Positions 1 to 64,000 of a stretch of 64,000 nt of DNA are shown here, one piece after another. The notes under the pieces were generated by a model. The model did not search any database, was not told the DNA's origin, and saw only the letters and a program-made list of their open reading frames with translations. Location of the stretch: positions 1 through 64,000 of the forward strand of contig DATJZY010000057.1 in assembly GCA_035577985.1 (NCBI GenBank), given 5' to 3'. Each line of letters begins with the position of its first letter. The first letter of the stretch is position 1. The translations under genes were made by a program, and so were the position numbers. Origin of the DNA: Candidatus Eisenbacteria bacterium (lineage in GTDB: Bacteria; Desulfobacterota; Binatia; DP-6).

Positions 1-714
1 CCCGCAGTTGAATTCACCGTAGAGGCCCGGCAGCAGGTGTAGCGTCGTCACGACTGCCGTCGGGAGCAGGGGCGATGCATTGCCCCTGTTGATGTTGAAC
101 GTGGGCGCCGTCATCGCGGTTGCATCCACCGTGATGGGGAAACCCGTCACCGTGAGGGTGCTCGTCCCGCGGCCGCTCACGTAGGCGTCCAGCGAAGGGT
201 TGAGGTCCAGCAACCCCGCCGTGGTCACGGTGAAAGGGAAGCTCGTGGACTCGCTGCCCGCGCCGCAATTGAACTCCCCGTATGCTCCCGGCAGCAGATG
301 CACGGTCGCGACGGTCGCCGTGGACGTCAATGGCGCCACATTGCCCCGCTCGATGTTGAATGAGGGAGCCGTCATCGCGGTCGCATCGACCGCGATGGCG
401 AATCCGGTCACCGTGAGCGTGCTCGTGCCGCGTCCGCTGACGTAGGCGTCCAGCGACGAGTCAAAATCCACGGTGCCCAGCACCGTGACGTCGAAGGCGA
501 AGCCCAATGGCCCGGGGTCGAACGTGTGGGGGCCCACCGTCAAGTCGAGGACCGTCGGCGACCCGTTGGTAATGGCACCGCTGCCGTCGACGACGAAGAA
601 CGGCGCGCTCAACACCGTCGCATCGACCGTGATCGAAGCCGCCTCCGCGGTCGCTCCTGCCACCGCCGCGAGCAGGACCCCGAACACCAAGATCGCGAGC
701 CGTCGCATGGTCAT
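1..714 (-). CDS. Secreted tandem-repeat protein, C-terminus cut by window edge
   Basis: The open minus-strand frame runs off base 1, giving 238 codons so far. A signal peptide follows the start (MTMRRLAILVFGVLLAAVAG). An AGAGGTG ribosome site 8 bases upstream favours the ATG at 714 over the in-frame ATG at 708. From about residue 75 a segment of roughly 80 residues is repeated in tandem: both copies carry LDAYVSGRGTSTLTVTGF, VDATAMTAP and LLPG-YGEFNCG. The repeats look like beta-sandwich modules of an exported structural protein. I do not recognise the family and infer no enzymatic role. The gene is followed upstream by about 200 bases of apparently non-coding DNA before the kinase stop. Confidence 0.75.
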   Translation of the reverse strand, partial: MTMRRLAILVFGVLLAAVAGATAEAASITVDATVLSAPFFVVDGSGAITNGSPTVLDLTVGPHTFDPGPLGFAFDVTVLGTVDFDSSLDAYVSGRGTSTLTVTGFAIAVDATAMTAPSFNIERGNVAPLTSTATVATVHLLPGAYGEFNCGAGSESTSFPFTVTTAGLLDLNPSLDAYVSGRGTSTLTVTGFPITVDATAMTAPTFNINRGNASPLLPTAVVTTLHLLPGLYGEFNCG

Positions 715-916
715 GGCCGTCACCTCTTTCCGCCCTCGCCCTCTGACCGTCGGCGTGGCGTCCGTGGAGAGCATAATGACAAGTGAGAGGCATAGTCCCA
801 TGCTCACCTGGACTGCAAGTACCTTTGACAGGGGGCTAGACAGCGTGCCGTCCGAAGGCACAACGGCTCTGCGTCAGGACCCCCTCGACCGTCGGCTTCC
901 CGGGCCAGCGGCCGCG

Positions 917-2896
917 TCACTCCGCGGCGCGAATGCCTTCGATCACGGCCGTGTCGATCGGCAGCTCGACGGTGAACGTGGTGCCGCGGCCCTCTCGCGT
1001 GTGCACGTTCACCGACCCGGAGTAGCGTGTGACGATCCCGTGCACGATGCTGAGCCCGAGGCCCGTGCCGCCGTCGCGGTGGCGGGTCGTGAAGAAGGGA
1101 TCGAAGATCCGATCCACGTGCTTGCGGGCGATGCCGCGCCCGTTGTCGCGGACGCGGAGGGTGACGCGTCCTCCCGAAGAGCCCGTCTGTACGACGATCG
1201 ACGACGCGCCGGCCTGGGCCGCGTTCTGGATCAAGTTCATGAGAACCTGCTCCAGCTCGGAGGGCTTCATGCCGATGCGGGGCAGCCGGCGTGCCAGGCG
1301 CGTGCGCACGAGACAGCCCGCGGGAACGCTGCGTTCGCGGACGAGGCCGCACACGCCGCGCACGACGCCGTTGACGTCGACGAGCCAGCGCTCGGCCTCC
1401 TCTTCGCGCGCGAAGCGCAGGATGCCCTTCACGATCTCGCCGCCGCGTCGCGCCTCCGCGACGATGCGGGCGAGCGAGGCGTCGACCTGGACCGGTGGAG
1501 CGCCTTCGGCGTTGAGGGCGCGCGCCAGCTCCGCGGTCGCGAGGATCGCCGCCAGGGGATTGTTGATCTCATGCGCGATGCCGGCGGCGAAGGTTCCGAT
1601 CGACGCCAGACGCTCCGCGGTCCGGAGCTGCCGCTCGGCCTGCTCGCGCTCGGTCACCTCGTGCTGCAGCTGCTCGTAGGCCTCCGCGAGACTCGCGGTC
1701 CGCTCCGCGACCCGCTGCTCCAGCTCGTCGTGGGCGCGGCGCAGGGCGTCCTCGGACCGGCGCTCGTCGGTCACGTCGCGGAAGGTCGCGACGGCGTTCA
1801 CGACCGCGCCGTCGGCGTTGCGGATGGGAACGGAGCCGCCCCGCAGGACGCGCGTCTCGCCGTCGCCGCATTGCACCTCGGCCTCGATCTCGCCGGACGG
1901 GAGCCCCTCGCGCAGCGAGGCGAATAGCGACCAGTTCGGGCGTCCGGGCGCCGGCTCGGCGAGCGATCGCTGCCCGAGTCGTCGACCCCAGATGTGGTCG
2001 GCCGCCGGATTGGCGAGCACGAGACGGTCGGTGGCAGCGTCGATCACCACGACGCCGACCGGGAGCTGGCTCAGCACGGTCCGCAGCAGCTCACGCTCCA
2101 TCGCGAGCGCCTTGATGAGCTCCTCGCGTTCCTGCTCGGCCGCCTTCTGGCTGGTGACGTCGTGCAGCACCGCCTGCACGGCCGCGCGCCCCGAGCGGTC
2201 GTAGACGGCGCCACGGACGTTCACCAGGATCTCGCGGCCGTCGAGCCGCTTCATGCGGGCGCCGAACGGGTAGGGAAAGCGCTGCCCGCGCTCCATGGCC
2301 GCCACGAAGCGCGTCTGCGCCCGCATGAGGTCCTCGACATGGAGGAACTGCCATGGCGAGCGGCCGATCAGATCCTCGGCGCTGGCCGCGCCGATCAGAT
2401 CGACGGCCGCCCGGTTCACGAACGACACCCGCTGGTCCTCGATCTCGACGATCGCGTCGGGGCACATGTCGATGAGTGCGCCGTACCGCTGCTCGCGTTC
2501 CTCGTGGAGGCGTTCGACGCGCTTGCGCTCGGTCTCCTCGCGGCAGACCGATCCGACGCCTAGCAGCGATCCGGTTCGCGTGCGGATGGGATAGTGGCTC
2601 ACCAGCCAGTGCCGCGTGCCGTCGGTGAAGCGCCGGTCGAGAAGCGGGGTCCCGGTGTCGAGCACCCGCCGCAGGCCGGGCACGGCAACGGCGCCGATCG
2701 CGGGCAGGACTTCGTCGAAGGTGTGCCCCCGGCAGTCGTCGACGGTGCGGCCGCCGGCCGATGCGAGCACCTCGTTCACGTAGGCGCACCGCAGGTCGCG
2801 GTCGAAGAGCGCGATGCCGAGCGACGAGGCGGCAAAGAGCATCTCCAGAAGCGGGGGGAGATCCTCGACGCGCCACGCTCCCGACGTGCTCGGCAC
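917..2896 (-). CDS. Multi-PAS sensor histidine kinase
   Basis: This 659-residue kinase has no predicted membrane helix, so it probably senses a cytoplasmic signal. Three PAS-like domains occupy about residues 15-120, 135-255 and 270-380; a coiled coil (about 380-430) leads to a HisKA domain with phospho-acceptor His442 in AGIAHEINNP. The HATPase domain has an N box (NLIQNA, 554-559), a G1 box (DNGRGI, 584-589) and a G2 box (GTGLGL, 610-615), so catalysis looks intact. The family autophosphorylates the His and passes phosphate to a response regulator. No receiver gene is adjacent, so it is an orphan here. It is transcribed divergently from the glycan locus at 3.0 kb. Confidence 0.9.
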   Translation of the reverse strand: MPSTSGAWRVEDLPPLLEMLFAASSLGIALFDRDLRCAYVNEVLASAGGRTVDDCRGHTFDEVLPAIGAVAVPGLRRVLDTGTPLLDRRFTDGTRHWLVSHYPIRTRTGSLLGVGSVCREETERKRVERLHEEREQRYGALIDMCPDAIVEIEDQRVSFVNRAAVDLIGAASAEDLIGRSPWQFLHVEDLMRAQTRFVAAMERGQRFPYPFGARMKRLDGREILVNVRGAVYDRSGRAAVQAVLHDVTSQKAAEQEREELIKALAMERELLRTVLSQLPVGVVVIDAATDRLVLANPAADHIWGRRLGQRSLAEPAPGRPNWSLFASLREGLPSGEIEAEVQCGDGETRVLRGGSVPIRNADGAVVNAVATFRDVTDERRSEDALRRAHDELEQRVAERTASLAEAYEQLQHEVTEREQAERQLRTAERLASIGTFAAGIAHEINNPLAAILATAELARALNAEGAPPVQVDASLARIVAEARRGGEIVKGILRFAREEEAERWLVDVNGVVRGVCGLVRERSVPAGCLVRTRLARRLPRIGMKPSELEQVLMNLIQNAAQAGASSIVVQTGSSGGRVTLRVRDNGRGIARKHVDRIFDPFFTTRHRDGGTGLGLSIVHGIVTRYSGSVNVHTREGRGTTFTVELPIDTAVIEGIRAAE

Positions 2897-3019
2897 GAGC
2901 CCGTCCTACCTCACCGACCGGCCCGGTCGTCAACCGAGGCGCGGTCGTAACCGCGGCTGCCGCCGCTTGTTGTGGGGCCGCTCGACGTCGTTTATCTTCA
3001 CCCTTTCGGCACCTCGTCT

Positions 3020-5626
3020 ATGCTCGATGCCATGCTGCGTCCCATGCCGGAGCGGGATCCCGCTCCGCCGATCGACGGGGTCCTGCCGACCGTAGGCGGC
3101 AAGTTCTTCTTCATCGGGCCGCAGAAGTTCTACGTGCGCGCCGTCTCGTACGGCCCGTTCGGCACGGCGAGCCACGGCTTCCCGTTCCCGGGCGAGGCGG
3201 TCCTCGATCGGGACTTCGCGCTCATGCGCGAGCTGGGCGCGAACGTCGTGCGCACGTTCACGGTGCCGCCACGCTGGCTGCTCGATCACGCCGCCGCGCA
3301 CCGCCTCCGCGTGCTCGTGACGATCCCGTGGCTCGAGTACACGTGCTTCCTCGACGACAAGGACGTCATGCGCGAGACGCACGGCATCGTGCGGGCCGCG
3401 GCCGAGACCCTGGGCGGGCATCCGGCCTTGTTCGGGCTGCTCCTCGGCAACGAGATCCCGCCCGACATCGTGCGCTGGCATGGTGCCGATCGCGTCGCGG
3501 CGTTCCTGCGCGACCTGGGCGACGAGGTGAAGCAGGCGAACCCGTCGACGCTGATCTCGTACGCGAACTTCCCGTCGACCGAGTATCTCGACCTCGGCGA
3601 CTTTCTCGACTTCCTGTGCTTCAACGTCTACCTGCATCGCGAGGGCGACTTCCGGCGCTACATCTCGCGCCTCCACAACCTGGCGATCGACAAGCCATTG
3701 GTCCTGTCCGAGTTCGGCGTCGACTCCATCCGCGAGGGCGCGGAGGAGCAGGCGAAGCTGCTGTCGTGGATGGTGCGCGCCGCGTTCGAGAGCGGCGTCG
3801 CCGGCACCACCATCTTCGCGTGGACCGACGACTGGTACACGAACAACACGCAGATCACCGACTGGGCGTTCGGCCTGGTCGACGTCGAGCGCAACCCGAA
3901 GCCGGCCTTCGGCGCCGTCCAGGCCCAGTACGATGCGCCGCTGCCGCCGCCGCTCGAGCGCCCGCCCAAGGTGTCGGTCGTCATCTGCGCCTACAACGCC
4001 GAGCGGACGATGGACGCATGCCTCGCATCGCTGCGGAACCTCAACTATCCGGACTACGAGGTCATCGTCGTCAACGACGGCTCGACCGATCGCACGCCTG
4101 CGATCACCGCCGAGCACAAGGCGGCGTACGACGCGGATCCGAACGGGCCGCCGATGGTGGTGATCGACCAGGTGAACAAGGGGCTCTCGATCGCGCGCAA
4201 CGTCGGCATGGAGGCCGCGACCGGCGAGATCATCGCCTACACGGACTCGGACTGCGTGCCGGATCCGGACTGGCTCTACTTCCTCGTCTACAAGTTCCTG
4301 CGCAACGGCTACGTCGCGGTCGGCGGCCCGAACTATCCGCCGCCCGAGCCGAGCCTCGTCCCGGCAGCGGTCGCGGTGTCGCCGGGCGGTCCCGCGCACG
4401 TGCTCCTCGACGACGAGGTCGCCGAGCACATCCCGGGCTGCAACATGGCCTTCACGAAGAAGGTGATGCAGGAGATCCAGGGCTTCGAGCCGATCTTCGC
4501 GGCCGCCGGCGACGACGTGGACTTCTGCTGGCGCCTGCAGAACCGCGGCTACGCCGTTGGCTTCAGCCCGTCGGCGACGGTCTGGCACTACCGCCGCAAC
4601 ACGGTGAAGGCATACCTCCGGCAGCAGATGGGCTACGGCAAGGCCGAGGCGCTGCTCTACTTCAAGCATCCGTACCGCTTCAACATGCTCGGCCAGTCGC
4701 GCTGGCTGGGTCGCATCTACGGCGAGCTCACGACGGCGGTGCTGTCGCGCCGCCCGGTCATCTATTTCGGCGCCTTCGGACGTGGGCTCTTCCAGTCGAT
4801 GTACGAGCCGCCGTCCTCGCTGCTCTCCTACCTGCCGTTCACGCTCGAGTGGAACGCGATCGGCATCCTGCTCTTCCTGGCGGGGCTCGTCTCGCCGTCG
4901 ATCCTGCCTATCGCGGCGATTCCGCTCGGCATCTCCGTCGCCTGGTCGATCGGCACGGCCTGGAGCGCGCGCATCGATCCCCGCTTCTCGGGCCTCGGCG
5001 CACGCGGCCTCATTGCCGTGCTCACGTATCTTGGCCCCGTCGTGCGCGGCGTCCAGCGCTACCTGTGGCGCATGCGCGTCCGCGCCGACGTCGAGCAGAT
5101 CGTCCCCGCCGGGCGCCGCCAGCCGGCGAAGATCGACTGGCGGCGGCGGGCCTTCGTCGTCCGCTACTGGAGCGAGCAGGGGCACGAGAAGGAGTCACTC
5201 CTGGGCGCGCTCATGGACTTCCTGATCCCGCGCAAGTACCTGATTGCCGTCGATCCCGGCTGGAACCCGTGGGACCTCGAGGTCTACCGCGGCATCTGGG
5301 CCAAGGCGCGGGTCGGCGTCGCGACCGAGAACCACGGCGGCATGAAGCGGGTGCTGAACGCCCGCTGCGAGGTGCGACTCACGCGCGTCTCCCAGCTCGT
5401 GCTGATGGGCTTTGCGATCGCGACGGTCCTGGGGGTCCTCTTCGCCGCGCCGGAGATCGCGGGCATCGGCGCCGCGCTCGGCATCGTCAACCTGGGCGTC
5501 ATCATCGCCGAGACGTATCGGCTCGCGCGCATCATCAACGAGACCCTCGACATCGCCGCCAACTCCGTCGCCCTCCGCCCCCTCAACGGCGACCACCAGC
5601 AGGAACCGGAACGGGAGGCCGCGTGA
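3020..5626 (+). CDS. Glycoside hydrolase (clan GH-A-like) / GT2 glycosyltransferase fusion, membrane-anchored
   Basis: The N-terminal 300 residues look like a clan GH-A TIM-barrel hydrolase. From the ATG at 3020, the acid/base candidate is Glu145 in GNEIPP and the nucleophile candidate is Glu231 in SEFG; both are kept. A GT2 domain follows (about 315-530) with VNDGSTD at 351-357, a DSD metal motif at 409-411 and a GDDVDFCWR acceptor motif near 498. The C-terminus has several hydrophobic spans, as in processive GT2 synthases. The protein may synthesise and trim or transfer a glycan. The start is unsure: in-frame starts at 2972 (GTG), 3020, 3032 and 3044 all lack a clear ribosome site. It is first in a plus-strand run with an exporter and three glycosyltransferase-like genes. 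Confidence 0.85.
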   Translation: MLDAMLRPMPERDPAPPIDGVLPTVGGKFFFIGPQKFYVRAVSYGPFGTASHGFPFPGEAVLDRDFALMRELGANVVRTFTVPPRWLLDHAAAHRLRVLVTIPWLEYTCFLDDKDVMRETHGIVRAAAETLGGHPALFGLLLGNEIPPDIVRWHGADRVAAFLRDLGDEVKQANPSTLISYANFPSTEYLDLGDFLDFLCFNVYLHREGDFRRYISRLHNLAIDKPLVLSEFGVDSIREGAEEQAKLLSWMVRAAFESGVAGTTIFAWTDDWYTNNTQITDWAFGLVDVERNPKPAFGAVQAQYDAPLPPPLERPPKVSVVICAYNAERTMDACLASLRNLNYPDYEVIVVNDGSTDRTPAITAEHKAAYDADPNGPPMVVIDQVNKGLSIARNVGMEAATGEIIAYTDSDCVPDPDWLYFLVYKFLRNGYVAVGGPNYPPPEPSLVPAAVAVSPGGPAHVLLDDEVAEHIPGCNMAFTKKVMQEIQGFEPIFAAAGDDVDFCWRLQNRGYAVGFSPSATVWHYRRNTVKAYLRQQMGYGKAEALLYFKHPYRFNMLGQSRWLGRIYGELTTAVLSRRPVIYFGAFGRGLFQSMYEPPSSLLSYLPFTLEWNAIGILLFLAGLVSPSILPIAAIPLGISVAWSIGTAWSARIDPRFSGLGARGLIAVLTYLGPVVRGVQRYLWRMRVRADVEQIVPAGRRQPAKIDWRRRAFVVRYWSEQGHEKESLLGALMDFLIPRKYLIAVDPGWNPWDLEVYRGIWAKARVGVATENHGGMKRVLNARCEVRLTRVSQLVLMGFAIATVLGVLFAAPEIAGIGAALGIVNLGVIIAETYRLARIINETLDIAANSVALRPLNGDHQQEPEREAA

Positions 5627-5809
5627 GCGGCCGACGCCCATCGGAGCACGGCGGCGCAGGCGCCGTGCGCACGGGGGCCCGGGTGGGTTCCGTGAGGAAC
5701 CCACAGTCGACGGGAGGCCGCGTGAGCGGCCGACGCCCATCGGAGCACGGCGCCGCAGGCGCCGCACGCACGGGGGCACTCCGGCGGGGGTTCGCGCGAG
5801 CGAACCCCC
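5611..5809. repeat. 68-bp direct repeat pair with GNRA-loop palindromes between operon genes
   Basis: A 68-bp unit starting acgggaggcc occurs at 5611-5678 and again at 5710-5777 with about three mismatches (period 99). Each unit has a ggccgc-gtga-gcggcc hairpin (5617-5632 and 5716-5731). Longer hairpins follow the units: 5683-5704 (9-bp stem, GTGA loop) and 5786-5809 (10-bp stem, GCGA loop). All four loops fit GNRA, suggesting RNA-level structure. The block begins inside the last codons of the upstream gene and ends 10 bases before the exporter ATG. It could be a REP-like mobile palindrome or an RNA stability/attenuation element. Confidence 0.75.
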
Positions 5810-5819
5810 TGTCAAACTG

Positions 5820-7610
5820 ATGTCGGGAACGCTCCCCGTCGTCGGGAAGATCCTGCGCCGGCTGCGGCCGCACCGGTGGCTGTTCGCGAGCGCCGTCCTG
5901 CAGGTGCTGGTGATCGGCTTCCTCGAGCTGGCAAAGCCCTGGCCGCTCAAGATCGTCGTCGACAACGTCCTCGGCGGAAAGCCGCTCGGCATCGCCGCCT
6001 TCGATTCGCTCGGCCGCATGACCATGCTCGCCGTCGCGTGCGTGGCGCTCATCGCCGTCTACGCGCTCCTCGGTACCCTCAGCGTAACCTCGAACTACGC
6101 GACCATCAGCGTCGGCCAGCGCATGGTGAACGACTTCCGTGCCGAGCTGTACGCGCACCTCCAGCGCCTGTCGCTCGCCTTCCACAGCCGGCGCGAGGTG
6201 GGCGATCTGCTGTTCCGGCTCACGGCCGACACGTTCGCGATCCAGACGCTCACGATGAACGGGTTCTTCCCGATCCTGACGTCGGTCGTCCTGCTCGGCG
6301 GCATGCTCGTCGTCATGCTGCGGCTCGACTGGATGATGACGCTGGTCGCGCTCGCGATCGTCCCGCTGCTCTTCGTTACCATCGTCACGCTCTCGGCGCG
6401 CATCAACGCGCTCGCGACCGACGCGCGCATGAAGGAGAGCGCCCTGTGGGCCGTCGCCCAGCGCACCATCGGCGCCATCCGGGTGATCCAGGCATTCACG
6501 ACCGAGCCCTCGGAGCACCGGCGGTTCGTCGACACCTCGAGCGCGAGCCTCGACGCGAACCTGCGCCTCTACACCTTCCAGAGCGTCTACTCCGCGTTCG
6601 TCGGCATCCTGATCGCCGCCGGGACGGCGGGCGTGCTCTGGTTCGGCGCCAGCCACGTGATGCAGGGCACGCTCAGCATCGGCGACGTGCTCGTCTTCAC
6701 GAGCTATCTCGCGTCGCTCTATGCCCCGATCAACAGCCTGACGCAGACCTGGGGCCTCATCCAGGGCGCCCGGGTCGGCGCGGAGCGCGTGTTCGAGATC
6801 CTCGAGACGGCACCCGACCTGCTGGACGGCCAGCGCGAGCTCCGGCGCGCCGACGTGCAGGGACGCGTGCGCTTCGAGGACGTCCACTTCGCCTACGAGG
6901 CGAGCCGCCCCGTCCTGCGCGGCGTCACCTTCGAAGTCGTGCCGGGGTCGCTCGTCGCGGTCGTGGGCGCGACCGGGGCGGGCAAGACGACGCTGGTCGG
7001 TCTCATTCCCCGCTTCTACGACGTCACGTCCGGACGCGTCCGGCTGGACGGCGTCGACGTGCGCGAGTTCAAGCTCCGCTCGCTCCGCCAGCAGGTGGGG
7101 ATGGTCCTGCAGCCGCCGCTGGTCTTCCCGACCTCGCTGCGCGACAACATCGCCTACGGCCGCCCCGAGGCGAGCGTCGAGGAGGTTCGCCAGGCCGCCG
7201 AGCTGGCGCAGCTGGGCGAGTTCATCGCGCGCCTGCCGCAGGGCATCGACACGGTGATCGGCGAGGGCGGTGCCACGCTCTCCTCGGGCGAGCAGCTCCG
7301 CGTGACGATCGCCCGCGCGCTCCTGCGCGATGCGCCGCTCCTGATCCTGGACGAGCCGACGTCGGCGCTCGACGTCGAGACCGAGGCGCGCGTCATGGCG
7401 GGGCTCGAGAACCTCATGACGGGACGGACGACGTTCGTCATCGCGCATCGCCTCTCGACCGTCCGCCGCGCCGACGTTGTCCTGGTGCTCGACCAGGGAC
7501 AGATCGCCGAGCAGGGTTCGTTCGCGGAGCTCGTGCAGCGCGGCGGACACTTCGCGCGGCTGTACCGCACCCAGTTCGCGGGGGAGGTGGATCGTGTCGC
7601 GTCCTCGTAA
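5820..7610 (+). CDS. ABC exporter, fused membrane and ATPase domains
   Basis: A 596-residue half-transporter of the type I exporter class (NdvA/MsbA-like length and layout). The first 330 residues contain the transmembrane domain, beginning RPHRWLFASAVLQ. The nucleotide-binding domain has Walker A GATGAGKTT near 383, a Q loop (MVLQPPLVF), a signature LSSGEQ near 486 (instead of LSGGQ), Walker B LLILDEP near 507 and the H loop FVIAHRLS near 540. It would act as a homodimer exporting a lipid-linked or free glycan across the inner membrane. The glycosyltransferase context points to a saccharide substrate. The ATG lies just after the palindromic repeat block; the gene overlaps the next one by 17 bases. 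Confidence 0.92.
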   Translation: MSGTLPVVGKILRRLRPHRWLFASAVLQVLVIGFLELAKPWPLKIVVDNVLGGKPLGIAAFDSLGRMTMLAVACVALIAVYALLGTLSVTSNYATISVGQRMVNDFRAELYAHLQRLSLAFHSRREVGDLLFRLTADTFAIQTLTMNGFFPILTSVVLLGGMLVVMLRLDWMMTLVALAIVPLLFVTIVTLSARINALATDARMKESALWAVAQRTIGAIRVIQAFTTEPSEHRRFVDTSSASLDANLRLYTFQSVYSAFVGILIAAGTAGVLWFGASHVMQGTLSIGDVLVFTSYLASLYAPINSLTQTWGLIQGARVGAERVFEILETAPDLLDGQRELRRADVQGRVRFEDVHFAYEASRPVLRGVTFEVVPGSLVAVVGATGAGKTTLVGLIPRFYDVTSGRVRLDGVDVREFKLRSLRQQVGMVLQPPLVFPTSLRDNIAYGRPEASVEEVRQAAELAQLGEFIARLPQGIDTVIGEGGATLSSGEQLRVTIARALLRDAPLLILDEPTSALDVETEARVMAGLENLMTGRTTFVIAHRLSTVRRADVVLVLDQGQIAEQGSFAELVQRGGHFARLYRTQFAGEVDRVASS

Positions 7611-8763
7611 TCGGCTCCTCGTCCTGCACATCGTCGGCCAGTACCCGATGGCGGGCGTCGCCTGGCAGGCGATCCACTACCTCCTCGGGTTCCAGCGCCT
7701 GGGATGGGACGTCTACTACGTCGAGGACTCGGGTGCGGCCCCGTATGATCCCGAAGCCGCGAGCGTGACCGGCGAGTGCTCGTACGCGGTCCGCTACGTG
7801 GGCGACGTCATGGGTCGGGTCGGCTTCGGCGACCGCTGGGTCTACCTCGACATGATGAAGAACGAGACCCACGGCATGTCGCGGGCGAAGCTCGACGAAC
7901 TCTATCGCGACGCCACGGCGATCGTGAACCTCTGCGGCGCGACGGCGCCCCGCGCCGAGCACAAGCAGGGCGCGAAGCTGATCTACGTCGAGACCGATCC
8001 GGTCTACGAGCAGCTCAACATCGCCCTCGGCGACGCCTCGTCGCTCGGCTTCTTGCGCAGCCACGACGTGCTCTTCACCTACGGCGAGAACCTGGGCGCT
8101 CCCGACTGTCCGGTCCCGCTGCGCGAGTTCACCTGGCACACCACGCGCCCGCCGGTCGTCATGGACTGCTGGGATACGCCGACCAACCTCGCCGCGAAGT
8201 ACTTCACGACCGTCGCGTCGTTCTCGAACAAGGGCAAGGACATCACCTACGACGGCGTCACGTACCAGTGGTCGAAACACGAGAACTTCCTGCGCTTCCT
8301 GGACCTCCCGCGGCGCACGCCCCAACCCTTCCTCATGGCGATGAAGCCGCTCGATCCGGGCATCGAGCGCCGCGTGCGCGACGCCGGGTGGGAGATGGTC
8401 GACCCCGACGCCACCTCGCGCGACGTCGATGGCTACCGCCGCTTCATCCAGGAGTCGCGCGGCGAGTTCACGGTCGCGAAGGACATCTACGTGCGCCCGC
8501 GCAGCGGATGGTTCAGCGATCGCAGCGTCTGCTACCTGGCGGCGGGGAAGCCCGTCGTCACGCAGGACAGCGCCTTCGGCAAGTTCGTGCCGACCGGCGA
8601 GGGGCTGTTCGCGTACGCGACGATGGAGGAGGCGGTGGACGCGCTCGCGTGCATCAATGCCGACTACGGGCGGCACTCGGCTGCGGCGCGGCGGGTCGCC
8701 GCCGAGCACTTCGGCGTGGAGCCGGTCCTGCGGCGCATGCTCGCCGACGCGGGCCTCGCGTAG
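7594..8763 (+). CDS. CgeB-like glycosyltransferase family protein, paralogue 1 of 3
   Basis: A 389-residue protein starting at a GTG 4 bases after GGGGAGGTGG, inside the exporter gene. The N-terminus (GQYPMAGVAWQAIHYLLGF) and the C-terminal block (RSGWFSDRS...YLAAGKPVVTQD) match the layout of CgeB/GT1-type glycosyltransferases, where the C-terminal block binds the nucleotide sugar. It shares with the next two genes the motifs GGVAW/AGVAW, a VEDSG-like strand, SRGEFTVAK and AAG-PVV-QD, so all three come from tandem duplication. It is probably cytoplasmic and works with the upstream synthase and exporter. Donor and acceptor cannot be read from sequence. Confidence 0.75.
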   Translation: MSRPRNRLLVLHIVGQYPMAGVAWQAIHYLLGFQRLGWDVYYVEDSGAAPYDPEAASVTGECSYAVRYVGDVMGRVGFGDRWVYLDMMKNETHGMSRAKLDELYRDATAIVNLCGATAPRAEHKQGAKLIYVETDPVYEQLNIALGDASSLGFLRSHDVLFTYGENLGAPDCPVPLREFTWHTTRPPVVMDCWDTPTNLAAKYFTTVASFSNKGKDITYDGVTYQWSKHENFLRFLDLPRRTPQPFLMAMKPLDPGIERRVRDAGWEMVDPDATSRDVDGYRRFIQESRGEFTVAKDIYVRPRSGWFSDRSVCYLAAGKPVVTQDSAFGKFVPTGEGLFAYATMEEAVDALACINADYGRHSAAARRVAAEHFGVEPVLRRMLADAGLA

Positions 8764-8775
8764 GGAGACCGGGCG

Positions 8776-9942
8776 GTGCGCGTCGTGGTGACCGGATTCG
8801 TCGCCACGTATCCCGTCGGCGGGGTGGCGTGGGACTATCTCCAGTACGTCGAAGGGTTCCGGCGCCTGGGCTGCGACGTGTTCTACCTCGAGGACTCGGG
8901 GCGCTGGCTCTACGACCCGAGCGCCGGCACGTTCGTGCCCGACGCGTCGCGCGGCGCGCGCTTTCTCGCCGACGCGATCGCAACGCTCGACCCGGCCCTC
9001 GCGGGCGCGTGGAGCGTGCGGGGCGCCGACGACGTGGTGCACGGTCGCGACGCGGCGCACGTGGCGCGGGTCTGCGACGGCGCCGACCTCCTGCTCAACG
9101 TCTCCGGCTCGTGCTGGCTGCGGGACGCGTACCGCAAGGCACGCGTCGCCGCGTACGTCGACACCGACCCGGGCTACAGCCAGGCTCGCGCGGCCGCGGT
9201 CGACACGGGCACGGTCGATCCGGAGCTGCACCGAAGCGTCGCGCTCATGCGGCGACACGATGTCTTCTTCACCCTGGGAGAGCACATCGGCGCGCCCGAC
9301 TGCACGATTCCGACCGTCGGCATCGAGTGGAAACCGACGCGGCAGCCGATCGTGCTCGATCGCTGGCCGACCGCGCCCAGGCCCGACGGCCCGTTCACGA
9401 CCGTCATGTCGTGGAAGATCGAGCCGTCGCCCCCGATCGTCGACGGGCGCGTGTACGGCGGCAAGGACGTCGAGTTCGAGCGCTTCATGGACCTGCCGGC
9501 GCACACGCCGGAGCGGCTCGAGGTGGCGATCTCCGGCGACGCGCCCCGCGACCGCATCCGGGCCGCGGGCTGGCACGTCGTCGAGGCCGGCGCGGTGTCG
9601 CGTACACCCGCCGACTACCGCGACTACATCCTGCGCTCGCGCGGCGAGCTGTCGATCGCGAAGAACGCCTACGTCGAGACGCGCAGCGGCTGGTTCAGCA
9701 CGCGCAGTGCCGCGTATCTGGCCGCCGGTCGGCCGGTCGTCCTCCAGGACACGGCGTTCTCGGCGCACCTGCCGACCGGACCGGGTCTGCATGCGTTCAG
9801 CACGATCGACGAGGCGGCTCGGGCGCTCGCCGAGGTCCGTCGCGACTATCCGCGCGCCTGCGGCCACGCGCGCGAGGTCGCGGAGTCGTGCTTTCGCGCG
9901 GAGCGCGTCTGCGAGCGGCTGCTCGCGGATGCGCTCGGGTGA
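8776..9942 (+). CDS. CgeB-like glycosyltransferase family protein, paralogue 2 of 3
   Basis: A 388-residue paralogue of the preceding gene, beginning at a GTG 12 bases after its stop, with GGGAG upstream. The N-terminus reads VVVTGFVATYPVGGVAWDYL; the C-terminal donor-site-like block is RSGWFSTRSAAYLAAGRP. In the middle, TLGEHIGAPDC and TRQPIVLDRW align with the equivalent stretches of its neighbours. Divergence is too great for a recent duplication, so the three copies probably add different sugars or act on different acceptors. That last point is inference; no member of the set has a function I can assign. Confidence 0.73.
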   Translation: MRVVVTGFVATYPVGGVAWDYLQYVEGFRRLGCDVFYLEDSGRWLYDPSAGTFVPDASRGARFLADAIATLDPALAGAWSVRGADDVVHGRDAAHVARVCDGADLLLNVSGSCWLRDAYRKARVAAYVDTDPGYSQARAAAVDTGTVDPELHRSVALMRRHDVFFTLGEHIGAPDCTIPTVGIEWKPTRQPIVLDRWPTAPRPDGPFTTVMSWKIEPSPPIVDGRVYGGKDVEFERFMDLPAHTPERLEVAISGDAPRDRIRAAGWHVVEAGAVSRTPADYRDYILRSRGELSIAKNAYVETRSGWFSTRSAAYLAAGRPVVLQDTAFSAHLPTGPGLHAFSTIDEAARALAEVRRDYPRACGHAREVAESCFRAERVCERLLADALG

Positions 9943-9948
9943 GGGGTA

Positions 9949-11109
9949 ATGGCGCGGATCGTCGTCGCCGGCTACCTCGTGCGCAATCCGATCGGCGGCT
10001 ACGCCTGGCAGGCCGCGCATTTCCTGCAGGGCATCCGCGCCTGCGGGCACGACGTCTGGTTCTACGAGGACACCGGTTTCTACGACCTCGCATACGACCC
10101 GGTGACGAACCACTTCGGATCGGCGTACGAGTACGGCGTCGGCGCCGCGGGCGCCTTCCTGTCGCGCCTCGGGTTCGGCGATCGCTGGGTGTTCGTCGAC
10201 GTCGCCGCCGGGCGCGAGCACGGACCGGCCGCCGGCCGGGCGGCGGCGCTCCTGCGCGAGGCCGATCTCCTCGTGAACGTGGCGGGCATCAACCGCATCG
10301 TGCCCGAGCAGCGGGGCGGGCGGCCGTCGGTGTACGTCGACATCGACCCCGCGTTCACGCAGATCAAGGCCGAGGCGAACGAGGGCCGGCTCCGGCAGAT
10401 CCTCGCCGAGCAGCAGTACCTGTTCACCATCGGCGAGAACATCGGGACCGGCCGGTCGCCGATTCCCGACGCCGGCTTCCGCTGGCACGCGACGCGCTGT
10501 CCGGTCGCGATCGAGTGGTGGGCGGACTCGGGTCCGCCGGGGCGCCGGTACACGACGGTCGGCCGCTGGAACGAGACGCAGCGCGACCTCGCGTTTCGCG
10601 GCGAGACGTTCACGTGGCGAAAGCGTACCGAGTGGCTGCGCTGCCTCGACCTGCCGGAGCGCACCGGCTGCGAGTTCGAGATCGCGATGGACGTCGAGAG
10701 CGCGCCGGGCGATCTGCAGATGCTCGGCGCGCACGGCTGGAAGGTCGTGAGCCCGCGCGACGTCTCGGGCGACCCGTGGCGCTATCGCGAGTTCCTCCAG
10801 ACTTCGCGGGGCGAGTTCACGGTCGCCAAGGAGCTGAACGTGCGGCTGCGCAGCGGGTGGTTCAGCGACCGGGCGGCCTGCTACCTGGCTGCCGGCCGGC
10901 CGGTCGTCGTCCAGGATACTGGGTTCGGCGACGTGCTGCCGGTTGGAGACGGCATCCAGGCGTTCCGGACGGTCACCGAAGCGGCGGCTGCGCTACGCGC
11001 GATCGAGGGCGACTACGAGCGGGCGTCGGCGTCGGCTCGGATGATCGCGCGCGAGTACTTCGACGCGACCCGCGTCATGGACGATCTGCTCCGCGTGGCG
11101 GGACTGTAG
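9949..11109 (+). CDS. CgeB-like glycosyltransferase family protein, paralogue 3 of 3
   Basis: A 386-residue paralogue with ATG at 9949 after a GAGGGG site; it starts 6 bases after the previous stop. The N-terminus (GYLVRNPIGGYAWQAAHFL), the IGENIG and SRGEFTVAKELN motifs and the RSGWFSDRAACYLAAGRP block match the two upstream copies. It is the last gene of the plus-strand run and meets the subtilase gene tail to tail 14 bases later; no obvious terminator hairpin lies between them. It probably belongs to the same glycan assembly pathway. Confidence 0.74.
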   Translation: MARIVVAGYLVRNPIGGYAWQAAHFLQGIRACGHDVWFYEDTGFYDLAYDPVTNHFGSAYEYGVGAAGAFLSRLGFGDRWVFVDVAAGREHGPAAGRAAALLREADLLVNVAGINRIVPEQRGGRPSVYVDIDPAFTQIKAEANEGRLRQILAEQQYLFTIGENIGTGRSPIPDAGFRWHATRCPVAIEWWADSGPPGRRYTTVGRWNETQRDLAFRGETFTWRKRTEWLRCLDLPERTGCEFEIAMDVESAPGDLQMLGAHGWKVVSPRDVSGDPWRYREFLQTSRGEFTVAKELNVRLRSGWFSDRAACYLAAGRPVVVQDTGFGDVLPVGDGIQAFRTVTEAAAALRAIEGDYERASASARMIAREYFDATRVMDDLLRVAGL

Positions 11110-11123
11110 GACGCCACCGCCCC

Positions 11124-13901
11124 TCAGAAGCAGCAGAAATGCCCGCAGCAGACCTCGGGCGCGAAGCAGAAGGTGCAGAGGGTGGTGGTCGGGGTCTCGG
11201 TCGTGGTCGGGGTCTCGGTCGTCGTCGGGACCGAGGTCGTCCCCGTGACGGTGGTCGTGGTCGGCGTGCCGATCGTACGCGAGATCGTTCCCGACGCGAT
11301 GACCGGACCGCTGGCGACGGCTCGAATCTCGACGCCGATGTCGAACGTGCCGTTCTGGACGGCCGGTGTGACGGTCGTGGTGAAGGCCGGCGGATCCCCG
11401 GGAACGAGCTCGGCCGTGACCCCGTCCGTCGGGTCGACCGTCGCGTTGGTCGGCGTGAGATGCACGAGCGCGCCGGCACGGAAGTCCACGGTGGTGCCGT
11501 CGCGCTGCAAGACTCCGGAGCGGATCGCGAGCTGCACGGGAACGTTCGTCTGGGGAGGCGCCGCGAACCCCTGGCGGAACACCCAGCGGTTGCAGAGCGC
11601 GAACGGCAACAGCGGCCCGCGCTCGGCCGGGGTGCCGGTGTAGAGCGGCGAGTAGGCGTAGTAGCACAGGATGTCGAGGTCGCTCGCGGCGCGCTCGTCG
11701 AAGGCGCCGTAGATCGTTCGATCGTCGGAGACCAGCTTCTCGAGGACGAGCGGGTCGAGGCTCCCCAGCTGGAGTCGCATCGAACCGACGCGGTCGAGGT
11801 CGAACGGGACGGTGTTGCTGCCGCCCGTGAAGCCGTCGCCGTTGAGGTCGAAGCGTCCGAAGTCGGGCACGGTCGGCTCGGGGATCGGTTGGCCGTGGTC
11901 GAGGTACTTCGCCACGAAGGCAGGGAGGTCCGCGCCATCGAACACCCCGTCACCGGTGACGTCGAGGAGGGCCAGGCGCACGGGCATGGCGTCGGGCGAC
12001 GGCGGGCTCACGGCGTCGAGCGACAGGACCGCATCGTATGCATCGACGATGTGTCGGGCGGTGATGAGGCTCGCGAACGACGAGCAGCCGACGCCGCCCG
12101 GCTCCGGTAGCTCGCGGCTCGTCTTGATGAGCGTGGTGACGACGTCGGACGCCTCGAGCATCGGATCGATGCTCCAGAGGTACGCTGCGAGGCCGGCGAC
12201 CTGGGGCGTCGCGTAGGACGTCCCGAACCGGAAGCTCGCACCCACGGCGGCGTCGGGCCCGTCGAGCGACCAGACGTCGGTGCCGATGCCGGCGATGGTG
12301 CCCCCCGCTTGCGATTCGTCGCTGATGCAGCGGGGGGCGAACGTCGGCGGACCCTCCCCGCGGGCGTTCTCGACCACGACCGTGTTCGGGAGGGGCGGGT
12401 TCAGCAGGAGCGCCGCGCTGGCGAACGAGCTGTCCGTGACGGCGCTCTCGACGTTCGGGAAGTCGTGGTTGATGTTGCCGGCGGACGTGAAGTGTACGTA
12501 CTTGCCCGCTATCCCCGCCTGGCGGACCACGGTTGCCCAGGCCTCCGCCTTCGCCTGCGCCTTCGTGCGGTCGATGCAATCGTTGCCCACGGGGTCGCAG
12601 ACGCCGCTGTACCCGTAGCTCGTGTTGACGACGACGTGTCCCCCGGCCATTGCGAGCTCAGCGATGCGCTCGCTCAGGAGCTTCTCCACCTGGACGTCGC
12701 TGATGTTCTCCAATCGGTCGATGACGCGCATGGGGAGGCCGCCGGGGAACCCCTCCGCAGGATAGATTCCCGTCACGAGGCCGCGGTCGGTGGTTGTACC
12801 CCCGAAATCGCCGGCCAGCACGCCGAGAACGAAGTAGCCATGGGCCGCGAACGGCCCAGAGAACGTACGGAAGTCTTCGGGCACGATCGTCCCGGCGAGC
12901 GAGTCCGACGGCGGTCCGTCGCCGAATTCGTCCGCGATGACGACGGTCGGCTCGCGACCCGTCTTGATCGCGGCCCGCGCGTTCCAGGCGCCGTGCGCAC
13001 GGATGCCGAGGTGGTGCCCGATCTTCGCCAGCGGGCTCTGGGGCGGTGGGAAGAGGTTCGGGCTGTAGTTGGCCGGCAACTCGTTTTCGCTGAAATCGCC
13101 CTGATTGACGAACATCACGCCGGGCATCGATGCGGCCTGCGCGACGACGGCGTCGAGCCCCGTGAGGGAGCCCGGGTCCGGGATGCGGACGACGATGACG
13201 GAGACGTGCGGAATCATGTCGGCGATCCGCCCGCCGACCGCGTCGAGGAGCGCCGTCGCCTGGCCGACGGTCGCGTCCGCTGCGAAGCCGACGTCGAGGA
13301 TCGTCCGCGCGACGCGCCGTCCGCCGGGCGTTGCGTCGATTTCGTCCTGTGGAATACCGCCTGCGACGTGGAACGACGTGACGGCGTCGGCGAGCGGGGT
13401 GCTCGCCGGGGCGCCAAGCGTTGCGCCGGCGCCGCAGGTGGCGTCGCAGGGTGCCGAGCCGTCGCACGTCTCGAGGCCGTCACGGTCGACGACGCCGTCG
13501 CCGCAGGTCGAGCGCGTCGCCTGGAACGGCTTGTGGAGCTTCTTGCCGGCGAGGCTGCCGCGCATGCTCGCGCACGTGGCGTCGATCGCGGCGACCAGGT
13601 GGACCGTGCCGCGGACGCCGGCGCAGGCACCCGACGGCCAGCGGACCGTGACGCGCGTCTTCTTTCCCTTCGCTTTCACCCGCGCGGCCACCGGGGCGCA
13701 GCCGCTCGCGACGGCCACCGTTCCGGACGTCCCCAGCGTCACCGCCTCCAGGCGTGGCGTGGTGCCGGAAGGAAGCAGCGGCGCGCCGCCCGCGACCAGG
13801 AAGCGTCCCGCCGGACAGGGCTGCGGCTTCGGCTTCTTCGCGAGCGCGGGCGCCACGAGCGTGGCCGTCACCACGAGAACGAGGATCGCGCGCACGCCCA
13901 T
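11124..13901 (-). CDS. Secreted subtilisin-like serine protease with Thr linker and Cys-rich tail
   Basis: A 925-residue exported S8 peptidase. The signal peptide is residues 1-21 (ends VAPALA). A CGDGVVDRDGLETCDG motif near 133 resembles myxobacterial Cys-repeat modules. The catalytic triad is Asp324 (IADEFGDG), His354 (AAHGYF) and Ser562 (GTSYATP), with oxyanion Asn476 (TSAGN). Two dockerin- or EF-hand-like loops (DVTGDGVFDGADL and DLNGDGFTGG, about 645 and 690) suggest calcium binding. The C-terminus is a PTTT-rich linker followed by LCTFCFAPEVCCGHFCCF, with seven cysteines in 18 residues. This is much longer than a bare subtilase. The Cys tail could be a disulfide knot, a metal site or a surface anchor. 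Confidence 0.9.
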   Translation of the reverse strand: MGVRAILVLVVTATLVAPALAKKPKPQPCPAGRFLVAGGAPLLPSGTTPRLEAVTLGTSGTVAVASGCAPVAARVKAKGKKTRVTVRWPSGACAGVRGTVHLVAAIDATCASMRGSLAGKKLHKPFQATRSTCGDGVVDRDGLETCDGSAPCDATCGAGATLGAPASTPLADAVTSFHVAGGIPQDEIDATPGGRRVARTILDVGFAADATVGQATALLDAVGGRIADMIPHVSVIVVRIPDPGSLTGLDAVVAQAASMPGVMFVNQGDFSENELPANYSPNLFPPPQSPLAKIGHHLGIRAHGAWNARAAIKTGREPTVVIADEFGDGPPSDSLAGTIVPEDFRTFSGPFAAHGYFVLGVLAGDFGGTTTDRGLVTGIYPAEGFPGGLPMRVIDRLENISDVQVEKLLSERIAELAMAGGHVVVNTSYGYSGVCDPVGNDCIDRTKAQAKAEAWATVVRQAGIAGKYVHFTSAGNINHDFPNVESAVTDSSFASAALLLNPPLPNTVVVENARGEGPPTFAPRCISDESQAGGTIAGIGTDVWSLDGPDAAVGASFRFGTSYATPQVAGLAAYLWSIDPMLEASDVVTTLIKTSRELPEPGGVGCSSFASLITARHIVDAYDAVLSLDAVSPPSPDAMPVRLALLDVTGDGVFDGADLPAFVAKYLDHGQPIPEPTVPDFGRFDLNGDGFTGGSNTVPFDLDRVGSMRLQLGSLDPLVLEKLVSDDRTIYGAFDERAASDLDILCYYAYSPLYTGTPAERGPLLPFALCNRWVFRQGFAAPPQTNVPVQLAIRSGVLQRDGTTVDFRAGALVHLTPTNATVDPTDGVTAELVPGDPPAFTTTVTPAVQNGTFDIGVEIRAVASGPVIASGTISRTIGTPTTTTVTGTTSVPTTTETPTTTETPTTTLCTFCFAPEVCCGHFCCF

Positions 13902-14005
13902 CGCCCGATCGCTACCACGTCGGGGCCGGCGGCGTCACGGCCGGCGAGTGGAGGACCGCCTCGGGCAGCCGCCCAAGCAGATGGCATGCCGCGCCCTGTC
14001 GCGCG

Positions 14006-14866
14006 TCAACCGCCGGGCGTCGCGACGCGCGAGAAGATCTCGTTCGAGCGCACGAAGCGATCGAGGAGGTCCTCGAGCACCGCGAGCTGCGTGCGATAGC
14101 TCGACAGGGCCGCGTGCTTGGTCGCGATCTCGTGGGGCGTGAGCGCCAGCGTCCACCAGGTATCCTGGGCGTAGCGTGGGCCAGGCACCGGCGGGAGGTC
14201 GGGGCGCTCGCGGACGGCGGGCGGCCACGCCGGATCGTGGACGACGTAGGTCAGCACCATGGGCGCCGGCCTGAGTGTCCTCGAAGCGGCGAGGGCGAAG
14301 TGCCCGGCGGCGGAGTGGTCCGGATGGACGTCACGCGGGTCGGGCGCGACGACGATCGTCGGCCGCGCGTCGGCGAGCGCGCGCTCGAGGGCGGCGACGA
14401 GGCGCTCACCGGAGAACGGGCCCACGCCCGTGTACGGCGACGCGCACGGCGTCCAGCGCGACCAGCACCGGCCGCGCAGGGCCGCGAGCTCGCCGTCGGG
14501 GAATCCCAGGAAAGTGAGGTGTCCTTCCGGCACACCGAGCGTCCGCGTCGCTCGCGCGGCCTCCTGCAGCCGGCGGGCGCCGAGGGCGCGAAAGTCGGAA
14601 TGGGACGGCGTCGAATCGCCGGTGAGAGCGCTGGCGGCCTCGGGATATCCGTCGCCGTTGGTCACGAACACGACCTGGACCTGGCCGCCCGTCTCGACGA
14701 CGCGCTGGATGAGCCCACCCGCGGCGATGGTCTCGTCGTCCGGATGGGGGGCCACGACGACGAGGCGCGTCGCCGGCGGCACGACGAGCGGGTGCGGCGA
14801 GCGGGTGCAGCCGAGCGTGACGACGGTGAGCGCGACGGCGACCCAGAGGCGGCGGGCGGCGTTCAG
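14006..14866 (-). CDS. PIG-L family deacetylase, predicted lipoprotein
   Basis: The product (about 286 residues) has the zinc motif HPDDE (His41) and a second HPDHS motif about 120 residues later, as in GlcNAc-PI deacetylases and LmbE-like amidases that remove N-acetyl groups from sugars. The frame is open upstream without ATG, GTG or TTG near the expected start; a lipobox (VVTLGC, Cys20) fits only if translation begins at the CTG at 14866, which overlaps the TGA of the acyl-CoA dehydrogenase gene (CTGA). A CTG start by translational coupling is my best reading, and the exact start is uncertain. It is the last gene of the minus-strand run from cofG. Confidence 0.8.
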   Translation of the reverse strand: MNAARRLWVAVALTVVTLGCTRSPHPLVVPPATRLVVVAPHPDDETIAAGGLIQRVVETGGQVQVVFVTNGDGYPEAASALTGDSTPSHSDFRALGARRLQEAARATRTLGVPEGHLTFLGFPDGELAALRGRCWSRWTPCASPYTGVGPFSGERLVAALERALADARPTIVVAPDPRDVHPDHSAAGHFALAASRTLRPAPMVLTYVVHDPAWPPAVRERPDLPPVPGPRYAQDTWWTLALTPHEIATKHAALSSYRTQLAVLEDLLDRFVRSNEIFSRVATPGG

Positions 14867-16044
14867 ATCTTGTACCGCTGGAGAAGGCCCTTCGCGATCA
14901 CGAGACGCTGGATCTCGTTGGTGCCTTCGCCGATGATCATGAGCGGCGCGTCGCGGTAGTAGCGCTCGACCCGGAACTCCTTGATGTAGCCGTAGCCGCC
15001 GAGGATCCGCATCGCCTCCAGCGACACTTCCTGGCAGGTCTCGGAGGCGAAGAGCTTCGCCATCCCGGCCTCGATGTCGCAGCGCTCGCCGCGGTCCTTC
15101 ATGGCGGCGGCCTGCCGGACGAGGAGGCGCGCTGCCTCGATCTTCGTGCCCATGTCGGCGAGCTTCAGCTGGATCGCCTGGTGCTCGCTGATGGGTTTGC
15201 CGAACGTCTGCCGCTCCTGCGCGTAGCGAATCGCGTCCTCGAAGGCGGCGCGCGCGACGCCGACGGCCCGCGCGGCGATGTTGATGCGGCCGACCTCGAG
15301 CCCCGAGAGGGCGATCTTGAGCCCGCGACCCTCGACGCCGCCCACCAGCGCCGTCGCCGGGAGGCGGTAGTCCTCGAACGTGACCTCGCAGGTCTCGATG
15401 CCACGGTAGCCGAGCTTGTCGAGATGCCGGCCGACGGTGAGCCCGGGTCCTTTGGGCGCCGCGAACAGGCTGATGCCGGTGTGCCGCGGCTCGGCGGTGG
15501 GGTCCGTCTTCGCCACCAGCGAGAAGACCGTGCAGGTCTGGGCGTTGGTGATGAACATCTTGGAGCCGTTGACGACGTAGTGGTCGCCGTCGCGGCGCGC
15601 GACGGTGCGGATGTTCTGCGTGTCGCTGCCGGCGTGCGCCTCGGTGAGGCAGAACCCGGCGCGCTCCTCGCCCGTCGCGAGGCGCGGCAGCCAGTAGCGC
15701 TTCTGCTCTTCGGTGCCGTGCGTGCCGACGTGGAAGGCGAACATCAGGTGCGTGTTGAGAACCCCCGAGAGGCTCATCCAGCCCCGGCACAGCTCCTCGA
15801 CGACCATCGCGTAGGTGCTGTAGTCGAGCCCGAGCCCGCCGTACTCGGCCGGGATCGTGGCGCCGAACAGGCCGAGCTCCCGCATCTTCTCGACGAGGGG
15901 CGCGGGATACTCGTCGGCGTGCTCGTACTTGCTCGCGACGGGGATCACGTCGCGGTCGACGAAGCGGCGCACGGTGTCGAGGATCTGTGCGCGGATCTCG
16001 GGCGACGTCGCCCCGGCGGGTGCAGCCATGGGCGGATTCAACAC
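14863..16044 (-). CDS. Acyl-CoA dehydrogenase
   Basis: A flavin-dependent dehydrogenase of 393 residues, the usual length, oxidising the alpha-beta bond of an acyl-CoA and passing electrons to ETF. Visible signatures are FCLTEAHAGSD in the middle domain, the GGYGYIKEFRVER helix and GEGTNEIQ near the C-terminus, whose Glu is the catalytic base in the medium-chain group. The GTG at 16044 has AAAGGAAAG about 8 bases upstream; an ATG at 16029 is a weaker alternative. Substrate chain length cannot be told. The gene lies 38 bases after the ExeA-like gene and may belong to the same long transcript. Confidence 0.92.
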   Translation of the reverse strand: MLNPPMAAPAGATSPEIRAQILDTVRRFVDRDVIPVASKYEHADEYPAPLVEKMRELGLFGATIPAEYGGLGLDYSTYAMVVEELCRGWMSLSGVLNTHLMFAFHVGTHGTEEQKRYWLPRLATGEERAGFCLTEAHAGSDTQNIRTVARRDGDHYVVNGSKMFITNAQTCTVFSLVAKTDPTAEPRHTGISLFAAPKGPGLTVGRHLDKLGYRGIETCEVTFEDYRLPATALVGGVEGRGLKIALSGLEVGRINIAARAVGVARAAFEDAIRYAQERQTFGKPISEHQAIQLKLADMGTKIEAARLLVRQAAAMKDRGERCDIEAGMAKLFASETCQEVSLEAMRILGGYGYIKEFRVERYYRDAPLMIIGEGTNEIQRLVIAKGLLQRYKI

Positions 16045-16082
16045 GCTGGCCGCTTTCCTTTCAACCGAACGGACGCGCGGGT

Positions 16083-17636
16083 CTACGACGCGTCGCCCAG
16101 CGTGTAGCGCAAGCCGACGATGCGGGGCGCGCCGCCGAGGCGGGCGATCTCCCAGCGGGCGTCACCCCGCAGCGCGCTCGTCTCGCCATTGTTGTCGCGA
16201 TAGTCGATGACGAGCGGCCCCGAGACGGTCACGATGTCATCCTCGTCCGAGAGCGTGACGTCGACGCGGGGCACGACGCACGTCACCTCGGCGAGCCTCG
16301 CGAACGTCTTGGCATAGTCCTCGCGGATCGCGTCGGCGCCGTCGATCTCGTTCGCGATCGCCTGCGGCGCGAAGAGCGCCATCATGCGGTCGAGGTCGCG
16401 GTCCTCGTAGGCGAGCATGTACTCGTGGACGACGGCGCGCGCTTCGGCCGCCGTCGGCGGGCCCAGGACGACGGGCTCCTCCGGCAGCGCGGTCGACGCC
16501 GGTCGCGTCCGCATGGTGTAGACGCCGAGGATCGCGAGGACGGCCACCAGGAAGCCGCCGACGAAGTTGCGCACCGGCACGCCGGCGAGCCACGATCGGG
16601 CCGCGCCGCCGCCGATGTTGATGACGAGCGGCTCGAGGGGCTTCTCGTCCGGTGGCTTCACGTCCACGAGCGGCGGTGGCGACGCCGGAGGCGACGCGAT
16701 CACGTGGACGGGAGGCGGAGCCGGCTCGGGCTCGACGGGCCCGGGCGTTGGTGGCAGCAGCGGTGATGTCGGCGGTGCGGGCGATGGCGACGGCGGGGCC
16801 ACGAGCGGCTTCTCCTCCGGCACCTGGACACCCAGGCGCGCGTAGTCGGCCCACGCCTCGTCGACGATGTCGGCGCTCACCTGACGCCCGCTGGTCGCGA
16901 ACGCCGTCACCAGCGACGCGTCGCAGAGCACGTTGATGATGCGTGGGATGCCGTGGCTCACGGTGGCGATGCGCCGGATGGCGGCCGGCGCGAAGATGTC
17001 CGCGCGCGTCGCGCCCGCGAGCTCGAGGCGTCGCGAGATGTAGGCAGCGACCTCGGCGGCCGAGAAGGGTCGCAGGCGGATGTGGAGCGCGATCCGCTGC
17101 CGGAGCTGGCGCAGGGCCGGATCGGCGAGCTTGGCTTCGAGCTCCGGCTGTCCCGCCAGCACGATCTGCAGGATCTTCTCGGTACCCGTCTCGAGGTTCG
17201 AGAGCAGGCGCAGCTCCTCCAGCACGTGCGGCGCCAGGTCCTGCGCCTCGTCGATGAGGAGGGCCAGGTTGCCTCCGGCGCGCGTGTGCTCGAGCAGATA
17301 GTCCTGCAGGCGCTGCAGGAGGACCAGCTTGCGGCCGCCGTCGACCGGGATGCCGAGCTCCGAGAGGAGGTACTCGAGGATCTCGTCGAACTCGACGGTC
17401 GGATGGAGGAGGAGCACGGTCTTGACGTTGCCCGCCAGCGTGTCGAGCACGTGGCGCAAAAGCGTCGTCTTGCCGGTGCCCGCCTCGCCGACGAGCGACA
17501 GGAAGCCCTTGCGCCGCTCGATGCCGTAGGAAAGCGCAGCGGCCGCCTCCTCGACGGACGGGTTCCGGTACAGGAACCGCGGGTCCGGCGTGATCCGGAA
17601 GGGCGGCTCCCGGAACCCGAAGTACTCCTCGTACAT
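16083..17636 (-). CDS. ExeA/GspA-type AAA ATPase fused to an NTF2/SnoaL-like domain
   Basis: A 517-residue inner-membrane protein. The N-terminal half is an ExeA-like ATPase (YFGFREPPFRITPDPRFLY) with Walker A GEAGTGKTT at 50-58 and Walker B LALLIDEAQ near 124-132. A Pro-rich linker (about 275-335) precedes one transmembrane helix (NFVGGFLVAVLAILGVY). The last 130 residues, periplasmic if topology follows ExeA, read as an NTF2/SnoaL-fold domain (VVHEYMLAYEDRDLDRMMALF). ExeA helps assemble type II secretin through a peptidoglycan-binding domain, which is absent here. The partner is therefore unknown; no secretion genes lie nearby. It starts 21 bases after cofE. Confidence 0.85.
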   Translation of the reverse strand: MYEEYFGFREPPFRITPDPRFLYRNPSVEEAAAALSYGIERRKGFLSLVGEAGTGKTTLLRHVLDTLAGNVKTVLLLHPTVEFDEILEYLLSELGIPVDGGRKLVLLQRLQDYLLEHTRAGGNLALLIDEAQDLAPHVLEELRLLSNLETGTEKILQIVLAGQPELEAKLADPALRQLRQRIALHIRLRPFSAAEVAAYISRRLELAGATRADIFAPAAIRRIATVSHGIPRIINVLCDASLVTAFATSGRQVSADIVDEAWADYARLGVQVPEEKPLVAPPSPSPAPPTSPLLPPTPGPVEPEPAPPPVHVIASPPASPPPLVDVKPPDEKPLEPLVINIGGGAARSWLAGVPVRNFVGGFLVAVLAILGVYTMRTRPASTALPEEPVVLGPPTAAEARAVVHEYMLAYEDRDLDRMMALFAPQAIANEIDGADAIREDYAKTFARLAEVTCVVPRVDVTLSDEDDIVTVSGPLVIDYRDNNGETSALRGDARWEIARLGGAPRIVGLRYTLGDAS

Positions 17637-17657
17637 CGAGCTGGAAGTGTAGCCGGG

Positions 17658-18413
17658 CTACCGGAAGAGGTCGAACTCGGGCTTGCGGACGAGCGCCGCG
17701 GCGGCGCCCCCGGGGCCCAGGGTGTAGCGAACCCCACGCACGATCGCCGCGGCGGTCCCGCTGTCCTTCTCCATCACCAGGCCCGCCGCCGCCGCCACCT
17801 CGTCGGCCAGCGCGACGACGGTGTGGTGCAGCTCGCGCCCGAGCAGGTCGGCGCGCCCGCGCAGGTCCAGAAGCGGCTCCATGCCGGCGCACCCGATTGC
17901 GACCTCGACCAGGCCCTCGCGCCAGGGACGGCCGAAGGTGTCCGTCACGACCACTGCGATCGCGACGCCGAAGCGATCCGACAACGTCGTGCGCAGGCGC
18001 TCGGCCGACGCATCGGCGTCCTCGGGGAGGAGCGTGACCACGTCGTCGGCGACGCCGTTCGACTCGTCGACGCCCGCGTTCGCGCACACCCACCCGTGCG
18101 CCGTCTCGACGATGAGATGGCCACGATCGTTGCGGACGATGCGCTTGGTCTGTCGCAGGATCACCTCGACGATGCGCGGGTCCTTGCCCTGCGTCTGCGC
18201 CGCGAGGCGCTCGGCGATCGGCGAGGGGGTGACGTCCGCGACCCGGACGACGGCCCCCTCGGCCTTCGAGACGACCTTCTGGCACACGACCACCACGTCC
18301 TGCGGCTTCATGCCGACGCGGGCGTCCTCGATCGCATTGCCGAGCAGCACGCCGAGGTTCGCGCCGGGCTCGATCATCGGGAGACCGGGCACGGGGATCA
18401 CGGCGACGGTCAT
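17658..18413 (-). CDS. cofE: Coenzyme F420-0:L-glutamate ligase
   Basis: A 251-residue CofE that adds gamma-linked glutamates to F420-0 using GTP. Diagnostic stretches are VVVCQKVVSKAEG, the DESNGV loop, TDTFGRPWREG near the metal site and the C-terminal RYTLGPGG. It has the short, stand-alone length and lacks the nitroreductase-like domain of actinobacterial FbiB. The ATG at 18413 overlaps the cofD stop by 4 bases, so the two are translationally coupled. It closes the four-gene F420 block; cofC is not in the window. Confidence 0.93.
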   Translation of the reverse strand: MTVAVIPVPGLPMIEPGANLGVLLGNAIEDARVGMKPQDVVVVCQKVVSKAEGAVVRVADVTPSPIAERLAAQTQGKDPRIVEVILRQTKRIVRNDRGHLIVETAHGWVCANAGVDESNGVADDVVTLLPEDADASAERLRTTLSDRFGVAIAVVVTDTFGRPWREGLVEVAIGCAGMEPLLDLRGRADLLGRELHHTVVALADEVAAAAGLVMEKDSGTAAAIVRGVRYTLGPGGAAAALVRKPEFDLFR

Positions 18414-19357
18414 CGGCGCCCGGCTCCTAGCGCACGCACGACGACGCCGGCAAGGCGGGCGGCGCGCGCCGGCGTCCGCATGACCGTGTCGGTCACGACC
18501 ACGCGCAGGCCGAGGGCCTCGATGCGCCCGGCCCAATGGCGATCCCGCTCGTCGAGCACGAACGTTCCCGCGACACCGGCGTACAGGCGAGCGACGCCGC
18601 GCGGCGACACCTCGTGGCCGAGGCCGCGCAGCATCCGGTGCAGCGGGCCCTTCAACGGCCGCCCCGCGACCAGGGGCGTGATGGCCGCGACCCGCGCGCG
18701 CCGGCGGGCCAGCAGGCGCCGGATCGCCGGGATCGCCAGGATCGGTCCCACCGAGACGAGCGGATTCGACGGAGCGATCACGATGGCGTCGCTCGCGCGC
18801 AGCGCCGCCAGGACGCCTGGCGCGGGACGGGCGCGGAAGCCGCCCGCGATCTCGATTCGCCGCACGCGTCCGCGTGCGCGCCGCCGCACCAGGTAGTCCT
18901 GGAAGGGAAGGCGCCCGGCATCGGTGTGGACGAACGTGCGTACGCGGTCGTCGCTCATCGGGAGCACGCGTGCCGCGAGGCCGTGTCGTGACGCGAGCGC
19001 GGCCGTCACGCGCGACAGCGACCACCCGCGTCGCAGCCGATCGGTGCGATAGAGGTGCGTCGCGAGATCGCGGTCCCCGAGCCGGAACCAGGCGGGCTCG
19101 CCGAGATCGCCGAGCGCACCCAGGGTCGCAAACGTGTCGCCGGCGATGCCCCATCCCTGTCCGGGATCGGCGCGACCGGCGAGCGTGTACAGCACCGTGT
19201 CGAGATCCGGCGACACGTGGAGCCCGAAGAACTCTTCGTCGTCGCCCGTATTGCCGATGACGGCGAGCCGGCGAGGGTCAGTGCGGCGCGAGAGCCCCCG
19301 GAGAAACCGGGCGCCCCCCACGCCACCCGCCAGCACCGTGATCCGCGGCTGCGGCAC
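18410..19357 (-). CDS. cofD: 2-phospho-L-lactate / phosphoenolpyruvyl transferase of F420 synthesis
   Basis: A 315-residue CofD/FbiA that joins a GDP-activated three-carbon acid to FO. The N-terminal loop VLAGGVGGARFLRGL binds the nucleotide; GNTGDDEEFFGLHVSPDLD and APSNPLVSVGPI are further family signatures. Whether the donor is lactyl, enolpyruvyl or glyceryl cannot be told from these motifs. Translation starts at a GTG (19357) lying 80 bases inside the end of cofH in another frame, an unusually long overlap. CofE follows with a 4-base overlap. Confidence 0.93.
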   Translation of the reverse strand: MPQPRITVLAGGVGGARFLRGLSRRTDPRRLAVIGNTGDDEEFFGLHVSPDLDTVLYTLAGRADPGQGWGIAGDTFATLGALGDLGEPAWFRLGDRDLATHLYRTDRLRRGWSLSRVTAALASRHGLAARVLPMSDDRVRTFVHTDAGRLPFQDYLVRRRARGRVRRIEIAGGFRARPAPGVLAALRASDAIVIAPSNPLVSVGPILAIPAIRRLLARRRARVAAITPLVAGRPLKGPLHRMLRGLGHEVSPRGVARLYAGVAGTFVLDERDRHWAGRIEALGLRVVVTDTVMRTPARAARLAGVVVRALGAGRR

Positions 19358-20534
19358 CGGACGCTCCCAGGCGTTGGTAGAGGGTCGTTCGCTGCACCGG
19401 GCGGCGTCCCATGGTGGAGACGAGCGCGCAGATCTCCTCGACCGACGTGTACTCGCCGGCGTCGGCGCCGGCCTCGCGCGAGATGCTCTCTTCCATGAGC
19501 GTGCCGCCGAAGTCGTCGCAGCCGGCGCGCAGCGTGAGCTGCGAGAGCCGGTGGCCGAGCTTCACCCACGAGGTCTGGATGTGGTCGATCCAGCCGCGGA
19601 AGAACAGGCGCGACGCGGCGTAGATGCGGAGGTCACGCAGGCCCTTCGGCTGCGGCGTCACCCTCCCGTCGTGGTAGAGCTGCGTGTTCTCCCAGATGAA
19701 CCCGAGCGGCACGAACTCGGTGAAGCCGCGCGTCTCCTTCTGGATCGAGCGGAGCAGGTCCATGTGCCGCGCGACGTGCCCCGGCGTTTCGATGTGGCCG
19801 TACATGACGGTCGACGTGGTCGGCACGCCGAGTCGGTGCGCGGTCGTGATGATCTCGATCCACGTGCGCACGTCGACCTTCTTGTGCGAGAGGATCTCGC
19901 GCACCTCGTCGTCGAGGATCTCGGCTGCGGTGCCGGGGATCGAGCCGAGCCCGCCGTCGCGCAGCATCCCGATGTAGGACGGGTAGTCCATCTGCGTGCG
20001 GCGCGCGCCGTACATGATCTCCATCGGGGAGAAGGCGTGGACGTGGATCTGCGGGAAGCGCGTCTTGATGCCGACGAGCACGTCCCGGTAGGTGAACGGC
20101 TCCATGTCGGGGTTGATGCCGCCCTGCATGCAGACTTCGGTGGCACCGCGGGCGATGGCTTCCTCGACCTTTCCGAGGATGACGTCCATGCCGTGGTTGT
20201 ACGCGTCCTCCTCCCAGCGCTGGCGCTTGAAGGCGCAGAACTGGCAGTTGACGAAGCAGACGTTCGTGAAGTTGATGTTGCGGTTGACGACGTAGGTGAC
20301 GTCGCCGCCGACGTCCGCCGCCCGTGCCGTGTCGGCGGCGCGCACGAGCGCCAGCAGGTCGTCGCCCTCGACCTGGAGGAGCACTTCGGCGTCGGCGGTG
20401 GAGAGCTCGCGATGTCCGAGCGCGCCGTCGAGCATCGCCCGGATCTCGGGCTTCGCGCGTCCGAGAACGCGCTCGACCGGCTCGTCGTTCAGCGCGACCG
20501 CCTCGATGGCGTCCCACGGATCCAGCCAGCTCAT
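19278..20534 (-). CDS. cofH: FO synthase subunit 2, radical SAM
   Basis: A 418-residue radical SAM enzyme that couples tyrosine to the ribityl-pyrimidine in FO synthesis, acting with CofG. The cluster cysteines are Cys93, Cys97 and Cys100 (CFVNCQFC). EVCMQGGINPD, HAFSPMEI and the RRPVQRTTLYQRLG ending match the CofH half of FbiC. About 30 residues of low-complexity tail follow that natural end, and their codons are the ones overlapped by cofD; the tail probably reflects a lost stop codon. The ATG at 20534 overlaps the cofG stop by 4 bases. Confidence 0.94.
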   Translation of the reverse strand: MSWLDPWDAIEAVALNDEPVERVLGRAKPEIRAMLDGALGHRELSTADAEVLLQVEGDDLLALVRAADTARAADVGGDVTYVVNRNINFTNVCFVNCQFCAFKRQRWEEDAYNHGMDVILGKVEEAIARGATEVCMQGGINPDMEPFTYRDVLVGIKTRFPQIHVHAFSPMEIMYGARRTQMDYPSYIGMLRDGGLGSIPGTAAEILDDEVREILSHKKVDVRTWIEIITTAHRLGVPTTSTVMYGHIETPGHVARHMDLLRSIQKETRGFTEFVPLGFIWENTQLYHDGRVTPQPKGLRDLRIYAASRLFFRGWIDHIQTSWVKLGHRLSQLTLRAGCDDFGGTLMEESISREAGADAGEYTSVEEICALVSTMGRRPVQRTTLYQRLGASGAAAADHGAGGWRGGRPVSPGALAPH

Positions 20535-21718
20535 GCGGGGTGTACCTCCATGCTCGCCGTCGTCGAGAACCGGTCCAGCGCACGCGCGACCGCCGGGCGG
20601 AGCGCCGAATCGAGCCACGCGGGATCGCCGGCGTAGCGATCGTAGATCGGCAGGCGGGGCCGCAGCGCGTAGCCCGCCGCCCCGCACACGCCCGCGAGCG
20701 CACGCAGGTGCGGCCACGGCGCCTCGGGATTCACGTAGTCGGGCGTGAGCGGCGAGATACCGCCCCAGTCGTTGAGGCCGGCCGAGAGCAGCAGGGCGTG
20801 GTCGTCCGGCGAGAGGTTCGGCGGAGCCTGGACGCTCACCTCGTCGTCGAGCACGAGCCGCGCGATCGCGATCGTGCGTGCGAGGTCGAGCGCGTCCGGC
20901 TCGGGTGCGTCGGCGAGCGGGATCGTCGGCTTGGTGCGGAAGTTCTGGACGATCACCTCCTGCACGTGGCCGTAGGCGCGGTGCAGGTCGCGGATGGCGA
21001 AGAGGGTGTCAACGCGTTCTGCCGGCGTCTCGCCGATGCCGATGAGAAGGCCGGTCGTGAAGGGGATCGCGAGCTCGCCGGCCTCGCGGAGCATCGACAG
21101 GCGGACCGCCGGATCCTTGTCCGGCGCCCACTGATGCACCTGGCCGCGCTCGCGCAGTCGGGGCGAGACGTTCTCGAGCATGAGCCCGAGGCTCACGTTC
21201 ACGCGCCGCAGCCGCGCCATCTCGTCGCGCGTGAGGATGCCGGCGTTCGTGTGCGGGAGCAGGTCGCAGTCGAGCGCGATCTCGCAGGCGCGTTCGACGT
21301 ACGCCGCGGTCGTGGCGTGGCCCAGCTCGCGCAGGAGGTCGCGGTAGCCGCGAAAGGCGATCTCCGGCTTGTCCCCGAGGCACATGAGCGCCTCGACGCA
21401 TCCGAGGCGACGCCCGCGCTCGGACCAGGCGCGGATCTCCTCGGGGCGCATGGTCCACGCGTCGGGATCGCCGGGATCCTTGCGGAACGTGCAGTAGGTG
21501 CAGCGGTCGCGGCACAGGTTCGTGACCGGAAGGAACACCTTCGGCGAGTAGGTGACCGTCCGCCCCCAGGCGCGGTCGCGGCGCTCCGCCGCCGTCGCCA
21601 GAAGGGCGTCGGTCGCCGGGACGGACTCGAGCAGGGCGGTCGCCTCGGCGTGCGTGAGCTCCGCACCGATGCGCCCGCGCTCCAGTGCGTCGAAGAGTCG
21701 CGCGGACGGTTCCATCAC
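20531..21718 (-). CDS. cofG: FO synthase subunit 1, radical SAM
   Basis: A 395-residue radical SAM enzyme for the ring-closing step to FO, the F420 chromophore. Cluster cysteines are Cys69, Cys73 and Cys76 (CRDRCTYC). EALMCLGDKPE, LPHTNAGILTRDEM, NVSLGLMLENVS and LSPDDHALLLSAG are strongly CofG-like. Adjacent GTG (21718) and ATG (21715) codons could both start it. It is the first gene of a minus-strand run cofG-cofH-cofD-cofE, with separate cofG and cofH genes rather than the fused FbiC of actinobacteria. Confidence 0.94.
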   Translation of the reverse strand: MMEPSARLFDALERGRIGAELTHAEATALLESVPATDALLATAAERRDRAWGRTVTYSPKVFLPVTNLCRDRCTYCTFRKDPGDPDAWTMRPEEIRAWSERGRRLGCVEALMCLGDKPEIAFRGYRDLLRELGHATTAAYVERACEIALDCDLLPHTNAGILTRDEMARLRRVNVSLGLMLENVSPRLRERGQVHQWAPDKDPAVRLSMLREAGELAIPFTTGLLIGIGETPAERVDTLFAIRDLHRAYGHVQEVIVQNFRTKPTIPLADAPEPDALDLARTIAIARLVLDDEVSVQAPPNLSPDDHALLLSAGLNDWGGISPLTPDYVNPEAPWPHLRALAGVCGAAGYALRPRLPIYDRYAGDPAWLDSALRPAVARALDRFSTTASMEVHPA

Positions 21719-21814
21719 AGGACGAGTCGCAGCTATCGGAGGCCCGCAGGCCTGTCAAGGATGCGCGCGACGCTAACGCCCCGTCACCGATGACGTTTCG
21801 GTGACCGACGCGCG

Positions 21815-22912
21815 CTACGCGACGGCCGAGGCCTGGTCCTGGTCGACGACGCCCGCCTGCGGGCGAAGGACGAGCGCGCAGCGCGTCCCGGTCGGGCCCG
21901 AGGTGATGTCGAGCGTCGCCCCGAGCACGCGCACGAGGCGCCCCGCGAGGCGGAGGCCGAAGCCGAGCAGGCGCGGCGGATCGACGTTCGGGCGCGCGGC
22001 GATCACGTCGCGCGTCTCGGCGATCATCTCGGGCGCCATGCCCGGTCCCGTATCGCGGATCTCGAGCAGCACCGTGCCGTTGGGACCGGCTTCGGCTGCG
22101 AGCACGACCTCGCCGGCGAGGGTGTAGCGGACGGCGTTGTCCGTGAGCGCCCGGATGAGACGGCCCAGCATCTGGCGGTCGGTCTTGAGCTCGAGCGCAC
22201 CCGAAGCCTCGATCCTGACCGACAGACCCTTCTGATCGGAGATCGCGCGTACCTCGTCGACGACCCGCGCCAGCTCCTCCGAAATCCGCACCCGCGCGAT
22301 GTGGGCCGGAACGAGGCCACGATCGAGCTCGACCATGTAGAAGAGCGTCTCGACGTAGGCGAGGAGCGCCGTCGAGTTCGACTGGATGCGATCGAGCGCC
22401 AGGCGCTGCTCGTCCGACAGCTCCTGCTGGTTCTCGTCGCGCAGCATGGTCGAGTAGCCCATGATGACGTTGAGCGGCGTGCGGAACTCGTGTGACAGCG
22501 TGGCGAGGATCTGCTCGGGGGCCGAGCGCATGCGCTTGAGCGCCATGCGCCGCGCGAGCGCGGCCTGCACGACGGTGCGCACCTGGTCGCAGTCGAACGG
22601 CTTCGAGATGTAGTCGAAGGCGTGGTGGCGCAGGCCCTGGATGGCGGTGTCGAGCGAGCCGTAGCCGGTGATGATGAGCGCCTCGATCTCCGGGTCGGCC
22701 TTCTTGATGCGTTCGAGGACGGCGATGCCGCCCAGGCCCGGCATGCGCAGGTCGAGCGTGACCAGGTCGACCGCTTCGCGTCCGACCAGTGTCAACGCCT
22801 CGTCACCCGACGACGCCGTCAGGACGTCGCAATCCTTGCCCAGGATGGCGCGCAGGGATTCGCGAACGCCGAGCTCGTCGTCGACGATGAGGACACGGGG
22901 GCGCTCGATCAT
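21815..22912 (-). CDS. Response regulator-histidine kinase hybrid (receiver first)
   Basis: A soluble 365-residue hybrid. The receiver domain comes first, with phospho-acceptor Asp54 (TLDLRMPG) and Lys104 (SKPFD). A HisKA domain follows with His141 (LSHEFRTPLN) and a HATPase domain with TDNAVRYTL and DTGPGM; the second glycine box is replaced by LLGFGLRLAG, a looser match. Phosphate on the receiver would regulate the attached kinase. I chose the ATG at 22912 because the receiver begins directly after it (MIERPRVLIVDD); an in-frame start 60 bases upstream adds no domain. It lies downstream of the NtrC cluster, which may feed it. Confidence 0.87.
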   Translation of the reverse strand: MIERPRVLIVDDELGVRESLRAILGKDCDVLTASSGDEALTLVGREAVDLVTLDLRMPGLGGIAVLERIKKADPEIEALIITGYGSLDTAIQGLRHHAFDYISKPFDCDQVRTVVQAALARRMALKRMRSAPEQILATLSHEFRTPLNVIMGYSTMLRDENQQELSDEQRLALDRIQSNSTALLAYVETLFYMVELDRGLVPAHIARVRISEELARVVDEVRAISDQKGLSVRIEASGALELKTDRQMLGRLIRALTDNAVRYTLAGEVVLAAEAGPNGTVLLEIRDTGPGMAPEMIAETRDVIAARPNVDPPRLLGFGLRLAGRLVRVLGATLDITSGPTGTRCALVLRPQAGVVDQDQASAVA

Positions 22913-23075
22913 GGCGAGGTCCGAACAGCACGAAGCATGCCATCTGCGGGGAGGGTAAGGATCATACGCCACGGCCGTGCGGAAGGAATCTCTGCACAGT
23001 CTTGAACGTCCGCGTGTCGGGTCTGACTCGGTGCCGACACAGTCCCTCCGGCCGGGGCGGTGTCGCGCGTCTGAC

Positions 23076-23681
23076 TCAGCGACCGGAGCCGTCGGGCGGG
23101 TTGCCGTCGTCGGGCCCGCTCTGGTCGTCGTAGCCGGGCGGCGGCGCGTTCCCGCGGGGGTCGTATTGCTGATCGTACGGCGGCGGACGCCACGCGCGGT
23201 GCGGTCGACCCGGCGACTGCGGCTCCGCCTGGCTGGCGCCCGAGTAGCGCCGCGCCCGATAGGCGGCCATGAGATCGATCATTCGCTGCGCGTCGTCGGT
23301 GTACGCGTACACGAGCTTGTCGACCGTGCGACCACTCGTGTCGACCACGAAGACCGCGTTGTTGGTGTAGAGCCGCAGCTCGCGGATGTTCGCGAAGTAG
23401 ACGACGCGGCGGCGGCCTCCGTAGTACCCGGTGGGAATGCCGAACCCGTCGCGTATCGTCACGGCGGCGTCGTACCCGTACGAGGCATCGTCGATCCACG
23501 CCTGGACGATGCGCGGCTTGAGGGCGCGGCTCAGCGTCTCGACGAAGGCCTGCTCCCGCTGCGCGCGCGTCATACCCTCCAGCACGGCGTCGTTCGGCTG
23601 GTAGGGGACCTGCCTGGCGCATCCCGACAGCACGCCGACGAGCACGACGACCGAAAGCGGACGAAGCGAGGGGAAGGCCAT
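23076..23681 (-). CDS. Lipoprotein of unknown function
   Basis: A 201-residue predicted lipoprotein with lipobox VGVLSGC (Cys21). The folded part (about 25-150) carries GYDAAVTIRDGFGIPTGYYGGRR and an LYTNNAVFVVDTSG strand. The last 50 residues are Pro/Gly/Asp-rich and probably disordered. I do not recognise the family. It sits between the NtrC-type regulator gene and the receiver-kinase hybrid, all on the minus strand, so it could be an envelope sensor or effector of that pathway; the link rests on position alone. Confidence 0.75.
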   Translation of the reverse strand: MAFPSLRPLSVVVLVGVLSGCARQVPYQPNDAVLEGMTRAQREQAFVETLSRALKPRIVQAWIDDASYGYDAAVTIRDGFGIPTGYYGGRRRVVYFANIRELRLYTNNAVFVVDTSGRTVDKLVYAYTDDAQRMIDLMAAYRARRYSGASQAEPQSPGRPHRAWRPPPYDQQYDPRGNAPPPGYDDQSGPDDGNPPDGSGR

Positions 23682-23744
23682 GGCCCGGTCTCCCGCCTAG
23701 CCGACACCGCCGCGGTTGTCGATGCGGCTCTCTGTGCACGTCGC

Positions 23745-25139
23745 TCAGCGATCCGGGGTGTCGATCCCGAGCTTGTCCATCCGGTACTTGAGAATCCGCC
23801 GCGTCGTGCCGAGCATCTCCGCCGCGCGCGTCTGGTTGAACTCCATCTGCTGGAGGGCCTCGGCGATGATCTCGCGCTCGAACTCGTCGACCGCGGTGCC
23901 GAGCGACTTCCGGCCCGCGAGCACCTGATCCTTCAGGTCGCCGGGCGACGCGTCGGTGCGGCGCACCTGCTCGGGCAGGTCCTCGAGGCTGATGGTCGGG
24001 CCCTCGGACAGCACGAGCACGCGCTCGATCAGGTTCTCGAGCTCGCGGACGTTGCCCGGCCATGGATAGCGGAGCAGGGCGTCCGCGGCCTCCGGCTTCA
24101 CCTGCTTCTCCGGGAGGCTCATCTCGCGACACTTGTTGGCGACGAAGTGGCGGATGAGGAGGATCAGGTCGTCGCGGCGCTCGCGCAACGGCGGCAGGTG
24201 CACGGAGACGACGTTCAGGCGGTAGTAGAGGTCCGGGCGGAACGTACCGTCCTTGATGGCGCTCGTGAGGTCGCGGTTGGTGGCGGCGATGATGCGGACG
24301 TCGACCGTCACGGGCTTCTGTCCGCCGACGCGCAGGAACTCGCCGTGCTCGAGCACGCGCAGGAGCTTCGCCTGCGTCGACGGTCCCATCTCGCCGATCT
24401 CGTCCAGGAAGAGGCTACCGCCGTGCGCCAGCTCGAACTGCCCGAGCTTCTTCTGGTGGGCGTCGGTGAACGAGCCCTTCTCGTGACCGAAGAGCTCGCT
24501 TTCGAGTAGCGTCTCGGGGATCGCGGCGCAGTTGAGCGTGACGAGCGGCCGGCGGGCGCGCGGGCTCCCGTAGTGGATCGCCTTCGCGATGAGCTCCTTG
24601 CCCGTGCCGCTCTCGCCGGTGATGAGGACCGTCGTCTTGAGCGGTGCGACGGTGAGGACGGTCTTGAAGACCTCCTGCATGCGGGCCGAGCGGCCGATGA
24701 TGTTCTCGACCTGGTAGCGCCGGCCGACCTCGTGGCGCAGCTCCTCGACCTCGCGCTGCAGGGCCGCGTTCTCCGTCGCCTTGTCGAGGATCACGCGCAG
24801 CTCGTCGACGTCGAAGGGCTTGGTCACGTAGTCGAACGCGCCGAGCTTCATGGCGCCGACGGCGGTCTTCACGGTCTTGGTCGCGGTCAGCATGATGACG
24901 GGCAGGCGCGGATAACGGCTCCGCACCTCCTCCAGGAGCTGGAGCCCGTCCATGCCCGGCATGACGATGTCGAGCAGCAGCACGTCGACGCCGCCGGCGA
25001 CGAGGGCATCGAGGGCATCGCCGCCGCTGCCCACGGCGACCGCCTCGTACGTGTCCTTCAGCACCATGCGGAGCGACTCGCGGACACCCGCTTCGTCGTC
25101 GACGATCAGGACCCGACGCTTGATCTTCTCGACCTCCAT
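23745..25139 (-). CDS. NtrC-family sigma54-dependent response regulator
   Basis: A 464-residue activator with receiver (Asp57 in LLLDIVMPG, Lys107 in TKPFD), AAA+ and Fis-type DNA-binding domains. Walker A is GESGTGKE at 175-182 and Walker B is FLDEIGE near 244. The sigma54-contact loop reads GSFTDA at 222-227 instead of GAFTGA; the key Phe and Thr stay. The C-terminal helix-turn-helix is NQTRAAEMLGTTRRILKYRM. It would activate sigma54 promoters when phosphorylated, probably by the kinase two genes upstream. It begins 10 bases after the pseudo-AAA kinase gene. Confidence 0.93.
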   Translation of the reverse strand: MEVEKIKRRVLIVDDEAGVRESLRMVLKDTYEAVAVGSGGDALDALVAGGVDVLLLDIVMPGMDGLQLLEEVRSRYPRLPVIMLTATKTVKTAVGAMKLGAFDYVTKPFDVDELRVILDKATENAALQREVEELRHEVGRRYQVENIIGRSARMQEVFKTVLTVAPLKTTVLITGESGTGKELIAKAIHYGSPRARRPLVTLNCAAIPETLLESELFGHEKGSFTDAHQKKLGQFELAHGGSLFLDEIGEMGPSTQAKLLRVLEHGEFLRVGGQKPVTVDVRIIAATNRDLTSAIKDGTFRPDLYYRLNVVSVHLPPLRERRDDLILLIRHFVANKCREMSLPEKQVKPEAADALLRYPWPGNVRELENLIERVLVLSEGPTISLEDLPEQVRRTDASPGDLKDQVLAGRKSLGTAVDEFEREIIAEALQQMEFNQTRAAEMLGTTRRILKYRMDKLGIDTPDR

Positions 25140-25149
25140 CGCTGCCTCC

Positions 25150-26541
25150 TCACCTCATCCCCACAGCCGTAGGGAGCCGGACGACGAGCGTCGTCGGCCC
25201 CTGCGGGTCTTCCCGAACGTCGAGCGATCCGCCGTTGCGCTCGAGCACCGTGCGCGCGAGCGTGAACGCCAGCGGCAACATGGTCGGATCCCCGAGATCG
25301 CCCGCGCCCTCGGGCGCCACCAGGCGCCGCAGCCGCGCGGCGGTGGCGTCGCCGGCGGCGAATCGCACGTTGACGACCCCGTTCTGCGCCGTGTCGACGA
25401 CCAGCTCGTCGCGCGCCGGGACCTCGCGCACGACGCCCGCGAGCAGGTTGCGGAGCGCGTACTCGAGCTGCGCCGGGTCGCCCTCGCAGGCGATGCTGGG
25501 GCCGCCGTTCCGCCGTACGCGGACGGCGCGCGCGGCGAGCTCGGGCGCAACCTCGTTCAGCAACCGGTCGAGCACCGGACCCACTTCGACGGCTTCGTGT
25601 CGGGGCGCGCCCAGGCGCGCGAACTCGACGACGTTGTCGAGCAGCTGCTGCATCCGTGCGATCGCGTCGTCGGCGCGCTCGGCGAACTGGGCGCGCAGCT
25701 CGTCGTCGCCGAGAAGCTGGGGCAGGTGGCCGGCGAACGTCTTCACGGTGACGAGCGGGTTCAGCAGCTCGTGCGACAGCTCGGCCAGGAGCAGCTCGAG
25801 CCGCTGATCCGCCGCGGCGGCCGCCTCGTCGCGCGGCTCCGTGGGGGCCTCGATCGGTACGGGCTCCGGCTCGAAGCCGAGATGCGGCACGTCGATCGTG
25901 TCGCCGTCGGTCGTGGCGAGGGCGTGCGCCAGCACCTGCTCCAGCTCCAGGAGATCGCCCGCCCACGGGTGCGTCGTGACGCGGGTGCGCGCCGCGGGCG
26001 AGAGCGCGGGCGTCGGACGGCCGGCGCGCTGCGCGATCGTCTGCAGGATGGCCGACGAGAGCGCCGGCAGCTCGAGCGTCCGGCGCGTGAGCGGCGGCAC
26101 GTCGACGACGATCGACGCGAGCCGCTGCGCGAGGCCCTCGTCGAGCACGACGTCGGGCGTGACGACCGCGATCACCCACACCTCGCCGTCGTCGAGCAGC
26201 GCTTCCAGGTGCAGGCGCGCGACGTCGTCCAGGCGCGCCGGCTCGACGACGAGCGTCGATCCGGCCGGCAGGGCGCGCAGCTCGGGGGCGTCGCCGAGCG
26301 CGATCGCGAGATCGCCCGTGGGCCCCGACGTCGCGTGGAGCGCGCGTGCCAGGCGCACACCGAGGGCCGGCGTCGGCACGAGGAGCTGCACCGGCACGGC
26401 GAGCGGTCGTGCGCGATAGGCGCGGGCGATCGACGGGGCGGTGACGGTCGGGAGCCAGGGAGGCGCGAGCAGGCGGCGCGCCTGCTCGGCGCGCATGGGC
26501 GGGAGCGGAGCCGGTGCCGTACGCTCAGGCTGGCGACCCAT
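25150..26541 (-). CDS. Histidine kinase fused to a decayed sigma54-activator AAA+ domain
   Basis: Residues 20-225 of this 463-residue protein resemble an NtrC-type AAA+ domain: the C-terminal subdomain motif HPWAGDLLELEQVLAHAL (191-208) is clear. Walker A and the GAFTGA loop are missing; a VPTPALG stretch takes the P-loop position. A HisKA domain follows with His257 (LSHELLNPLVTVKTF). The final domain corresponds to HATPase but has only a weak N box (LEYALRNLLAG) and no glycine boxes. It may be a phospho-acceptor or scaffold rather than an active ATPase or kinase. The ATG at 26541 overlaps the upstream kinase stop by 17 bases, and the NtrC gene follows 10 bases later. Confidence 0.78.
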   Translation of the reverse strand: MGRQPERTAPAPLPPMRAEQARRLLAPPWLPTVTAPSIARAYRARPLAVPVQLLVPTPALGVRLARALHATSGPTGDLAIALGDAPELRALPAGSTLVVEPARLDDVARLHLEALLDDGEVWVIAVVTPDVVLDEGLAQRLASIVVDVPPLTRRTLELPALSSAILQTIAQRAGRPTPALSPAARTRVTTHPWAGDLLELEQVLAHALATTDGDTIDVPHLGFEPEPVPIEAPTEPRDEAAAAADQRLELLLAELSHELLNPLVTVKTFAGHLPQLLGDDELRAQFAERADDAIARMQQLLDNVVEFARLGAPRHEAVEVGPVLDRLLNEVAPELAARAVRVRRNGGPSIACEGDPAQLEYALRNLLAGVVREVPARDELVVDTAQNGVVNVRFAAGDATAARLRRLVAPEGAGDLGDPTMLPLAFTLARTVLERNGGSLDVREDPQGPTTLVVRLPTAVGMR

Positions 26542-27658
26542 GACGCTCCTGCGGGTCGGTCGGAAACGTGATCGTGAAGATCGTGCCGCCGCCCTCGCGC
26601 GGCCGCGCCTCGATGCGACCGCCGTGGTCGGACACGATGCGGTTGGCGATGTAGAGCCCGAGCCCACTGCCGTTGTCCTTGGTCGTGAAGAACGGATCGA
26701 ACATGTGCTCGCGTTGCTCCGGCGTCATGCCGACGCCCGTGTCCGCGACCTCGATGACGCAGCCGGCGGCGTCGACCTGCGTCGTGACGGTGACGCTGCC
26801 GTGACCCGCACAGGCCTGGATGGCGTTCAGCACGACGTTCATCAGGACCTGCTTCACCTGCGACTCGTGCACGACGACGATCGGCACGAGGTCGGTGAAG
26901 TCGGCCGTGATCGTGACGTCGCGCTTGCGCGCCTCGGGCTCGAGCAGGCGCACGATCTGGCTCGCGATCTCGTTCAGGCTCGCGGGCTCGCGGTCGGCCG
27001 GGCTCGGACGCGAGAACGAGAGCAGGTCCGTGATCAGCTCGCAGATGCGCTCGATCTCCTTCAACGCCAGCTCGCGGAAGCTCGTGCGGAACTCCTCGTC
27101 GTCGACGCGCTCGGGTAGGAGCTGGATGAAGGTCCGCACCGAGACGAGGGGATTGCGGATCTCGTGCGCGACGCCGGCCGCGAGCGTGCCCAGCGCGGAG
27201 AGCCGGTCGGCGCGCTGGAGGAGGCCGCGGGCGTGCTCGAGGTCGGCTGCGAGGCCGGCGTTCTCGAGGATCGATCCGGCGCCGTCGGCGAGCTGCCGGG
27301 CGAGGGCGTAGTCCTTGGCGTCGAGCGGCTCGTCGTTGGCGCGGCCGAGGAGCAGGACGCCGCCCACGCGGCCGCCCGACTCGACCGGAAAGCTCGCGCT
27401 CCATGGGCCGCCGGGCGGCACCGCGCCCGTCACGACCGGCTCGCGCGGGACGGGCCCGTGGGCGCCCACGCAGCGCATCGGTTGGCCCGGAAGATCGTCG
27501 ATCAGGAAGAGGAGCCGGTCGAGGTCGAGCGCGCGGACGAACAGGGCGACGAAGGCATCCACAACACCGGTCCGGACGGCGAGCGCCCTCCCACGGTCAC
27601 CCGCATCCGCCAGCTCGTCACGACTCCCTGTCGCTCCCAACCGCCCCTCGCCCACCAC
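26525..27658 (-). CDS. GAF-type sensor histidine kinase
   Basis: A soluble 377-residue kinase. The first 140 residues look like a GAF sensor domain (FVRALDLDRLLFLIDD, FPVESGGRVGGVLLLGR). HisKA contains His165 (AGVAHEIRNPLVSVRTF); the HATPase has NVVLNAIQA, DTGVGM and GSGLGLYIA, all intact. It is the likely phosphodonor for the NtrC-type regulator of the same operon. Tandem GTG codons (27658 and 27655) follow a GGAG site, and a sigma70-like promoter lies at 27691-27719, so this gene heads the operon. Confidence 0.9.
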   Translation of the reverse strand: MVGEGRLGATGSRDELADAGDRGRALAVRTGVVDAFVALFVRALDLDRLLFLIDDLPGQPMRCVGAHGPVPREPVVTGAVPPGGPWSASFPVESGGRVGGVLLLGRANDEPLDAKDYALARQLADGAGSILENAGLAADLEHARGLLQRADRLSALGTLAAGVAHEIRNPLVSVRTFIQLLPERVDDEEFRTSFRELALKEIERICELITDLLSFSRPSPADREPASLNEIASQIVRLLEPEARKRDVTITADFTDLVPIVVVHESQVKQVLMNVVLNAIQACAGHGSVTVTTQVDAAGCVIEVADTGVGMTPEQREHMFDPFFTTKDNGSGLGLYIANRIVSDHGGRIEARPREGGGTIFTITFPTDPQERHGSPA

Positions 27659-27690
27659 CAGAGAGAGCTCCGGTGTGCAAATTTGTTCGC

Positions 27691-27719
27691 GTTGTAGATG
27701 CGACGGGTGAGGATGTCAA
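27691..27719 (-). promoter_or_regulatory. Sigma70-like promoter for the histidine kinase/NtrC operon
   Basis: On the minus strand TTGACA (27719-27714), a 17-base spacer and TACAAC (27696-27691) match the sigma70 consensus at 6/6 and 4/6 positions. Transcription would begin near 27684, about 25 bases before the kinase start. The surrounding bases are AT-richer than the neighbourhood. The -35 box overlaps the stop codon of the upstream membrane-protein gene. Confidence 0.6.
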
Positions 27720-28084
27720 CGTGAACGAGGTGCCTCGGCCGCATCGGGCACCGCGCGCGGGCGAAGCTGGAGGAGTCCGACGACGAGCAGCACGAGCCCG
27801 CCGAGCGTGAGGAGCTGCCCGGAGACGAACAAGAGGCGGTAGAAGCCCACCTTCGCGGCCGCGACCGCGCGCTGCTCCTCGCTCTCCGTCGCCTTCGGGA
27901 AGAGCGTCGCCGGATCGCGCGGCGGCGTTTCCGGCGCGCGTGTGAGCACCTCCTGGTACTGCGCGAGCTTCGAGCGTCCGACCGCGAGGTCGCCGATGCC
28001 GATCGCGACGAGCAGAAGCCCGCCCACGATCCACGTGCTCCGCGCGAGCGCCTGCACGGTGAGCTCCACCTGCCGTGCCGCCAT
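27716..28084 (-). CDS. Small two-helix membrane protein, unknown
   Basis: A 122-residue protein with two transmembrane helices (STWIVGGLLLVAIGIGDLAV and LLTLGGLVLLVVGLLQL) joined by a polar loop of about 50 residues. I used the ATG at 28084 (MAARQVEL); in-frame ATGs at 28093 and 28120 are possible. The family is not recognised. It is divergent from meaB and ends inside the promoter of the downstream kinase operon. Confidence 0.65.
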   Translation of the reverse strand: MAARQVELTVQALARSTWIVGGLLLVAIGIGDLAVGRSKLAQYQEVLTRAPETPPRDPATLFPKATESEEQRAVAAAKVGFYRLLFVSGQLLTLGGLVLLVVGLLQLRPRAVPDAAEAPRSR

Positions 28085-28167
28085 GGTGCACATCCTCTCC
28101 GCGCGCCGCCGGCGGGTCAACCTCGCTCGGCTTGACGATGCGCAGCTACGCCTCTACGTGGACCTCG

Positions 28168-29145
28168 ATGGACGCGGTATCGCTCGTCGACCGCATGTTG
28201 GCGGGCGACCGCACCGCGCTGGCGCGCCTGATGACGCTGGTCGAGGGCAGGGCGGCCGCGGTGCCGGCGATCATGGCGCGCCTCTACGCGCGGGTCGGCA
28301 AGGCGCACGTGATCGGCGTCACGGGGCCGCCCGGCGCGGGCAAGTCGACGCTGGTCGATCGCATGGCGGCGCAGCTCCGCGCCCAGGGCCGCAAAGTCGG
28401 GATCGTCGCCGTCGACCCGTCGAGCCCGTTCTCCGGCGGCGCGGTGCTGGGCGACCGCATCCGCATGCAGGCCCACTTCCTCGATCCGGGCGTCTTCATC
28501 CGCAGCCTCTCCACGCGCGGCAGCCACGGCGGCATTCCGCGCGCCGCGCGCGACATCGTCCGGCTGCTCGACGCGTTCGGCATGGACGACGTCATCGTCG
28601 AAACGGTGGGCGTGGGGCAGACCGAGCTCGACATCATGCGGCTCGCCGACACGGTGATCGTCGTGCTCGTCCCCGAGGCAGGCGACGCCGTGCAGGTTAT
28701 GAAGGCGGGCCTGCTCGAGATCGCCGACCTCTTCGTCGTGAACAAGGCCGATCGCGAGGGTGCCGACCGGCTCCAGCAGGAGCTGTCGCAGATGCTCACG
28801 CTGCGCCCGGCGACGGAATGGACGATCCCCGTCCTGCGCGCGCAGGCGAAGGACGACGTCGGCACGACGCCGGTCGTCGAGGCGCTCGAGCGCCATCGCG
28901 CGTTCGTCCGCACGCACGATCGTCGCGACGAACGGGAGCGGGCGCGTCGCGCCGGCGATGTGCTCGACATCCTGGACGAGGAGCTGCACCGGCGGGTGCG
29001 GGAAGGCCTCGCCTCGGACGGTCTCGCGTCGCTCGTGGAGTCGGTGAGAGCCGGCACGATGGACCCGTACACCGCGGCGACGCGCATCCTCGCGGACCCT
29101 CAGGCGCTCGCCGCGCTCCTCGCGAAGGAGCCGCGCCATGGCTGA
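28168..29145 (+). CDS. meaB: Methylmalonyl-CoA mutase-associated GTPase MeaB
   Basis: A 325-residue G3E-family GTPase that guards B12-dependent acyl-CoA mutases by gating cobalamin loading and release. It has Walker A GPPGAGKST at 53-61, the DPSSPFSGGAVLGDRIRM signature, VETVGVGQTELDI (switch region) and the NKAD base-specificity motif. The ATG at 28168 begins the typical VSLVDRMLAGDRTALAR helix; ATG 28138 is possible. No mutase subunit lies in the window, so the client must be elsewhere. It overlaps the next gene by 8 bases. Confidence 0.93.
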   Translation: MDAVSLVDRMLAGDRTALARLMTLVEGRAAAVPAIMARLYARVGKAHVIGVTGPPGAGKSTLVDRMAAQLRAQGRKVGIVAVDPSSPFSGGAVLGDRIRMQAHFLDPGVFIRSLSTRGSHGGIPRAARDIVRLLDAFGMDDVIVETVGVGQTELDIMRLADTVIVVLVPEAGDAVQVMKAGLLEIADLFVVNKADREGADRLQQELSQMLTLRPATEWTIPVLRAQAKDDVGTTPVVEALERHRAFVRTHDRRDERERARRAGDVLDILDEELHRRVREGLASDGLASLVESVRAGTMDPYTAATRILADPQALAALLAKEPRHG

Positions 29146-29860
29146 TGCGCGCGGCCGCCTGTTCGCCATCGGCGACGTCCACGGCTGCGTCGACGAGCTG
29201 TCGGCGCTCCTCGAGGCGCTGCCGCTCTCGGCGCAGGACACGGTCGTCTTCGTCGGGGACTACATCGATCGCGGCCCCGACTCGCGCGGCGTGATCGCGA
29301 CGCTGCTCGCGTGGCGCGCGAAGACGCCGGCGCAGCCCGTGTTCTTGAAGGGGAACCACGAGGACATGGCGCTCGCGTTCCTCGGCCGCCCCGGACACTG
29401 GGGCGAGGTGTGGTTCCGAAACGGCGGCGTGGCGGCGCTGCGCAGCTACGGGATCAATCCGGATCAGCCGGCCGCGGCGATCGCAGCCCGTCTTCCGGAC
29501 GAGCATCTCGCGTTCCTCGACGGCCTCGAGACGAGCCACCGCTGGCGCGACGAGTATCTGCTGGTGCACGCCGGCATCCGCCCGGGCATCCCGCTCGCCC
29601 GCCAGCGCCTCGAGGACCTCCTGTGGATCCGCGAGGAGTTCCTCGACGAGCCGCACGACCTGGGCGCGACGGTCGTCTTCGGCCACACCCCCCACCGCGG
29701 CGTCGTCGTCGATCTGCCGTACAAGATCGGCATCGACACCGGCTGCGTCTACGGCGGCGCGCTCACGTGCATCGCGCTGCCGGACGGAGAGCTGTTCCAG
29801 ATCCGGCGCGGCGACGGAACGGTGCGCCGCGACTCGCTCACCGCGCGCGACCTGGCTTGA
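29138..29860 (+). CDS. PP2A-like calcineurin-type phosphoesterase
   Basis: A 240-residue cytoplasmic metallophosphoesterase of the PrpA/ApaH-like group, dephosphorylating Ser/Thr proteins or dinucleotides. All metal motifs are present: GDVHG (12-16), GDYIDRGPDS, GNHE, a late HAG motif and GHTPHRGV. The domain covers the whole chain. The ATG overlaps the end of meaB, giving a likely two-gene operon. Substrate is not determinable. The tRNA-Met gene follows 44 bases after the stop. Confidence 0.9.
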   Translation: MADARGRLFAIGDVHGCVDELSALLEALPLSAQDTVVFVGDYIDRGPDSRGVIATLLAWRAKTPAQPVFLKGNHEDMALAFLGRPGHWGEVWFRNGGVAALRSYGINPDQPAAAIAARLPDEHLAFLDGLETSHRWRDEYLLVHAGIRPGIPLARQRLEDLLWIREEFLDEPHDLGATVVFGHTPHRGVVVDLPYKIGIDTGCVYGGALTCIALPDGELFQIRRGDGTVRRDSLTARDLA

Positions 29861-29904
29861 TTTCGCGGGGAGCGCTCGCCATCTTACCGCCCTCCGACGT
29901 CTGG

Positions 29905-29978
29905 GGCGGCGTAGCTCAGTTGGCTAGAGCGAGGGTCTCATAATCCCTAGGTCGGCTGTTCGATCCAGCCCGCCGCCA
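29905..29978 (+). tRNA. tRNA-Met (anticodon CAT)
   Basis: The cloverleaf has a perfect 7-bp acceptor stem (GGCGGCG/CGCCGCC), D arm GCTC/GAGC, anticodon loop CTCATAA (anticodon CAT), a 5-base variable loop and a GGCTG/CAGCC T arm with loop TTCGATC. The anticodon stem has a T-T mismatch at its last pair. The discriminator is A and CCA is not encoded. An elongator Met tRNA is most likely; a lysidine-modified Ile2 tRNA cannot be excluded. Its 3' end is duplicated at 38315-38348. Confidence 0.93.
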
Positions 29979-29993
29979 TTTTCTTTCGCTGGG
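29960..29993 (+). repeat. att-like direct repeat at the tRNA-Met 3' end (left copy)
   Basis: 34 bases covering the T-loop, T stem and acceptor end of the tRNA plus 15 bases beyond it. The same string recurs at 38315-38348 with one mismatch (T29980 against C38335): a shared 20-mer tcgatccagcccgccgccat, then ttctttcgctggg. Integrases of tRNA-targeting islands leave exactly this pattern. The intact tRNA makes this the attL-like side. Confidence 0.8.
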
Positions 29994-30236
29994 CAGTCGA
30001 CGACTTCCGCACCGTCGGCAGTCGGGCGTTTCTCGACTCGATCCTCGGTGGTTGTAGCGGTGGCAGTTGGTGCCGGGTTCAGCCGCTGTACGGCGTCGAG
30101 TTGATGGGCTGGCGGGTCTTGACCCCGATCGCTGGGCCACTAAGCGACCCGTTTAGAGACCGTAGGGGTCCACTTTCCTTTGGACCCGCACATAGGAGAA
30201 AGGGTAAACGACAGAACTTGAGGAGGGAGGCGTTAC

Positions 30237-30518
30237 ATGTCGATGAGGTACATTGTCGTCGCGTGTTTGGCGATGCTGGCAGCGTGCACGACCGCGCACG
30301 ACATATACTTTCCCGATGGCACGCGCGGACACCGCGTCAGCTGCGACACCTGCGTCACCGTCCCGGCGGATTGCTATCAGAAGGCCGGGGAAATCTGCGG
30401 AGCGAACGGCTACACGATCGTCAACATGCCCGGCGGGACGACCAGCAGCTACAGCTACGGCTACAGCAGCACCCGGGACCTGTTCATCAAGTGCAACTCG
30501 ACAGACGCGCCCCGCTAG
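30237..30518 (+). CDS. Small lipoprotein, unknown
   Basis: A 93-residue predicted lipoprotein: lipobox MLAAC with Cys17, then a short mature part with five more cysteines (CDTCVTVPADCY, EICGANGYTIV, IKCN) and a Ser/Tyr-rich loop. A strong GGAGGGAGG site lies 6 bases before the ATG. Base composition is lower in G+C than in flanking operons, consistent with the island setting. Similar small Cys-containing lipoproteins exist in many gammaproteobacteria, but I cannot name a function. Confidence 0.75.
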   Translation: MSMRYIVVACLAMLAACTTAHDIYFPDGTRGHRVSCDTCVTVPADCYQKAGEICGANGYTIVNMPGGTTSSYSYGYSSTRDLFIKCNSTDAPR

Positions 30519-30722
30519 TCGTCTCATCCACGGGTGTATCTTTCGCGGTCGTGCGCCGCATTGTGGCCGAGGGCACAGTCGGGGCTCTCGACGATACTCC
30601 AGAGACCCACAAATGGACAGGTTCACGAAATCTTGTGTGCCGTTTGTATGCCAACTCCGCCGAACTCGGCCGATTGGCCGGATCTCATCGCGAAACAGGG
30701 TGCGCTTGCGGATGCGGCGAAC

Positions 30723-31616
30723 CTAGCCCACTTCCCAACCGATTGAAGGCACCCGGACGTTCAAGCTCGCGTGGACACTGCTGCCGGAAAAGGTGCCGAA
30801 GCCGTCCCCCGAGTCATGGGTTTGGCAGCCAACCCACAAGACATACCAGTGATCTGAATCGATCTGGAAACCGGCGCTAAGGGGGAAAGCGCTGACGTAA
30901 TCGAAGCCCCCGCCATCGTCCCACCAAGTGTCGTCTTTCCAGAGGGGAACCGTGTAATCGAGTACCGTACCATCAAAATTCCCGGCCCAATCGTACCGCT
31001 GGGCGTAAAGGCCAATGGAACCGTCGGAGTGCGCCGAAGACGCAGTAACGTATTCGTGCCAATTGAACGAGAAGGCGGGGCTGGCCCAGAACCTAAAGTT
31101 GTTGGCTCCATCGAGCGGCGACGCAAAGCTAATGCCGACTCTCGAGCTGGCGGTGGCGCTCGCTTCGTTGTCTCCTGTGACCACCCGAACTGCCAGGTCC
31201 CCATTTGCCGTGGCCGAGGCGGAAGCCGTAGGCGAGCCATGCGTTTGCTTCGATGTCCAAACGTGGTCGAACGGTGGAGTGAAGGTGCGAATCAGGGAAC
31301 CGAGAATCACGGGGATCCCTGCCACGCGATCCCCCGGGGGAGCAACGCGCTTGGACGAGACTGATCTCGCCGCATCTCGCCGCTCCCGAATGTAGGAGGC
31401 CCAATCGGGATCCCTCCTCAGGGGCCCCAGCAGCCTGTTTCGCACCACGGAGTTGGCCCGGGCGGACTCTTTGCGGTGCCTCTCGAGTTCGTCGAAGCGG
31501 CGTTTCAGCCTCTTTTCCTCGTGGGCCATTCCCCGCGCCACGATCCTTCGAGGAGCTGAAACATGACCGCGACTATCCTTGACCACTGGGATTCGCCGCT
31601 TACGTGGAGCTGCCAT
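30723..31616 (-). CDS. Hypothetical island-borne protein
   Basis: A 297-residue protein starting at an ATG with GGAGGGG 8 bases upstream. The first 105 residues are very basic and probably coiled (AHEEKRLKRRFDELERHRKE). The rest is polar and aromatic, beta-rich in look (FRFWASPAFSFNWHEY, YAQRYDWAGNFDG, DHWYVLWVGC) with no signal peptide. I recognise no domain. Codon use is less GC-biased than that of the flanking operons, supporting acquisition by transfer. A phage-like or structural role is only a guess. Confidence 0.7.
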   Translation of the reverse strand: MAAPRKRRIPVVKDSRGHVSAPRRIVARGMAHEEKRLKRRFDELERHRKESARANSVVRNRLLGPLRRDPDWASYIRERRDAARSVSSKRVAPPGDRVAGIPVILGSLIRTFTPPFDHVWTSKQTHGSPTASASATANGDLAVRVVTGDNEASATASSRVGISFASPLDGANNFRFWASPAFSFNWHEYVTASSAHSDGSIGLYAQRYDWAGNFDGTVLDYTVPLWKDDTWWDDGGGFDYVSAFPLSAGFQIDSDHWYVLWVGCQTHDSGDGFGTFSGSSVHASLNVRVPSIGWEVG

Positions 31617-31695
31617 CGTCAATCCCCTCCGAGCGGAATGAACCGGCATGCGGTCCTCCGCGTCATTGCACCCATGGTCTGGATTGCCTTCCCCA

Positions 31696-32123
31696 TCAGT
31701 TCATCCTCCGACGCGAGAGTGACGCGCCGGGATTCGCGGCGAGGACCGTGCGGCCGGTCGCGCCGGTGTTGGCGTTCACGGGCAGAGAGCAAGACTGCTT
31801 CTCCTCGCTGTCCAAGATCCCGATGCATTGATCGGTCACGTGCCCGCCCAGGGACGCACTCTCATCGCCGATGAAGACGTGCTTCCCGTACGTGGCGAAC
31901 CGTGCGGCAACGAGCCGAGGGTGTTCCGCATGCCGGAGACCGCCATGGACTCGATCCCGGTGATCCGATCGTCGCCGTTCTGCCCCGACGTGAAGATGCC
32001 TCCGTTCGCGACGAACGGCGTGCCAGCGCGACATCGGCCGGATCGGTGGTCGCTCGCACGTCGGGAACCGAACAATGCGCTGGCGACCGCGATGGTGACG
32101 CACGCAGCGACACATTTTCCCAT
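31696..32123 (-). pseudogene. Frameshifted secreted-protein gene
   Basis: An ATG at 32123 follows GGGAGG and begins a signal-peptide-like stretch (MGKCVAACVTIAVASALFG). That frame stays plausible to about 31900 (NGGIFTSGQNGDDRITGIE). The sensible continuation (FATYGKHVFIGDESASLGG, ending SLSRRRMN) is in a different frame and stops at 31696. One frameshift or a small indel near 31890-31930 would join the parts, giving a protein of about 140 residues. Function unknown. Confidence 0.5.
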
Positions 32124-32236
32124 GACGACCTCCCTGGTTCGATCGTGAGTGGCGTGCTTGCGAGTCGCGCCGTGGTATCCACGGCAGACTCGCCGATAGC
32201 GCGAGGTGTCCAAGGAAGTCAAGAGATTTGTGGCGC

Positions 32237-32328
32237 CGCGCGAGCCGGGGGCTGAGGGGGAAGGGTAGGGCGCAGCGTCCGATAGGAAGGCTTACGTCGC
32301 TGTTCCCAGGCTTATGGCGAATACGGCC
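32237..32328 (+). repeat. 93-bp repeat, copy 1 (IS91-type end candidate)
   Basis: First of three direct copies of a sequence that starts cgcgcgagccgggggctgag and ends atggcgaNtacggcc. This copy is one base shorter than the others and has a few substitutions. The second copy lies 170 bases after an IS91 transposase C-terminus, which suggests that the repeat is the terminal part of that element class. No transposase fragment adjoins this copy. Confidence 0.75.
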
Positions 32329-32391
32329 CTGGCATCCTTAAGTACCTCATTGATCTGTTTCACCAGCGCTGTGCTCGGCGATTCAAAAGAT

Positions 32392-32520
32392 TCATCGGGC
32401 GACTTCTGCACCTGCGGTCAGTACCACCCGGCCGAGCGCCGCCCGCGAATCGATGTACCGGTGGGCCGAGGCGGCCTCGGAGAGCGGGAATGTGCGGTCG
32501 ACGACGACTCGGAGCTCGCC
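32392..32520 (-). pseudogene. Quinone oxidoreductase (MDR family) C-terminal fragment A
   Basis: The minus frame reads GELRVVVDRTFPLSEAASAH then RYIDSRAALGRVVLT and stops at 32392. This is the usual C-terminus of zinc-independent NADPH:quinone reductases (medium-chain dehydrogenase family). The upstream part (ETVRSSARVTTMLQALLRDI) is shifted by one base, so the gene is broken. A 75-base core recurs as fragment B 600 bases away. Confidence 0.6.
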
Positions 32521-32817
32521 CTTTCGCGATGTCGCGGAGCAGCGCCTGCAGCATCGTCGTGACGCGTGCCGAACTCCGTACCGTCTCGCCTACATGAACG
32601 ACGCGGCGTCGGCGGCGTCGGTCACCGCGTGGTCGCGCTCGTGCGGCGCCGCGACCTGTACGTTCACGGGCGCGATCCCGGCAGCGCCACGAGCGGGCAG
32701 AGCGGGAACCTCTTCTGGCACGCCTGCCTCGGGGGCGGTGGCCACTCGCTCCACACCGCGCCCGCAGGCCGCCGCCGCGGAAGCACTCCCCGCACTCGCC
32801 TGCTCGGACGGCCTCCG

Positions 32818-33137
32818 TCAGGGCCCGAGCGTCGCGGGCAGGCAGACCTCTTCCGCCCGCGACACGGAGACGGTCGAGGAGCCGAGCTCGTCGGCGAGAT
32901 AGACCGGCGCCAGCTTCGCGCTCTTCGGCGCGGTCACCTGATAGCAGAGGAGCTGATCGGCGAGCGTCTCGGCGCCCGGCGCCCCGCCGTTCACGTTCGC
33001 CGGACGGCAGAGCCACCGGGGCTTCTTGAGCCCGAGCGCGGCCCGCGACTCGATGTACCGGTGCGCCGCGGCGGCCTCCGAGAGCGGGAACGTGCGGTCG
33101 ACGACGACTCGGAGCTCGCTGCCTTCGTAGCCGTCCG
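32818..33137 (-). pseudogene. Chimeric fragment: quinone reductase C-terminus joined in frame to a secreted-protein C-terminus
   Basis: One open minus frame contains two unrelated pieces. The first (ELRVVVDRTFPLSEAAAAH, RYIESRAALG) is a second copy of the quinone reductase end. It passes without a stop into LKKPRWLCRPANVNGG, LLCYQVTAPKSAKLAPV and SVSRAEEVCLPATLGP, which resembles the Cys-containing C-terminus (K-P-x-x-LC-P ... CY-V) of secreted proteins common in Binatota-like genomes. It lacks a start codon and ribosome site, so I regard it as recombination debris. Confidence 0.5.
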
Positions 33138-33326
33138 CGCTACCGGAGCTGGGCCGAGCTCATGCGGCGGGCATTCGATACCGACGTGCTCGCTTGCCCA
33201 AGGTGTGGCGGACGGATGATCCTGCTGGCGACCATCGAGGATCCGGCCGTGATCCGCCGCATTCTGACGCACCTCGGGCTCTCGCTCGATACCGGCGATC
33301 CCCTCCCGGAGCGCGGCCCGCCGTAG
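33138..33326 (+). pseudogene. IS91-family transposase C-terminal fragment
   Basis: 63 codons read RYRSWAELMRRAFDTDVLAC, then PRCGGRMILLATIEDPAVIR and a short tail to TAG. This zinc-finger-like CPRCGG-ATIEDP ending is typical of IS91 (Y2, rolling-circle) transposases. The N-terminal 300 or so residues, including the catalytic tyrosines, are missing: the fragment starts abruptly at quinone reductase debris. The 93-bp repeat copy 2 follows after 170 bases. Confidence 0.75.
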
Positions 33327-33495
33327 CCGGGCGATCGCTGACCGGCAGCAGGCAGGCAGCTACAAGGTCATCGCCCCGATTGCCCGAGGATGCCGGCATG
33401 GCCGACGGCCGCCGGGATGGGGCCAGTGCGCCGGAGAGAGCCGAGTTGCTGGCGACATTTTTGGTTGACGCGCGTCGTTTGGGCGTTGTATGCCC

Positions 33496-33588
33496 CGCGC
33501 GAGCCGGGGGTTGAGGGGGAAGGGTAGGGGCGCAGCGTCCGATAGGAAGGCTTGTGTCGCTGTTCCCAGGCTTATGGCGACTACGGCC
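33496..33588 (+). repeat. 93-bp repeat, copy 2 (downstream of IS91 fragment)
   Basis: Second copy of the cgcgcgagccggggg... repeat, in the same orientation as the others. It lies 170 bases after the IS91 transposase stop and abuts a truncated sulfatase reading frame, as expected where a rolling-circle element end meets its target. Bases between the transposase stop and the repeat hold no recognisable gene. Confidence 0.75.
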
Positions 33589-33821
33589 ACGGCCAGAACC
33601 AGCTCTTCGCGTCGCTCGACTGGCTGCCGACGCTGGTCGACATCGGCGGCGGCGCCAAGCGTAACGATCTGAAGATGGAGCTCGAAGCCGGGAAGTATCC
33701 CGGCATCGTCAAGACGACGCTCGATGGCTTCAACCAGCGCGACTACCTGGAGGGCAAGTCGGAGAAGTCGGCGCGCGAAGTGTTCTTCTACAAGGCCACC
33801 GCACGCCATCCCAGCGACTAG
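33588..33821 (+). pseudogene. Arylsulfatase C-terminal fragment
   Basis: The frame reads NQLFASLDWLPTLVDIGGG, LEAGKYPGIVKTTLDGFNQR, DYLEGKSEKSAREVFFYKAT and stops at 33821. It aligns with the DWLPT...LDG-N...REEIFYF stretch of the complete sulfatase 80 bases downstream, yet is clearly a different sequence. Both the catalytic N-terminus and the normal end are missing. It starts exactly at the end of the 93-bp repeat, so the element probably cut it off. Confidence 0.7.
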
Positions 33822-33903
33822 GCGCTGACGCTCGTCACCGAGCGGGCGGCCGAAGCGCCCGCCCGCTCTATGTTCACCGCTCGTGACTCCAAGGAGGGTT
33901 GGA

Positions 33904-35493
33904 ATGCAGATCTCGAAGATCGTGCTCGCGGCGATGCTGGCCGTGCTCGGGACCAGCGCCGCGCCGGCGCGCGCACAAGCGCCGGCGAAGAAGCCGAACA
34001 TCCTGGTCATCTGGGGCGACGACATCGGGATCTACAACCTGAGCGCCTACAACCTCGGCGTGATGGGCTACCGCACCCCGAACATCGACCGCATCGCCCA
34101 CGAGGGGGCGCTCTTCACCGACGCCTACGCCCAGCAGAGCTGCACGGCGGGCCGCTCCTCCTTCATCCTCGGCGAGCATCCGTTTCGCACGGGCCTGCTC
34201 ACGATCGGCATGCCGGGCTCGCCGCAGGGGATCCCCGACTGGGCGCCGACCATCGCGGACCTGCTGAAGGCGCAGGGCTACACCACCGGCCAGTTCGGCA
34301 AGAACCACCTCGGCGATCGCGACCAGCACCTTCCGACGGTGCACGGCTTCGACGAGTTCCTCGGCAATCTGTATCACCTGAACGCCGAGGAGGAGCCGGA
34401 GACCTACTACTACCCGAAGGATGCCGAATTCCGGAAGAAGTTCGGCCCGCGCGGCGTCCTGCACACGTGGTCCGACGGCAAGGGCGGGCAGAAGATCGAG
34501 GATACCGGCCCGCTCACACGGGCGCGGATGCCCACGATCGACCTGGAGATCTACGACGCCGAGCAGAAGTTCGTGGCGAGCGCGGCCAAGAGCGGCAAGC
34601 CCTTCTTCGTGTGGTTCAACACGACGCGCATGCACGTGTGGACGCATCTGAAGCCATCCGCGGAGGGTCGCACCGGCATCGGCCTCTATCCCGACGGCCT
34701 GGTCGAGCACGACGACATGGTCGGCGGAGTGTTGAAGCAGCTCGACGATCTGGGGATCGCCGACAACACGATCGTCGTCTACGGCACCGACAACGGCGCA
34801 GAGGTCGGGACGTGGCCCGACGGCGGCATGACGCCGTTCCGTGGCGAGAAGGGAACGACGTGGGAAGGCGGCTTCCGCGTGCCGATGTTCGTCCGCTGGC
34901 CGGGCGTGATCAAGCCCGGCACCGTCGTCAACGACATCTTCTCGCAGGAGGACTGGCTGCCGACGTTCCTGGCAGCCGCGGGCGAGCCCGACATCGTCGA
35001 GAAGGTCAAGAAGGGCTATCAGGCCAACGGCAAGACGTGGAAGGTCCACCTCGACGGCTACAACTTCCTGCCGTTCTTCCGGGGCGAGACGAAGAAGGGG
35101 CCTCGCGAGGAGATCTTCTACTTCGGGCAGGGCGGCGAGCTGAACGGCGTCCGCTGGAACGACTGGAAGGTCAACTTCGCCGTCATGCACGGCAACATTG
35201 CGGATGCCATACGTGACGTGCCCGCGTGGCCGCAGATCGTCAATCTGCGAGCCGACCCCCTCGAAAAGGCGGCGGAGGAGTCCCCGCTGTACTTCCGCTG
35301 GTACGGCGACAACATCTGGCTCTTCGTCCCGGTACAGCAGAAGCTCAAGACCTTCCTGCTGACGCTGCCGGAGTTTCCCTTCCAGCAGGGCAGCAGCCTG
35401 AACGCGGCGAACATCAACTACACGACGCTGCAGGCGATGCAGGCCATGAAGCGCCTGCAGGAGCTCGAAAGCCTTTCGCCGCCGAACAACTGA
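33904..35493 (+). CDS. Secreted arylsulfatase
   Basis: A 529-residue type I sulfatase exported by a signal peptide (1-26, ending ARAQA). Metal ligands Asp39-Asp40 lie in WGDDIG; the nucleophile motif is Cys80-T-A-G-Arg84 (QQSCTAGRSSF), the C-x-A-x-R variant that a formylglycine-generating enzyme must convert. GTDNGAEV and FRGEKGTTWEGGFRVPMFVR are further family motifs. It would hydrolyse sulfate esters in the periplasm or outside. GGAGGG lies 5 bases before the ATG at 33904. It sits inside the tRNA-flanked element, next to a truncated sulfatase relative. Confidence 0.92.
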   Translation: MQISKIVLAAMLAVLGTSAAPARAQAPAKKPNILVIWGDDIGIYNLSAYNLGVMGYRTPNIDRIAHEGALFTDAYAQQSCTAGRSSFILGEHPFRTGLLTIGMPGSPQGIPDWAPTIADLLKAQGYTTGQFGKNHLGDRDQHLPTVHGFDEFLGNLYHLNAEEEPETYYYPKDAEFRKKFGPRGVLHTWSDGKGGQKIEDTGPLTRARMPTIDLEIYDAEQKFVASAAKSGKPFFVWFNTTRMHVWTHLKPSAEGRTGIGLYPDGLVEHDDMVGGVLKQLDDLGIADNTIVVYGTDNGAEVGTWPDGGMTPFRGEKGTTWEGGFRVPMFVRWPGVIKPGTVVNDIFSQEDWLPTFLAAAGEPDIVEKVKKGYQANGKTWKVHLDGYNFLPFFRGETKKGPREEIFYFGQGGELNGVRWNDWKVNFAVMHGNIADAIRDVPAWPQIVNLRADPLEKAAEESPLYFRWYGDNIWLFVPVQQKLKTFLLTLPEFPFQQGSSLNAANINYTTLQAMQAMKRLQELESLSPPNN

Positions 35494-35597
35494 CCAGCAC
35501 ATGCCTCGCGTGTGCGATGGCTGGCGTGGAACCCGTACGCGACCAGCCCCTAGGCTCACCATGGGGTCTCTGAAAGTTCTCGATTGGGAGGTGTGTC

Positions 35598-36305
35598 ATG
35601 GGATCAGCCAGCGGTGCCGTACGATGCGTTCTCGGCCTCGTCCTGGTCACGGGCTGCGCGTCGACCAAGGTGACCGACCGCACGCGGTATGAGGGGACGG
35701 AGAAGCTCGCGCGACCCAACCGGATCATCGTCCACGACTTCACGGCGGATGCCACGGACGTGCCACGAGAATCCCCGTTCGCCGCCGACCTCGCCAGCGC
35801 CGGCACGCCTTCAGCGCAGCAGATCGCGCTCGGCGACAAGCTCGGCGCCCAGATCGCGAAGCAGCTCGTGGCGGACCTGCGCGCCATGGGGCTTCCGGCG
35901 GTGGAGGCCGCTGGCCAGCCGCTGCCGCGGGTCGACGACATCGTGCTGCGCGGATACTTCGTCACGCTCGCGCCGGGCAGCGCGACCAAACGGGTTCTGC
36001 TCGGGTTCGGCTCCGGGTCGGCCGAGCTCCAGACAGTGGTCGAAGGCTATCAGATGACGGCGCAGGGCCTGCGCTCACTCCGCAGCAGCGAAGTCAGATC
36101 GGCGGGGGGACAGCTGCCGGGTGTCGTCCTGCCGGCGGCGGTTCTCGCCGCCACCGCGAACCCGATCGGGCTCGCGGTCGGAGGCACCGCAAAGCTGGCC
36201 GGCGAGGCGAGCGGCTCGGCCACCATCGAGGGTGCCGCGAAGCGGACGGCGGACGAGATCGCAGTGCAGATCAAGACGGCCGCCCAGCGGCAGGGGTGGA
36301 TTTGA
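35598..36305 (+). CDS. DUF4410-like lipoprotein
   Basis: A 235-residue lipoprotein with lipobox VLVTGC (Cys20). The mature part has the layout of DUF4410 proteins: an early strand IIVHDFTADATDVP, a helix with QLVADLRAMGLPA, IVLRGYFVTLAPGSATKR and a Gly/Ala-rich C-terminus. Members are found in many proteobacterial envelopes; their role is not established. GGGAGG precedes the ATG by 6 bases. It lies 104 bases after the sulfatase, and repeat copy 3 starts 38 bases after its stop. Confidence 0.8.
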   Translation: MGSASGAVRCVLGLVLVTGCASTKVTDRTRYEGTEKLARPNRIIVHDFTADATDVPRESPFAADLASAGTPSAQQIALGDKLGAQIAKQLVADLRAMGLPAVEAAGQPLPRVDDIVLRGYFVTLAPGSATKRVLLGFGSGSAELQTVVEGYQMTAQGLRSLRSSEVRSAGGQLPGVVLPAAVLAATANPIGLAVGGTAKLAGEASGSATIEGAAKRTADEIAVQIKTAAQRQGWI

Positions 36306-36342
36306 GATTTGGCTTCCGGCTACGTCACGATGCGTATGCGAC

Positions 36343-36435
36343 CGCGCGAGCCGGGGGCTGAGGGGGAAGGGTAGGGGCGCAGCCTCCGATAGGAAGACTT
36401 ATGTCGCTGTTCCGAGGCTTATGGCGACTACGGCC
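36343..36435 (+). repeat. 93-bp repeat, copy 3
   Basis: Third direct copy, from cgcgcgagcc to tacggcc, differing from copy 2 at a handful of positions. It lies between the DUF4410 lipoprotein gene and the sulfatase-modifying-factor-like gene. No IS91 coding remnant touches this copy; the nearest, at 37884, is on the same strand. Confidence 0.75.
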
Positions 36436-36516
36436 CTGCCGAGCGCGGGATCGCATACATCGCGGTGGTCAGCGGACGACGACGTGTCGTACAAATCCCG
36501 CGAGGAGGATCGAGCC

Positions 36517-37458
36517 ATGCGACACATCATCGCGGCGTCCCTCGGCGCGTTGCTCGTCTACGGGGGCTCCCCGGCCGGGGCCGAGCTCTGTCAGCGGAGA
36601 TCCGGGGCGGTCTTCGTGCGAGCGAAGTGCAAAAGCAAGGAGCGGCCCCTCGACCTGGCGCAGCTCGGCGGCGCCGGCGCCAAGGGAGAGAAGGGCGACC
36701 CGGGAGCGCAGGGGCCGCCCGGGATCGGTCCGCTCGCCACCTGCCCCCCGGACGCCGTCCTGGCGGGGGCGGCGTGCATCGACAAGTACGAGGCGAGCGT
36801 GTGGCGGGTGCCCGGGGCGACGACCTCGAACGCCGTCCTGGTGGCGAAGATCCAGGGTGGCGAGGCGACGGCCGCCGACCTCGCCGCGGGCGGCGCGACC
36901 CGGCTCGGCAATGCCATCGGCGACTACGCGCCGTGCGCGGACAGCGGGCAGAACTGCACCAACGACATCTACGCGGCGAGCCTCCCCGGCGTGATGCCCT
37001 CGCGCTACATCACCTGGCTCCAGGCCCAGGCGGCGTGCAAGAACGCGCGCAAGCGGCTGCCGTCGAACGCGGAGTGGCAGGCGGCGGTGCTGGGGACGCC
37101 GGACCCGGGCCCGGACAACGGCACGACGGACTGCAACACGACGAGCGCGGTTGGGCCGAGCGCCACGGGGTCGCGCAGCGGCTGCGTGTCGGCGGACGGG
37201 GCCTTCGACATGGTGGGGAACCTCGCCGAGTGGGTGGCGGACTGGGTGCCGCGCTCGGTGCCGTGCGGGACCTGGAGCGCCGGCGTCAGCCCGACGGACA
37301 TCCAGTGCCTGGCGGGGGCGGCTACTACCGGCGAGCCCGGCGTGCTGGTGCGCGGCGGCAGCTACGGGAACGGGCCCTACGCCGGCCCCTTTGCGGTCTA
37401 TGGCAACTTCCACCCGTCCGGCTTGGAGGTCAACCTCGGCTTCCGTTGCGCCCGCTAG
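36517..37458 (+). CDS. Secreted protein: two-Cys module, collagen-like stub and FGE-sulfatase-like domain
   Basis: A 313-residue exported protein. After a signal peptide (ends SPAGA) comes a module ELCQRRSGAVFVRAKC-K-KERPLDL shared with several proteins in this window, then GEKGDPGAQGPPG and a C-terminal SUMF1/FGE-type domain (DKYEASVWRVPG, RYITWLQAQAACKNARKRLP, MVGNLAEWVADWV, NLGFRCAR). The CxxxxxYC-type active-site cysteine of true aerobic FGEs is absent; the matching place reads GSYGNGPYAGP. So it is unlikely to activate sulfatases and more likely binds ligands. GAGGAGG precedes the ATG. Its stop overlaps that of an IS630 fragment on the other strand. Confidence 0.82.
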   Translation: MRHIIAASLGALLVYGGSPAGAELCQRRSGAVFVRAKCKSKERPLDLAQLGGAGAKGEKGDPGAQGPPGIGPLATCPPDAVLAGAACIDKYEASVWRVPGATTSNAVLVAKIQGGEATAADLAAGGATRLGNAIGDYAPCADSGQNCTNDIYAASLPGVMPSRYITWLQAQAACKNARKRLPSNAEWQAAVLGTPDPGPDNGTTDCNTTSAVGPSATGSRSGCVSADGAFDMVGNLAEWVADWVPRSVPCGTWSAGVSPTDIQCLAGAATTGEPGVLVRGGSYGNGPYAGPFAVYGNFHPSGLEVNLGFRCAR

Positions 37459-37589
37459 TGCACCGCCGCCGAGATGCGCTCAATCATTCGACGGTGTGAA
37501 CGGATGATCGCGTGGGCGGGCTTCGTCCACGCGAACGGTGTCGGGTTGCGGTTCCACGCGCGCATGTAGGCGGCCAGATGCTCGGGACA
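37455..37589 (-). pseudogene. IS630-family transposase C-terminal fragment
   Basis: The last 43 codons of an IS630-type DDE transposase: EHLAAYMRAWNRNPTPFAWT, then KPAHAIIRSHRRMIERISAA and a stop. The N-terminal catalytic part is gone. Its TAG shares bases with the TAG of the plus-strand gene before it. Confidence 0.65.
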
Positions 37590-37596
37590 CCCGACG

Positions 37597-37791
37597 ATGA
37601 ACGTCGTGCTGTCGAACTGCCCGATGGGCGAGGAGGGACACAATGGGGAAGTCGTGGAGGTCGACGCCCAGGTCACGATCGGCGACAACGGCGGGGCCAT
37701 CTCCGCGGACGGCTTCACATACGCAGACAGCTGGACCGATAGTTCGAGCGGCAACACCCGACACGTCAGCTGGTCGTTCCAGGGGAGCTAG
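37597..37791 (+). CDS. Hypothetical short ORF
   Basis: 64 codons (MNVVLSNCPMGEEGHNGEVV..., ending TRHVSWSFQGS). The composition is polar and more protein-like than its surroundings, possibly the tail of a beta-rich protein cut by the neighbouring insertion fragments. There is no convincing ribosome site. It may be a remnant and not a gene. Confidence 0.25.
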   Translation: MNVVLSNCPMGEEGHNGEVVEVDAQVTIGDNGGAISADGFTYADSWTDSSSGNTRHVSWSFQGS

Positions 37792-37883
37792 CCGGTCGGA
37801 GCCCTTGGCTCGTCGACGTCGCCTGCCGGCTCCTGCGGCTTCTTCTCGGCCGGCAGCTCCGTGACCTTGCTGGTGGCCGGCGA

Positions 37884-38314
37884 ATGACGGGCCAGGCCGC
37901 GCACCTGGTCGACGTGGTGCTGCCGCGCGGTGCGCCAATGGGTGCTGAGCGTGCCGTACCGGCTGCGCTATCTCCTGGCGTTCGATCATCGGCTCTGCCG
38001 TGCCATCCTGCGCGTCTACGTCCGCGTCCTGTTGGGCTCCCATCGACGCCGGGCGCGACGCGCCGGCGTGCGGGACGGGCAGGGCGGGGTGGTGATCCGG
38101 CGCTTCGGCGGGGGCGTCAATCTACACGTGCACTTTCATACGCTCGTATTGGAGGGCGTCTTCGCGGCGGACGGCGAGGGTGTGCTGCGATTCCTGCCGC
38201 TCCAGGCGCCGACCGACGCGCAGGTGGCCCGGGTGCTCGCGACGATCCACGCCCGGGTGCGTCGCCTGCTGCGGCAGCGTGGTCTCGATCCCGAGGATCC
38301 GAGTGGCAGGGCCC
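37884..38314 (+). pseudogene. IS91-family transposase internal fragment, frameshifted
   Basis: Two frames together give the middle of an IS91 transposase: MTGQAAHLVDVVLPR (37884-37928), then VRQWVLSVPYRLRYLLAFDH, RRARRAGVRDGQGGVV and RFGGGVNLHVHFHTLVLEGV (from 37930). The HLHFHT-like HVHFHT is the metal-binding HUH motif. The zinc-finger N-terminus and the C-terminus are missing, and a frameshift sits near 37928. IS91 similarity stops around 38305, just before the att-like repeat. Confidence 0.75.
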
Positions 38315-38348
38315 TCGATCCAGCCCGCCGCCATCTTCTTTCGCTGGG
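38315..38348 (+). repeat. att-like direct repeat, right copy of tRNA-Met 3' end
   Basis: 34 bases matching 29960-29993 with one mismatch. It carries only the last 19 bases of the tRNA and its 3' flank, so it is not a tRNA gene. The two copies bound 8.36 kb. The IS91 remnant ends at its left border and the cupredoxin-like gene ends 74 bases to its right. Confidence 0.8.
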
Positions 38349-38421
38349 AATCGGTGGCGCGCGCGTCTACTGCGCCGCCGCTGCCGAGGTCGTGGAGCGC
38401 GACGCCGTTCCGTTCGCCGAC

Positions 38422-39348
38422 TCAAGGATCGACGATCACGAGTCCCTTGAGCGGGAAGCCCGCATCGCTTTCGTACGGAAACGTGCCGGCGTCCGGGAAC
38501 GTGTGCTCGTAGGTGCTGCCGGACAGGGAGAACGGGGCCCGATCGCAGCGCTCGTCGTTCGGCGAGCAGAAGGCCGCATCGCCGGTCGCGGGCGCATGGA
38601 CGACGCTGTACCCGCTTCCCGCCCAGAGCCATCGCACGGTGTCGCCGGCGCGGATGCGCACCGTCTCCGGGTCGAAGTGGATGCCGTCGGCGCCGACGAG
38701 GACGAGCGGCGACGACGAGAGGCCCGGCAGCGTCGTCGTCGTGGTGGAGGTGCTGCCGGGGCATTCGCCCGTGCGGGGCAGACAGCGGAGCACGATCCGG
38801 TCGCGATCGCGGGCAGGGACGGCGCCGCGCGCCGCCGTCGCGTCGAGGGAGACGGCGATCGTGCCCGCAGCCTTTCGGCCGCTCCGGTCGACGCGCACAC
38901 GGGCCGTCAGGCCGCTTGGAGTTCCGCACGACGTCCCCGACTTGTATGCCACCGGGAAGGACGTCAGCAGGAGCGATCGCTGGTTGCGGTCCGAGGTCTG
39001 ATGCCGGTCGGCCCCGACCGAACGCGCACGTCCGAAGAGGCGACGGAGCGGCACGGGCGTACAGGCCGAAAGGCTCGGATCCGGCCGGCTGACGCAGACG
39101 GCGATCGAGAACTCGCATGCGTCGTTGCCGCACCGCCGGTCGTCGTCGCACGCATCACCGTCGGTGCAGCTCACGACGCGGTTGCCGCTCACCCCTGCGT
39201 CCTCGAGCCCCCGAACGTGCAGCTCGACGTAGCAGTCGGACTCCGCCGATCCCCCACCCGCGACGAATCCGGCCCAGGCGAGCGAGGCGACGCCCGCCAT
39301 CGCGATCGTCGCGAGGGTCGCGACGTGGCCGAGCGGCCTTCGCTCCAT
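38422..39348 (-). CDS. Secreted protein with a cupredoxin-like C-terminal domain lacking copper ligands
   Basis: A 308-residue exported protein. The ATG at 39348 starts a signal peptide (MERRPLGHVATLATIAMAGV). A middle Cys-rich part (CTDGDACDDDRRCGNDACE) and a short TSTTTTTL linker precede a plastocyanin-like domain of about 90 residues (VRIRAGDTVRWLWAGSGYSVVHAP, STYEHTFPDAGTFPY). In copper proteins the last motif is C-x(2-4)-H-x(2-4)-M after GTFxYxC; here it reads GTFPYESDAGFPLKG, so Cys and His are missing. One possible His remains (SVVHAP). It probably keeps the fold without electron transfer. Confidence 0.75.
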   Translation of the reverse strand: MERRPLGHVATLATIAMAGVASLAWAGFVAGGGSAESDCYVELHVRGLEDAGVSGNRVVSCTDGDACDDDRRCGNDACEFSIAVCVSRPDPSLSACTPVPLRRLFGRARSVGADRHQTSDRNQRSLLLTSFPVAYKSGTSCGTPSGLTARVRVDRSGRKAAGTIAVSLDATAARGAVPARDRDRIVLRCLPRTGECPGSTSTTTTTLPGLSSSPLVLVGADGIHFDPETVRIRAGDTVRWLWAGSGYSVVHAPATGDAAFCSPNDERCDRAPFSLSGSTYEHTFPDAGTFPYESDAGFPLKGLVIVDP

Positions 39349-39584
39349 GCACGGGAGCCGGAGCAACCATCGTGCCGCGCGTGCGTCCGTCGAGAATGCC
39401 CGTCGGGCGGGACCCGGGCACGGATTCGACTCCGACGATCGGGTGGGTGTCACGCCCTTGAGTCGTAACGGAACGTCGCACGAAGACGGCATCGTGCACG
39501 CGGTAGAGGCGCCCAGCGGCACCGTCCGCGCCTTCCCGGCCGGCGAGCATGTGTGCTACGGAGCGCAGACCTCACGTGCGACTC

Positions 39585-40214
39585 ATGCGCCTGCTCACCC
39601 TCGTCGTGATCGCCCTCCTGGCCGTTCCCGCACGGCCGGTCGAGGCGGCGTTCTGCAAGAGCCGGAGCGGAGCCGTCTTCGTCCGCGACAGGTGCAAGCG
39701 GAAGGAGACATCCATCGACCTCGCCGCGAGCGCGGGGGCACCGAAAGGCGACGTCGGCGCGCAGGGACGGAGCCAGCCCCGGCTGCGCGCCGTCGACAGC
39801 GGCGGGCGCCGGCTGCCCGGGACCTTCGACGTGGCGGGGCGGTTCGTCTACCGCGACGGCGACCACGTCTTCGGCATCGTCGTCCACTCCGACGGCTTCT
39901 CGGGCGGCGGCTTCGGTTACAACGGGATGGGCTGCACGGAGGATCGCTTCGTCGCCGCGAGTGAGGAGCTCTACACCAGCGTTCCCGTCGAGCTCGGGAT
40001 CGCGTACTACGCGGGCGAGCCGATCGCGATGCGGACGTTCATGTCCTCGGCCTATCCGTCGACGCCGGCGGCGTGCACGGGAGTCGGCAAGACGTACGTC
40101 CCCGCCACCGGCTTCTGTTGTTCCGACGGACCGTCGTCGGTGCGTAGCGGTCCCGCGACCCCGGTCGATCTGAGCGGCTTCACCCCGCCCTTCCGCGTCG
40201 AGGTGGAAGAGTGA
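39585..40214 (+). CDS. Secreted two-Cys/collagen-stub protein, tandem paralogue 1
   Basis: A 209-residue exported protein: signal peptide (MRLLTLVVIALLAVPARPVE), then the module AFCKSRSGAVFVRDRCKRKE, a short GAPKGDVGAQG stretch and a domain of about 140 residues. That domain starts LRAVDSGGRRLPG, has IAYYAGEPIAMR, ends GFCCSDG...PVDLSGFTPPFRVEVEE, and recurs in the next two genes. The first in-frame start (39549) would precede the signal peptide without benefit. The three genes overlap by 4 bases each, so they form one operon. Function unknown; an extracellular adhesive or structural role is a guess. Confidence 0.78.
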   Translation: MRLLTLVVIALLAVPARPVEAAFCKSRSGAVFVRDRCKRKETSIDLAASAGAPKGDVGAQGRSQPRLRAVDSGGRRLPGTFDVAGRFVYRDGDHVFGIVVHSDGFSGGGFGYNGMGCTEDRFVAASEELYTSVPVELGIAYYAGEPIAMRTFMSSAYPSTPAACTGVGKTYVPATGFCCSDGPSSVRSGPATPVDLSGFTPPFRVEVEE

Positions 40215-40825
40215 CGCCGGTTCACGCCGCCGTCCTCGCCGTCCTGGTCGTCGCCTCGGGGGCCGACGCCGCACTCTGCCGCGGCAAGGGCGGCGCACTC
40301 TTCGTGCGCGAGGCCTGCAAGCGACGCGAGACCCCGGTGGTCGTCCCCAAGGGGGACCAGGGGCCGACCGGTCCATCCGGTCCGCGGGTGCGCGCCGTCG
40401 ACGCATCCGGGAAGGCGATCGGGTTCATCAATGCCAGCGGCCTCGTCGTCGTCCGGCAAGGGGACGTCGCCCTGGCCATGACGGCGACGACCGACGGCTT
40501 CGTGCCCACGGGCGGGCTCTTCTTCGAGACGACGGACTGCAGCGGCGCCGGATTCGTGCCCTTCCAGTACTCGACGCTCTACCAGCGGGCTCGCGTCGTC
40601 GGCCGCACCGCCTACTACACCGGTGAACCCCTGACCGATCACCTCCTCAAGTCAGTGCTGGCGATACAGACTCCGTCCGCCTGCACGACGGCTGGAGGAA
40701 CCTACAACGTCCTCCTCGACGCGTGCTGCGAGCCGCGGACTCCGTTCACGGAGGCGACGGGACCGGCCCTCTCGCTCGACCTCGACGCCTTCACAGCGCC
40801 GTTCCACGTGGAGATCGAGCGATGA
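40211..40825 (+). CDS. Secreted two-Cys/collagen-stub protein, tandem paralogue 2
   Basis: A 204-residue paralogue beginning at a GTG that overlaps the previous stop (GTGA). Signal peptide to GADA, then ALCRGKGGALFVREACKRRE, GDQGPTGPSGP and the shared C-terminal domain: VRAVDASGKAIGFINASG, AYYTGEPL, DACCEP and LDLDAFTAPFHVEIER. The conserved paired cysteine (CC) near the end and the YYxGEP motif are family marks. It is translationally coupled to both neighbours. Confidence 0.78.
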   Translation: MTPVHAAVLAVLVVASGADAALCRGKGGALFVREACKRRETPVVVPKGDQGPTGPSGPRVRAVDASGKAIGFINASGLVVVRQGDVALAMTATTDGFVPTGGLFFETTDCSGAGFVPFQYSTLYQRARVVGRTAYYTGEPLTDHLLKSVLAIQTPSACTTAGGTYNVLLDACCEPRTPFTEATGPALSLDLDAFTAPFHVEIER

Positions 40826-41466
40826 AGCGGCCGTGGAGCGCCGTGCTGTTCGTCGCGATCCTCGTCGCCGAGCCAGCCGCGGCCGACGTGCTCTGCCGCG
40901 CCCGCAACGGTCGCGTGATCGTCCGGACGAGCTGCAAGAAGCGCGAGGCGACGCTCGACTTCCCAAAGGGACCTCCGGGCGATGCCGGAGCCGCTACCGC
41001 GCCGCCGGTCCGGATCGTCGACGCCGCCGGCGTGCCCGTGGGCCTGTTCGCCGAGCCGGCCAACGAGGACGACACCCCGTCGGTCCTCTTCGAAGCCGGG
41101 GGTCAGGTCGTGACGTTCCTCATCATCGGCCCGGCGGGATTCGATCAGAACGGATTTCTCTACCATATGGTCCCACACTGCGCCGACGCGGGCCTCGTCT
41201 TTGTCTCCAGGCGCAACGCGCTCGTGCGGGAAGGGAACGTGGTCGGAACGACAGGCTACTATGCCGGCGACCCCGTCGAATCGAGGGTCCCCGCGTCGCG
41301 TGAGAAGACCAAGCCGGGGGCGGGCTGCGGTGCGGACGAGCCGCTCGCCAACGGGAACTGCTGCGAAGTGGCGATCACCCCCATCGCACTCGATCTCGGT
41401 CCGGCGATGACGGTCTTCGACATCCCCTCGCTCGGGCTGACGCTGCCGCTTCGCATCGAGCCCTGA
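40822..41466 (+). CDS. Secreted two-Cys/collagen-stub protein, tandem paralogue 3
   Basis: A 214-residue paralogue whose ATG overlaps the preceding TGA (ATGA). Signal peptide to EPAAA, module VLCRARNGRVIVRTSCKKRE, GPPGDAGA stub, then VRIVDAAGVPVGLF, GYYAGDPVESR, NGNCCEV and IPSLGLTLPLRIEP. It is the most divergent of the three. The operon ends here; about 320 bases without a recognised complete gene follow. Confidence 0.77.
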   Translation: MKRPWSAVLFVAILVAEPAAADVLCRARNGRVIVRTSCKKREATLDFPKGPPGDAGAATAPPVRIVDAAGVPVGLFAEPANEDDTPSVLFEAGGQVVTFLIIGPAGFDQNGFLYHMVPHCADAGLVFVSRRNALVREGNVVGTTGYYAGDPVESRVPASREKTKPGAGCGADEPLANGNCCEVAITPIALDLGPAMTVFDIPSLGLTLPLRIEP

Positions 41467-41784
41467 CGCGCGGCCCGTGCGCCGCCCGGAATACGCACGA
41501 CGGAGCGGCGGCTAGGCGATCACTTGTCGACCTTCCACTCATGCGTCGCCGGCGAGTCGTCCGTCCGCCCCTCGAACGTGGCGCGGACCGCGGACACGTG
41601 CGTGCCCTTGCCGCTGACGTTGGACCCGTAAGCGAACACCGCGCTGCTAGACCAGCCCGCCGCATCCACTGGCACTCGCTCTGGGACCACGACATCTACC
41701 CTTACCACGACCGTGGTTTGCTCGAGGCCCTTCGGACGGGCACCATTCTGCTCGCTGAGTCCGCCGCAAACGCAAGGAGGACGC
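41467..41784. other. Intergenic stretch with a possible minus-strand gene remnant
   Basis: No complete gene is seen. On the minus strand the frame ending at 41520 (AAGWSSSAVFAYGSNVSGKG, FEGRTDDSPATHEWKVDK) looks protein-like over about 48 codons and may be the tail of a lost gene; it has no start or ribosome site that I trust. The AAGGAGG site for the next gene is at the right end. Confidence 0.4.
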
Positions 41785-42342
41785 ATGCTGACACGGGTTC
41801 GCACACAGCTCGGGTACGCGAACGTGATGGCCACACTCGCCGCCTGCGCGGCGATCGGCGCTGCGGCCTTGGCCGCCGGGGCCATCCCGGGAGGGGACGG
41901 TTCGATCGCGGGGTGCTACACGAAGCGCGGCGGTCGCCTGCGTGTGGTCGAGGCGGGCTCGGACTGTCGCAAGAACGAGCGACCGATCACGTGGGCTCAG
42001 CAGGGGCCGCGTGGGGAGACGGGCGATACGGGCACCGCGCTCGCCTACGCGCGCGTGAACGGGACCGCGCCCACCGGAGGCGACACCGTCGACGGGGCGT
42101 ACGCGCGCAACGTCGCCGACGTCAACGTCACCCATCCCGCCGCCGGCAAATGGTGCTTCGATGGCCTGTCGTTCGCTCCGAAGAACATCGTCGCGACGGT
42201 GGACGTCGTGCAGGCGGGCGTGACCGAGGTCATTCAGGCAGGGATCGCTCCCGGCGGCGCCTGCGTTGGGAAACAGGCGATGGTCGAGGTCCTGTCCGCG
42301 GGTACACCGATCGATTCCGGCTTCTTCGTGCAGATCAACTAG
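41785..42342 (+). CDS. Secreted collagen-stub protein, ATIP/GCY type
   Basis: A 185-residue protein with AAGGAGG 4 bases before the ATG. A hydrophobic N-terminus (MATLAACAAIGAAALAAGAI) leads to PGGDGSIAGCYTKRGGRLRV, SDCRKNERPITW, QQGPRGETGDTG and a small C-terminal domain ending GFFVQIN. The GCY-x(n)-LRV...C-K-ERP-I-W...GP-G pattern is common in actinobacterial and other soil-bacterial surface proteins. It is a distant relative of the two-Cys modules next door and shares its C-terminal type with the protein at 46681. No function is known to me. Confidence 0.78.
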   Translation: MLTRVRTQLGYANVMATLAACAAIGAAALAAGAIPGGDGSIAGCYTKRGGRLRVVEAGSDCRKNERPITWAQQGPRGETGDTGTALAYARVNGTAPTGGDTVDGAYARNVADVNVTHPAAGKWCFDGLSFAPKNIVATVDVVQAGVTEVIQAGIAPGGACVGKQAMVEVLSAGTPIDSGFFVQIN

Positions 42343-42420
42343 GGCAGGTTCGCACCGTCGGTGTGGCGGAGGACGTGCCGGTGCCGATGGTGCCCATCGC
42401 GTACCCGTGCGTCGCGACTC

Positions 42421-43122
42421 TCAATCGGCGATTCGCTTCACGCCGGTTGCGTTTCCCGGCGCGGTCACGCCCAGGGGCCTCTTCGACCTCGCGCGCGACG
42501 CCGCCGGAAAGAGAATCGCATGGATCTCGGGCGCCCCGTCGTCGGCCGCGGCCCGCGCGCCGCGCTTCAGCCCCGCATACGCCGAATGCCAGGCACGTCC
42601 CACGGCATCGCGCGTCCGGCGCGCGGCGCGGACCTGGGCCTCGATCTCGTTCACTCGGATGACGGCCTGCCCGACGGCTCGCGCCGCGTCGTCGGCCGCC
42701 CGGGCGGCTTCGGACGTCCGCTCGCCGAGCGCTCCGCCTCGCCGGACGGCCGCGACGAGGCGATGCACGACGTCGACTTCGTCGGCGAACGGCAGGCGCG
42801 CGACGCGGCTCGGTGACGGTGCCCCGAACGCCGCAAACGGGTTCCGGCGCCGATGACCATCGGCGACCAGCGCCCGGGCGAGCGTCTCCACCGCCTCGTC
42901 CTGCGCCGCATCGAGTCGCGACAGGCGCTCTCGCGCGGTCCGAAGACGCCGCTCGATGGCGATCACCTTCCGCTGGGCCGCGAAATAGCGACGGTGCTCG
43001 CGCTGGAAGCGCACGAGCCTCTTCTTCACCGGCCGCGTATCGACGGCGCCGGCAGCGGACAGCATCGAGGCACCGATCCGGAGTCGCAGAGCAGGGCCGA
43101 TCAACGGGCCGCGTATGGGCAC
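42421..43122 (-). CDS. Hypothetical coiled-coil protein
   Basis: A 233-residue basic, Arg/Ala-rich, mainly helical protein without signal peptide. Heptad-like stretches (AIERRLRTARERLSRLDAAQ and VIRVNEIEAQVRAARRTRDA) suggest coiled coils. GAGGAGG lies 5 bases before the GTG at 43122, which supports a real gene. I do not recognise a family. It borders the IS256 remnant region. Confidence 0.6.
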   Translation of the reverse strand: MPIRGPLIGPALRLRIGASMLSAAGAVDTRPVKKRLVRFQREHRRYFAAQRKVIAIERRLRTARERLSRLDAAQDEAVETLARALVADGHRRRNPFAAFGAPSPSRVARLPFADEVDVVHRLVAAVRRGGALGERTSEAARAADDAARAVGQAVIRVNEIEAQVRAARRTRDAVGRAWHSAYAGLKRGARAAADDGAPEIHAILFPAASRARSKRPLGVTAPGNATGVKRIAD

Positions 43123-43279
43123 GACGTCCTCCTCGTCCGACGGCGGTAACCCGATCGCTCGCTCTGTAGCGGACCCTCCGGTGCTTCATCAACGGCCGAG
43201 GCGCGGCACGCTCGTCGCCCTGTCAGTTCGGACGTGCGATCGGCCGGGTACACTGGGAAGAGGCGGATTTCCGTCGTGC

Positions 43280-43403
43280 AAGGGCGCAGGTACGACGCGT
43301 GAGGCCGATCCGGGTCGTGCAATGGCCCAGGTACACGGGCGTACCCGCCGATGCGGATCTGGAACGGCCCAGGTACGCCCGCATGACCGGCGATGCCGTC
43401 GTG
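43280..43403. repeat. Three degenerate tandem repeats of about 41 bp
   Basis: Units begin at 43280, 43321 and 43363 (period 41-42), each opening with AA-GGC-CAGGTAC, and a partial fourth starts at 43404 (aaggtac). Identity between units is modest. They lie just upstream of the IS256 transposase remnant and could be decayed element-end sequence or iterons. Nothing else is recognised between 43123 and 43474. Confidence 0.4.
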
Positions 43404-43474
43404 AAGGTACGCGAGTACTTCCGGGCGCTCTACGTGTGGGGAACCGTTCGCTTGTCCCTGGGAGTTGTGACCGG

Positions 43475-43994
43475 AAGTTGCACTTCAACATCCGGCTGGA
43501 GGACGACCGCCTCTGCACGCTCGTCATGATCGGCGTGCGACCCGACGGGACGAAGGAGCTGATCACGGTCGAGGACGGCTACCGGGACAGCGCCGAGAGC
43601 TGGAAGACCGTGCTCCGCGACTTGAAGCGTCACGGCATGCGCCTACCCGTCGTCGCCGTGGGCGGTCACGACGTTGGAGAAGGACGCCGACGTGCTCCCC
43701 ACGTTCTTCGACTTCCCCGCCGAGCACTGGAAGCATTTTCGCACGTCGAACGTGGTCGAGTCGCCGTTCGCGACGGTGCGGGCACGGCAGCGCGTGACGA
43801 AGGGCGCAGGCTCCCGCACGAAGGGCCTCTTGATGGCCTATAAGCTCCTCGACATGGCACAGGCGCGATGGCGACGCCTCGACGGCGCACACTTGCCGCT
43901 CGTCCGGGCGGGCATCGGCTTCGCAGTCGGAGGGGAAGGTCAACAGGACGAGATCGAGAGCGGCCTGATCACGGCGCGCCCTCCACGGCCTTGA
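43475..43994 (+). pseudogene. IS256-family (mutator-type) transposase remnant with internal deletion
   Basis: The first block (KLHFNIRLEDDRLCTLVMIG, ELITVEDGYRDSAESWKTVL) is the catalytic core region and ends near 43663. After a frame change the C-terminal block runs from 43674 (LEKDADVLPTFFDFPAEHWK, then VESPFATVRARQRVTKGAGS) to the stop at 43994. Some 150 codons that normally lie between, including the central DDE residues, are gone, as is the N-terminus. It cannot be active. It lies 120 bases upstream of the qNOR gene. Confidence 0.85.
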
Positions 43995-44114
43995 ACAGTT
44001 ATCTTCACACCGGTCTCTTCCCCTTGGCCGTCGCGTCCTCTAGACCCTCTCTCGTTCAGGAACGTGGCCGGAAGAACACGGGCGCTCCGCGTCGCGCCGA
44101 TGAGGGGGGACATG

Positions 44115-46439
44115 ATGGACGAGCGATCGCACGCAGAATCCCTCTCCACTTGGTGGCGACACGGCGCCATCCTCGTGATGATCGTAGGGTTCACCATCCT
44201 TTCGATCGTCACCGTCGAGACCTACGACAACGCGCCACCGATCGCCGCACGGGTCGTCGACGGGGCCGGGCGCACAATCTTCACCGGCGACGACGTTCTC
44301 CGGGGGCAGGAGGTCTTCCTCAAGTACGGGCTCATGGAGCATGGGACGCTCTGGGGGCACGGGGCGTACCTCGGGCCCGACTACACGGCGGAATACCTCC
44401 ATCGCCTCGCCGAGATCAGCCGCGACACGCTCGCGATGGCTCAGCACGGGAAGCCGTACTCCGCGCTCGAGCCGGGAATCGCGCGGGACATTGGCGAGGC
44501 GGTTCGCACGGAGGCGAAGGAGAACCGCTACGATCCAGCCACCGAGACGCTCCGCTTCTCGCCGGCCGAGGCCGCGGCGTTCGCGACCCAGCAGCGGGAA
44601 TGGGGCGAGTACTTTGGCGGAGCCACTGGCGCTCCCGGCCTCCCACTGCGCTACATCGCGAACCGTACCGAGCTCGACGCGCTCGCGGCCTACTTCGCGT
44701 GGGCGGCCTGGGCCACCGTCGCCAACCGTCCCGGCAAGGACTATTCGTACACCAACAACTGGCCGTACGAGCCGTTGGTCGGAAACGTCCCGACCGCATC
44801 GACGTACCTCTGGAGCGCGCTCAGCCTCGTCACGCTCCTCGGTGGACTTGGGCTCATCCTCCTCGCCTTCGGGAAGTTCGACTATCTCGGATGGAGAGGT
44901 GAGGGTGGCCCCGGACACCGGCACGACAACCGGCTCCTGGACTGGCAGCTCACGCCGAGCCAGCGGGCCACGCGGTTCTTCCTCGCGGTCGTGGCCGTGC
45001 TCTTCCTCCTCCAGACCCTCGCCGGCGGGGCGCTCGCGCACTACCGCGTGGAGCCGGGAGCATTCTACGGCTTCGATCTCGCGCGGTGGCTGCCGTACAA
45101 CCTGCTGCGGACCTGGCATCTCCAGCTCGCCATCTTCTGGATCGCTACCGCATGGGTCGCGGGCGGCCTCTTTCTCGCGCCGCTCGTGGGTGGCGCGGAG
45201 CCGCCAGGCCAGCGCGTGGGCGTGCTCGTGCTCCTCGGCGCACTCGCCCTCGTCGTGGGCGGCAGCCTCTTCGGTGAGTGGCTCGGGATAAACGATCGAC
45301 TTGGAAGCCTCTGGTTCTGGCTGGGTCACCAGGGCTCGGAGTACCTCGATCTCGGGCGCCTCTGGCAGCTGCTGCTGGCCGCGGGACTTGTCTTCTGGCT
45401 CGTCCTCATGTTCCGAGCGCTCCGCCCCGCGATGCGACGACCGCACGACGGCGATCTCGCGTCGCTCTTCTTGTACGCCGCGGTCGCGATTCCCGTCTTC
45501 TACCTCCCCGCCCTGTTCTACGGCCCACACACCAACTTCGCCGTCATCGACAACTGGCGGTTCTGGATCATCCACCTATGGGTCGAAGGCTTCTTCGAGC
45601 TCTTCGCGACCGTGCTCGTGGCCGTCATGTTCTTCCAGATGGGCCTCGTGGCCGCGAGGACGGCGACTCGCATCGTATATCTCGACGCCATCCTCTACCT
45701 CGGCGCCGGCATCGTCGGCACCGGGCACCACTGGTACTTCACCGGCCAGGGCACCCTCAACATGGGGCTCGCCGCCTGCTTCTCCGCTATGGAGGTCGTG
45801 CCGCTCACGCTGCTCACGCTCGACGCATGGGACTTCGTCAGCCTGAAGGATCGCCGCTGCGCCGAATGCGGGCATGCGTTCGCGGCACGGCAGACCTGGG
45901 CGATATACTTCCTCATGGCGGTCGGCTTCTGGAACTTCGTCGGCGCCGGCATCTTCGGCTTCCTCATCAACCTGCCGATCGTCTCCTACTTCGAGGTCGG
46001 GACGCTGCTCACGAGCAATCATGGGCACGCGTCGATGTTCGGCGTGTTCGGCATGCTCGCCCTCGCCGTCGTCGTGTTCTGCCTGCGCGCGTTGGCGGAC
46101 GATGCCCGGTGGCAGCGCGTCGAAGGGCTCATTCGGACGGGCTTCTGGGGGCTCAACGTCGGGCTCGGACTCATGGTCCTGCTCGATCTCTTTCCGGGCG
46201 GCGTGCTCCAGCTCTGGGATGTGCTCTCGAACGGCTACTGGCACGCACGGCGGCTGGCGTTCCTCACGAGCGGCACCTTCCACCTGCTCGAGTGGACCCG
46301 TATCGGGGCCGATATGGTGTTCCTCGTGATCGGCGTCGTGCCGATCGTCGTCGCGACGTTTCGCATCACGCTCTCTCCTGCATCGGCGGAGGCGAGCCCC
46401 ACGGTCGCCACCGGCGGCGGAGCAAGGGCGGTGGCATGA
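44115..46439 (+). CDS. norZ: Quinol-dependent nitric oxide reductase
   Basis: A 774-residue heme-copper family enzyme reducing NO to N2O with quinol electrons in the inner membrane. The qNOR N-terminal part is present (GDDVLRGQEVFLKYGLMEHG, GAYLGPDYTAEYLHRL). Heme and FeB ligands are in TWHLQLAIFW, HLWVEGFFEL, GTGHHWYFTG and NHGHASMFGV, and the active-site Glu is in FSAMEVVPL. Both His of GHH are kept, which argues against NO dismutase. A CAEC pair in a loop (DRRCAECGHAF) is unusual. Starts at 44112/44115 follow GAGGGGGG. No maturation or regulatory gene is adjacent; the role may be NO detoxification. Confidence 0.93.
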   Translation: MDERSHAESLSTWWRHGAILVMIVGFTILSIVTVETYDNAPPIAARVVDGAGRTIFTGDDVLRGQEVFLKYGLMEHGTLWGHGAYLGPDYTAEYLHRLAEISRDTLAMAQHGKPYSALEPGIARDIGEAVRTEAKENRYDPATETLRFSPAEAAAFATQQREWGEYFGGATGAPGLPLRYIANRTELDALAAYFAWAAWATVANRPGKDYSYTNNWPYEPLVGNVPTASTYLWSALSLVTLLGGLGLILLAFGKFDYLGWRGEGGPGHRHDNRLLDWQLTPSQRATRFFLAVVAVLFLLQTLAGGALAHYRVEPGAFYGFDLARWLPYNLLRTWHLQLAIFWIATAWVAGGLFLAPLVGGAEPPGQRVGVLVLLGALALVVGGSLFGEWLGINDRLGSLWFWLGHQGSEYLDLGRLWQLLLAAGLVFWLVLMFRALRPAMRRPHDGDLASLFLYAAVAIPVFYLPALFYGPHTNFAVIDNWRFWIIHLWVEGFFELFATVLVAVMFFQMGLVAARTATRIVYLDAILYLGAGIVGTGHHWYFTGQGTLNMGLAACFSAMEVVPLTLLTLDAWDFVSLKDRRCAECGHAFAARQTWAIYFLMAVGFWNFVGAGIFGFLINLPIVSYFEVGTLLTSNHGHASMFGVFGMLALAVVVFCLRALADDARWQRVEGLIRTGFWGLNVGLGLMVLLDLFPGGVLQLWDVLSNGYWHARRLAFLTSGTFHLLEWTRIGADMVFLVIGVVPIVVATFRITLSPASAEASPTVATGGGARAVA

Positions 46440-46680
46440 TGGGCCCAATCGCTCCAGTTCGTAGCAGCCACGCGAAGATTGATCGTGGGTGTCCCCACTC
46501 CGCAAGGGCGTTTGGATACTACCCGGCCTCCAGAGCCCGATCCACAACTATTGCCAACACCTCTGTCCCTGGTCGCCCTCGGGATTTCCCGTGACGCGCG
46601 CGTGTTGATCGCACGAGGTGTTCACCGGTAGTTTCGGAGCACTCGACCGAGACGAAATCGGCAGCCGAAGGAGGTTCCCT

Positions 46681-47208
46681 GTGACGCGACAGCGCTCCAG
46701 CGTCGTCATTTCCGCCGCTCTGCTCGTGTTTGCCGCCGGGACGTGGGCGTCGGCCGAGGTGCTCTGCAAGAACAAGAAGGGCGTGCTGGCGTCGCGTACG
46801 ACCTGCAAGGGCAAGGAGACCACGGTCGATCCCGCGGCGCTCGGGCTGGTCGGTCCCAAGGGCGACAAAGGGGACAAAGGCGACGCGGCCGCCCGCTGGG
46901 CGGTCGTCAAAGACGACGGCACGATCGCCGCGCAGTCGGGCGGGATCACCGTGGACCACCCCAACCCGGGCGAGTACTACGTCGGCTTCGGCTCCGGCCT
47001 CGAGGGGAAGACGCTGTCGGTCACGGCCGCCTGTCTCGACGCGACCTGTATCTTCTCCGGTGCGCCGCAGGCCAACATCTGCGGCGGAGGCCCGGCCGGC
47101 GGGGATTGCAACCCGCTGTTCGATGACACGTCGCACGTCGGCGTGTTCATCCAGAACACGACTCAGAGCGCGCTCCAGAACGCGCCCTTTCACATCGCGG
47201 TCTTCTGA
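46681..47208 (+). CDS. Secreted two-Cys/collagen-stub protein
   Basis: A 175-residue exported protein starting at a GTG 6 bases after AAGGAGG. Signal peptide to ASAE, then VLCKNKKGVLASRTTCKGKE and VGPKGDKGDKGDAA, clearly the same N-terminal architecture as the genes at 36.5 and 39.6-41.5 kb. The C-terminal domain (ARWAVVKDDGTIAAQSGG, GEYYVGFGSGLEGKTL, ending APFHIAVF) resembles that of the protein at 41785. Function unknown. It lies 240 bases after the qNOR gene, a gap in which I see no gene. Confidence 0.77.
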   Translation: MTRQRSSVVISAALLVFAAGTWASAEVLCKNKKGVLASRTTCKGKETTVDPAALGLVGPKGDKGDKGDAAARWAVVKDDGTIAAQSGGITVDHPNPGEYYVGFGSGLEGKTLSVTAACLDATCIFSGAPQANICGGGPAGGDCNPLFDDTSHVGVFIQNTTQSALQNAPFHIAVF

Positions 47209-47334
47209 ATTCGGGCCGGCGGGCGCGTCCACGGCGCCGGTTGCCGCGCACGGGGATCGCCTCGAGGCGGAGGCAGTGGCGAGCGCTGCAGACATGCTCC
47301 CCCAGCAGCGCGGCGTCAGGCGATTCACCCTCGT

Positions 47335-49617
47335 TCACGGCGCGCCGCTGATCTGCACGACGCCCCCCACCTGAACGCCCGGCACGAACCGGGAATCATA
47401 GCAAGTTGAAGCGATGCACACGCTGAAGAACTGGATGACGTCCGGCTGCAGCAGAAGCCCACCGAAGGTGATGGCCGTGAAGCCGCTGCTAGTGAAGCAC
47501 CCGCCGGGCGGGGAGGTGACCTGGATGCCGCCGATGGTGAGCTGCCCAACCACGGGACTGACCATGGTGAAATGGCTGCCCCCCACGTCGTGGAGCCCGT
47601 ACTCCGCCCCCGGGCAGCCGGTGGAGCTCCCGAAGAACATCGTGGCGCCGGGCCAGCTCGCCGACGCATCGAATCCGCCTCCGCTCGTATGGCTGATCGA
47701 GACATTGAACGTTCCGGCAACGACGAACATCGGATCAGACCCCGGCGGCAGATTCACGTTGAACGTCGCCGTCCCGGTCGGCACGGGGAGGGTGGTGGAG
47801 GTGGTGGTGCTGGGAACCGTGGTTGTGGTCGCGCTGCCGATGGTGACTTCGGCCGTGGCGACGTTCTGGTCGACGGTGCTGGTCGCCCGCACTTTGAAAC
47901 TTCCCGATTGGCTGCCGGCGGTGAAGCGACCGGTCGCGTCGACCGTCCCGCCCGTGGCCGACCAGGTGATGTTCGTCGTCGGCTGATCGAACAGGAACGC
48001 CCCGAACTGCTGCGTCCCGCCCGGCGCGACCGTGGCAGTGGGCGGGCGTACCTCGAAGCCGCGCACGACGAACGCGTCTTGACAGACGGATTTGAGCCGG
48101 CGTCGGCCCGGGACGTCGCCGCACGAGTGGATGTCGAGCCGCAGCTCGCGGTCACCTCGCGGAGTGAAGTCGATGGCGAAGCTCCGGTCCGGGTTTGTGT
48201 CGGCCGGGACCGTCAGCTCGACCGTGCCGTGCGGCGTGATGTCGACGAGCATGCGATCGCCGCTCGCGCGCGCGCCGTCGATGAAGTCGAGCCCGACGTG
48301 GAGGCGAAGCTCGGAGCGAACGCCGAGCGGCGGATCGTTCGGATACGAGAGGTCGTCGTAGTGCGCCTCGACACAGAGGCCGTCGAGTACCGTGTCGAGA
48401 TCGAGCGCGTTGGCGGGCGTGTCGACGTCGGCCGCGGCGGCGATCACCTGCCACTCGAGCGCGCGCTCGGCCTCGGCGAGGCTGTGCTGCGCGAGACAGC
48501 GGGCGTCGGCGCGGGCGACCGCGTCGCGCAGGGCCGCGGCGATGAGGGTGAGCGCCTCGGCCTGCTCGGGAGCGAGCGCAGTCCCGGCGTTGAGGCCAAT
48601 GAGGAGGAGGCCGTTCTGCAACTCAGTGAACCACTGGTCGTAATCCTTCAGCGCCTGGCGGAGCGCCGGGTCACTGCCGACGGCACCTTGCAGCTGGGGG
48701 CGGATCACCTGCTGGTACCAGCGGCGAAACAGGTCGACGTAGGTCTGGAGGTCGGTCACGCCCTGGCTGGCGAGATTCGCGAGCTGACCGTCGAACTGCT
48801 GCGAGGCGCTGCTCGGCGGCCGCGCGAGCAGGGCGTGCAGCTCAGGCGAGGACTCGGGGCCCGCCCCGAAGCCACTGAAGTGGGTCACGATGAGGCGCGC
48901 CGTCGTCCCATTGGCGGCGAGCAGCTCGCCGTGGAAGTCCGTCCCGTCGCCCTCGTAGCCGAACCCGAGCAGGCGCTCGGCGGGCGCCCGCGGCAGCGTG
49001 ATCGTGAGCGTCGCGGGCTTCAGGAAGAGCAGGCCGCTCGGCTCGGCGTCGACGGCGGCGACGAGGTCGCGGCCGACCGCGAATCCGCCGATGGCGGTCA
49101 CGGGCGTCAGCGTGATCGTCGTGTCGTCGAGGAGCGCGTCGGCGGGCACCGTGAGCGTGTAGGTCGTCCCGTCGGCGGCGGTCGCCGTCAGCGTGCCGCC
49201 GCTGATTGCGATGAGGCCGCTCGCCGCCCGCCCCTGGTCGCGCGTGACCTGCGGCTGGTCGCAGGCCGTCCCGCGCGCGCGGCAGCAGGCCGTGCAGCCC
49301 TTGCGCAGCTTACCGCAGGCCCGGCCGGTGGCGTGGGCCGCCCGCGCCACCTCACGCTGGCAGGTCCGCCGGTCGGCGGCCCCGGAGGTGCAGACGGCCA
49401 GCCGCGCCGTCCGCTCCTGCTTGGCGCCCGCGAGACACTCGCCGATGGCCGCGGTGCAGCTCCTACGGCAGACCTTGGCGGCGGACGCCGCCTCGGCCGG
49501 CACGCGGCCGAGCAGACCGAGTGTGATGGCGATGGCCGGGACGAATCCCGCTCCAACGTAACGTGCCGAGCCAACGCCACGTCGCATCATGGCGACACGA
49601 GCCATACGACTGCTCAT
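47335..49617 (-). CDS. Large secreted multidomain protein with Ig-like domain
   Basis: A 760-residue exported protein. After the signal peptide a Cys-rich helical region (VCRRSCTAAIGECLAGAKQE ... CTACCRARGTACDQ) is followed by a ZU5-like beta segment (SGGTLTATAADGTTYTLTVP). A long helical middle (about 260-440) leads to a Big2-type Ig domain (RPPTATVAPGGTQQFGAFLF, SATGGTVDATGRFTAG). A TTTTVPSTTTSTTLP linker joins a last domain of about 150 residues (FNVNLPPGSDPMFVVAGTFN). The mosaic suggests a surface or extracellular structural protein. I see no catalytic motif. The start at 49617 is the longest option; ATGs nearer the signal core are possible. Confidence 0.78.
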   Translation of the reverse strand: MSSRMARVAMMRRGVGSARYVGAGFVPAIAITLGLLGRVPAEAASAAKVCRRSCTAAIGECLAGAKQERTARLAVCTSGAADRRTCQREVARAAHATGRACGKLRKGCTACCRARGTACDQPQVTRDQGRAASGLIAISGGTLTATAADGTTYTLTVPADALLDDTTITLTPVTAIGGFAVGRDLVAAVDAEPSGLLFLKPATLTITLPRAPAERLLGFGYEGDGTDFHGELLAANGTTARLIVTHFSGFGAGPESSPELHALLARPPSSASQQFDGQLANLASQGVTDLQTYVDLFRRWYQQVIRPQLQGAVGSDPALRQALKDYDQWFTELQNGLLLIGLNAGTALAPEQAEALTLIAAALRDAVARADARCLAQHSLAEAERALEWQVIAAAADVDTPANALDLDTVLDGLCVEAHYDDLSYPNDPPLGVRSELRLHVGLDFIDGARASGDRMLVDITPHGTVELTVPADTNPDRSFAIDFTPRGDRELRLDIHSCGDVPGRRRLKSVCQDAFVVRGFEVRPPTATVAPGGTQQFGAFLFDQPTTNITWSATGGTVDATGRFTAGSQSGSFKVRATSTVDQNVATAEVTIGSATTTTVPSTTTSTTLPVPTGTATFNVNLPPGSDPMFVVAGTFNVSISHTSGGGFDASASWPGATMFFGSSTGCPGAEYGLHDVGGSHFTMVSPVVGQLTIGGIQVTSPPGGCFTSSGFTAITFGGLLLQPDVIQFFSVCIASTCYDSRFVPGVQVGGVVQISGAP

Positions 49618-49942
49618 TCGAGCCAGTCAAACGTCGTCTGGGACCGCGGGACATAGACACCGCCGTGGCGTCCGCCCCGGGACGGACCCGGACAGCAACG
49701 CGACGCGCGTCATGACAATACCTCGCCGCGCCCTCGCGGCACCGACTTTTGCAGAGCGCCCCTGAACGAGCACCTGGGCTGGGGCGTCGAGGTGCGGCCG
49801 ATCGAGACCTGCCGCGTTCAGGCCGACGCGGGAAAAGTCGGGCGGTGAGCGCGGCCGCCGCCCGACCACGCGCCCGCGGTGCTCGACACGTGACGGCACG
49901 AAAACCCGTCGACGCCTGATGGCGAGCATGCAGTAGGGGCGC
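49618..49942. other. Intergenic region, nothing recognised
   Basis: About 325 bases between a minus-strand and a plus-strand gene, so both promoters should be here. No strong sigma70 boxes, RNA gene, repeat or convincing short ORF was found. A plus-strand frame ending near 49847 (LGWGVEVRPIETCRVQADAG) looks mildly protein-like but has no start signal. Confidence 0.4.
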
Positions 49943-50395
49943 ATGGACATGAAGCTCGAGGTCGTGGTGATTCCCGTCTCCGACGTCGATCGGGCCAAGG
50001 GTTTCTACAAGCGGTTGGGATTCCGCGAGGACATCGACTTCGCCGGCAGCGACGGCTACCGGATCGTGCAGCTGACGCCGCCCGGCTCGGCATGCTCCAT
50101 CATCTTCGGCAAGGGGGTCACCTCCGCTCGGCCGGGCTCGATCGACCGCCTGGTCCTGGCGGTGAACGACATCGACGCCGCGCGGAACGCGATCGTCTCG
50201 CACGGCATCGAGGTGAACGTGTTCCACGACGCCGGTGGTGGCCTCGGCGGCGGCTTCTACGCGGGCAGCGGGGGACGCGCCCCAGGTCCGGATCCCCAAC
50301 GTCGTTCCTACGCCACGTATGCCTCCTTCAACGATCACGACGGCAACGTCTGGCTCCTGCAGGAGATCAAGGAGCGGCTCCCCGGCCGGGTGTGA
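49943..50395 (+). CDS. VOC (glyoxalase/bleomycin-resistance fold) protein
   Basis: A 150-residue single-domain VOC protein: MKLEVVVIPVSDVDRAKGFY, LGFREDIDF, a Gly-rich middle loop (DAGGGLGGGFYAGSGG) and the final DHDGNVWLLQEIKERL typical of the family. Such proteins bind a metal and act as isomerases, dioxygenases or drug-binding proteins; the substrate is unknown. It ends overlapping the start of the next small gene, so the pair is an operon. Confidence 0.88.
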   Translation: MDMKLEVVVIPVSDVDRAKGFYKRLGFREDIDFAGSDGYRIVQLTPPGSACSIIFGKGVTSARPGSIDRLVLAVNDIDAARNAIVSHGIEVNVFHDAGGGLGGGFYAGSGGRAPGPDPQRRSYATYASFNDHDGNVWLLQEIKERLPGRV

Positions 50396-50397
50396 CG

Positions 50398-50616
50398 ATG
50401 GACGTCGCGGCTCTCGCACGGCTCCTGCATGAAACGGCCGAGCATCACGGCTCGTTCGAGGCGGTCGCCCCACCGCACGACTGGTGGGACTGGTACGCGG
50501 CATACATGGATGCTCGCGAGCGCGGGGGCACCCCGGAGGAGGCCTCCGCGGCCGCTGCTCGTTACATGGCGGAGGCGAAGCAGGTCGTCGTCTCCAGCGC
50601 GCCCGTGAAGCGCTAG
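50398..50616 (+). CDS. Small protein downstream of the VOC gene
   Basis: A 72-residue acidic, helical protein (MDVAALARLLHETAEHHGSF, HDWWDWYAAYMDARERGGTP). In several soil bacteria similar short proteins follow or are fused to VOC-domain genes. An in-frame GTG at 50392 overlaps the previous TGA and could be the start by coupling; the ATG at 50398 is used here. The role is unknown, probably linked to its partner. Confidence 0.7.
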   Translation: MDVAALARLLHETAEHHGSFEAVAPPHDWWDWYAAYMDARERGGTPEEASAAAARYMAEAKQVVVSSAPVKR

Positions 50617-50748
50617 CGCCGCCTACCAGTCGATGGGCAGGCGACGTACCAATGGCGCGCGAGCAGCGCGACCGAGATGTGCCCCGTGCTTGGGGGCGGG
50701 ACCAGCGTCGATTCGAACGCTGGCCCCGCCGGCATCGTGTCGGTTTCT

Positions 50749-53145
50749 CTACTGCCGCTCGAACTCCAGCACCTGCTGGAAGGTCGGGCGGTTCGTCGAC
50801 GGGAAGCGGTTCGGGAGCAGTCCCGGCACGAACCCCGTGGTTGCCGCCAGCTTCCGCCACAGGGCCGGGTTCACCTGGCCTTGCTGCGCCGTGAGCGTGT
50901 CGCCGGTCTGGTGCACCGCCTGCCACAGGGAGTCCACGCACGGCATGAGCGAGCCCAGGCCGCAGTAGTGGAGGTTGAAGGGACCCGTCACCGGGTCGCC
51001 GAGCAGGGTGCGGAGGTCCTTGTCCACGTAGGACAGGCCCTCCATGCCGTCGAGGTCACGCACGTTGTCCAGATCGGGGATCAGCGTGCCGAACACCGGC
51101 GACATCACGGCGTCGGCGATCGGTCGCCAGAGCGCGTCCATGATCACCGGACCGGGCTCGTCGTAGTACGTGTCGGAGTCGGCGTCGACGCGCGGGGCGT
51201 CGCGGGAGACCCAGTCGTCGAGGATGTCGACGATCTGCTGGTCGCGGAGGCTCGGCGCCGTGCTCATGTGGAGCGCCCGGCTCACGAGCGGCCAGACGGG
51301 CGAGCGGGTGTCCTGCGTGGCGGCGCGGTTCATGATGCCGACGTTGTCGGTGATCTCGACCTGGTCGGGCCACTTGTTGAACATCTCCACGCGCTGCACC
51401 GAGCCGTAGGGCTCGTCGTCGCCGTGCATGAACCCCGGCGCCGAGCGGTTGTTCCAGTTGAGGAGCAGTCCCTGGGGACCGCCGGCGTCGTGCGGATGCT
51501 TCTTCTCGGTGAGGAAGCCCGCCCACTCGTACTGTCCGTTGCCGAGCGTCGGCAGGCGCCGGTCGAGGCCGGCGGGGCGCTTCGGGAGATACCCGGACGA
51601 GAAGTAGGCCGTCTTCCTGCGCCCGACCCAGGCCCAGTTGAAGGTGAACCCGAACTGGTTCGCAGCGCGCCAGAAGCGCGGCGGCGAGGACGCCTTGCCC
51701 TCGGTCATGTCCTTCAGGGCGGCCAGGTTAAGACCGTCGCGACCGAACGTCGAGCGGCGGCGGGAGAGGGCGTACGGCTTCCCGCCGACGGTGGCGGTGG
51801 CGAACACGGGGCCGTGCACCGAGACGTTGTAGATGAGCGAGTTGGGTCCGAGCACGCCGGCGTTGAAGACGTCGAACGCGCGGCAGTCACCGGCGTAGCG
51901 ATAGTGCGTCGACGCCCGCGTCGGCGTCGAATTGTCGGGCTCGCACAGCTCTTCGGCGTACACGTCGCGCACGTCGTGACCGGCGGAGGTGAGGCTCCAC
52001 GCGTAGTCCGGCGTGCGGCCGATCAGGATGTACATCGAGAGACCCGGCACCCCGACGCCCTGGGCGTTGATGCCGGGGCCGTGCAGATCGATCTGCTGGA
52101 CGATCTCGGGGTAGTAGTAGCCGAGCTGCGGGCCCATCACCGCGAGCGAGTGCCCCGACGCGGAGCGCTTGGGCGACGTGACGAGGAAGTTCGATGCCCG
52201 CAGCCGGTGCGGCGCCAGGGCCGCCATCGCGGGCGGCACGCGCGGGTTGATGCTCTGGATCGAGCCGGCGTCGACCACCACCGATCCCGTCACCGGGCCA
52301 CCGGTGAGGGGCGGGTACTTGAACCTCCGGTTGATCGTGGTCGGGGCCTCCGGATCGTCGGCCAGCATCACGTCGGACCACGCCTTGTAGCCCTGGTCGA
52401 CGCCGAGGGGAGACTGCTCGAGCTTGGCGAGCAGATCGGCGTTGGCCGCCTCGCCGCCGCCACCCGCGCCGAAGATCGAGCCGATGAACGCGGTCACCGC
52501 GATGACGTCGTTCACGACGAAGGGCTGTGGGTTGGGGAGGCTGTTCGCGGCCAGGTAGCCGTTGATGCCGTCGACGTAGGCCTGGGCGTCGTCGAGGATC
52601 TCCTGTCCCTTGGCGCCGTAGGTGGTGACGAGGAGCTGGGCTTGCTGGGTCACCAGCGCTTCGGCCTCCGCGCTCGGCGTGAACGGCTGGAGGGTGGTCA
52701 CCAGCGAGAAGGCGTCGATGTTGGGCACGTCGGCGACGGCGACGCGCGCCGGCCCGCGCCCGACCGCGAGCAGGAGGCCGCGATCGCGCGCCGTGACCCA
52801 TCCGGCTCCGAAGGCCACGTCCGCCCGCGTCTGACCGTAGATGTGCGGGATGCCCCAGGCATCGTAGATGAGCTGGAGGCCCGGCCGCCCCGTCACTTCC
52901 TCGTGCGAGGGCTCGATCGGCGTGAAGTCCTCGGGGAGGTAGTGGGCATCGATGTCGGCCAGCGTGATGTTGTCCCGCAGCGGGGAGAGGCTCGAATAGA
53001 GCGGGAGCTGATCCGTGGAGTTCACGGTGAACGGTGCGCCTCCGAAGTTGCCGGGAGGCAGGATGTAGCGGGCGATGTCCGCGGCCGCCGCCGGAACGGC
53101 GGCGAGCAGCGCGAGGGCCAACACGGAGCCGAGCGATCGTTTCAC
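50749..53145 (-). CDS. Penicillin acylase family amidohydrolase
   Basis: A 798-residue Ntn hydrolase precursor exported by a signal peptide (1-21, ends PAAAA). The alpha part has IYDAWGIPHIYGQTRADVAF; the likely N-terminal nucleophile after self-cleavage is Ser318 (RASNFLVTSPKRSASGHSL), where penicillin acylases usually have SN-W. MGPQLGYYYPEIV and NWNNRSAPG fit the beta chain. The family cleaves amide bonds of acylated homoserine lactones, penicillins or aculeacin-like lipopeptides; substrate is not predictable. The ATG at 53145 follows GGAGAA. No operon partner. Confidence 0.9.
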   Translation of the reverse strand: MKRSLGSVLALALLAAVPAAAADIARYILPPGNFGGAPFTVNSTDQLPLYSSLSPLRDNITLADIDAHYLPEDFTPIEPSHEEVTGRPGLQLIYDAWGIPHIYGQTRADVAFGAGWVTARDRGLLLAVGRGPARVAVADVPNIDAFSLVTTLQPFTPSAEAEALVTQQAQLLVTTYGAKGQEILDDAQAYVDGINGYLAANSLPNPQPFVVNDVIAVTAFIGSIFGAGGGGEAANADLLAKLEQSPLGVDQGYKAWSDVMLADDPEAPTTINRRFKYPPLTGGPVTGSVVVDAGSIQSINPRVPPAMAALAPHRLRASNFLVTSPKRSASGHSLAVMGPQLGYYYPEIVQQIDLHGPGINAQGVGVPGLSMYILIGRTPDYAWSLTSAGHDVRDVYAEELCEPDNSTPTRASTHYRYAGDCRAFDVFNAGVLGPNSLIYNVSVHGPVFATATVGGKPYALSRRRSTFGRDGLNLAALKDMTEGKASSPPRFWRAANQFGFTFNWAWVGRRKTAYFSSGYLPKRPAGLDRRLPTLGNGQYEWAGFLTEKKHPHDAGGPQGLLLNWNNRSAPGFMHGDDEPYGSVQRVEMFNKWPDQVEITDNVGIMNRAATQDTRSPVWPLVSRALHMSTAPSLRDQQIVDILDDWVSRDAPRVDADSDTYYDEPGPVIMDALWRPIADAVMSPVFGTLIPDLDNVRDLDGMEGLSYVDKDLRTLLGDPVTGPFNLHYCGLGSLMPCVDSLWQAVHQTGDTLTAQQGQVNPALWRKLAATTGFVPGLLPNRFPSTNRPTFQQVLEFERQ

Positions 53146-53429
53146 GAGCGTTCTCCTTCTGCGAGCCTAGTGGTACGAAGCGGGATCAGAACGTCTTACC
53201 GACCCGGCGGTCGCCTGGTAACACCGGGTGCACGACGGATCCCCCCACGACCGGAGCCTGCCACATCCCGGACCGAGAAGTGAAGGAAAAAATCGTCGTG
53301 CCCGGGCTGGCATCTGCCAGGTCGGCGTGATCGGCTTCGGCGCCGCAGCGCCAGGCAGGGCGCATGGCATCGGCCGGCGGTGATTGAGAGTTCGCCCGCC
53401 GGCAGCCATCCTCGACGGAGGAGGTCGGT

Positions 53430-53915
53430 GTGGTGGCCAAGCCGTCGTTGTCGTCGATGCAGTCGGCCGTCGCGCTCGTGGCCGGCCTGACCTCGATCGG
53501 CGGGGCCGCCTACTCCGCGGTCGACTATCTGCGCGCCGCCGGACAGCCGGGGGAAATCGTCGCGGTCGTCCACGAGTCGGGGAGCGAGCGCGTCGTGCAC
53601 GGGGCGGTGGTCGAGGTTCGCACGCCCGACGACGCGATCGTCACCACGATGAGCGAGGGCGACGACGGCGTCGCCCGGCGTCCGCTCGGGCCCGGGCTCT
53701 ACCACGTTCGCGTCACCCACCCGAAGTTCGCCGAGGTGGCGCGCGAGGTGCGCGTGCAAGCGGGCAAACCGTCCGAGGTGCGCGTGGACCTCGAGCCCCG
53801 CGACGCGGGCCCACACGTGACGCGTGCGAACGCTCCGTCCGCGACCTCGGCGGGTCGCGCGATCGATCACGGAATGACGGCGACGCGGCGGTTCCTGGCG
53901 CGCATCGGGCTCTGA
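53430..53915 (+). CDS. Membrane-anchored protein with carboxypeptidase-regulatory-like beta domain
   Basis: A 161-residue protein starting at one of two adjacent GTGs (53430/53433) after GGAGGAGG. An N-terminal hydrophobic helix (SAVALVAGLTSIGGAAYSAV) may anchor it; the rest forms a CarboxypepD_reg/PEGA-like beta sandwich (GAVVEVRTPDDAIVTTMSEG, RPLGPGLYHVRVTHP). The C-terminus ends FLARIGL. Such domains mediate protein-protein contacts at envelopes. Function unknown. Confidence 0.65.
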   Translation: MVAKPSLSSMQSAVALVAGLTSIGGAAYSAVDYLRAAGQPGEIVAVVHESGSERVVHGAVVEVRTPDDAIVTTMSEGDDGVARRPLGPGLYHVRVTHPKFAEVAREVRVQAGKPSEVRVDLEPRDAGPHVTRANAPSATSAGRAIDHGMTATRRFLARIGL

Positions 53916-54066
53916 ACGCCCTCCGAGCGTATCGTCCGACACCTGGCCAGGACGCGCGGCAGTTTGCCCATGGCGTGGAATGGCAAGATGGGGTACGTCG
54001 CGGTTTGTTATGGTCCCGTCACCCCCAATCCGATCGACGTTACCCGATCGAGGCAAGGAGCCCCCG

Positions 54067-55494
54067 ATGACAGCCCGCGCCGCTCTCCGATCCACCATTG
54101 TCGCTTCCGTCTTACTGACGGCGAGCTTGGCCTATGCGTTGCCGGTGACGCTCAAGGACTCGAACGGCACCAAGTACAACGTCAACACGCAGGTGGTTCC
54201 GGCGCCGCCGCCCCTCAGCCCCTCATCCGCGTCGGGCGGGCTCAACAACGCCACCTTCATCAAGCCCGTCACGGTGACCAGCTACTACATCGGCTTCACG
54301 CCGTGGTTCGGCTTCCTCACCACCTACACGGTCCAGCACGAGGTGAACGTACCGCTCACGCCGGCCTTCGCCGGCTTCAACGCCCTCCTGATCTCTGGTC
54401 TCAACGGACAGAAGCTTCCGGTCCCGCTTGCGTACAACCCCGGCCAGATCGCGACCGAGGACCCGAACTGCATGGCCAACGGCAAGCCCCAGCAGCTCAT
54501 CTTCGCCGCCCAGGCGTTCCCCGATCAGAACCTGTCGCTCACCCGCAAGGTCTACGTGTCGCAGAACCAGGAGTGGGCACGCTGGCTCAACATCGTGACG
54601 AACACCGGGCCCACGGCGACGTCCGTGGCCATTTCACTCCTCGGCCGGATCGCATCCGGATCGGACACGATCGTGGTCGCCAGCTCGAGCGGTGACTCGC
54701 AGGTGAGCGCGCAGGACCAGTGGTTCACCACCCAGCAGAGCCTGCCGGCGGGCATCACGTCCTACGAGCCGCGCCTCGGATTCGTCGTGCAGGGTCCGGG
54801 CGCCACCACGCCGCCGTCGAACGCCGGCATCAGCATCACCACGACCCCGCCCGGGAAGGCGGCGTTCACCTACATCCCGACGATCGAGCCGGGCGGGACG
54901 GCGGTGATCATGACGTTCGTCACGGTCCAGGGAAAGAACAAGCAGAGCAAGCAGACCTGCCAGAATCTGGTGCAGACGCCGATCCCGTCGTCCGCCATCA
55001 AGTGCATGTCCGAGCAGGAGCTCTCCCAGGTCATCAACTTCGCGCACATCACGCCGCCGACGCCGAAGAAGTCCACGGTGAAGCTGAACTTCAAGAAGAC
55101 CGGGCAGGACACCGTGCAGTGGAAGGGAAAGATCACGGTCGCCGGCGGCATCTCGCTGGCCGGGCTTCCCGTCGCGGTCGACTTCGGCGGCATCACGCAG
55201 ACGTTCCTTCTCGGCAAGGGCGGCTCGGCCAACAACGGCAACGGCAACAAGTTCAACTTGGACGTGAGCCTCAAGAACGGTCTGACGAAGGCCGGAACCT
55301 ACAACGTCACCTTCAACCTGAAGGGCGACCTGCAGACGACGCTGGCGCAGTACGGGCTCACCAACGCCGACGCGAGCAACGTGCCGGTCACGATCCCGCT
55401 CACCATGACCGCGGGCCCGGGCGAGTACGCGGCCGATCTGCCCTACACCTGGAAGGCGACGGCAGGGAAATCGGGGACGGCGACGCTCTCTTGA
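54067..55494 (+). CDS. Secreted beta-rich protein, unknown
   Basis: A 475-residue exported protein with AAGGAG 6 bases before the ATG and a signal peptide ending SLAYA. The first 280 residues look like a single beta-rich domain (VTLKDSNGTKYNVNTQVVP, SVAISLLGRIASGSDTIVVA, IPTIEPGGTAVIMTFVTVQG). The last 130 residues contain LNFKKTGQDTVQWKGKITVA and a Gly/Asn-rich turn. I recognise no catalytic motif. The stop overlaps the TTG start of the sulfatase-like lipoprotein, so the two are co-translated and may act together outside the inner membrane. Confidence 0.75.
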   Translation: MTARAALRSTIVASVLLTASLAYALPVTLKDSNGTKYNVNTQVVPAPPPLSPSSASGGLNNATFIKPVTVTSYYIGFTPWFGFLTTYTVQHEVNVPLTPAFAGFNALLISGLNGQKLPVPLAYNPGQIATEDPNCMANGKPQQLIFAAQAFPDQNLSLTRKVYVSQNQEWARWLNIVTNTGPTATSVAISLLGRIASGSDTIVVASSSGDSQVSAQDQWFTTQQSLPAGITSYEPRLGFVVQGPGATTPPSNAGISITTTPPGKAAFTYIPTIEPGGTAVIMTFVTVQGKNKQSKQTCQNLVQTPIPSSAIKCMSEQELSQVINFAHITPPTPKKSTVKLNFKKTGQDTVQWKGKITVAGGISLAGLPVAVDFGGITQTFLLGKGGSANNGNGNKFNLDVSLKNGLTKAGTYNVTFNLKGDLQTTLAQYGLTNADASNVPVTIPLTMTAGPGEYAADLPYTWKATAGKSGTATLS

Positions 55495-57668
55495 TCCCGT
55501 CACCGCGCCGGGCGACCCGCGCGGTTACCGTTCTCGCGCTCGCCGTCCTGGCGGCGTGCAACGGGCGCGATCGTCCGAACGTCCTCGTCGTCACCATCGA
55601 CACGCTGCGCGCCGACCGCGTCGGCTGCTACGGCTTCGGGCTCGCGCAGACCCCGACGATCGACGGGCTCGCCAGCGAGGGTGTGCGCTGCGCCGACGCG
55701 ACGACATCGGCGCCGATCACGCTCCCCGCCCACAGCTCGATCATGACCGGGCTCTATCCGCCGGCGCACGGCGTGCGCGACAACGGCAACTACGCGCTGC
55801 CGTCCGAGGCCGTGACGCTCGCCGAGCGGCTCCAGTCGGCCGGCTATCACACCGGCGCATTCATTTCGGCGGCCGTCCTCACGCGTCGCTACGGCCTCGA
55901 CCAGGGCTTCGAGGTCTACGACGACGATCTGTGGTCGGAGGACGAGCCCGAGCTGTTCATGATCCGCGAGCGACCCGCGGCGCGGACGGCGGCGCGCGCG
56001 CTCGCCTGGCTCGAAGACTGGTGGAAGGGCGGGCGGCGCCAGCCGTTCTTCATGTGGGTCCACTTCTTCGACCCGCACCAACCGTACAAGCTGGCGTCGA
56101 TCGACCTCGCGGCGATGGCGCCGACGCCGTACGACGCCGAGATCGCGGAGGCCGACCGCGGCGCCGGCCGCCTGATCGACTGGCTCCGCGAGCACGGTGC
56201 CCTCGACCACACGCTCGTCGTCCTCACGGCCGATCACGGCGAGAGCCTGGACGAGCACGGCGAGCCGACGCACGGCATCTTCATCTACGACGCGACGATC
56301 CGCGTGCCGATGGTGTGGCGCCTTCCCGGGGTGATTCCCGCCAACGTGACGTATGGCGGGCCCGTCCGGCACATCGACATCGTCCCGACGATCCTCGCGG
56401 TGCTCGGGCTTCCCGGCGGCGACACCGTGCAGGGCACGAGCCTTCTCGCCGCCTTCCAGGGCGGCACGCCCCCGATCGACCTCACGCAGTACTCCGAGGC
56501 GCGCCTGGCCGAGGAGGGCTTCGGCATGGCGCCGCTCTTCGGCGTGCGTCACTCGGGGCACAAGTGGATCCAGGCGCCGCGGCCGGAGCTGTACGACCTG
56601 CGCCGCGATCCGCGGGAGCTCCAGAACCTCTATCCGGCCGAAGCCGCGTCGGCGAAGCCGCTCGAGGCCGAGCTGGAAGCCGTGACCGCGGACAGCGCGC
56701 GCCGAGCCCTGACCGCGCCGACGCGCGAGATCGATCGCGAGACCGAAGAGATGCTGCGCGCGCTCGGCTACCTGGCGCCACCCGAGCAGCGCGCCGAGAT
56801 GACGGGTCGCGATCCGAAGGACGGGATGGCGCTCTACAACAAGCTGCAGGAGTCGCGGCAGCTCGTGCAGGTGGAGCAGTGGGATCGCGCCAAGGCATTG
56901 CTCGACGAAGTCCTCGCGGATGCGCCCGAGAACGTGACCGCACGCAACCTCCTCGCCTACGGAGCGGTCAAGCGCGGCGACTACGACGAGGCCGAGCGGC
57001 AGTATCGGGCGTCGCTCGAGCAGCAGCCGCGCCAGCACCGGGTGTACGGGGCCCTCGGCTCGCTGGCGCTCCGGCGTGGCGACCTCGACGAGTCGGAGCG
57101 GAGCTTCCGCAAGGCGCTGGAGCTGGCGCCGACGTTCGTCGAGGCGATGAGCAACCTCGGATTCGTCGAGCTCGTGCGCGGCAACGAAGCCGGCGCGCAG
57201 GAATGGTACGAGCGGGCCATCGCCGTCGATCCGACCTTCCCGCACGTGTACCGCCGCCTGGCGGATCTCTTCTACGACCGCAAGGACTTCGGGCGCTCGC
57301 TCGACTACTACCGCAAGGTCCTGGTGACGCTCCCGGAATTCTTCGAGGTGCTCGTGCAGGCGGGGAACGCCGCGCGCTTCGTCGACGACCCGAAGACCGC
57401 CGCGGACTACTACACGGAGGCGGCGCGTGTCCGTCCCGACTCCTGGATCCCGCCCTACAACCTCGCGTGTCTGCGGGCGCTCGGCGGCGAGCCGGAGCCG
57501 GCGCTCGCGCTCCTGGGACAGGCCGTCGATCTCGGGCTCGATCAGCCGCGGCTGGTCGAGGAGAACGACGACTTCGATTCGCTCCACGCGCAGGCCGAGT
57601 GGCCGGCGTTGCTCGCGAGGACCCGCGCGGCCGAGCAGGCACGCGCGCGGGAGCAGCCGGCGCCCTGA
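55491..57668 (+). CDS. Sulfatase-fold lipoprotein with TPR tail and threonine at the nucleophile site
   Basis: A 725-residue predicted lipoprotein (LAVLAAC, Cys23). The alkaline-phosphatase/sulfatase fold domain covers about 28-410: VTIDTLRADRVGCYGF holds the first metal Asp, and LTADHGESLDEHGE and HGIFIYDATIRVPM carry other metal ligands. The nucleophile region reads TSAPITLPAHSS: Thr77 stands where sulfatases have a Cys or Ser of C/S-x-P-x-R. Thr nucleophiles occur in phosphoryl-transferring relatives, so a phosphoester or phosphoethanolamine substrate is more likely than sulfate. From about 425, five or more TPR repeats follow. It starts at a TTG overlapping the previous stop. Confidence 0.87.
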   Translation: MIPSPRRATRAVTVLALAVLAACNGRDRPNVLVVTIDTLRADRVGCYGFGLAQTPTIDGLASEGVRCADATTSAPITLPAHSSIMTGLYPPAHGVRDNGNYALPSEAVTLAERLQSAGYHTGAFISAAVLTRRYGLDQGFEVYDDDLWSEDEPELFMIRERPAARTAARALAWLEDWWKGGRRQPFFMWVHFFDPHQPYKLASIDLAAMAPTPYDAEIAEADRGAGRLIDWLREHGALDHTLVVLTADHGESLDEHGEPTHGIFIYDATIRVPMVWRLPGVIPANVTYGGPVRHIDIVPTILAVLGLPGGDTVQGTSLLAAFQGGTPPIDLTQYSEARLAEEGFGMAPLFGVRHSGHKWIQAPRPELYDLRRDPRELQNLYPAEAASAKPLEAELEAVTADSARRALTAPTREIDRETEEMLRALGYLAPPEQRAEMTGRDPKDGMALYNKLQESRQLVQVEQWDRAKALLDEVLADAPENVTARNLLAYGAVKRGDYDEAERQYRASLEQQPRQHRVYGALGSLALRRGDLDESERSFRKALELAPTFVEAMSNLGFVELVRGNEAGAQEWYERAIAVDPTFPHVYRRLADLFYDRKDFGRSLDYYRKVLVTLPEFFEVLVQAGNAARFVDDPKTAADYYTEAARVRPDSWIPPYNLACLRALGGEPEPALALLGQAVDLGLDQPRLVEENDDFDSLHAQAEWPALLARTRAAEQARAREQPAP

Positions 57669-57673
57669 GGCGC

Positions 57674-58843
57674 TCAGCCGACGAGGAGCCGCGCGAGATA
57701 TCGCCAGCCGTGCGTGATGTCGGTCACGCAGAAGGCGAGCGAGAGCGCGAACGCGTTGAAGGTGAGGGCGATCGAGAGCGCGTGGGCGACGGGATGCGAG
57801 CGCCACCACTGCACGAGCCCGAGGGGCAGGCGGCGACCGAGTTCGCGCGCGAAGACGCCGACCCAGATGAGACCGATCGCCTGCAGGAAGCCCCAGAGCG
57901 CGAAGCCGGGCGTGTAGCCGTGCCAGAGCCCGCATGACGTCATGGCGGCGATCTGCCCGCCGGCGGCCGCCACACGATGCCCCCATCGGCGGCGCATGAG
58001 CGCGCGCGCGACCGGAATGAAGATGTAGAGGCGGAGCCAGCTGGTGAGCGTCATGTGCCAGTGCTGCCAGAGCTGGACCAGATTTCGCCGCACGAGGGGG
58101 TTGTCGAAGTTCTCCTGGATGGTCCAGCCGAACACGGCGGCAATGCCGATCGCGATGTCGCTGTAGCCGGAGAAGTCGAAGTAGACGCGGAGCGTGTTCG
58201 CGTAGAGGCCCAGGAGCAGCACGGAACGGGAATGCGGGCCCGGCTCGGCGATGATGCCCGCCGACCAGTCGCCCAGGGCGTGCCCCACCACGAGGGCCTT
58301 CACGAGGCCGAACAGCACGCGCTCGAGCCCGCGGCCGACGCGCGTGCGATCGAAGGTCGGCGCCTGCGGCCGGAAGTGCTCGAACGGCTCGATGGGCCCG
58401 GCGGGATACGTCGGCAGGAAGGCCATCCAGCCGAGCACGTCGGCGAAAGCGACTGCCCCGTAGGTCTTCCGCGTGCTCTCGACGAGCGCGGCGACCCCCT
58501 TGAGGGCGATGTACGAGACGCCGAGGAACACGAGGCCGCCCTGCGAGGGGAGCAGTCCGCTGCCGTTCGCGGCGAGCTTGTTCCACGAGAAGACAACGAC
58601 GAAACCGGCGATGCCGGCGGTGGCGAGGGCGCGGGCCCGCCGGATGTCGGTGGTCTCCGCCGCCGATCGCATGAGCAACCAGAGACCACCGGTCACCACC
58701 ACGACGAACGCGAGCAGCCGCACGTCCCAGAGCCCGAGGATCGCGAGGCTCGCCATGGCGACCACGGCGCGCCGGGCCTCCGCCGGCACGACCGTCCAAT
58801 AGATCGGCGCCAGAGCCAGCGTCCCGAGGAGGGCGGGCAGCAT
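57674..58843 (-). CDS. MBOAT-family membrane O-acyltransferase (DltB/AlgI-like)
   Basis: A 389-residue polytopic membrane acyltransferase. The family carries acyl groups across the inner membrane onto a cell-surface polymer. Both signature regions are kept: LWQHWHMTLTSWLR (His261/His263) and the invariant His308 in SCGLWHGYTPGF. FLPTYPAGPIEPFEHFRP and VYFDFSGYSDIAIG are also diagnostic. It is slightly shorter than AlgI. The acyl carrier protein gene lies 19 bases upstream on the same strand, and DltD- and DltX-like genes are divergent, so I read it as the DltB-like part of an acylation system. Confidence 0.93.
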   Translation of the reverse strand: MLPALLGTLALAPIYWTVVPAEARRAVVAMASLAILGLWDVRLLAFVVVVTGGLWLLMRSAAETTDIRRARALATAGIAGFVVVFSWNKLAANGSGLLPSQGGLVFLGVSYIALKGVAALVESTRKTYGAVAFADVLGWMAFLPTYPAGPIEPFEHFRPQAPTFDRTRVGRGLERVLFGLVKALVVGHALGDWSAGIIAEPGPHSRSVLLLGLYANTLRVYFDFSGYSDIAIGIAAVFGWTIQENFDNPLVRRNLVQLWQHWHMTLTSWLRLYIFIPVARALMRRRWGHRVAAAGGQIAAMTSCGLWHGYTPGFALWGFLQAIGLIWVGVFARELGRRLPLGLVQWWRSHPVAHALSIALTFNAFALSLAFCVTDITHGWRYLARLLVG

Positions 58844-58862
58844 GCCGCGTGACGCGCGGTGC

Positions 58863-59126
58863 TCAGCGCGCGGCCTGCCGCGCCACGTAGGCGCGGATCA
58901 GGCGGAGCGTGTCGAAGTTCCCGACCACGATGTCGCGGTCGGGAACGGCGATGCGGAAGCGTTCCTCCAGGATCGTCGCCAACCGCACGAGCGCCACCGA
59001 GTCGATGAGGCCGCTGGTCACCAGGCGGGTGTCGGGGCCGACGTCGGTCGCGGCGATGCGCAGCTCGCGCTCGAGGTAGTCGCGGACCGCCGCGTCGAGC
59101 GCGGGCTCGTCGATCGGCATTCGCAT
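58863..59126 (-). CDS. Acyl carrier protein (DltC-like)
   Basis: An 87-residue acyl or peptidyl carrier protein with phosphopantetheine-attachment Ser43 in GLIDSVALVRL, preceded by the typical helix RDYLERELRIAATDVGPDTRLV. The gene is directly upstream of the MBOAT gene and presumably donates its thioester-bound acyl group to it. No adenylating (DltA-like) enzyme is encoded nearby, so loading must come from elsewhere. In-frame ATGs at 59126 and 59120 are both possible starts. Confidence 0.92.
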   Translation of the reverse strand: MRMPIDEPALDAAVRDYLERELRIAATDVGPDTRLVTSGLIDSVALVRLATILEERFRIAVPDRDIVVGNFDTLRLIRAYVARQAAR

Positions 59127-59226
59127 CTACCTACCGCAGGCCGGGCACGGGGTTCAAACCGCACGCGGTGTTCGGCGGCGCCGTTTGCTTGACAGCCGCG
59201 CCCCGCCGAGTAGCGTCGGACGGATC

Positions 59227-60351
59227 GTGCGCAACACCAGCGCGGCCGGCTCGCCGCTCACCTGGATTCTCGCGGTCGCGTTCACGCTCCTGCTGGGAGC
59301 GGCCATCACGTCGCGGCCGGTGCTGTGGCGCCCGGCGCTCTTCGAGCGCACGCGCGACATGACCCAGGTGGTCTTCGCGCAGACGTTCACCGCGGCGCGC
59401 GAGATCTACGGTCCGCCGCCCGACGATCGACCGGTGGCGGCGCTGCTCGGGAACTCGCGCGTGTGGCTGGCGGGACACGATCCGTTCGTGCAGCGCGAGG
59501 TCGATCGCCTCGGCGCGCGCATCCGCGTCGCGAACCTCGCGATCTTCGGGGCGGGGACGGGCGACTTCGAGGTCCTGTCGCGCCATCTGGATCACCTGGC
59601 GCCGAAGACGGTCCTCGTCACGGTCGACGGCACCGATCTCCTCGACACGCCGGGGCATCCGGTGTCCGGCCTTCCCGCGCGTCTCCTGCACATCGGATGG
59701 GCCGACGGACCGATTGCGCCGGACGGCTCGATGGCGCGACTCGACCGCTGGGGTCGGACGCTGTGGCCACTCTATCGCTTCCACGAGTTCGCGCGCGCCG
59801 TGCTGATCGACCGCGTGGCACCGCCGGTCGAGCCGGCGCCGTTTCCGACCCACTTCGCGGACACCCGCGCGGTGTTCACGTACATGCACGGCGATCGCGG
59901 CGCGGCGGCGGAGGCAGCCTACGCAGCGTGGCGCCGCGATCCCAGCTTCGCGCGCTTCATCGACTACCTGACGATCGGAAGCAGCAGCTACCTCGAGATG
60001 GTGCGCGATCGCGCGCGGCAGGCGCGGCCGCTTCGCGACGGCGATCCCGGCGTGCGTGCGTTCGACGTGCTGCTGGCCCGTCTGGTGGCGACGGGTCGCC
60101 GCACCGGCGTCGTGCTGATGCCGCAGAGCCCGCTGCTCGACCAGGATCCGACCGGCGAATACGCGATCCCCGGCTTCTCCGACGCGGCGGCCGCCACGAT
60201 CGGGCGCGTCGCGGCCGCGCACGGGGTGCCGGTCCTCGACGCGCGTCACGCGCTCGGGCCCGACGCCTTCATCGACTTCGATCACCCGTTCCCGGAGCTG
60301 AGCGGCTTCCAAACCCGGCTCGCCCAGGAGGTCGTGCGTGTCTCGTCCTGA
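59227..60351 (+). CDS. DltD/AlgJ-like SGNH-fold membrane-anchored protein
   Basis: A 374-residue protein with one N-terminal signal anchor (LTWILAVAFTLLLGAAI) and a periplasmic SGNH hydrolase domain. The nucleophile is Ser77 in LLGNSRVW, and the catalytic pair is Asp350-x-x-His353 (DFDH) near the end, as in DltD, AlgJ/AlgX and PatB-type proteins that place or remove acyl groups on exported polymers. The GTG at 59227 is chosen because the anchor follows at once; an in-frame TTG at 59185 is less likely. It is divergent from the ACP-MBOAT pair across about 100 bases and overlaps the DltX-like ORF by 14 bases. Confidence 0.85.
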   Translation: MRNTSAAGSPLTWILAVAFTLLLGAAITSRPVLWRPALFERTRDMTQVVFAQTFTAAREIYGPPPDDRPVAALLGNSRVWLAGHDPFVQREVDRLGARIRVANLAIFGAGTGDFEVLSRHLDHLAPKTVLVTVDGTDLLDTPGHPVSGLPARLLHIGWADGPIAPDGSMARLDRWGRTLWPLYRFHEFARAVLIDRVAPPVEPAPFPTHFADTRAVFTYMHGDRGAAAEAAYAAWRRDPSFARFIDYLTIGSSSYLEMVRDRARQARPLRDGDPGVRAFDVLLARLVATGRRTGVVLMPQSPLLDQDPTGEYAIPGFSDAAAATIGRVAAAHGVPVLDARHALGPDAFIDFDHPFPELSGFQTRLAQEVVRVSS

Positions 60352-60469
60352 ACCTGCGCCGCCCCTGGGTGCGATCGTGCTTCGTGCGGCTCTCTATGCG
60401 CTCGCGATCGTCGTGCTCGTCTTGTTCGCGCCGGGCGACGGCCGCGTCTTCATCTATCAGGGGTTCTGA
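60338..60469 (+). CDS. DltX-like 43-residue membrane peptide
   Basis: A 44-codon ORF beginning at a GTG inside the end of the DltD-like gene (14-base overlap). It encodes one transmembrane helix (AALYALAIVVLVLFA) between a Pro-rich N-terminus and the C-terminus GDGRVFIYQGF. The last six residues fit F-x-Y-x-x-F, the C-terminal motif of DltX peptides, in which the Tyr is thought to carry the acyl group between MBOAT protein and DltD. Length, topology, terminal motif and gene context all agree, although sequence identity over so short a peptide cannot prove homology. Confidence 0.78.
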   Translation: MSRPEPAPPLGAIVLRAALYALAIVVLVLFAPGDGRVFIYQGF

Positions 60470-60511
60470 AATTGGTTGATGGGTCCGTCGTGAGGGGGGT
60501 AGGCTAGCCGC

Positions 60512-62206
60512 GTGGGCGTCGACTGCCTTGTGATCGGGGCCGCCGAGTTCGACCGCGACCGCGAACGGGAGATCTTCCTCAAGGTCCACCGCGGGGACGC
60601 CGCGGACGGTTGGGGGAAGTTCCTCGCCCTCAACTACGTCGAGTTCGAGGGGGACGCCTTGATGGCGAACCAGCTCGCCAGCGTCGCGCACCGCTCCGCG
60701 CGCGGGCCGCTCGCCCGGGGCGGCAACGGCTTCGCCTACGCCGACGTCTCCATGCTGAGCTCGTGGCGCACGCCGCTGCTGGGCGGCATGTGGATCTACC
60801 AGGCGCTCAAGCAGCGCGGCTTCGAGGTGGCGCTCGTCCAGCACGTGCAGCTCCAGGCGGCGCAGCTCGAGGCGGCGCTCGCCGAGCAACCGCGCGCCAT
60901 CGCGATCTCGACGACGCTCATCACCTCGCCGCTCGAGATGAAGGCGCTCGTGCGCCTGTGCCGCGAGCGTTCGCCGGCGTCGTACATCGTGCTGGGCGGC
61001 ATGAGCATCTGGAACCAGTTCCAGGTGAGGAAGGCCGAGAACGAGCAGCTGCCGGCCGGCGCCCCGCGCGAGGACGAAGGCGATCTGCTCGGGAGCTTCG
61101 GCTTCCTCGGCGCCGATGCGCTGATCGTCGACCCCTACGGGATCGAGACCCTCGCCGAGCTCCTGGGGCGTCTCAAGGCGGGCCGTAGCCTCGACGGCCT
61201 GGCCAACACGGTGCGCTACTCGAAGGGCGCGCCGGTCTCGCGGCTCGATCGCACGGGCGAGGTGTTCGACGCCGCGCGCATGCGGATGGACTGGGACCTG
61301 GTCGAGAACGAGCACATCGGGTCGGTCGTGAACGTCCGCACGCAGATCAGCTGCCCGTTCCGCTGCAGCTTCTGCAGCTACCCGACCACGCAGGGGCCTG
61401 TGATCAAGGCCGAGTTCGACGCTTTCGAGCGCGAGCTGCAGGCGCTCTCGCGCCGCGGCGTCGACACGCTGATGATCATCGACGACACGTTCAACGTCCC
61501 GCCCAAGCGCTTCATGCAGGTGCTCGAGATCCTGCGGCGCCATCAGTTCCGGTGGTACAGCTTCATCCGCTGCCAGTTCCTCGACGCGGCGCAGGTCGAG
61601 ATGATGAAGGCGAGCGGCTGCGTCGGCGTCTACCTCGGCCTCGAGTCGGTCGACGACGAGACGCTCGAGCGCATGAACAAGACGGCGACCGAGGAGCTGT
61701 TCCGCCGCGGCATCGGGCTGCTGGCGGAGCGCGAGATCCTCACCTACGCGTCGTTCATCGTCGGCTTCCCGGGCGACACCGCCGACACCGTTCGCAAGGT
61801 GCAGCGCTTCATCGAGACGAGCGGCCTCGACTACTACAACCTGAAGCCGTTTTGGTACGACCACTCGACGCCCATCGCGCAGCGCGCAGCGGAGTTCGGC
61901 CTGAGCGGGCAGGGGTACAACTGGCAGCACGATCGCATGAACGCGACGCAGGCCTATGACCTCATCCGGGATCTGATCCTCGACACCCGGAGCCGTTACG
62001 TCGGACTGCACAGCGGAGAGCTCTGGGAGATCGGTCAGTTCGGTGCCCGAGGGCTGTCGAAGGGACACATCGACGCGGTCTACGACGCCCACAATGCGAT
62101 GCTGAAGCAGGACCTTGCGGGGCGAGGAGGCGAGGACAAGACGCGCGCGTTCACCCGGCTCCAGTCCCAGCTCCGTGACGTCGAGCTGACCCCAGCCGCC
62201 TGGTAG
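60512..62206 (+). CDS. B12-binding radical SAM enzyme, PhpK-like
   Basis: A 564-residue radical SAM protein with an N-terminal cobalamin-binding-like domain (about 1-240: VDCLVIGAAEFD at the start, PRAIAISTTLITSPLEMKAL, SYIVLGGMSIWNQ) and cluster cysteines Cys281, Cys285 and Cys288 (CPFRCSFC). CVGVYLGLESVDDETLERMN and ASFIVGFPGDTADTV are typical of B12-radical SAM methylases. The layout resembles PhpK-type P- or C-methyltransferases of natural-product pathways. The GTG at 60512 has only a distant GAGGGGGG site. No recognisable biosynthetic partner lies in the window. Confidence 0.87.
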   Translation: MGVDCLVIGAAEFDRDREREIFLKVHRGDAADGWGKFLALNYVEFEGDALMANQLASVAHRSARGPLARGGNGFAYADVSMLSSWRTPLLGGMWIYQALKQRGFEVALVQHVQLQAAQLEAALAEQPRAIAISTTLITSPLEMKALVRLCRERSPASYIVLGGMSIWNQFQVRKAENEQLPAGAPREDEGDLLGSFGFLGADALIVDPYGIETLAELLGRLKAGRSLDGLANTVRYSKGAPVSRLDRTGEVFDAARMRMDWDLVENEHIGSVVNVRTQISCPFRCSFCSYPTTQGPVIKAEFDAFERELQALSRRGVDTLMIIDDTFNVPPKRFMQVLEILRRHQFRWYSFIRCQFLDAAQVEMMKASGCVGVYLGLESVDDETLERMNKTATEELFRRGIGLLAEREILTYASFIVGFPGDTADTVRKVQRFIETSGLDYYNLKPFWYDHSTPIAQRAAEFGLSGQGYNWQHDRMNATQAYDLIRDLILDTRSRYVGLHSGELWEIGQFGARGLSKGHIDAVYDAHNAMLKQDLAGRGGEDKTRAFTRLQSQLRDVELTPAAW

Positions 62207-62323
62207 AGGTCGGCGAACCTGCGCGGGTGCAGGTCAGGAATGGGATTGACAGGACGAGCCCATTTGTCCGAAACCCGTTTCCAGACACGCCGAGCGGGGG
62301 GCACGCACGGAGGGAGCTGTTCG

Positions 62324-62848
62324 ATGGCAGACCAACTGGACCGGACCAACAGGCTCGAGGCACTGAGAGCGCTACTCACGACCGCATCCGGTCTCGTCGA
62401 GACGCTCACACACGACCCCGCGCGTGATCGGTTCCTGCGCGTCTACGAGCGTATTCCGCTCGAGGACCGCGCGACGATTCTCGGCGTGCTCGAGCGCGAG
62501 ATCTCCCTGCGCGTCGCGACGCTCGGCGAGGGCGAGGCGATCACCGGCTACGGCGCGCGGCCGAATCCGAACGCGCGCCTGTACGTTCGCGTGCTGAAGA
62601 AGATGCCCGACGAATGGCCGACGCTCGATCACGACAAGATGGTGTTCTCGAACCTGCGCGGCGCGCGCATCATGCGCCTCACGCGTTCGCCGGAAGTGCA
62701 CGACCGCTGGCGCGCCGCCGTCGTCGAGGCGTTCGGGCTGCTCGAGCCGGAGGAGCGGGCCGAGGTGGCGACCGTGCTCCGCGAGCTGCTCGATGTCGTC
62801 GCGCTCGCCGACCAGAGCACGCCCGAGCCGGCGAAGGCGACCGGCTGA
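62324..62848 (+). CDS. Hypothetical helical protein
   Basis: A 174-residue soluble protein with GGAGGGAG before the ATG at 62324. Mostly helical (NRLEALRALLTTASGLVETL, DRATILGVLEREISLRVATL), with a central GYGARPNPNARLYVRVLKKM segment. No signal peptide or known motif. It is followed 50 bases later by the kinase gene and might act with it. Family not recognised. Confidence 0.7.
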   Translation: MADQLDRTNRLEALRALLTTASGLVETLTHDPARDRFLRVYERIPLEDRATILGVLEREISLRVATLGEGEAITGYGARPNPNARLYVRVLKKMPDEWPTLDHDKMVFSNLRGARIMRLTRSPEVHDRWRAAVVEAFGLLEPEERAEVATVLRELLDVVALADQSTPEPAKATG

Positions 62849-62898
62849 CTGAGCCCGGGGTTTGACGCCGTCGGCGCCGGCGCTCTATCGACGCCAGC

Positions 62899-64000
62899 GT
62901 GAGGTTCGAGCGGCGAGAGGTGCTCGGCAGCGGCGCCAACGGTACGGTCTGCCGCGCCTTCGACGCGGAGCTCCGGCGCGACGTCGCCTTGAAGACGCTG
63001 TTCGACGTGTCGCCCGACCTCGCGCAGCGGCTGAAGAACGAGTTCCGCGCCCTGCACGGCATCACCCATCCGAATCTCGTCCAGCTCTACGATCTCGTGA
63101 TCGGAGAAGGCGAGTCCTTCTTCACGATGGAGCTCGTCGAAGGCGTCGACGTCGTGCGCCACGTCCGCGGGGCGGCGGAACCCCGAGCGCTGCTGGATCA
63201 CGCCGGGCTCGAACGGCTGTGGGCCGTGCTTCCCCAGCTCGTCGATGCCGTCGACGCCCTGCACGCCGCGGGTCGCGTCCACCGCGATCTCAAGCCCTCC
63301 AACGTGCTCGTGACGCGCGACGGGCGCGCGATGGTGCTCGACTTCGGATTGGTCGCCACGGTGCGCGACGACGCCGGCGGCGACGATCGGGAGATGGGGG
63401 GCACCCTCGCGTACATGGCTCCCGAGCAGGTGTGGGGCGTGCCGCCGTCCGCGGCCGTCGACTGGTACGCGCTCGGCGGCGTGCTGTTCGAAGTCCTCAC
63501 GGGGATGCCGGCGTTCTCGGGGACGCCCGTCGGCATGCTGCGTGTGAAGGAGCGCGGCCCCGTGCCCGGCCCGTGTGACCTGGCACCGGCCACCAGTGCG
63601 GGGCTCGATGCCCTCGTGCGCGCGCTCCTCGACCCGGATCCGACACGACGTCCGGACGGCCGCAGCATTCGCAGCGCGCTCGAGGGTGGCGCCGTCGCGC
63701 CGATGGCGAGGACCTGGAGGCATCGTGACGCGTTCGTCGGTCGCGCCACCGAGCTCGCGACGCTCGCGGAATGGCTCCGCGAGGTGTCGCCGGGGCATCC
63801 ACGCGTCGGTCACGTGGTCGGGCCATCGGGCATCGGCAAGAGCGCCCTCCTGCGATCCTTCGGCGAGCGGGCGGCCGCCACCGCCCTCGTCCTGTCGGGA
63901 CGGTGTCATGCGCACGAGACGGTTCCCTACAAGGCGCTCGACGGCGTGATGGAGGGGCTGGCTCGGCACCTCGGGCGAGAGGATGCGGCGTTGCCCGACC
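62899..64000 (+). CDS. Ser/Thr protein kinase with AAA-type ATPase domain, C-terminus cut by window edge
   Basis: The frame is open to the right edge (367 codons). An eukaryotic-like kinase domain fills residues 1-270: glycine loop GSGANGTV, Lys32 (VALKTL), catalytic loop VHRDLKPSNV (Asp130), DFG at 148-150 and MAPEQVWG. An ATPase domain begins about 285 (FVGRATELATLAEWL), with Walker A GPSGIGKS near 312. This kinase-AAA order matches large bacterial signalling kinases that often continue into TPR repeats. The GTG start lies 50 bases after the previous gene with no strong ribosome site. Confidence 0.9.
   Translation, partial: MRFERREVLGSGANGTVCRAFDAELRRDVALKTLFDVSPDLAQRLKNEFRALHGITHPNLVQLYDLVIGEGESFFTMELVEGVDVVRHVRGAAEPRALLDHAGLERLWAVLPQLVDAVDALHAAGRVHRDLKPSNVLVTRDGRAMVLDFGLVATVRDDAGGDDREMGGTLAYMAPEQVWGVPPSAAVDWYALGGVLFEVLTGMPAFSGTPVGMLRVKERGPVPGPCDLAPATSAGLDALVRALLDPDPTRRPDGRSIRSALEGGAVAPMARTWRHRDAFVGRATELATLAEWLREVSPGHPRVGHVVGPSGIGKSALLRSFGERAAATALVLSGRCHAHETVPYKALDGVMEGLARHLGREDAALPD

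Follow-up and report, generated by a model that had tools for sequence, protein, structure and literature searches.

Probable remnant of a small integrative element at a tRNA-Met gene, marked by a displaced tRNA fragment and an integrase stump

The 64,000-nt stretch of contig DATJZY010000057.1 analyzed here (the window) contains a tRNA-Met gene whose 3' end recurs about 8.4 kb further downstream. This raises the question of whether the DNA in between was delivered by a tRNA-targeting integrative element and, if so, what has become of the machinery that inserted it. The original prediction had described a 34-base repeat with one mismatch, bounding the footprint of a decayed element. The repeat was borne out: the copies at 29960-29993 and 38315-38348 agree in 33 of 34 bases, share their orientation and lie 8.36 kb apart, with 19 bases of the core forming the 3' end of tRNA-Met and 15 belonging to the flank. 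When the genome of origin (5.7 Mb, 191 contigs) was searched with the core pattern, allowing up to three mismatches and Y at the variable base, exactly these two copies were detected, while the reversed pattern used as a control gave none. Further, when the stretch was simulated 300 times with a first-order Markov model and both strands were scanned, the best chance match reached 23/34, and the repeat can therefore not be put down to chance. A tRNA gene followed by a displaced 3' fragment in the same orientation is the arrangement sought by Islander, and the distance between the copies falls within the 2-200 kb that the cited part of the Islander description gives as limits of island length (PMC4383910). 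The features of the locus are compiled in Table 1.

Table 1. Features of the tRNA-Met locus and of the DNA between the two repeat copies (window coordinates).
Feature	Position	Strand	Basis
tRNA-Met (CAT), intact target gene	29905-29978	+	ARAGORN; Rfam RF00005
Tyrosine integrase stump, last ~62 codons; TAG at 29924-29926 inside the tRNA	29924-30114	-	C-terminus profile, DNA alignments
Left att copy (attL core): 19 tRNA 3' bases + 15 flank	29960-29993	+	repeat comparison
Low-GC segment, likely original cargo	30115-32232	.	61.7% GC
93-aa ORF, lipoprotein-like by eye	30237-30518	+	phrog_5685, E 1e-9; no Pfam match
308-aa orphan ORF	30723-31649	-	no Pfam/PHROG match
IS91-family 3' end, copy 1	32233-32328	+	repeat comparison
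Zinc-binding dehydrogenase C-terminal fragment	32395-32589	-	PF13602
Second zinc-binding dehydrogenase C-terminal fragment	32821-33159	-	PF13602
IS91-family transposase C-terminus	33144-33323	+	97% aa over 60 residues to G037:C32 transposase
IS91-family 3' end, copy 2, downstream of transposase C-terminus	33480-33588	+	90% to G037:C32:2533-2641
Sulfatase C-terminal fragment	33589-33821	+	80% DNA identity to part of G000:C145
Sulfatase	33883-35493	+	PF00884, E 4.1e-46
DUF4410 protein	35598-36305	+	PF14366
IS91-family 3' end, copy 3	36334-36435	+	repeat comparison
FGE-sulfatase domain protein (start by eye)	36517-37458	+	PF03781
Internal IS91-family transposase fragment, both ends gone	37871-38297	+	PF04986
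Right att copy, probably a truncated attR (displaced 3' fragment of the tRNA)	38315-38348	+	33/34 identical to left copy

No integrase had been noticed in the original prediction, and this point had to be corrected, as a stump of about 62 codons is present on the minus strand (30114-29924). The lead came from the relatives, by which we mean the genomes of the same bacterial class (148 genomes, the genome of origin, G000, included): in G024, an integrase fragment (PF00589, 59.4 bits) sits beside the orthologous tRNA-Met, and a weaker fragment (21.4 bits, below the cut-off) is found beside tRNA-Met in G006. In the window, the minus strand from 30139 to 29927 is a stop-free stretch of 71 residues which ends at a TAG inside tRNA-Met. 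A profile built from 13 integrase C-termini of relatives, with the window left out, picked the stump from among 1051 six-frame stretches of the window with an E-value of 1.1e-11 (runner-up, 0.17), and it still did so when the antisense-tRNA columns were removed (2.3e-7 vs. 0.088 for the next stretch). At tRNA-Met of G104, a full-length integrase gene (436-codon stop-to-stop frame) enters the tRNA in the same frame and orientation as the stump, with an antisense overlap of 55 bp in both. Since the DNA alignments of the stump with G104, G024 and G006 all begin at 30114, the integrase gene was evidently cut at 30114/30115. The intact integrase gene that marks a putatively active island in Islander is thus reduced here to its last ~62 codons, from which the catalytic motifs are gone, and it is for this reason that we speak of a remnant. 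A dead island can accordingly be recognized from two short repeats and an easily missed 62-codon stump.

The integrase clade of the stump has many members in the class. At E <= 1e-10, the G024 fragment has matches in 67 of the 148 genomes, that of origin included, the weak end of this list likely consisting of generic integrases, and full-length clade integrases adjoin several tRNA genes across the class. We inspected 31 loci, 30 from the search with the G024 fragment plus locus L118. In 15 of them, the integrase frame and the adjacent tRNA share an antisense overlap of 36-76 bp; these cover seven kinds of tRNA (Met, Phe, Gly, Lys, Arg, Val and Cys). The remaining 16 comprise loci with a tRNA nearby without overlap (2), a tRNA on the same strand (3), no tRNA found (7) or the motif not detected (4). 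In these clade integrases, it is the antisense strand of the targeted tRNA gene that encodes the last ~12-25 residues, and the C-terminal sequence of the window stump likewise reads antisense into its target. The genome of origin holds a second clade integrase remnant, frameshifted (L119, G000:C93:670-986), whose tail reads like antisense tRNA; no tRNA was found within that 6-kb stretch. With regard to wider relationships, the G104 integrase matches the integrase families phrog_1 and phrog_216, and a scan of viral contigs returned no relative of it. A known phage or plasmid source was discarded, as all matches in the phage and plasmid collections stayed below 60% identity (best, 33.3%).

Whether members of this clade are bracketed by att repeats was addressed at 13 loci, 11 of them tRNA-bearing. 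A displaced tRNA fragment was present in three of the 11 and was detected in none of the other eight tRNA-bearing stretches, some of which are ended by contig ends. The repeats measure 49/49 bp at tRNA-Met in G111 (12.6 kb apart), 51/51 bp at tRNA-Val in G048 (5.3 kb apart), and 53 bp at 98% identity (9.9 kb) and 49/49 bp (16.0 kb) at tRNA-Arg in G054, and all four begin in the anticodon loop. The two displaced tRNA-Arg fragments of G054 (L114, G054:C8, 10432-10484 and 16516-16564) lie downstream of one integrase, a layout that would suit two elements in tandem, of which the first has a checked integrase. In all three genomes, an HTH_17 (AlpA-like) gene is located near the integrase. Further, phrog_19930, a DNA polymerase/primase family, is matched by a 507-aa protein of G111 (E 7.6e-40), and a weak primase-family match was obtained for a G054 protein (E 7.7e-5). 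By appearance, these are small elements of the type that combines an integrase with an AlpA-like regulator and a primase. Together with the integrase stump, these relatives, which carry both integrase and att repeats, support the predicted footprint of a decayed tRNA-targeting element.

Little of such an element can be recognized between the repeats of the window. The lower GC content that had been ascribed to the interior applies to the segment at 30115-32232, with 61.7% compared to a flank mean of 70.1% and a flank minimum of 66.1% (513 flank windows of equal length), but not to the other blocks (66.5-71.1%). This low-GC segment would be the likeliest original cargo; its 308-aa orphan ORF retrieved only itself and one match (E 9.6e-4) across the 148 genomes. 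The predicted sulfatase, three end repeats and transposase fragments are all present (PF00884, three ~94-nt repeats and Y2_Tnp, respectively). The sulfatase DNA has paralogues in the genome of origin at G000:C54 and C145; the C145 DNA beside the match to the sulfatase C-terminal fragment resembles the intact sulfatase, and the fragment taken alone gave no Pfam match. The two dehydrogenase fragments repeat each other at 93% over 88 nt. The interior is mostly host-like or IS-borne. A comparison of 29905-38400 with 1121 stop-free stretches taken from nine related loci recovered, besides the integrase tail and the frame antisense to it, three short, weak matches, and no relic of an HTH_17/AlpA-like excisionase or of a primase. 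Judging from its sequence, nothing recognizable encoded in the remnant could excise it.

From 32233 onward, a sequence of ~94 nt, present in three direct copies, separates the gene blocks. In G037:C32, a 90% identical copy follows a transposase C-terminus at a distance of ~160 bp downstream, and the spacing in the window is equal. The combination of a Y2-type transposase (PF04986) with a fixed downstream 3' end identifies the ~94-nt sequence, at the sequence level, as the 3' end of an IS91-family element. The likeness to the G037:C32 copy covers the transposase C-terminus, the 3' end (Table 1) and their spacing; unlike G037:C32, the window shows only pieces of such elements. Since G037 belongs to another family of the class, the IS91 element has probably moved between lineages. 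The internal transposase fragment is 72% identical in DNA to G005 and 64% identical in amino acids, over 122 residues, to G012. Two further IS91-type 3' ends, in opposite orientation, were observed in the genome of origin (L064, G000:C18, ~740-930 and 1501-1598), one of them directly following a truncated frame that resembles a reverse transcriptase by eye. Because such a frame precedes a C18 copy, the end of a group II intron was considered for the ~94-nt repeats but found no support, as Rfam at gathering thresholds finds only the tRNA in the window and the repeat sits downstream of the IS91 transposase in G037.

We also compared the surroundings of the tRNA-Met gene. Two ORFs to its left, a kinase (28063-29142, ArgK/MMAA-like by eye) and a phosphoesterase (PF00149), are conserved in the loci of 10 out of 10 relatives; the window ORFs to its right had no match in the locus stretches fetched from these 10. 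Among the genomes searched, the nearest belong to other genera, and the DNA downstream of their tRNA-Met differs. A scan of genome contigs with the core pattern carrying four degenerate positions gave no match. Pieces of the window between 44 and 64 kb match G001, G002, G003, G005 and G006 at scattered places, none of them at the tRNA locus. A crowded hotspot found no support, as only 2 of 40 other tRNA-Met sites carry the clade integrase tail, a count in which the G024 site had served to train the profile, the L019 slice was dropped as it lacked the tRNA and L187 spans only 151 bp; the site is used, not crowded. In G001, the stretch after the tRNA resembles an integrase tail by eye and was not reported by the profile. 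Beyond the right end of the element, tandem ORFs at 39549-41466 have N-termini that resemble, by eye, that of the FGE-sulfatase protein (a signal peptide, a C-x-SGAVFVR-like motif and a Gly-rich stretch), the two ORFs tested giving no Pfam match. These are followed by a degenerate Mutator-family transposase (43115-43994; PF00872 over part of the ORF) and a quinol-type nitric oxide reductase (44064-46439; PF22085 and PF00115).

The right end is where the readings of the locus part ways. The right copy is 34 bp long and begins in the T loop, unlike the clade repeats, which span 49-53 bp and start in the anticodon loop; being shorter on the tRNA side, it calls for either a truncation or a different crossover. 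The internal IS91 transposase fragment ends within 20 bp of it. None of the IS91 matches listed for the relatives extends past 38297, which sets the 34-mer apart from the IS, and the concern that the right copy might be part of a common IS sequence does not hold. The IS91-mediated deletion that had been proposed fits this end, but its role is not clear at the left end, as the break at 30114/30115 lies ~2.1 kb from the nearest IS91 end. We favor a truncated attR over a crossover in the T loop, with IS91 as the putative cause of the deletion and of the truncation.

It is conceivable, at some distance behind, that the right copy is a complete attR, in which case the crossover took place in the T loop, the 34 bp are the full core and IS91 did nothing to shorten it. 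The start of the copy in the T loop and the 15 identical bases beyond the tRNA, which would make the core long on that side, agree with this, as do the 1836 islands with T-stem-region sites set against 2083 anticodon-centered ones in the part of the Islander report cited (PMC4383910). However, the anticodon loop is where all four repeats of the clade relatives begin, and the truncation of the IS91 fragment falls exactly at its junction with the copy. We consider it unlikely that, with a true attL stump on the left, the right copy arose by duplication of the tRNA 3' end and was moved there by one-ended transposition of the IS91 type or another rearrangement, so that the real right end is elsewhere or lost. 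The proximity of the transposase fragment and the lack of the anticodon-side part found in the relatives' repeats would be explained in this way; nevertheless, the junction of the copy lies mid-gene in a transposase and not at an IS end, and a rolling-circle element would not be expected to pick up flanking DNA from such a position. The orientation and order are also those of an attR, and a third copy is absent from the genome. Lastly, an accidental repeat next to an unrelated relic, without any bounded element, is hardly credible in view of the simulations, the genome-wide count, the integrase stump and the end of the listed IS91 matches before the right copy.

We thus regard 29960-38348 as very probably the remnant of a small tRNA-Met integrative element from a tyrosine-integrase clade widespread in the class. 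This is in line with a repeat beyond chance, a stump in the frame of the G104 gene, three bracketed relatives, the drop in GC content at the left end, the conservation of neighbors confined to the left of the tRNA, and IS91 pieces and ends that tie to the G037 copy. It has to accommodate a right copy with only 19 tRNA bases, displaced fragments in just three of the 11 relatives' loci, the failure to find an excisionase or primase relic, and an interior of largely host-like or IS-borne DNA. According to the remnant reading, the integrase would have recombined a tRNA 3' end carried by the element (attP) with the chromosomal tRNA-Met (attB), leaving an intact tRNA with the integrase gene adjacent and antisense into it on the left (attL) and, at the opposite, right-hand end, a displaced 3' fragment of the tRNA (attR). 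Later, the integrase except for its last ~62 codons would have been lost, along with any excisionase and replication genes. IS91-family elements would have inserted repeatedly, always in one orientation, and the three 3' ends and both transposase pieces would be what is left of them between the host-like genes. The joining of one of these transposase pieces to attR would probably have cost attR its element-side part.

The remnant is of a known kind, an ordinary genomic fossil with a clear pedigree. As in the tRNA islands of Islander, to the extent that the cited part of the source describes them, an intact tRNA is followed downstream by a 3' fragment in the same orientation, 8.4 kb away, with the integrase beside the tRNA; unlike putatively active islands, it retains ~62 integrase codons only. 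It shares with the elements of G111, G054 and G048 the integrase C-terminus, the antisense overlap with the tRNA, the att repeat and the size range. In contrast, these elements keep a full-length integrase, the HTH_17 gene, repeats of 49-53 bp and, in G111, a primase-like gene, all of which the window lacks. The remnant gives a fixed point for a family of small tRNA-targeting elements in a class whose genomes, as sampled here, are mostly fragmented.

The antisense-tRNA tails across the clade are a more unusual observation than the remnant itself; they provide a handle for finding such elements and raise a testable question on target choice. If the tRNA-encoded tail mattered for activity or regulation, target and protein would be physically coupled. 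It is a rather speculative idea, which we would not expect to hold, that the att core doubles as integrase coding sequence in such a coupling, each change of target rewriting the C-terminus of the protein. Integrases that extend across attP have precedents in phage Mx8 and SSV, as mentioned in the cited part of the Islander source (PMC4383910), and only a functional, clade-wide coupling would therefore be new. As far as that part describes them, the coding frame crosses the att core both in the Mx8 and SSV integrases and in the clade of the stump; unlike in Mx8 and SSV, the frame of the clade terminates within the antisense strand of the restored tRNA, and integration does not split it.

Follow-up and report, generated by a model that had tools for sequence, protein, structure and literature searches.

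A compact locus in the genome of a diderm bacterium probably encodes an envelope-acylation machine that follows the plan of the Gram-positive Dlt system and is served by a different loading enzyme. The locus occupies the minus and plus strands at 57674-60469 of the window, the term used here for the whole stretch of 64,000 nucleotides that was analysed, and consists of an MBOAT, an acyl carrier protein (ACP), an SGNH protein and a micropeptide ending in FIYQGF. The carrier appears to be charged by a ligase of the fatty acyl-AMP ligase (FAAL) type, whose gene lies elsewhere in the same genome.

Organization of the Locus

The four genes are found exactly where the earlier note had placed them. 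The minus strand carries the genes of a short, DltB-type MBOAT of 389 aa (57674-58843; Pfam MBOAT, E 1.2e-16) and of the ACP, a protein of 87 aa (58863-59126; Pfam PP-binding, E 9.3e-9). The plus strand carries the gene of a DltD-like SGNH protein (59227-60351) with an N-terminal hydrophobic helix and a weak Pfam GDSL match (E 2.4e-4); its start at 59227 was set from the orthologues, and further upstream starts exist. The micropeptide gene (60338-60469, plus strand) begins with GTG and encodes 43 aa. Its ORF begins before the SGNH stop, with an overlap of 14 bases, and its ribosome-binding site, AGGAGG (60326-60331, plus strand), falls among the final SGNH codons. The product is DltX-like, with one hydrophobic helix and the predicted acyl-shuttle motif FIYQGF (60449-60466, plus strand) at its C-terminus. 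Tyr40 of this motif is the predicted acyl acceptor.

Six orthologous systems were compared, that of the window and those of G006 (L039/L061), G051 (L041), G148 (L062), G149 (L063) and G150 (L064 with L106). The MBOAT and ACP genes of the window stand opposite those of the SGNH protein and the micropeptide, and this divergent layout was earlier described as a set split between two operons. The layout is as described; as a departure from the norm it does not hold, since the genes are divergent in four of the six genomes with the system. The divergent arrangement is the usual one for the system and no sign of a lost part. BamA exceeds its curated cut-off in a profile search of the window's genome, and the host is therefore diderm, as had been supposed.

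Two neighbouring genes were also noted. A sulfatase domain fused to TPR repeats (55500-57668, plus strand) ends beside the MBOAT gene, and several further MBOAT loci in the class have a similar sulfatase gene nearby. On the other side, 42 bases after the micropeptide, lies the gene of a B12-binding radical-SAM protein (60512-62206, plus strand), whose closest family is that of the P-methyltransferase PhpK, at 358 of 600 bits. It was considered as a partner of the system and rejected, having no match in the orthologous loci.

The MBOAT

The structural model of the MBOAT (pLDDT 89.6) has DltB as its best PDB structure match (E 3.1e-13, TM 0.75), and His263 and His308 are invariant in the orthologue alignment. 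Against the curated DltB model, TIGR04091, the protein scores 162 bits, with a cut-off of 375. This score was first accepted as support and then dropped, since MBOATs with a fused motif reach about 135-184 bits against the same model, so that a DltB score below the cut-off is not diagnostic.

The chain ends in ARLLVG, two residues past the core profile, without a C-terminal shuttle motif. Motif-fused MBOATs extend about 70-145 residues further and end in FIYFQF or similar. In a tree of 57 MBOATs, in which DltB is represented by one fragment and several branches are long, 35 of the 36 motif-fused proteins fall into one clade (100/99), to which neither DltB nor the separate-peptide MBOATs belong. 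The six systems form a clade of their own (100/100), which is joined by a two-member sister group (93/96). With regard to membership in the PatA/AlgI kind, the window MBOAT thus lacks the fused motif and stands outside the fused clade. The earlier separation of the locus from AlgIJ-type acetylation, by its ACP and separate peptide, is supported. A survey of the phylum, covering 395 genomes, recovered nothing but the window's own copy at E <= 1e-55.

The Carrier and the SGNH Protein

The predicted phosphopantetheine site of the ACP is Ser43, which belongs to an (I/V)DS motif and is conserved in all eight aligned carriers. The protein reaches 15.9 of the 52.35 bits required by the DltC model TIGR01688 and, judged by its sequence, is a carrier of another subfamily than DltC. 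Its gene adjoins or is near that of the MBOAT in all six systems.

The six SGNH orthologues have in common the motifs G-[ND]-S-R and D-x-x-H, which correspond in the window to Ser77 (GNS) and to Asp350 and His353 (DxxH), all three invariant in the orthologues. GDSL matches are obtained for two of the orthologues (E 3e-6 to 3e-7). A model built from four sequences, in which confidence is moderate (pLDDT 68.5), resembles GDSL lipases and DltD (3bma, 7dxm), the matches having a probability of 1.00 but an E of only about 2e-3. In sequence searches, neither the curated DltD models nor the PDB sequences gave a match to DltD.

The Probable Loading Enzyme

In four of the six loci (G006, G051, G149 and G150) the gene of an adenylate-forming enzyme lies beside that of the ACP. 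The PDB entries nearest to this linked ligase are FAALs (3pbk, E 2.4e-83), and fatty acyl-AMP ligase is also the best NCBIfam model for the enzymes of G006 and G051, at 380 and 378 bits, below the cut-off of 600. The orthologue of the window genome is unlinked and lies outside the window (G000:C185:25828-27531; 685.9 bits), and that of the G148 genome (L062) is likewise present and unlinked. The adenylating ligase had earlier been described as absent. This is true of the window locus and not of the genome, because the orthologue sits on contig C185, nor is it true of the system, in which the ligase is linked in four cases and unlinked in two. Since the ligase of the window genome is unlinked, its pairing with the ACP is presumed there from orthology. 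The relocated gene (L059:8773-11547 for its surroundings) is convergent with another SGNH/GDSL gene, and large polytopic membrane proteins are encoded nearby.

The six ligase orthologues are 46-61% identical to one another and 35-38% identical to the window genome's own FAAL paralogue. Among 148 genomes of the class, matches to the ligase beyond E 1e-160 come from the three genomes with the system's MBOAT and from G050, in which the ligase occurs without a recognised MBOAT of the system's type; its gene there is cut short by the end of the contig. In a literature search, no report was found that ties a FAAL to an MBOAT/DltB or MBOAT/SGNH system.

In the sister group, a comparison of sequences indicates that an enzyme of the LnmK type takes the place of the ligase. 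Its two members, G023 (L042, 7316-10158) and G056 (L043, 4506-7399), have a gene for an LnmK-family acyltransferase/decarboxylase near that of the ACP, with scores of 176 and 173 bits against TIGR04098 (cut-off 100) and an E of 7e-15 to LnmK in the PDB. The gene of a FIYQGF peptide directly follows the LnmK gene in both, and the SGNH homologue is several kb off. LnmK is present in the two sister genomes and in none of the six FAAL genomes, and the FAAL in all six of the latter and in neither sister genome. The catalytic residue of LnmK, which we take to be Tyr62, appears conserved in the alignment with the sister-locus enzymes. PDB entries label LnmK as a methylmalonyl-CoA:ACP acyltransferase/decarboxylase, and LnmK genes accompany propionyl-derived branches in polyketides (PMC9396626).

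Separate peptides also occur in sets of other composition. The window genome holds a second set, outside the window on contig C77 (L051:5152-7978), which comprises an SGNH protein, a short MBOAT and a FIYTEF peptide; an ACP was not detected in it. Similar short MBOATs with FIY[TA]EF peptides are found in five further genomes of the class, G024, G030, G031, G032 and G036, where an SGNH neighbour is recognised only in some. Two sulphate reducers, of the Desulfobacteraceae (L066; 5458-10185) and of Pseudodesulfovibrio (L077; 3798-9241), combine an ACP and a short MBOAT with a peptide that ends in FRYLGF and FRYMGF, respectively. Both of these sets are placed inside apparent surface-polysaccharide clusters, and each set follows a conserved gene of about 450 aa.

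The related sets in which no ACP was detected, one of them in the window genome itself (L051), would agree with an MBOAT that draws on acyl-CoA, as PatA and AlgI do, the peptide still acting as shuttle and the ACP and ligase belonging to a separate lipid or natural-product pathway. All studied MBOATs except DltB use acyl-CoA (PMC10213974), which also speaks for this reading. It is nevertheless unlikely, because an ACP accompanies the MBOAT, directly or at a short distance, in all of the six systems as well as in the two LnmK sister loci, which jointly make up one MBOAT group (93/96), and because ligase and MBOAT co-occur.

It is quite improbable that the set is a true Dlt system, which would transfer D-alanine or another amino acid and would depend for loading on an amino-acid ligase that is encoded elsewhere in the genome and was not recognised. 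The five-part plan is common to both, the MBOAT has the DltB fold, and the genome encodes many adenylate-forming enzymes. However, the best of these reaches 102 bits against the DltA model in a profile search of the window genome, and none exceeds the cut-off of 559.85 bits, so that the lack of DltA reported earlier is supported. Moreover, the ligase that is conserved in all six systems and linked to the ACP in four relatives is FAAL-like, no protein of the set passes the DltC, DltD or DltX model, and the host is diderm. A machine on the Dlt plan with a FAAL-type loading enzyme accordingly remains the preferred reading.

The Micropeptide

The conservation of the 43-codon frame argues that the micropeptide is a real gene, beyond chance. 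It is present in all six systems, directly behind the SGNH gene, with the C-termini FIYQGF, FIYQAF, FVYQAF, FVYQGF, FIYEAF and FIYQEF, all of which conform to F-[IV]-Y-[QE]-x-F. The search of related loci for short ORFs ending in F-x-Y-x-x-F, which the earlier note had proposed, thus recovered the peptide throughout; the ORF is conserved, and its Tyr and terminal Phe, far from varying freely, are kept in every system. The position of the start codon is identical in all six, and in each a GGAG stands 7 bases upstream of it, still within the final part of the SGNH gene. The substitution score of the micropeptide frame, 2.65, is the highest of the six frames (1.15-1.9 for the others), and divergence differs only moderately among its three codon positions.

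The motif is also specific. The fetched loci, about 602 kb in all, contain 4,922 ORFs of 30 aa or more, of which 33 end in F-x-Y-x-x-F; one overlapping locus was entered twice in this count. Each of the 33 is part of an MBOAT system, either as the C-terminus of a fused protein or as a small ORF. Because the loci were picked for their MBOATs, the remaining ORFs in them serve as the background. Profile searches gave no Pfam or NCBIfam match for the micropeptide, DltX (PF12459) included. The peptide had been called DltX-like from its ending, and the motif, start and ribosome-binding site conserved in six of six systems uphold this description. That the ORF is a chance frame in an ordinary MBOAT/SGNH pair beside an ACP, as its lack of a family match, its GTG start and its mere 43 codons might suggest, is already contradicted by this conservation, by the specificity of the motif (33/33) and by an MBOAT without the fused motif that the pair systems carry, and has next to no probability.

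Proposed Mechanism

The FAAL-type ligase encoded on C185 would activate a carboxylic acid and load it onto Ser43 of the ACP. From the ACP, the MBOAT would carry the acyl group through the membrane and place it on Tyr40, in the FIYQGF end of the micropeptide. The SGNH protein, which is anchored in the membrane, would receive it from the micropeptide on Ser77 and finally esterify an acceptor in the envelope, plausibly a surface glycan. We infer this order of transfer by analogy with Dlt and PatAB; for DltX and PatA it is established that the acyl group passes to the Tyr of the motif and then to the Ser of the SGNH protein (PMC12148441).

Three relatives (L062, L063 and L064) adjoin glycosyltransferase genes, which hints at a surface glycan as the acceptor. 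Teichoic acid is unlikely because the host is diderm, and the acceptor would accordingly be another molecule. The apparent loading enzyme is FAAL-type instead of a D-alanine enzyme, and the surface molecule therefore probably receives a different acyl group. The earlier note had expected as much, and the expectation is likely to be right.

Implications

MBOAT/SGNH pathways other than Dlt have been said to lack a carrier and a DltX-like microprotein (PMC12148441), and DltB has been described as the only MBOAT whose donor is not acyl-CoA (PMC10213974). Both features stated to be peculiar to Dlt, a carrier as donor and a separate DltX-like microprotein, occur here in diderms whose loading enzymes are of two other kinds; in addition, there are loci that have a separate shuttle peptide but no detected carrier. 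There is about as much to be said for as against the broader view that carrier, MBOAT, micropeptide and SGNH protein form a chassis for acyl export in general, Dlt being only one version of it. On that view the loaders would be exchangeable, with DltA serving for D-alanine, a FAAL for fatty acids or other carboxylic acids and LnmK for a group of the propionyl type, and some diderms would bear undescribed surface esters.

The system itself predicts new surface ester groups. The pattern of the tree, with a fused clade and the separate-peptide MBOATs outside it, offers a handle on the evolution of the Tyr shuttle. The spread of the motif is reportedly the subject of a 2023 paper in Nature Microbiology, which may already list some of these systems. 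A practical rule also follows: where a short MBOAT lacks a C-terminal FxYxxF, an unannotated micropeptide should be looked for nearby.

Comparison with Known Systems

The closest parallel is Dlt (DltXABCD) of Gram-positive bacteria, which likewise comprises a carrier, a short MBOAT of the DltB fold, a separate micropeptide ending in FxYxxF, an SGNH protein and an adenylate-forming ligase. The present set differs in its diderm host, in a ligase that is FAAL-like, not DltA, and unlinked in the window genome, in its divergent genes, and in proteins that stay outside the DltC, DltD and DltX models. It would work like Dlt and yet is not filed as Dlt, because the test for DltA came out negative and no curated Dlt model is passed.

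PatA/PatB and AlgI/AlgJ share with the set an MBOAT, an SGNH protein and a Tyr-containing C-terminal motif. Their MBOAT carries the motif itself, as a fusion on additional helices, and draws on acyl-CoA, whereas here a separate peptide and a carrier are found. The system's ligase is nearest to the FAALs (FadD32/FadD28 and the Legionella enzyme 3pbk), which load carrier proteins; the known members, however, serve lipid, polyketide or peptide assembly. LnmK, of the leinamycin pathway, is known from polyketide beta-alkylation and not from envelope acylation. An enzyme of its family accompanies an ACP, an MBOAT and a FIYQGF peptide in L042 and L043 and is absent from the window genome. Finally, the sets of the sulphate reducers resemble that of the window in having an ACP, a short MBOAT, a separate peptide and SGNH-like neighbours, with a ligase-like neighbour in L066, but their MBOATs belong to another clade and their gene order is different.
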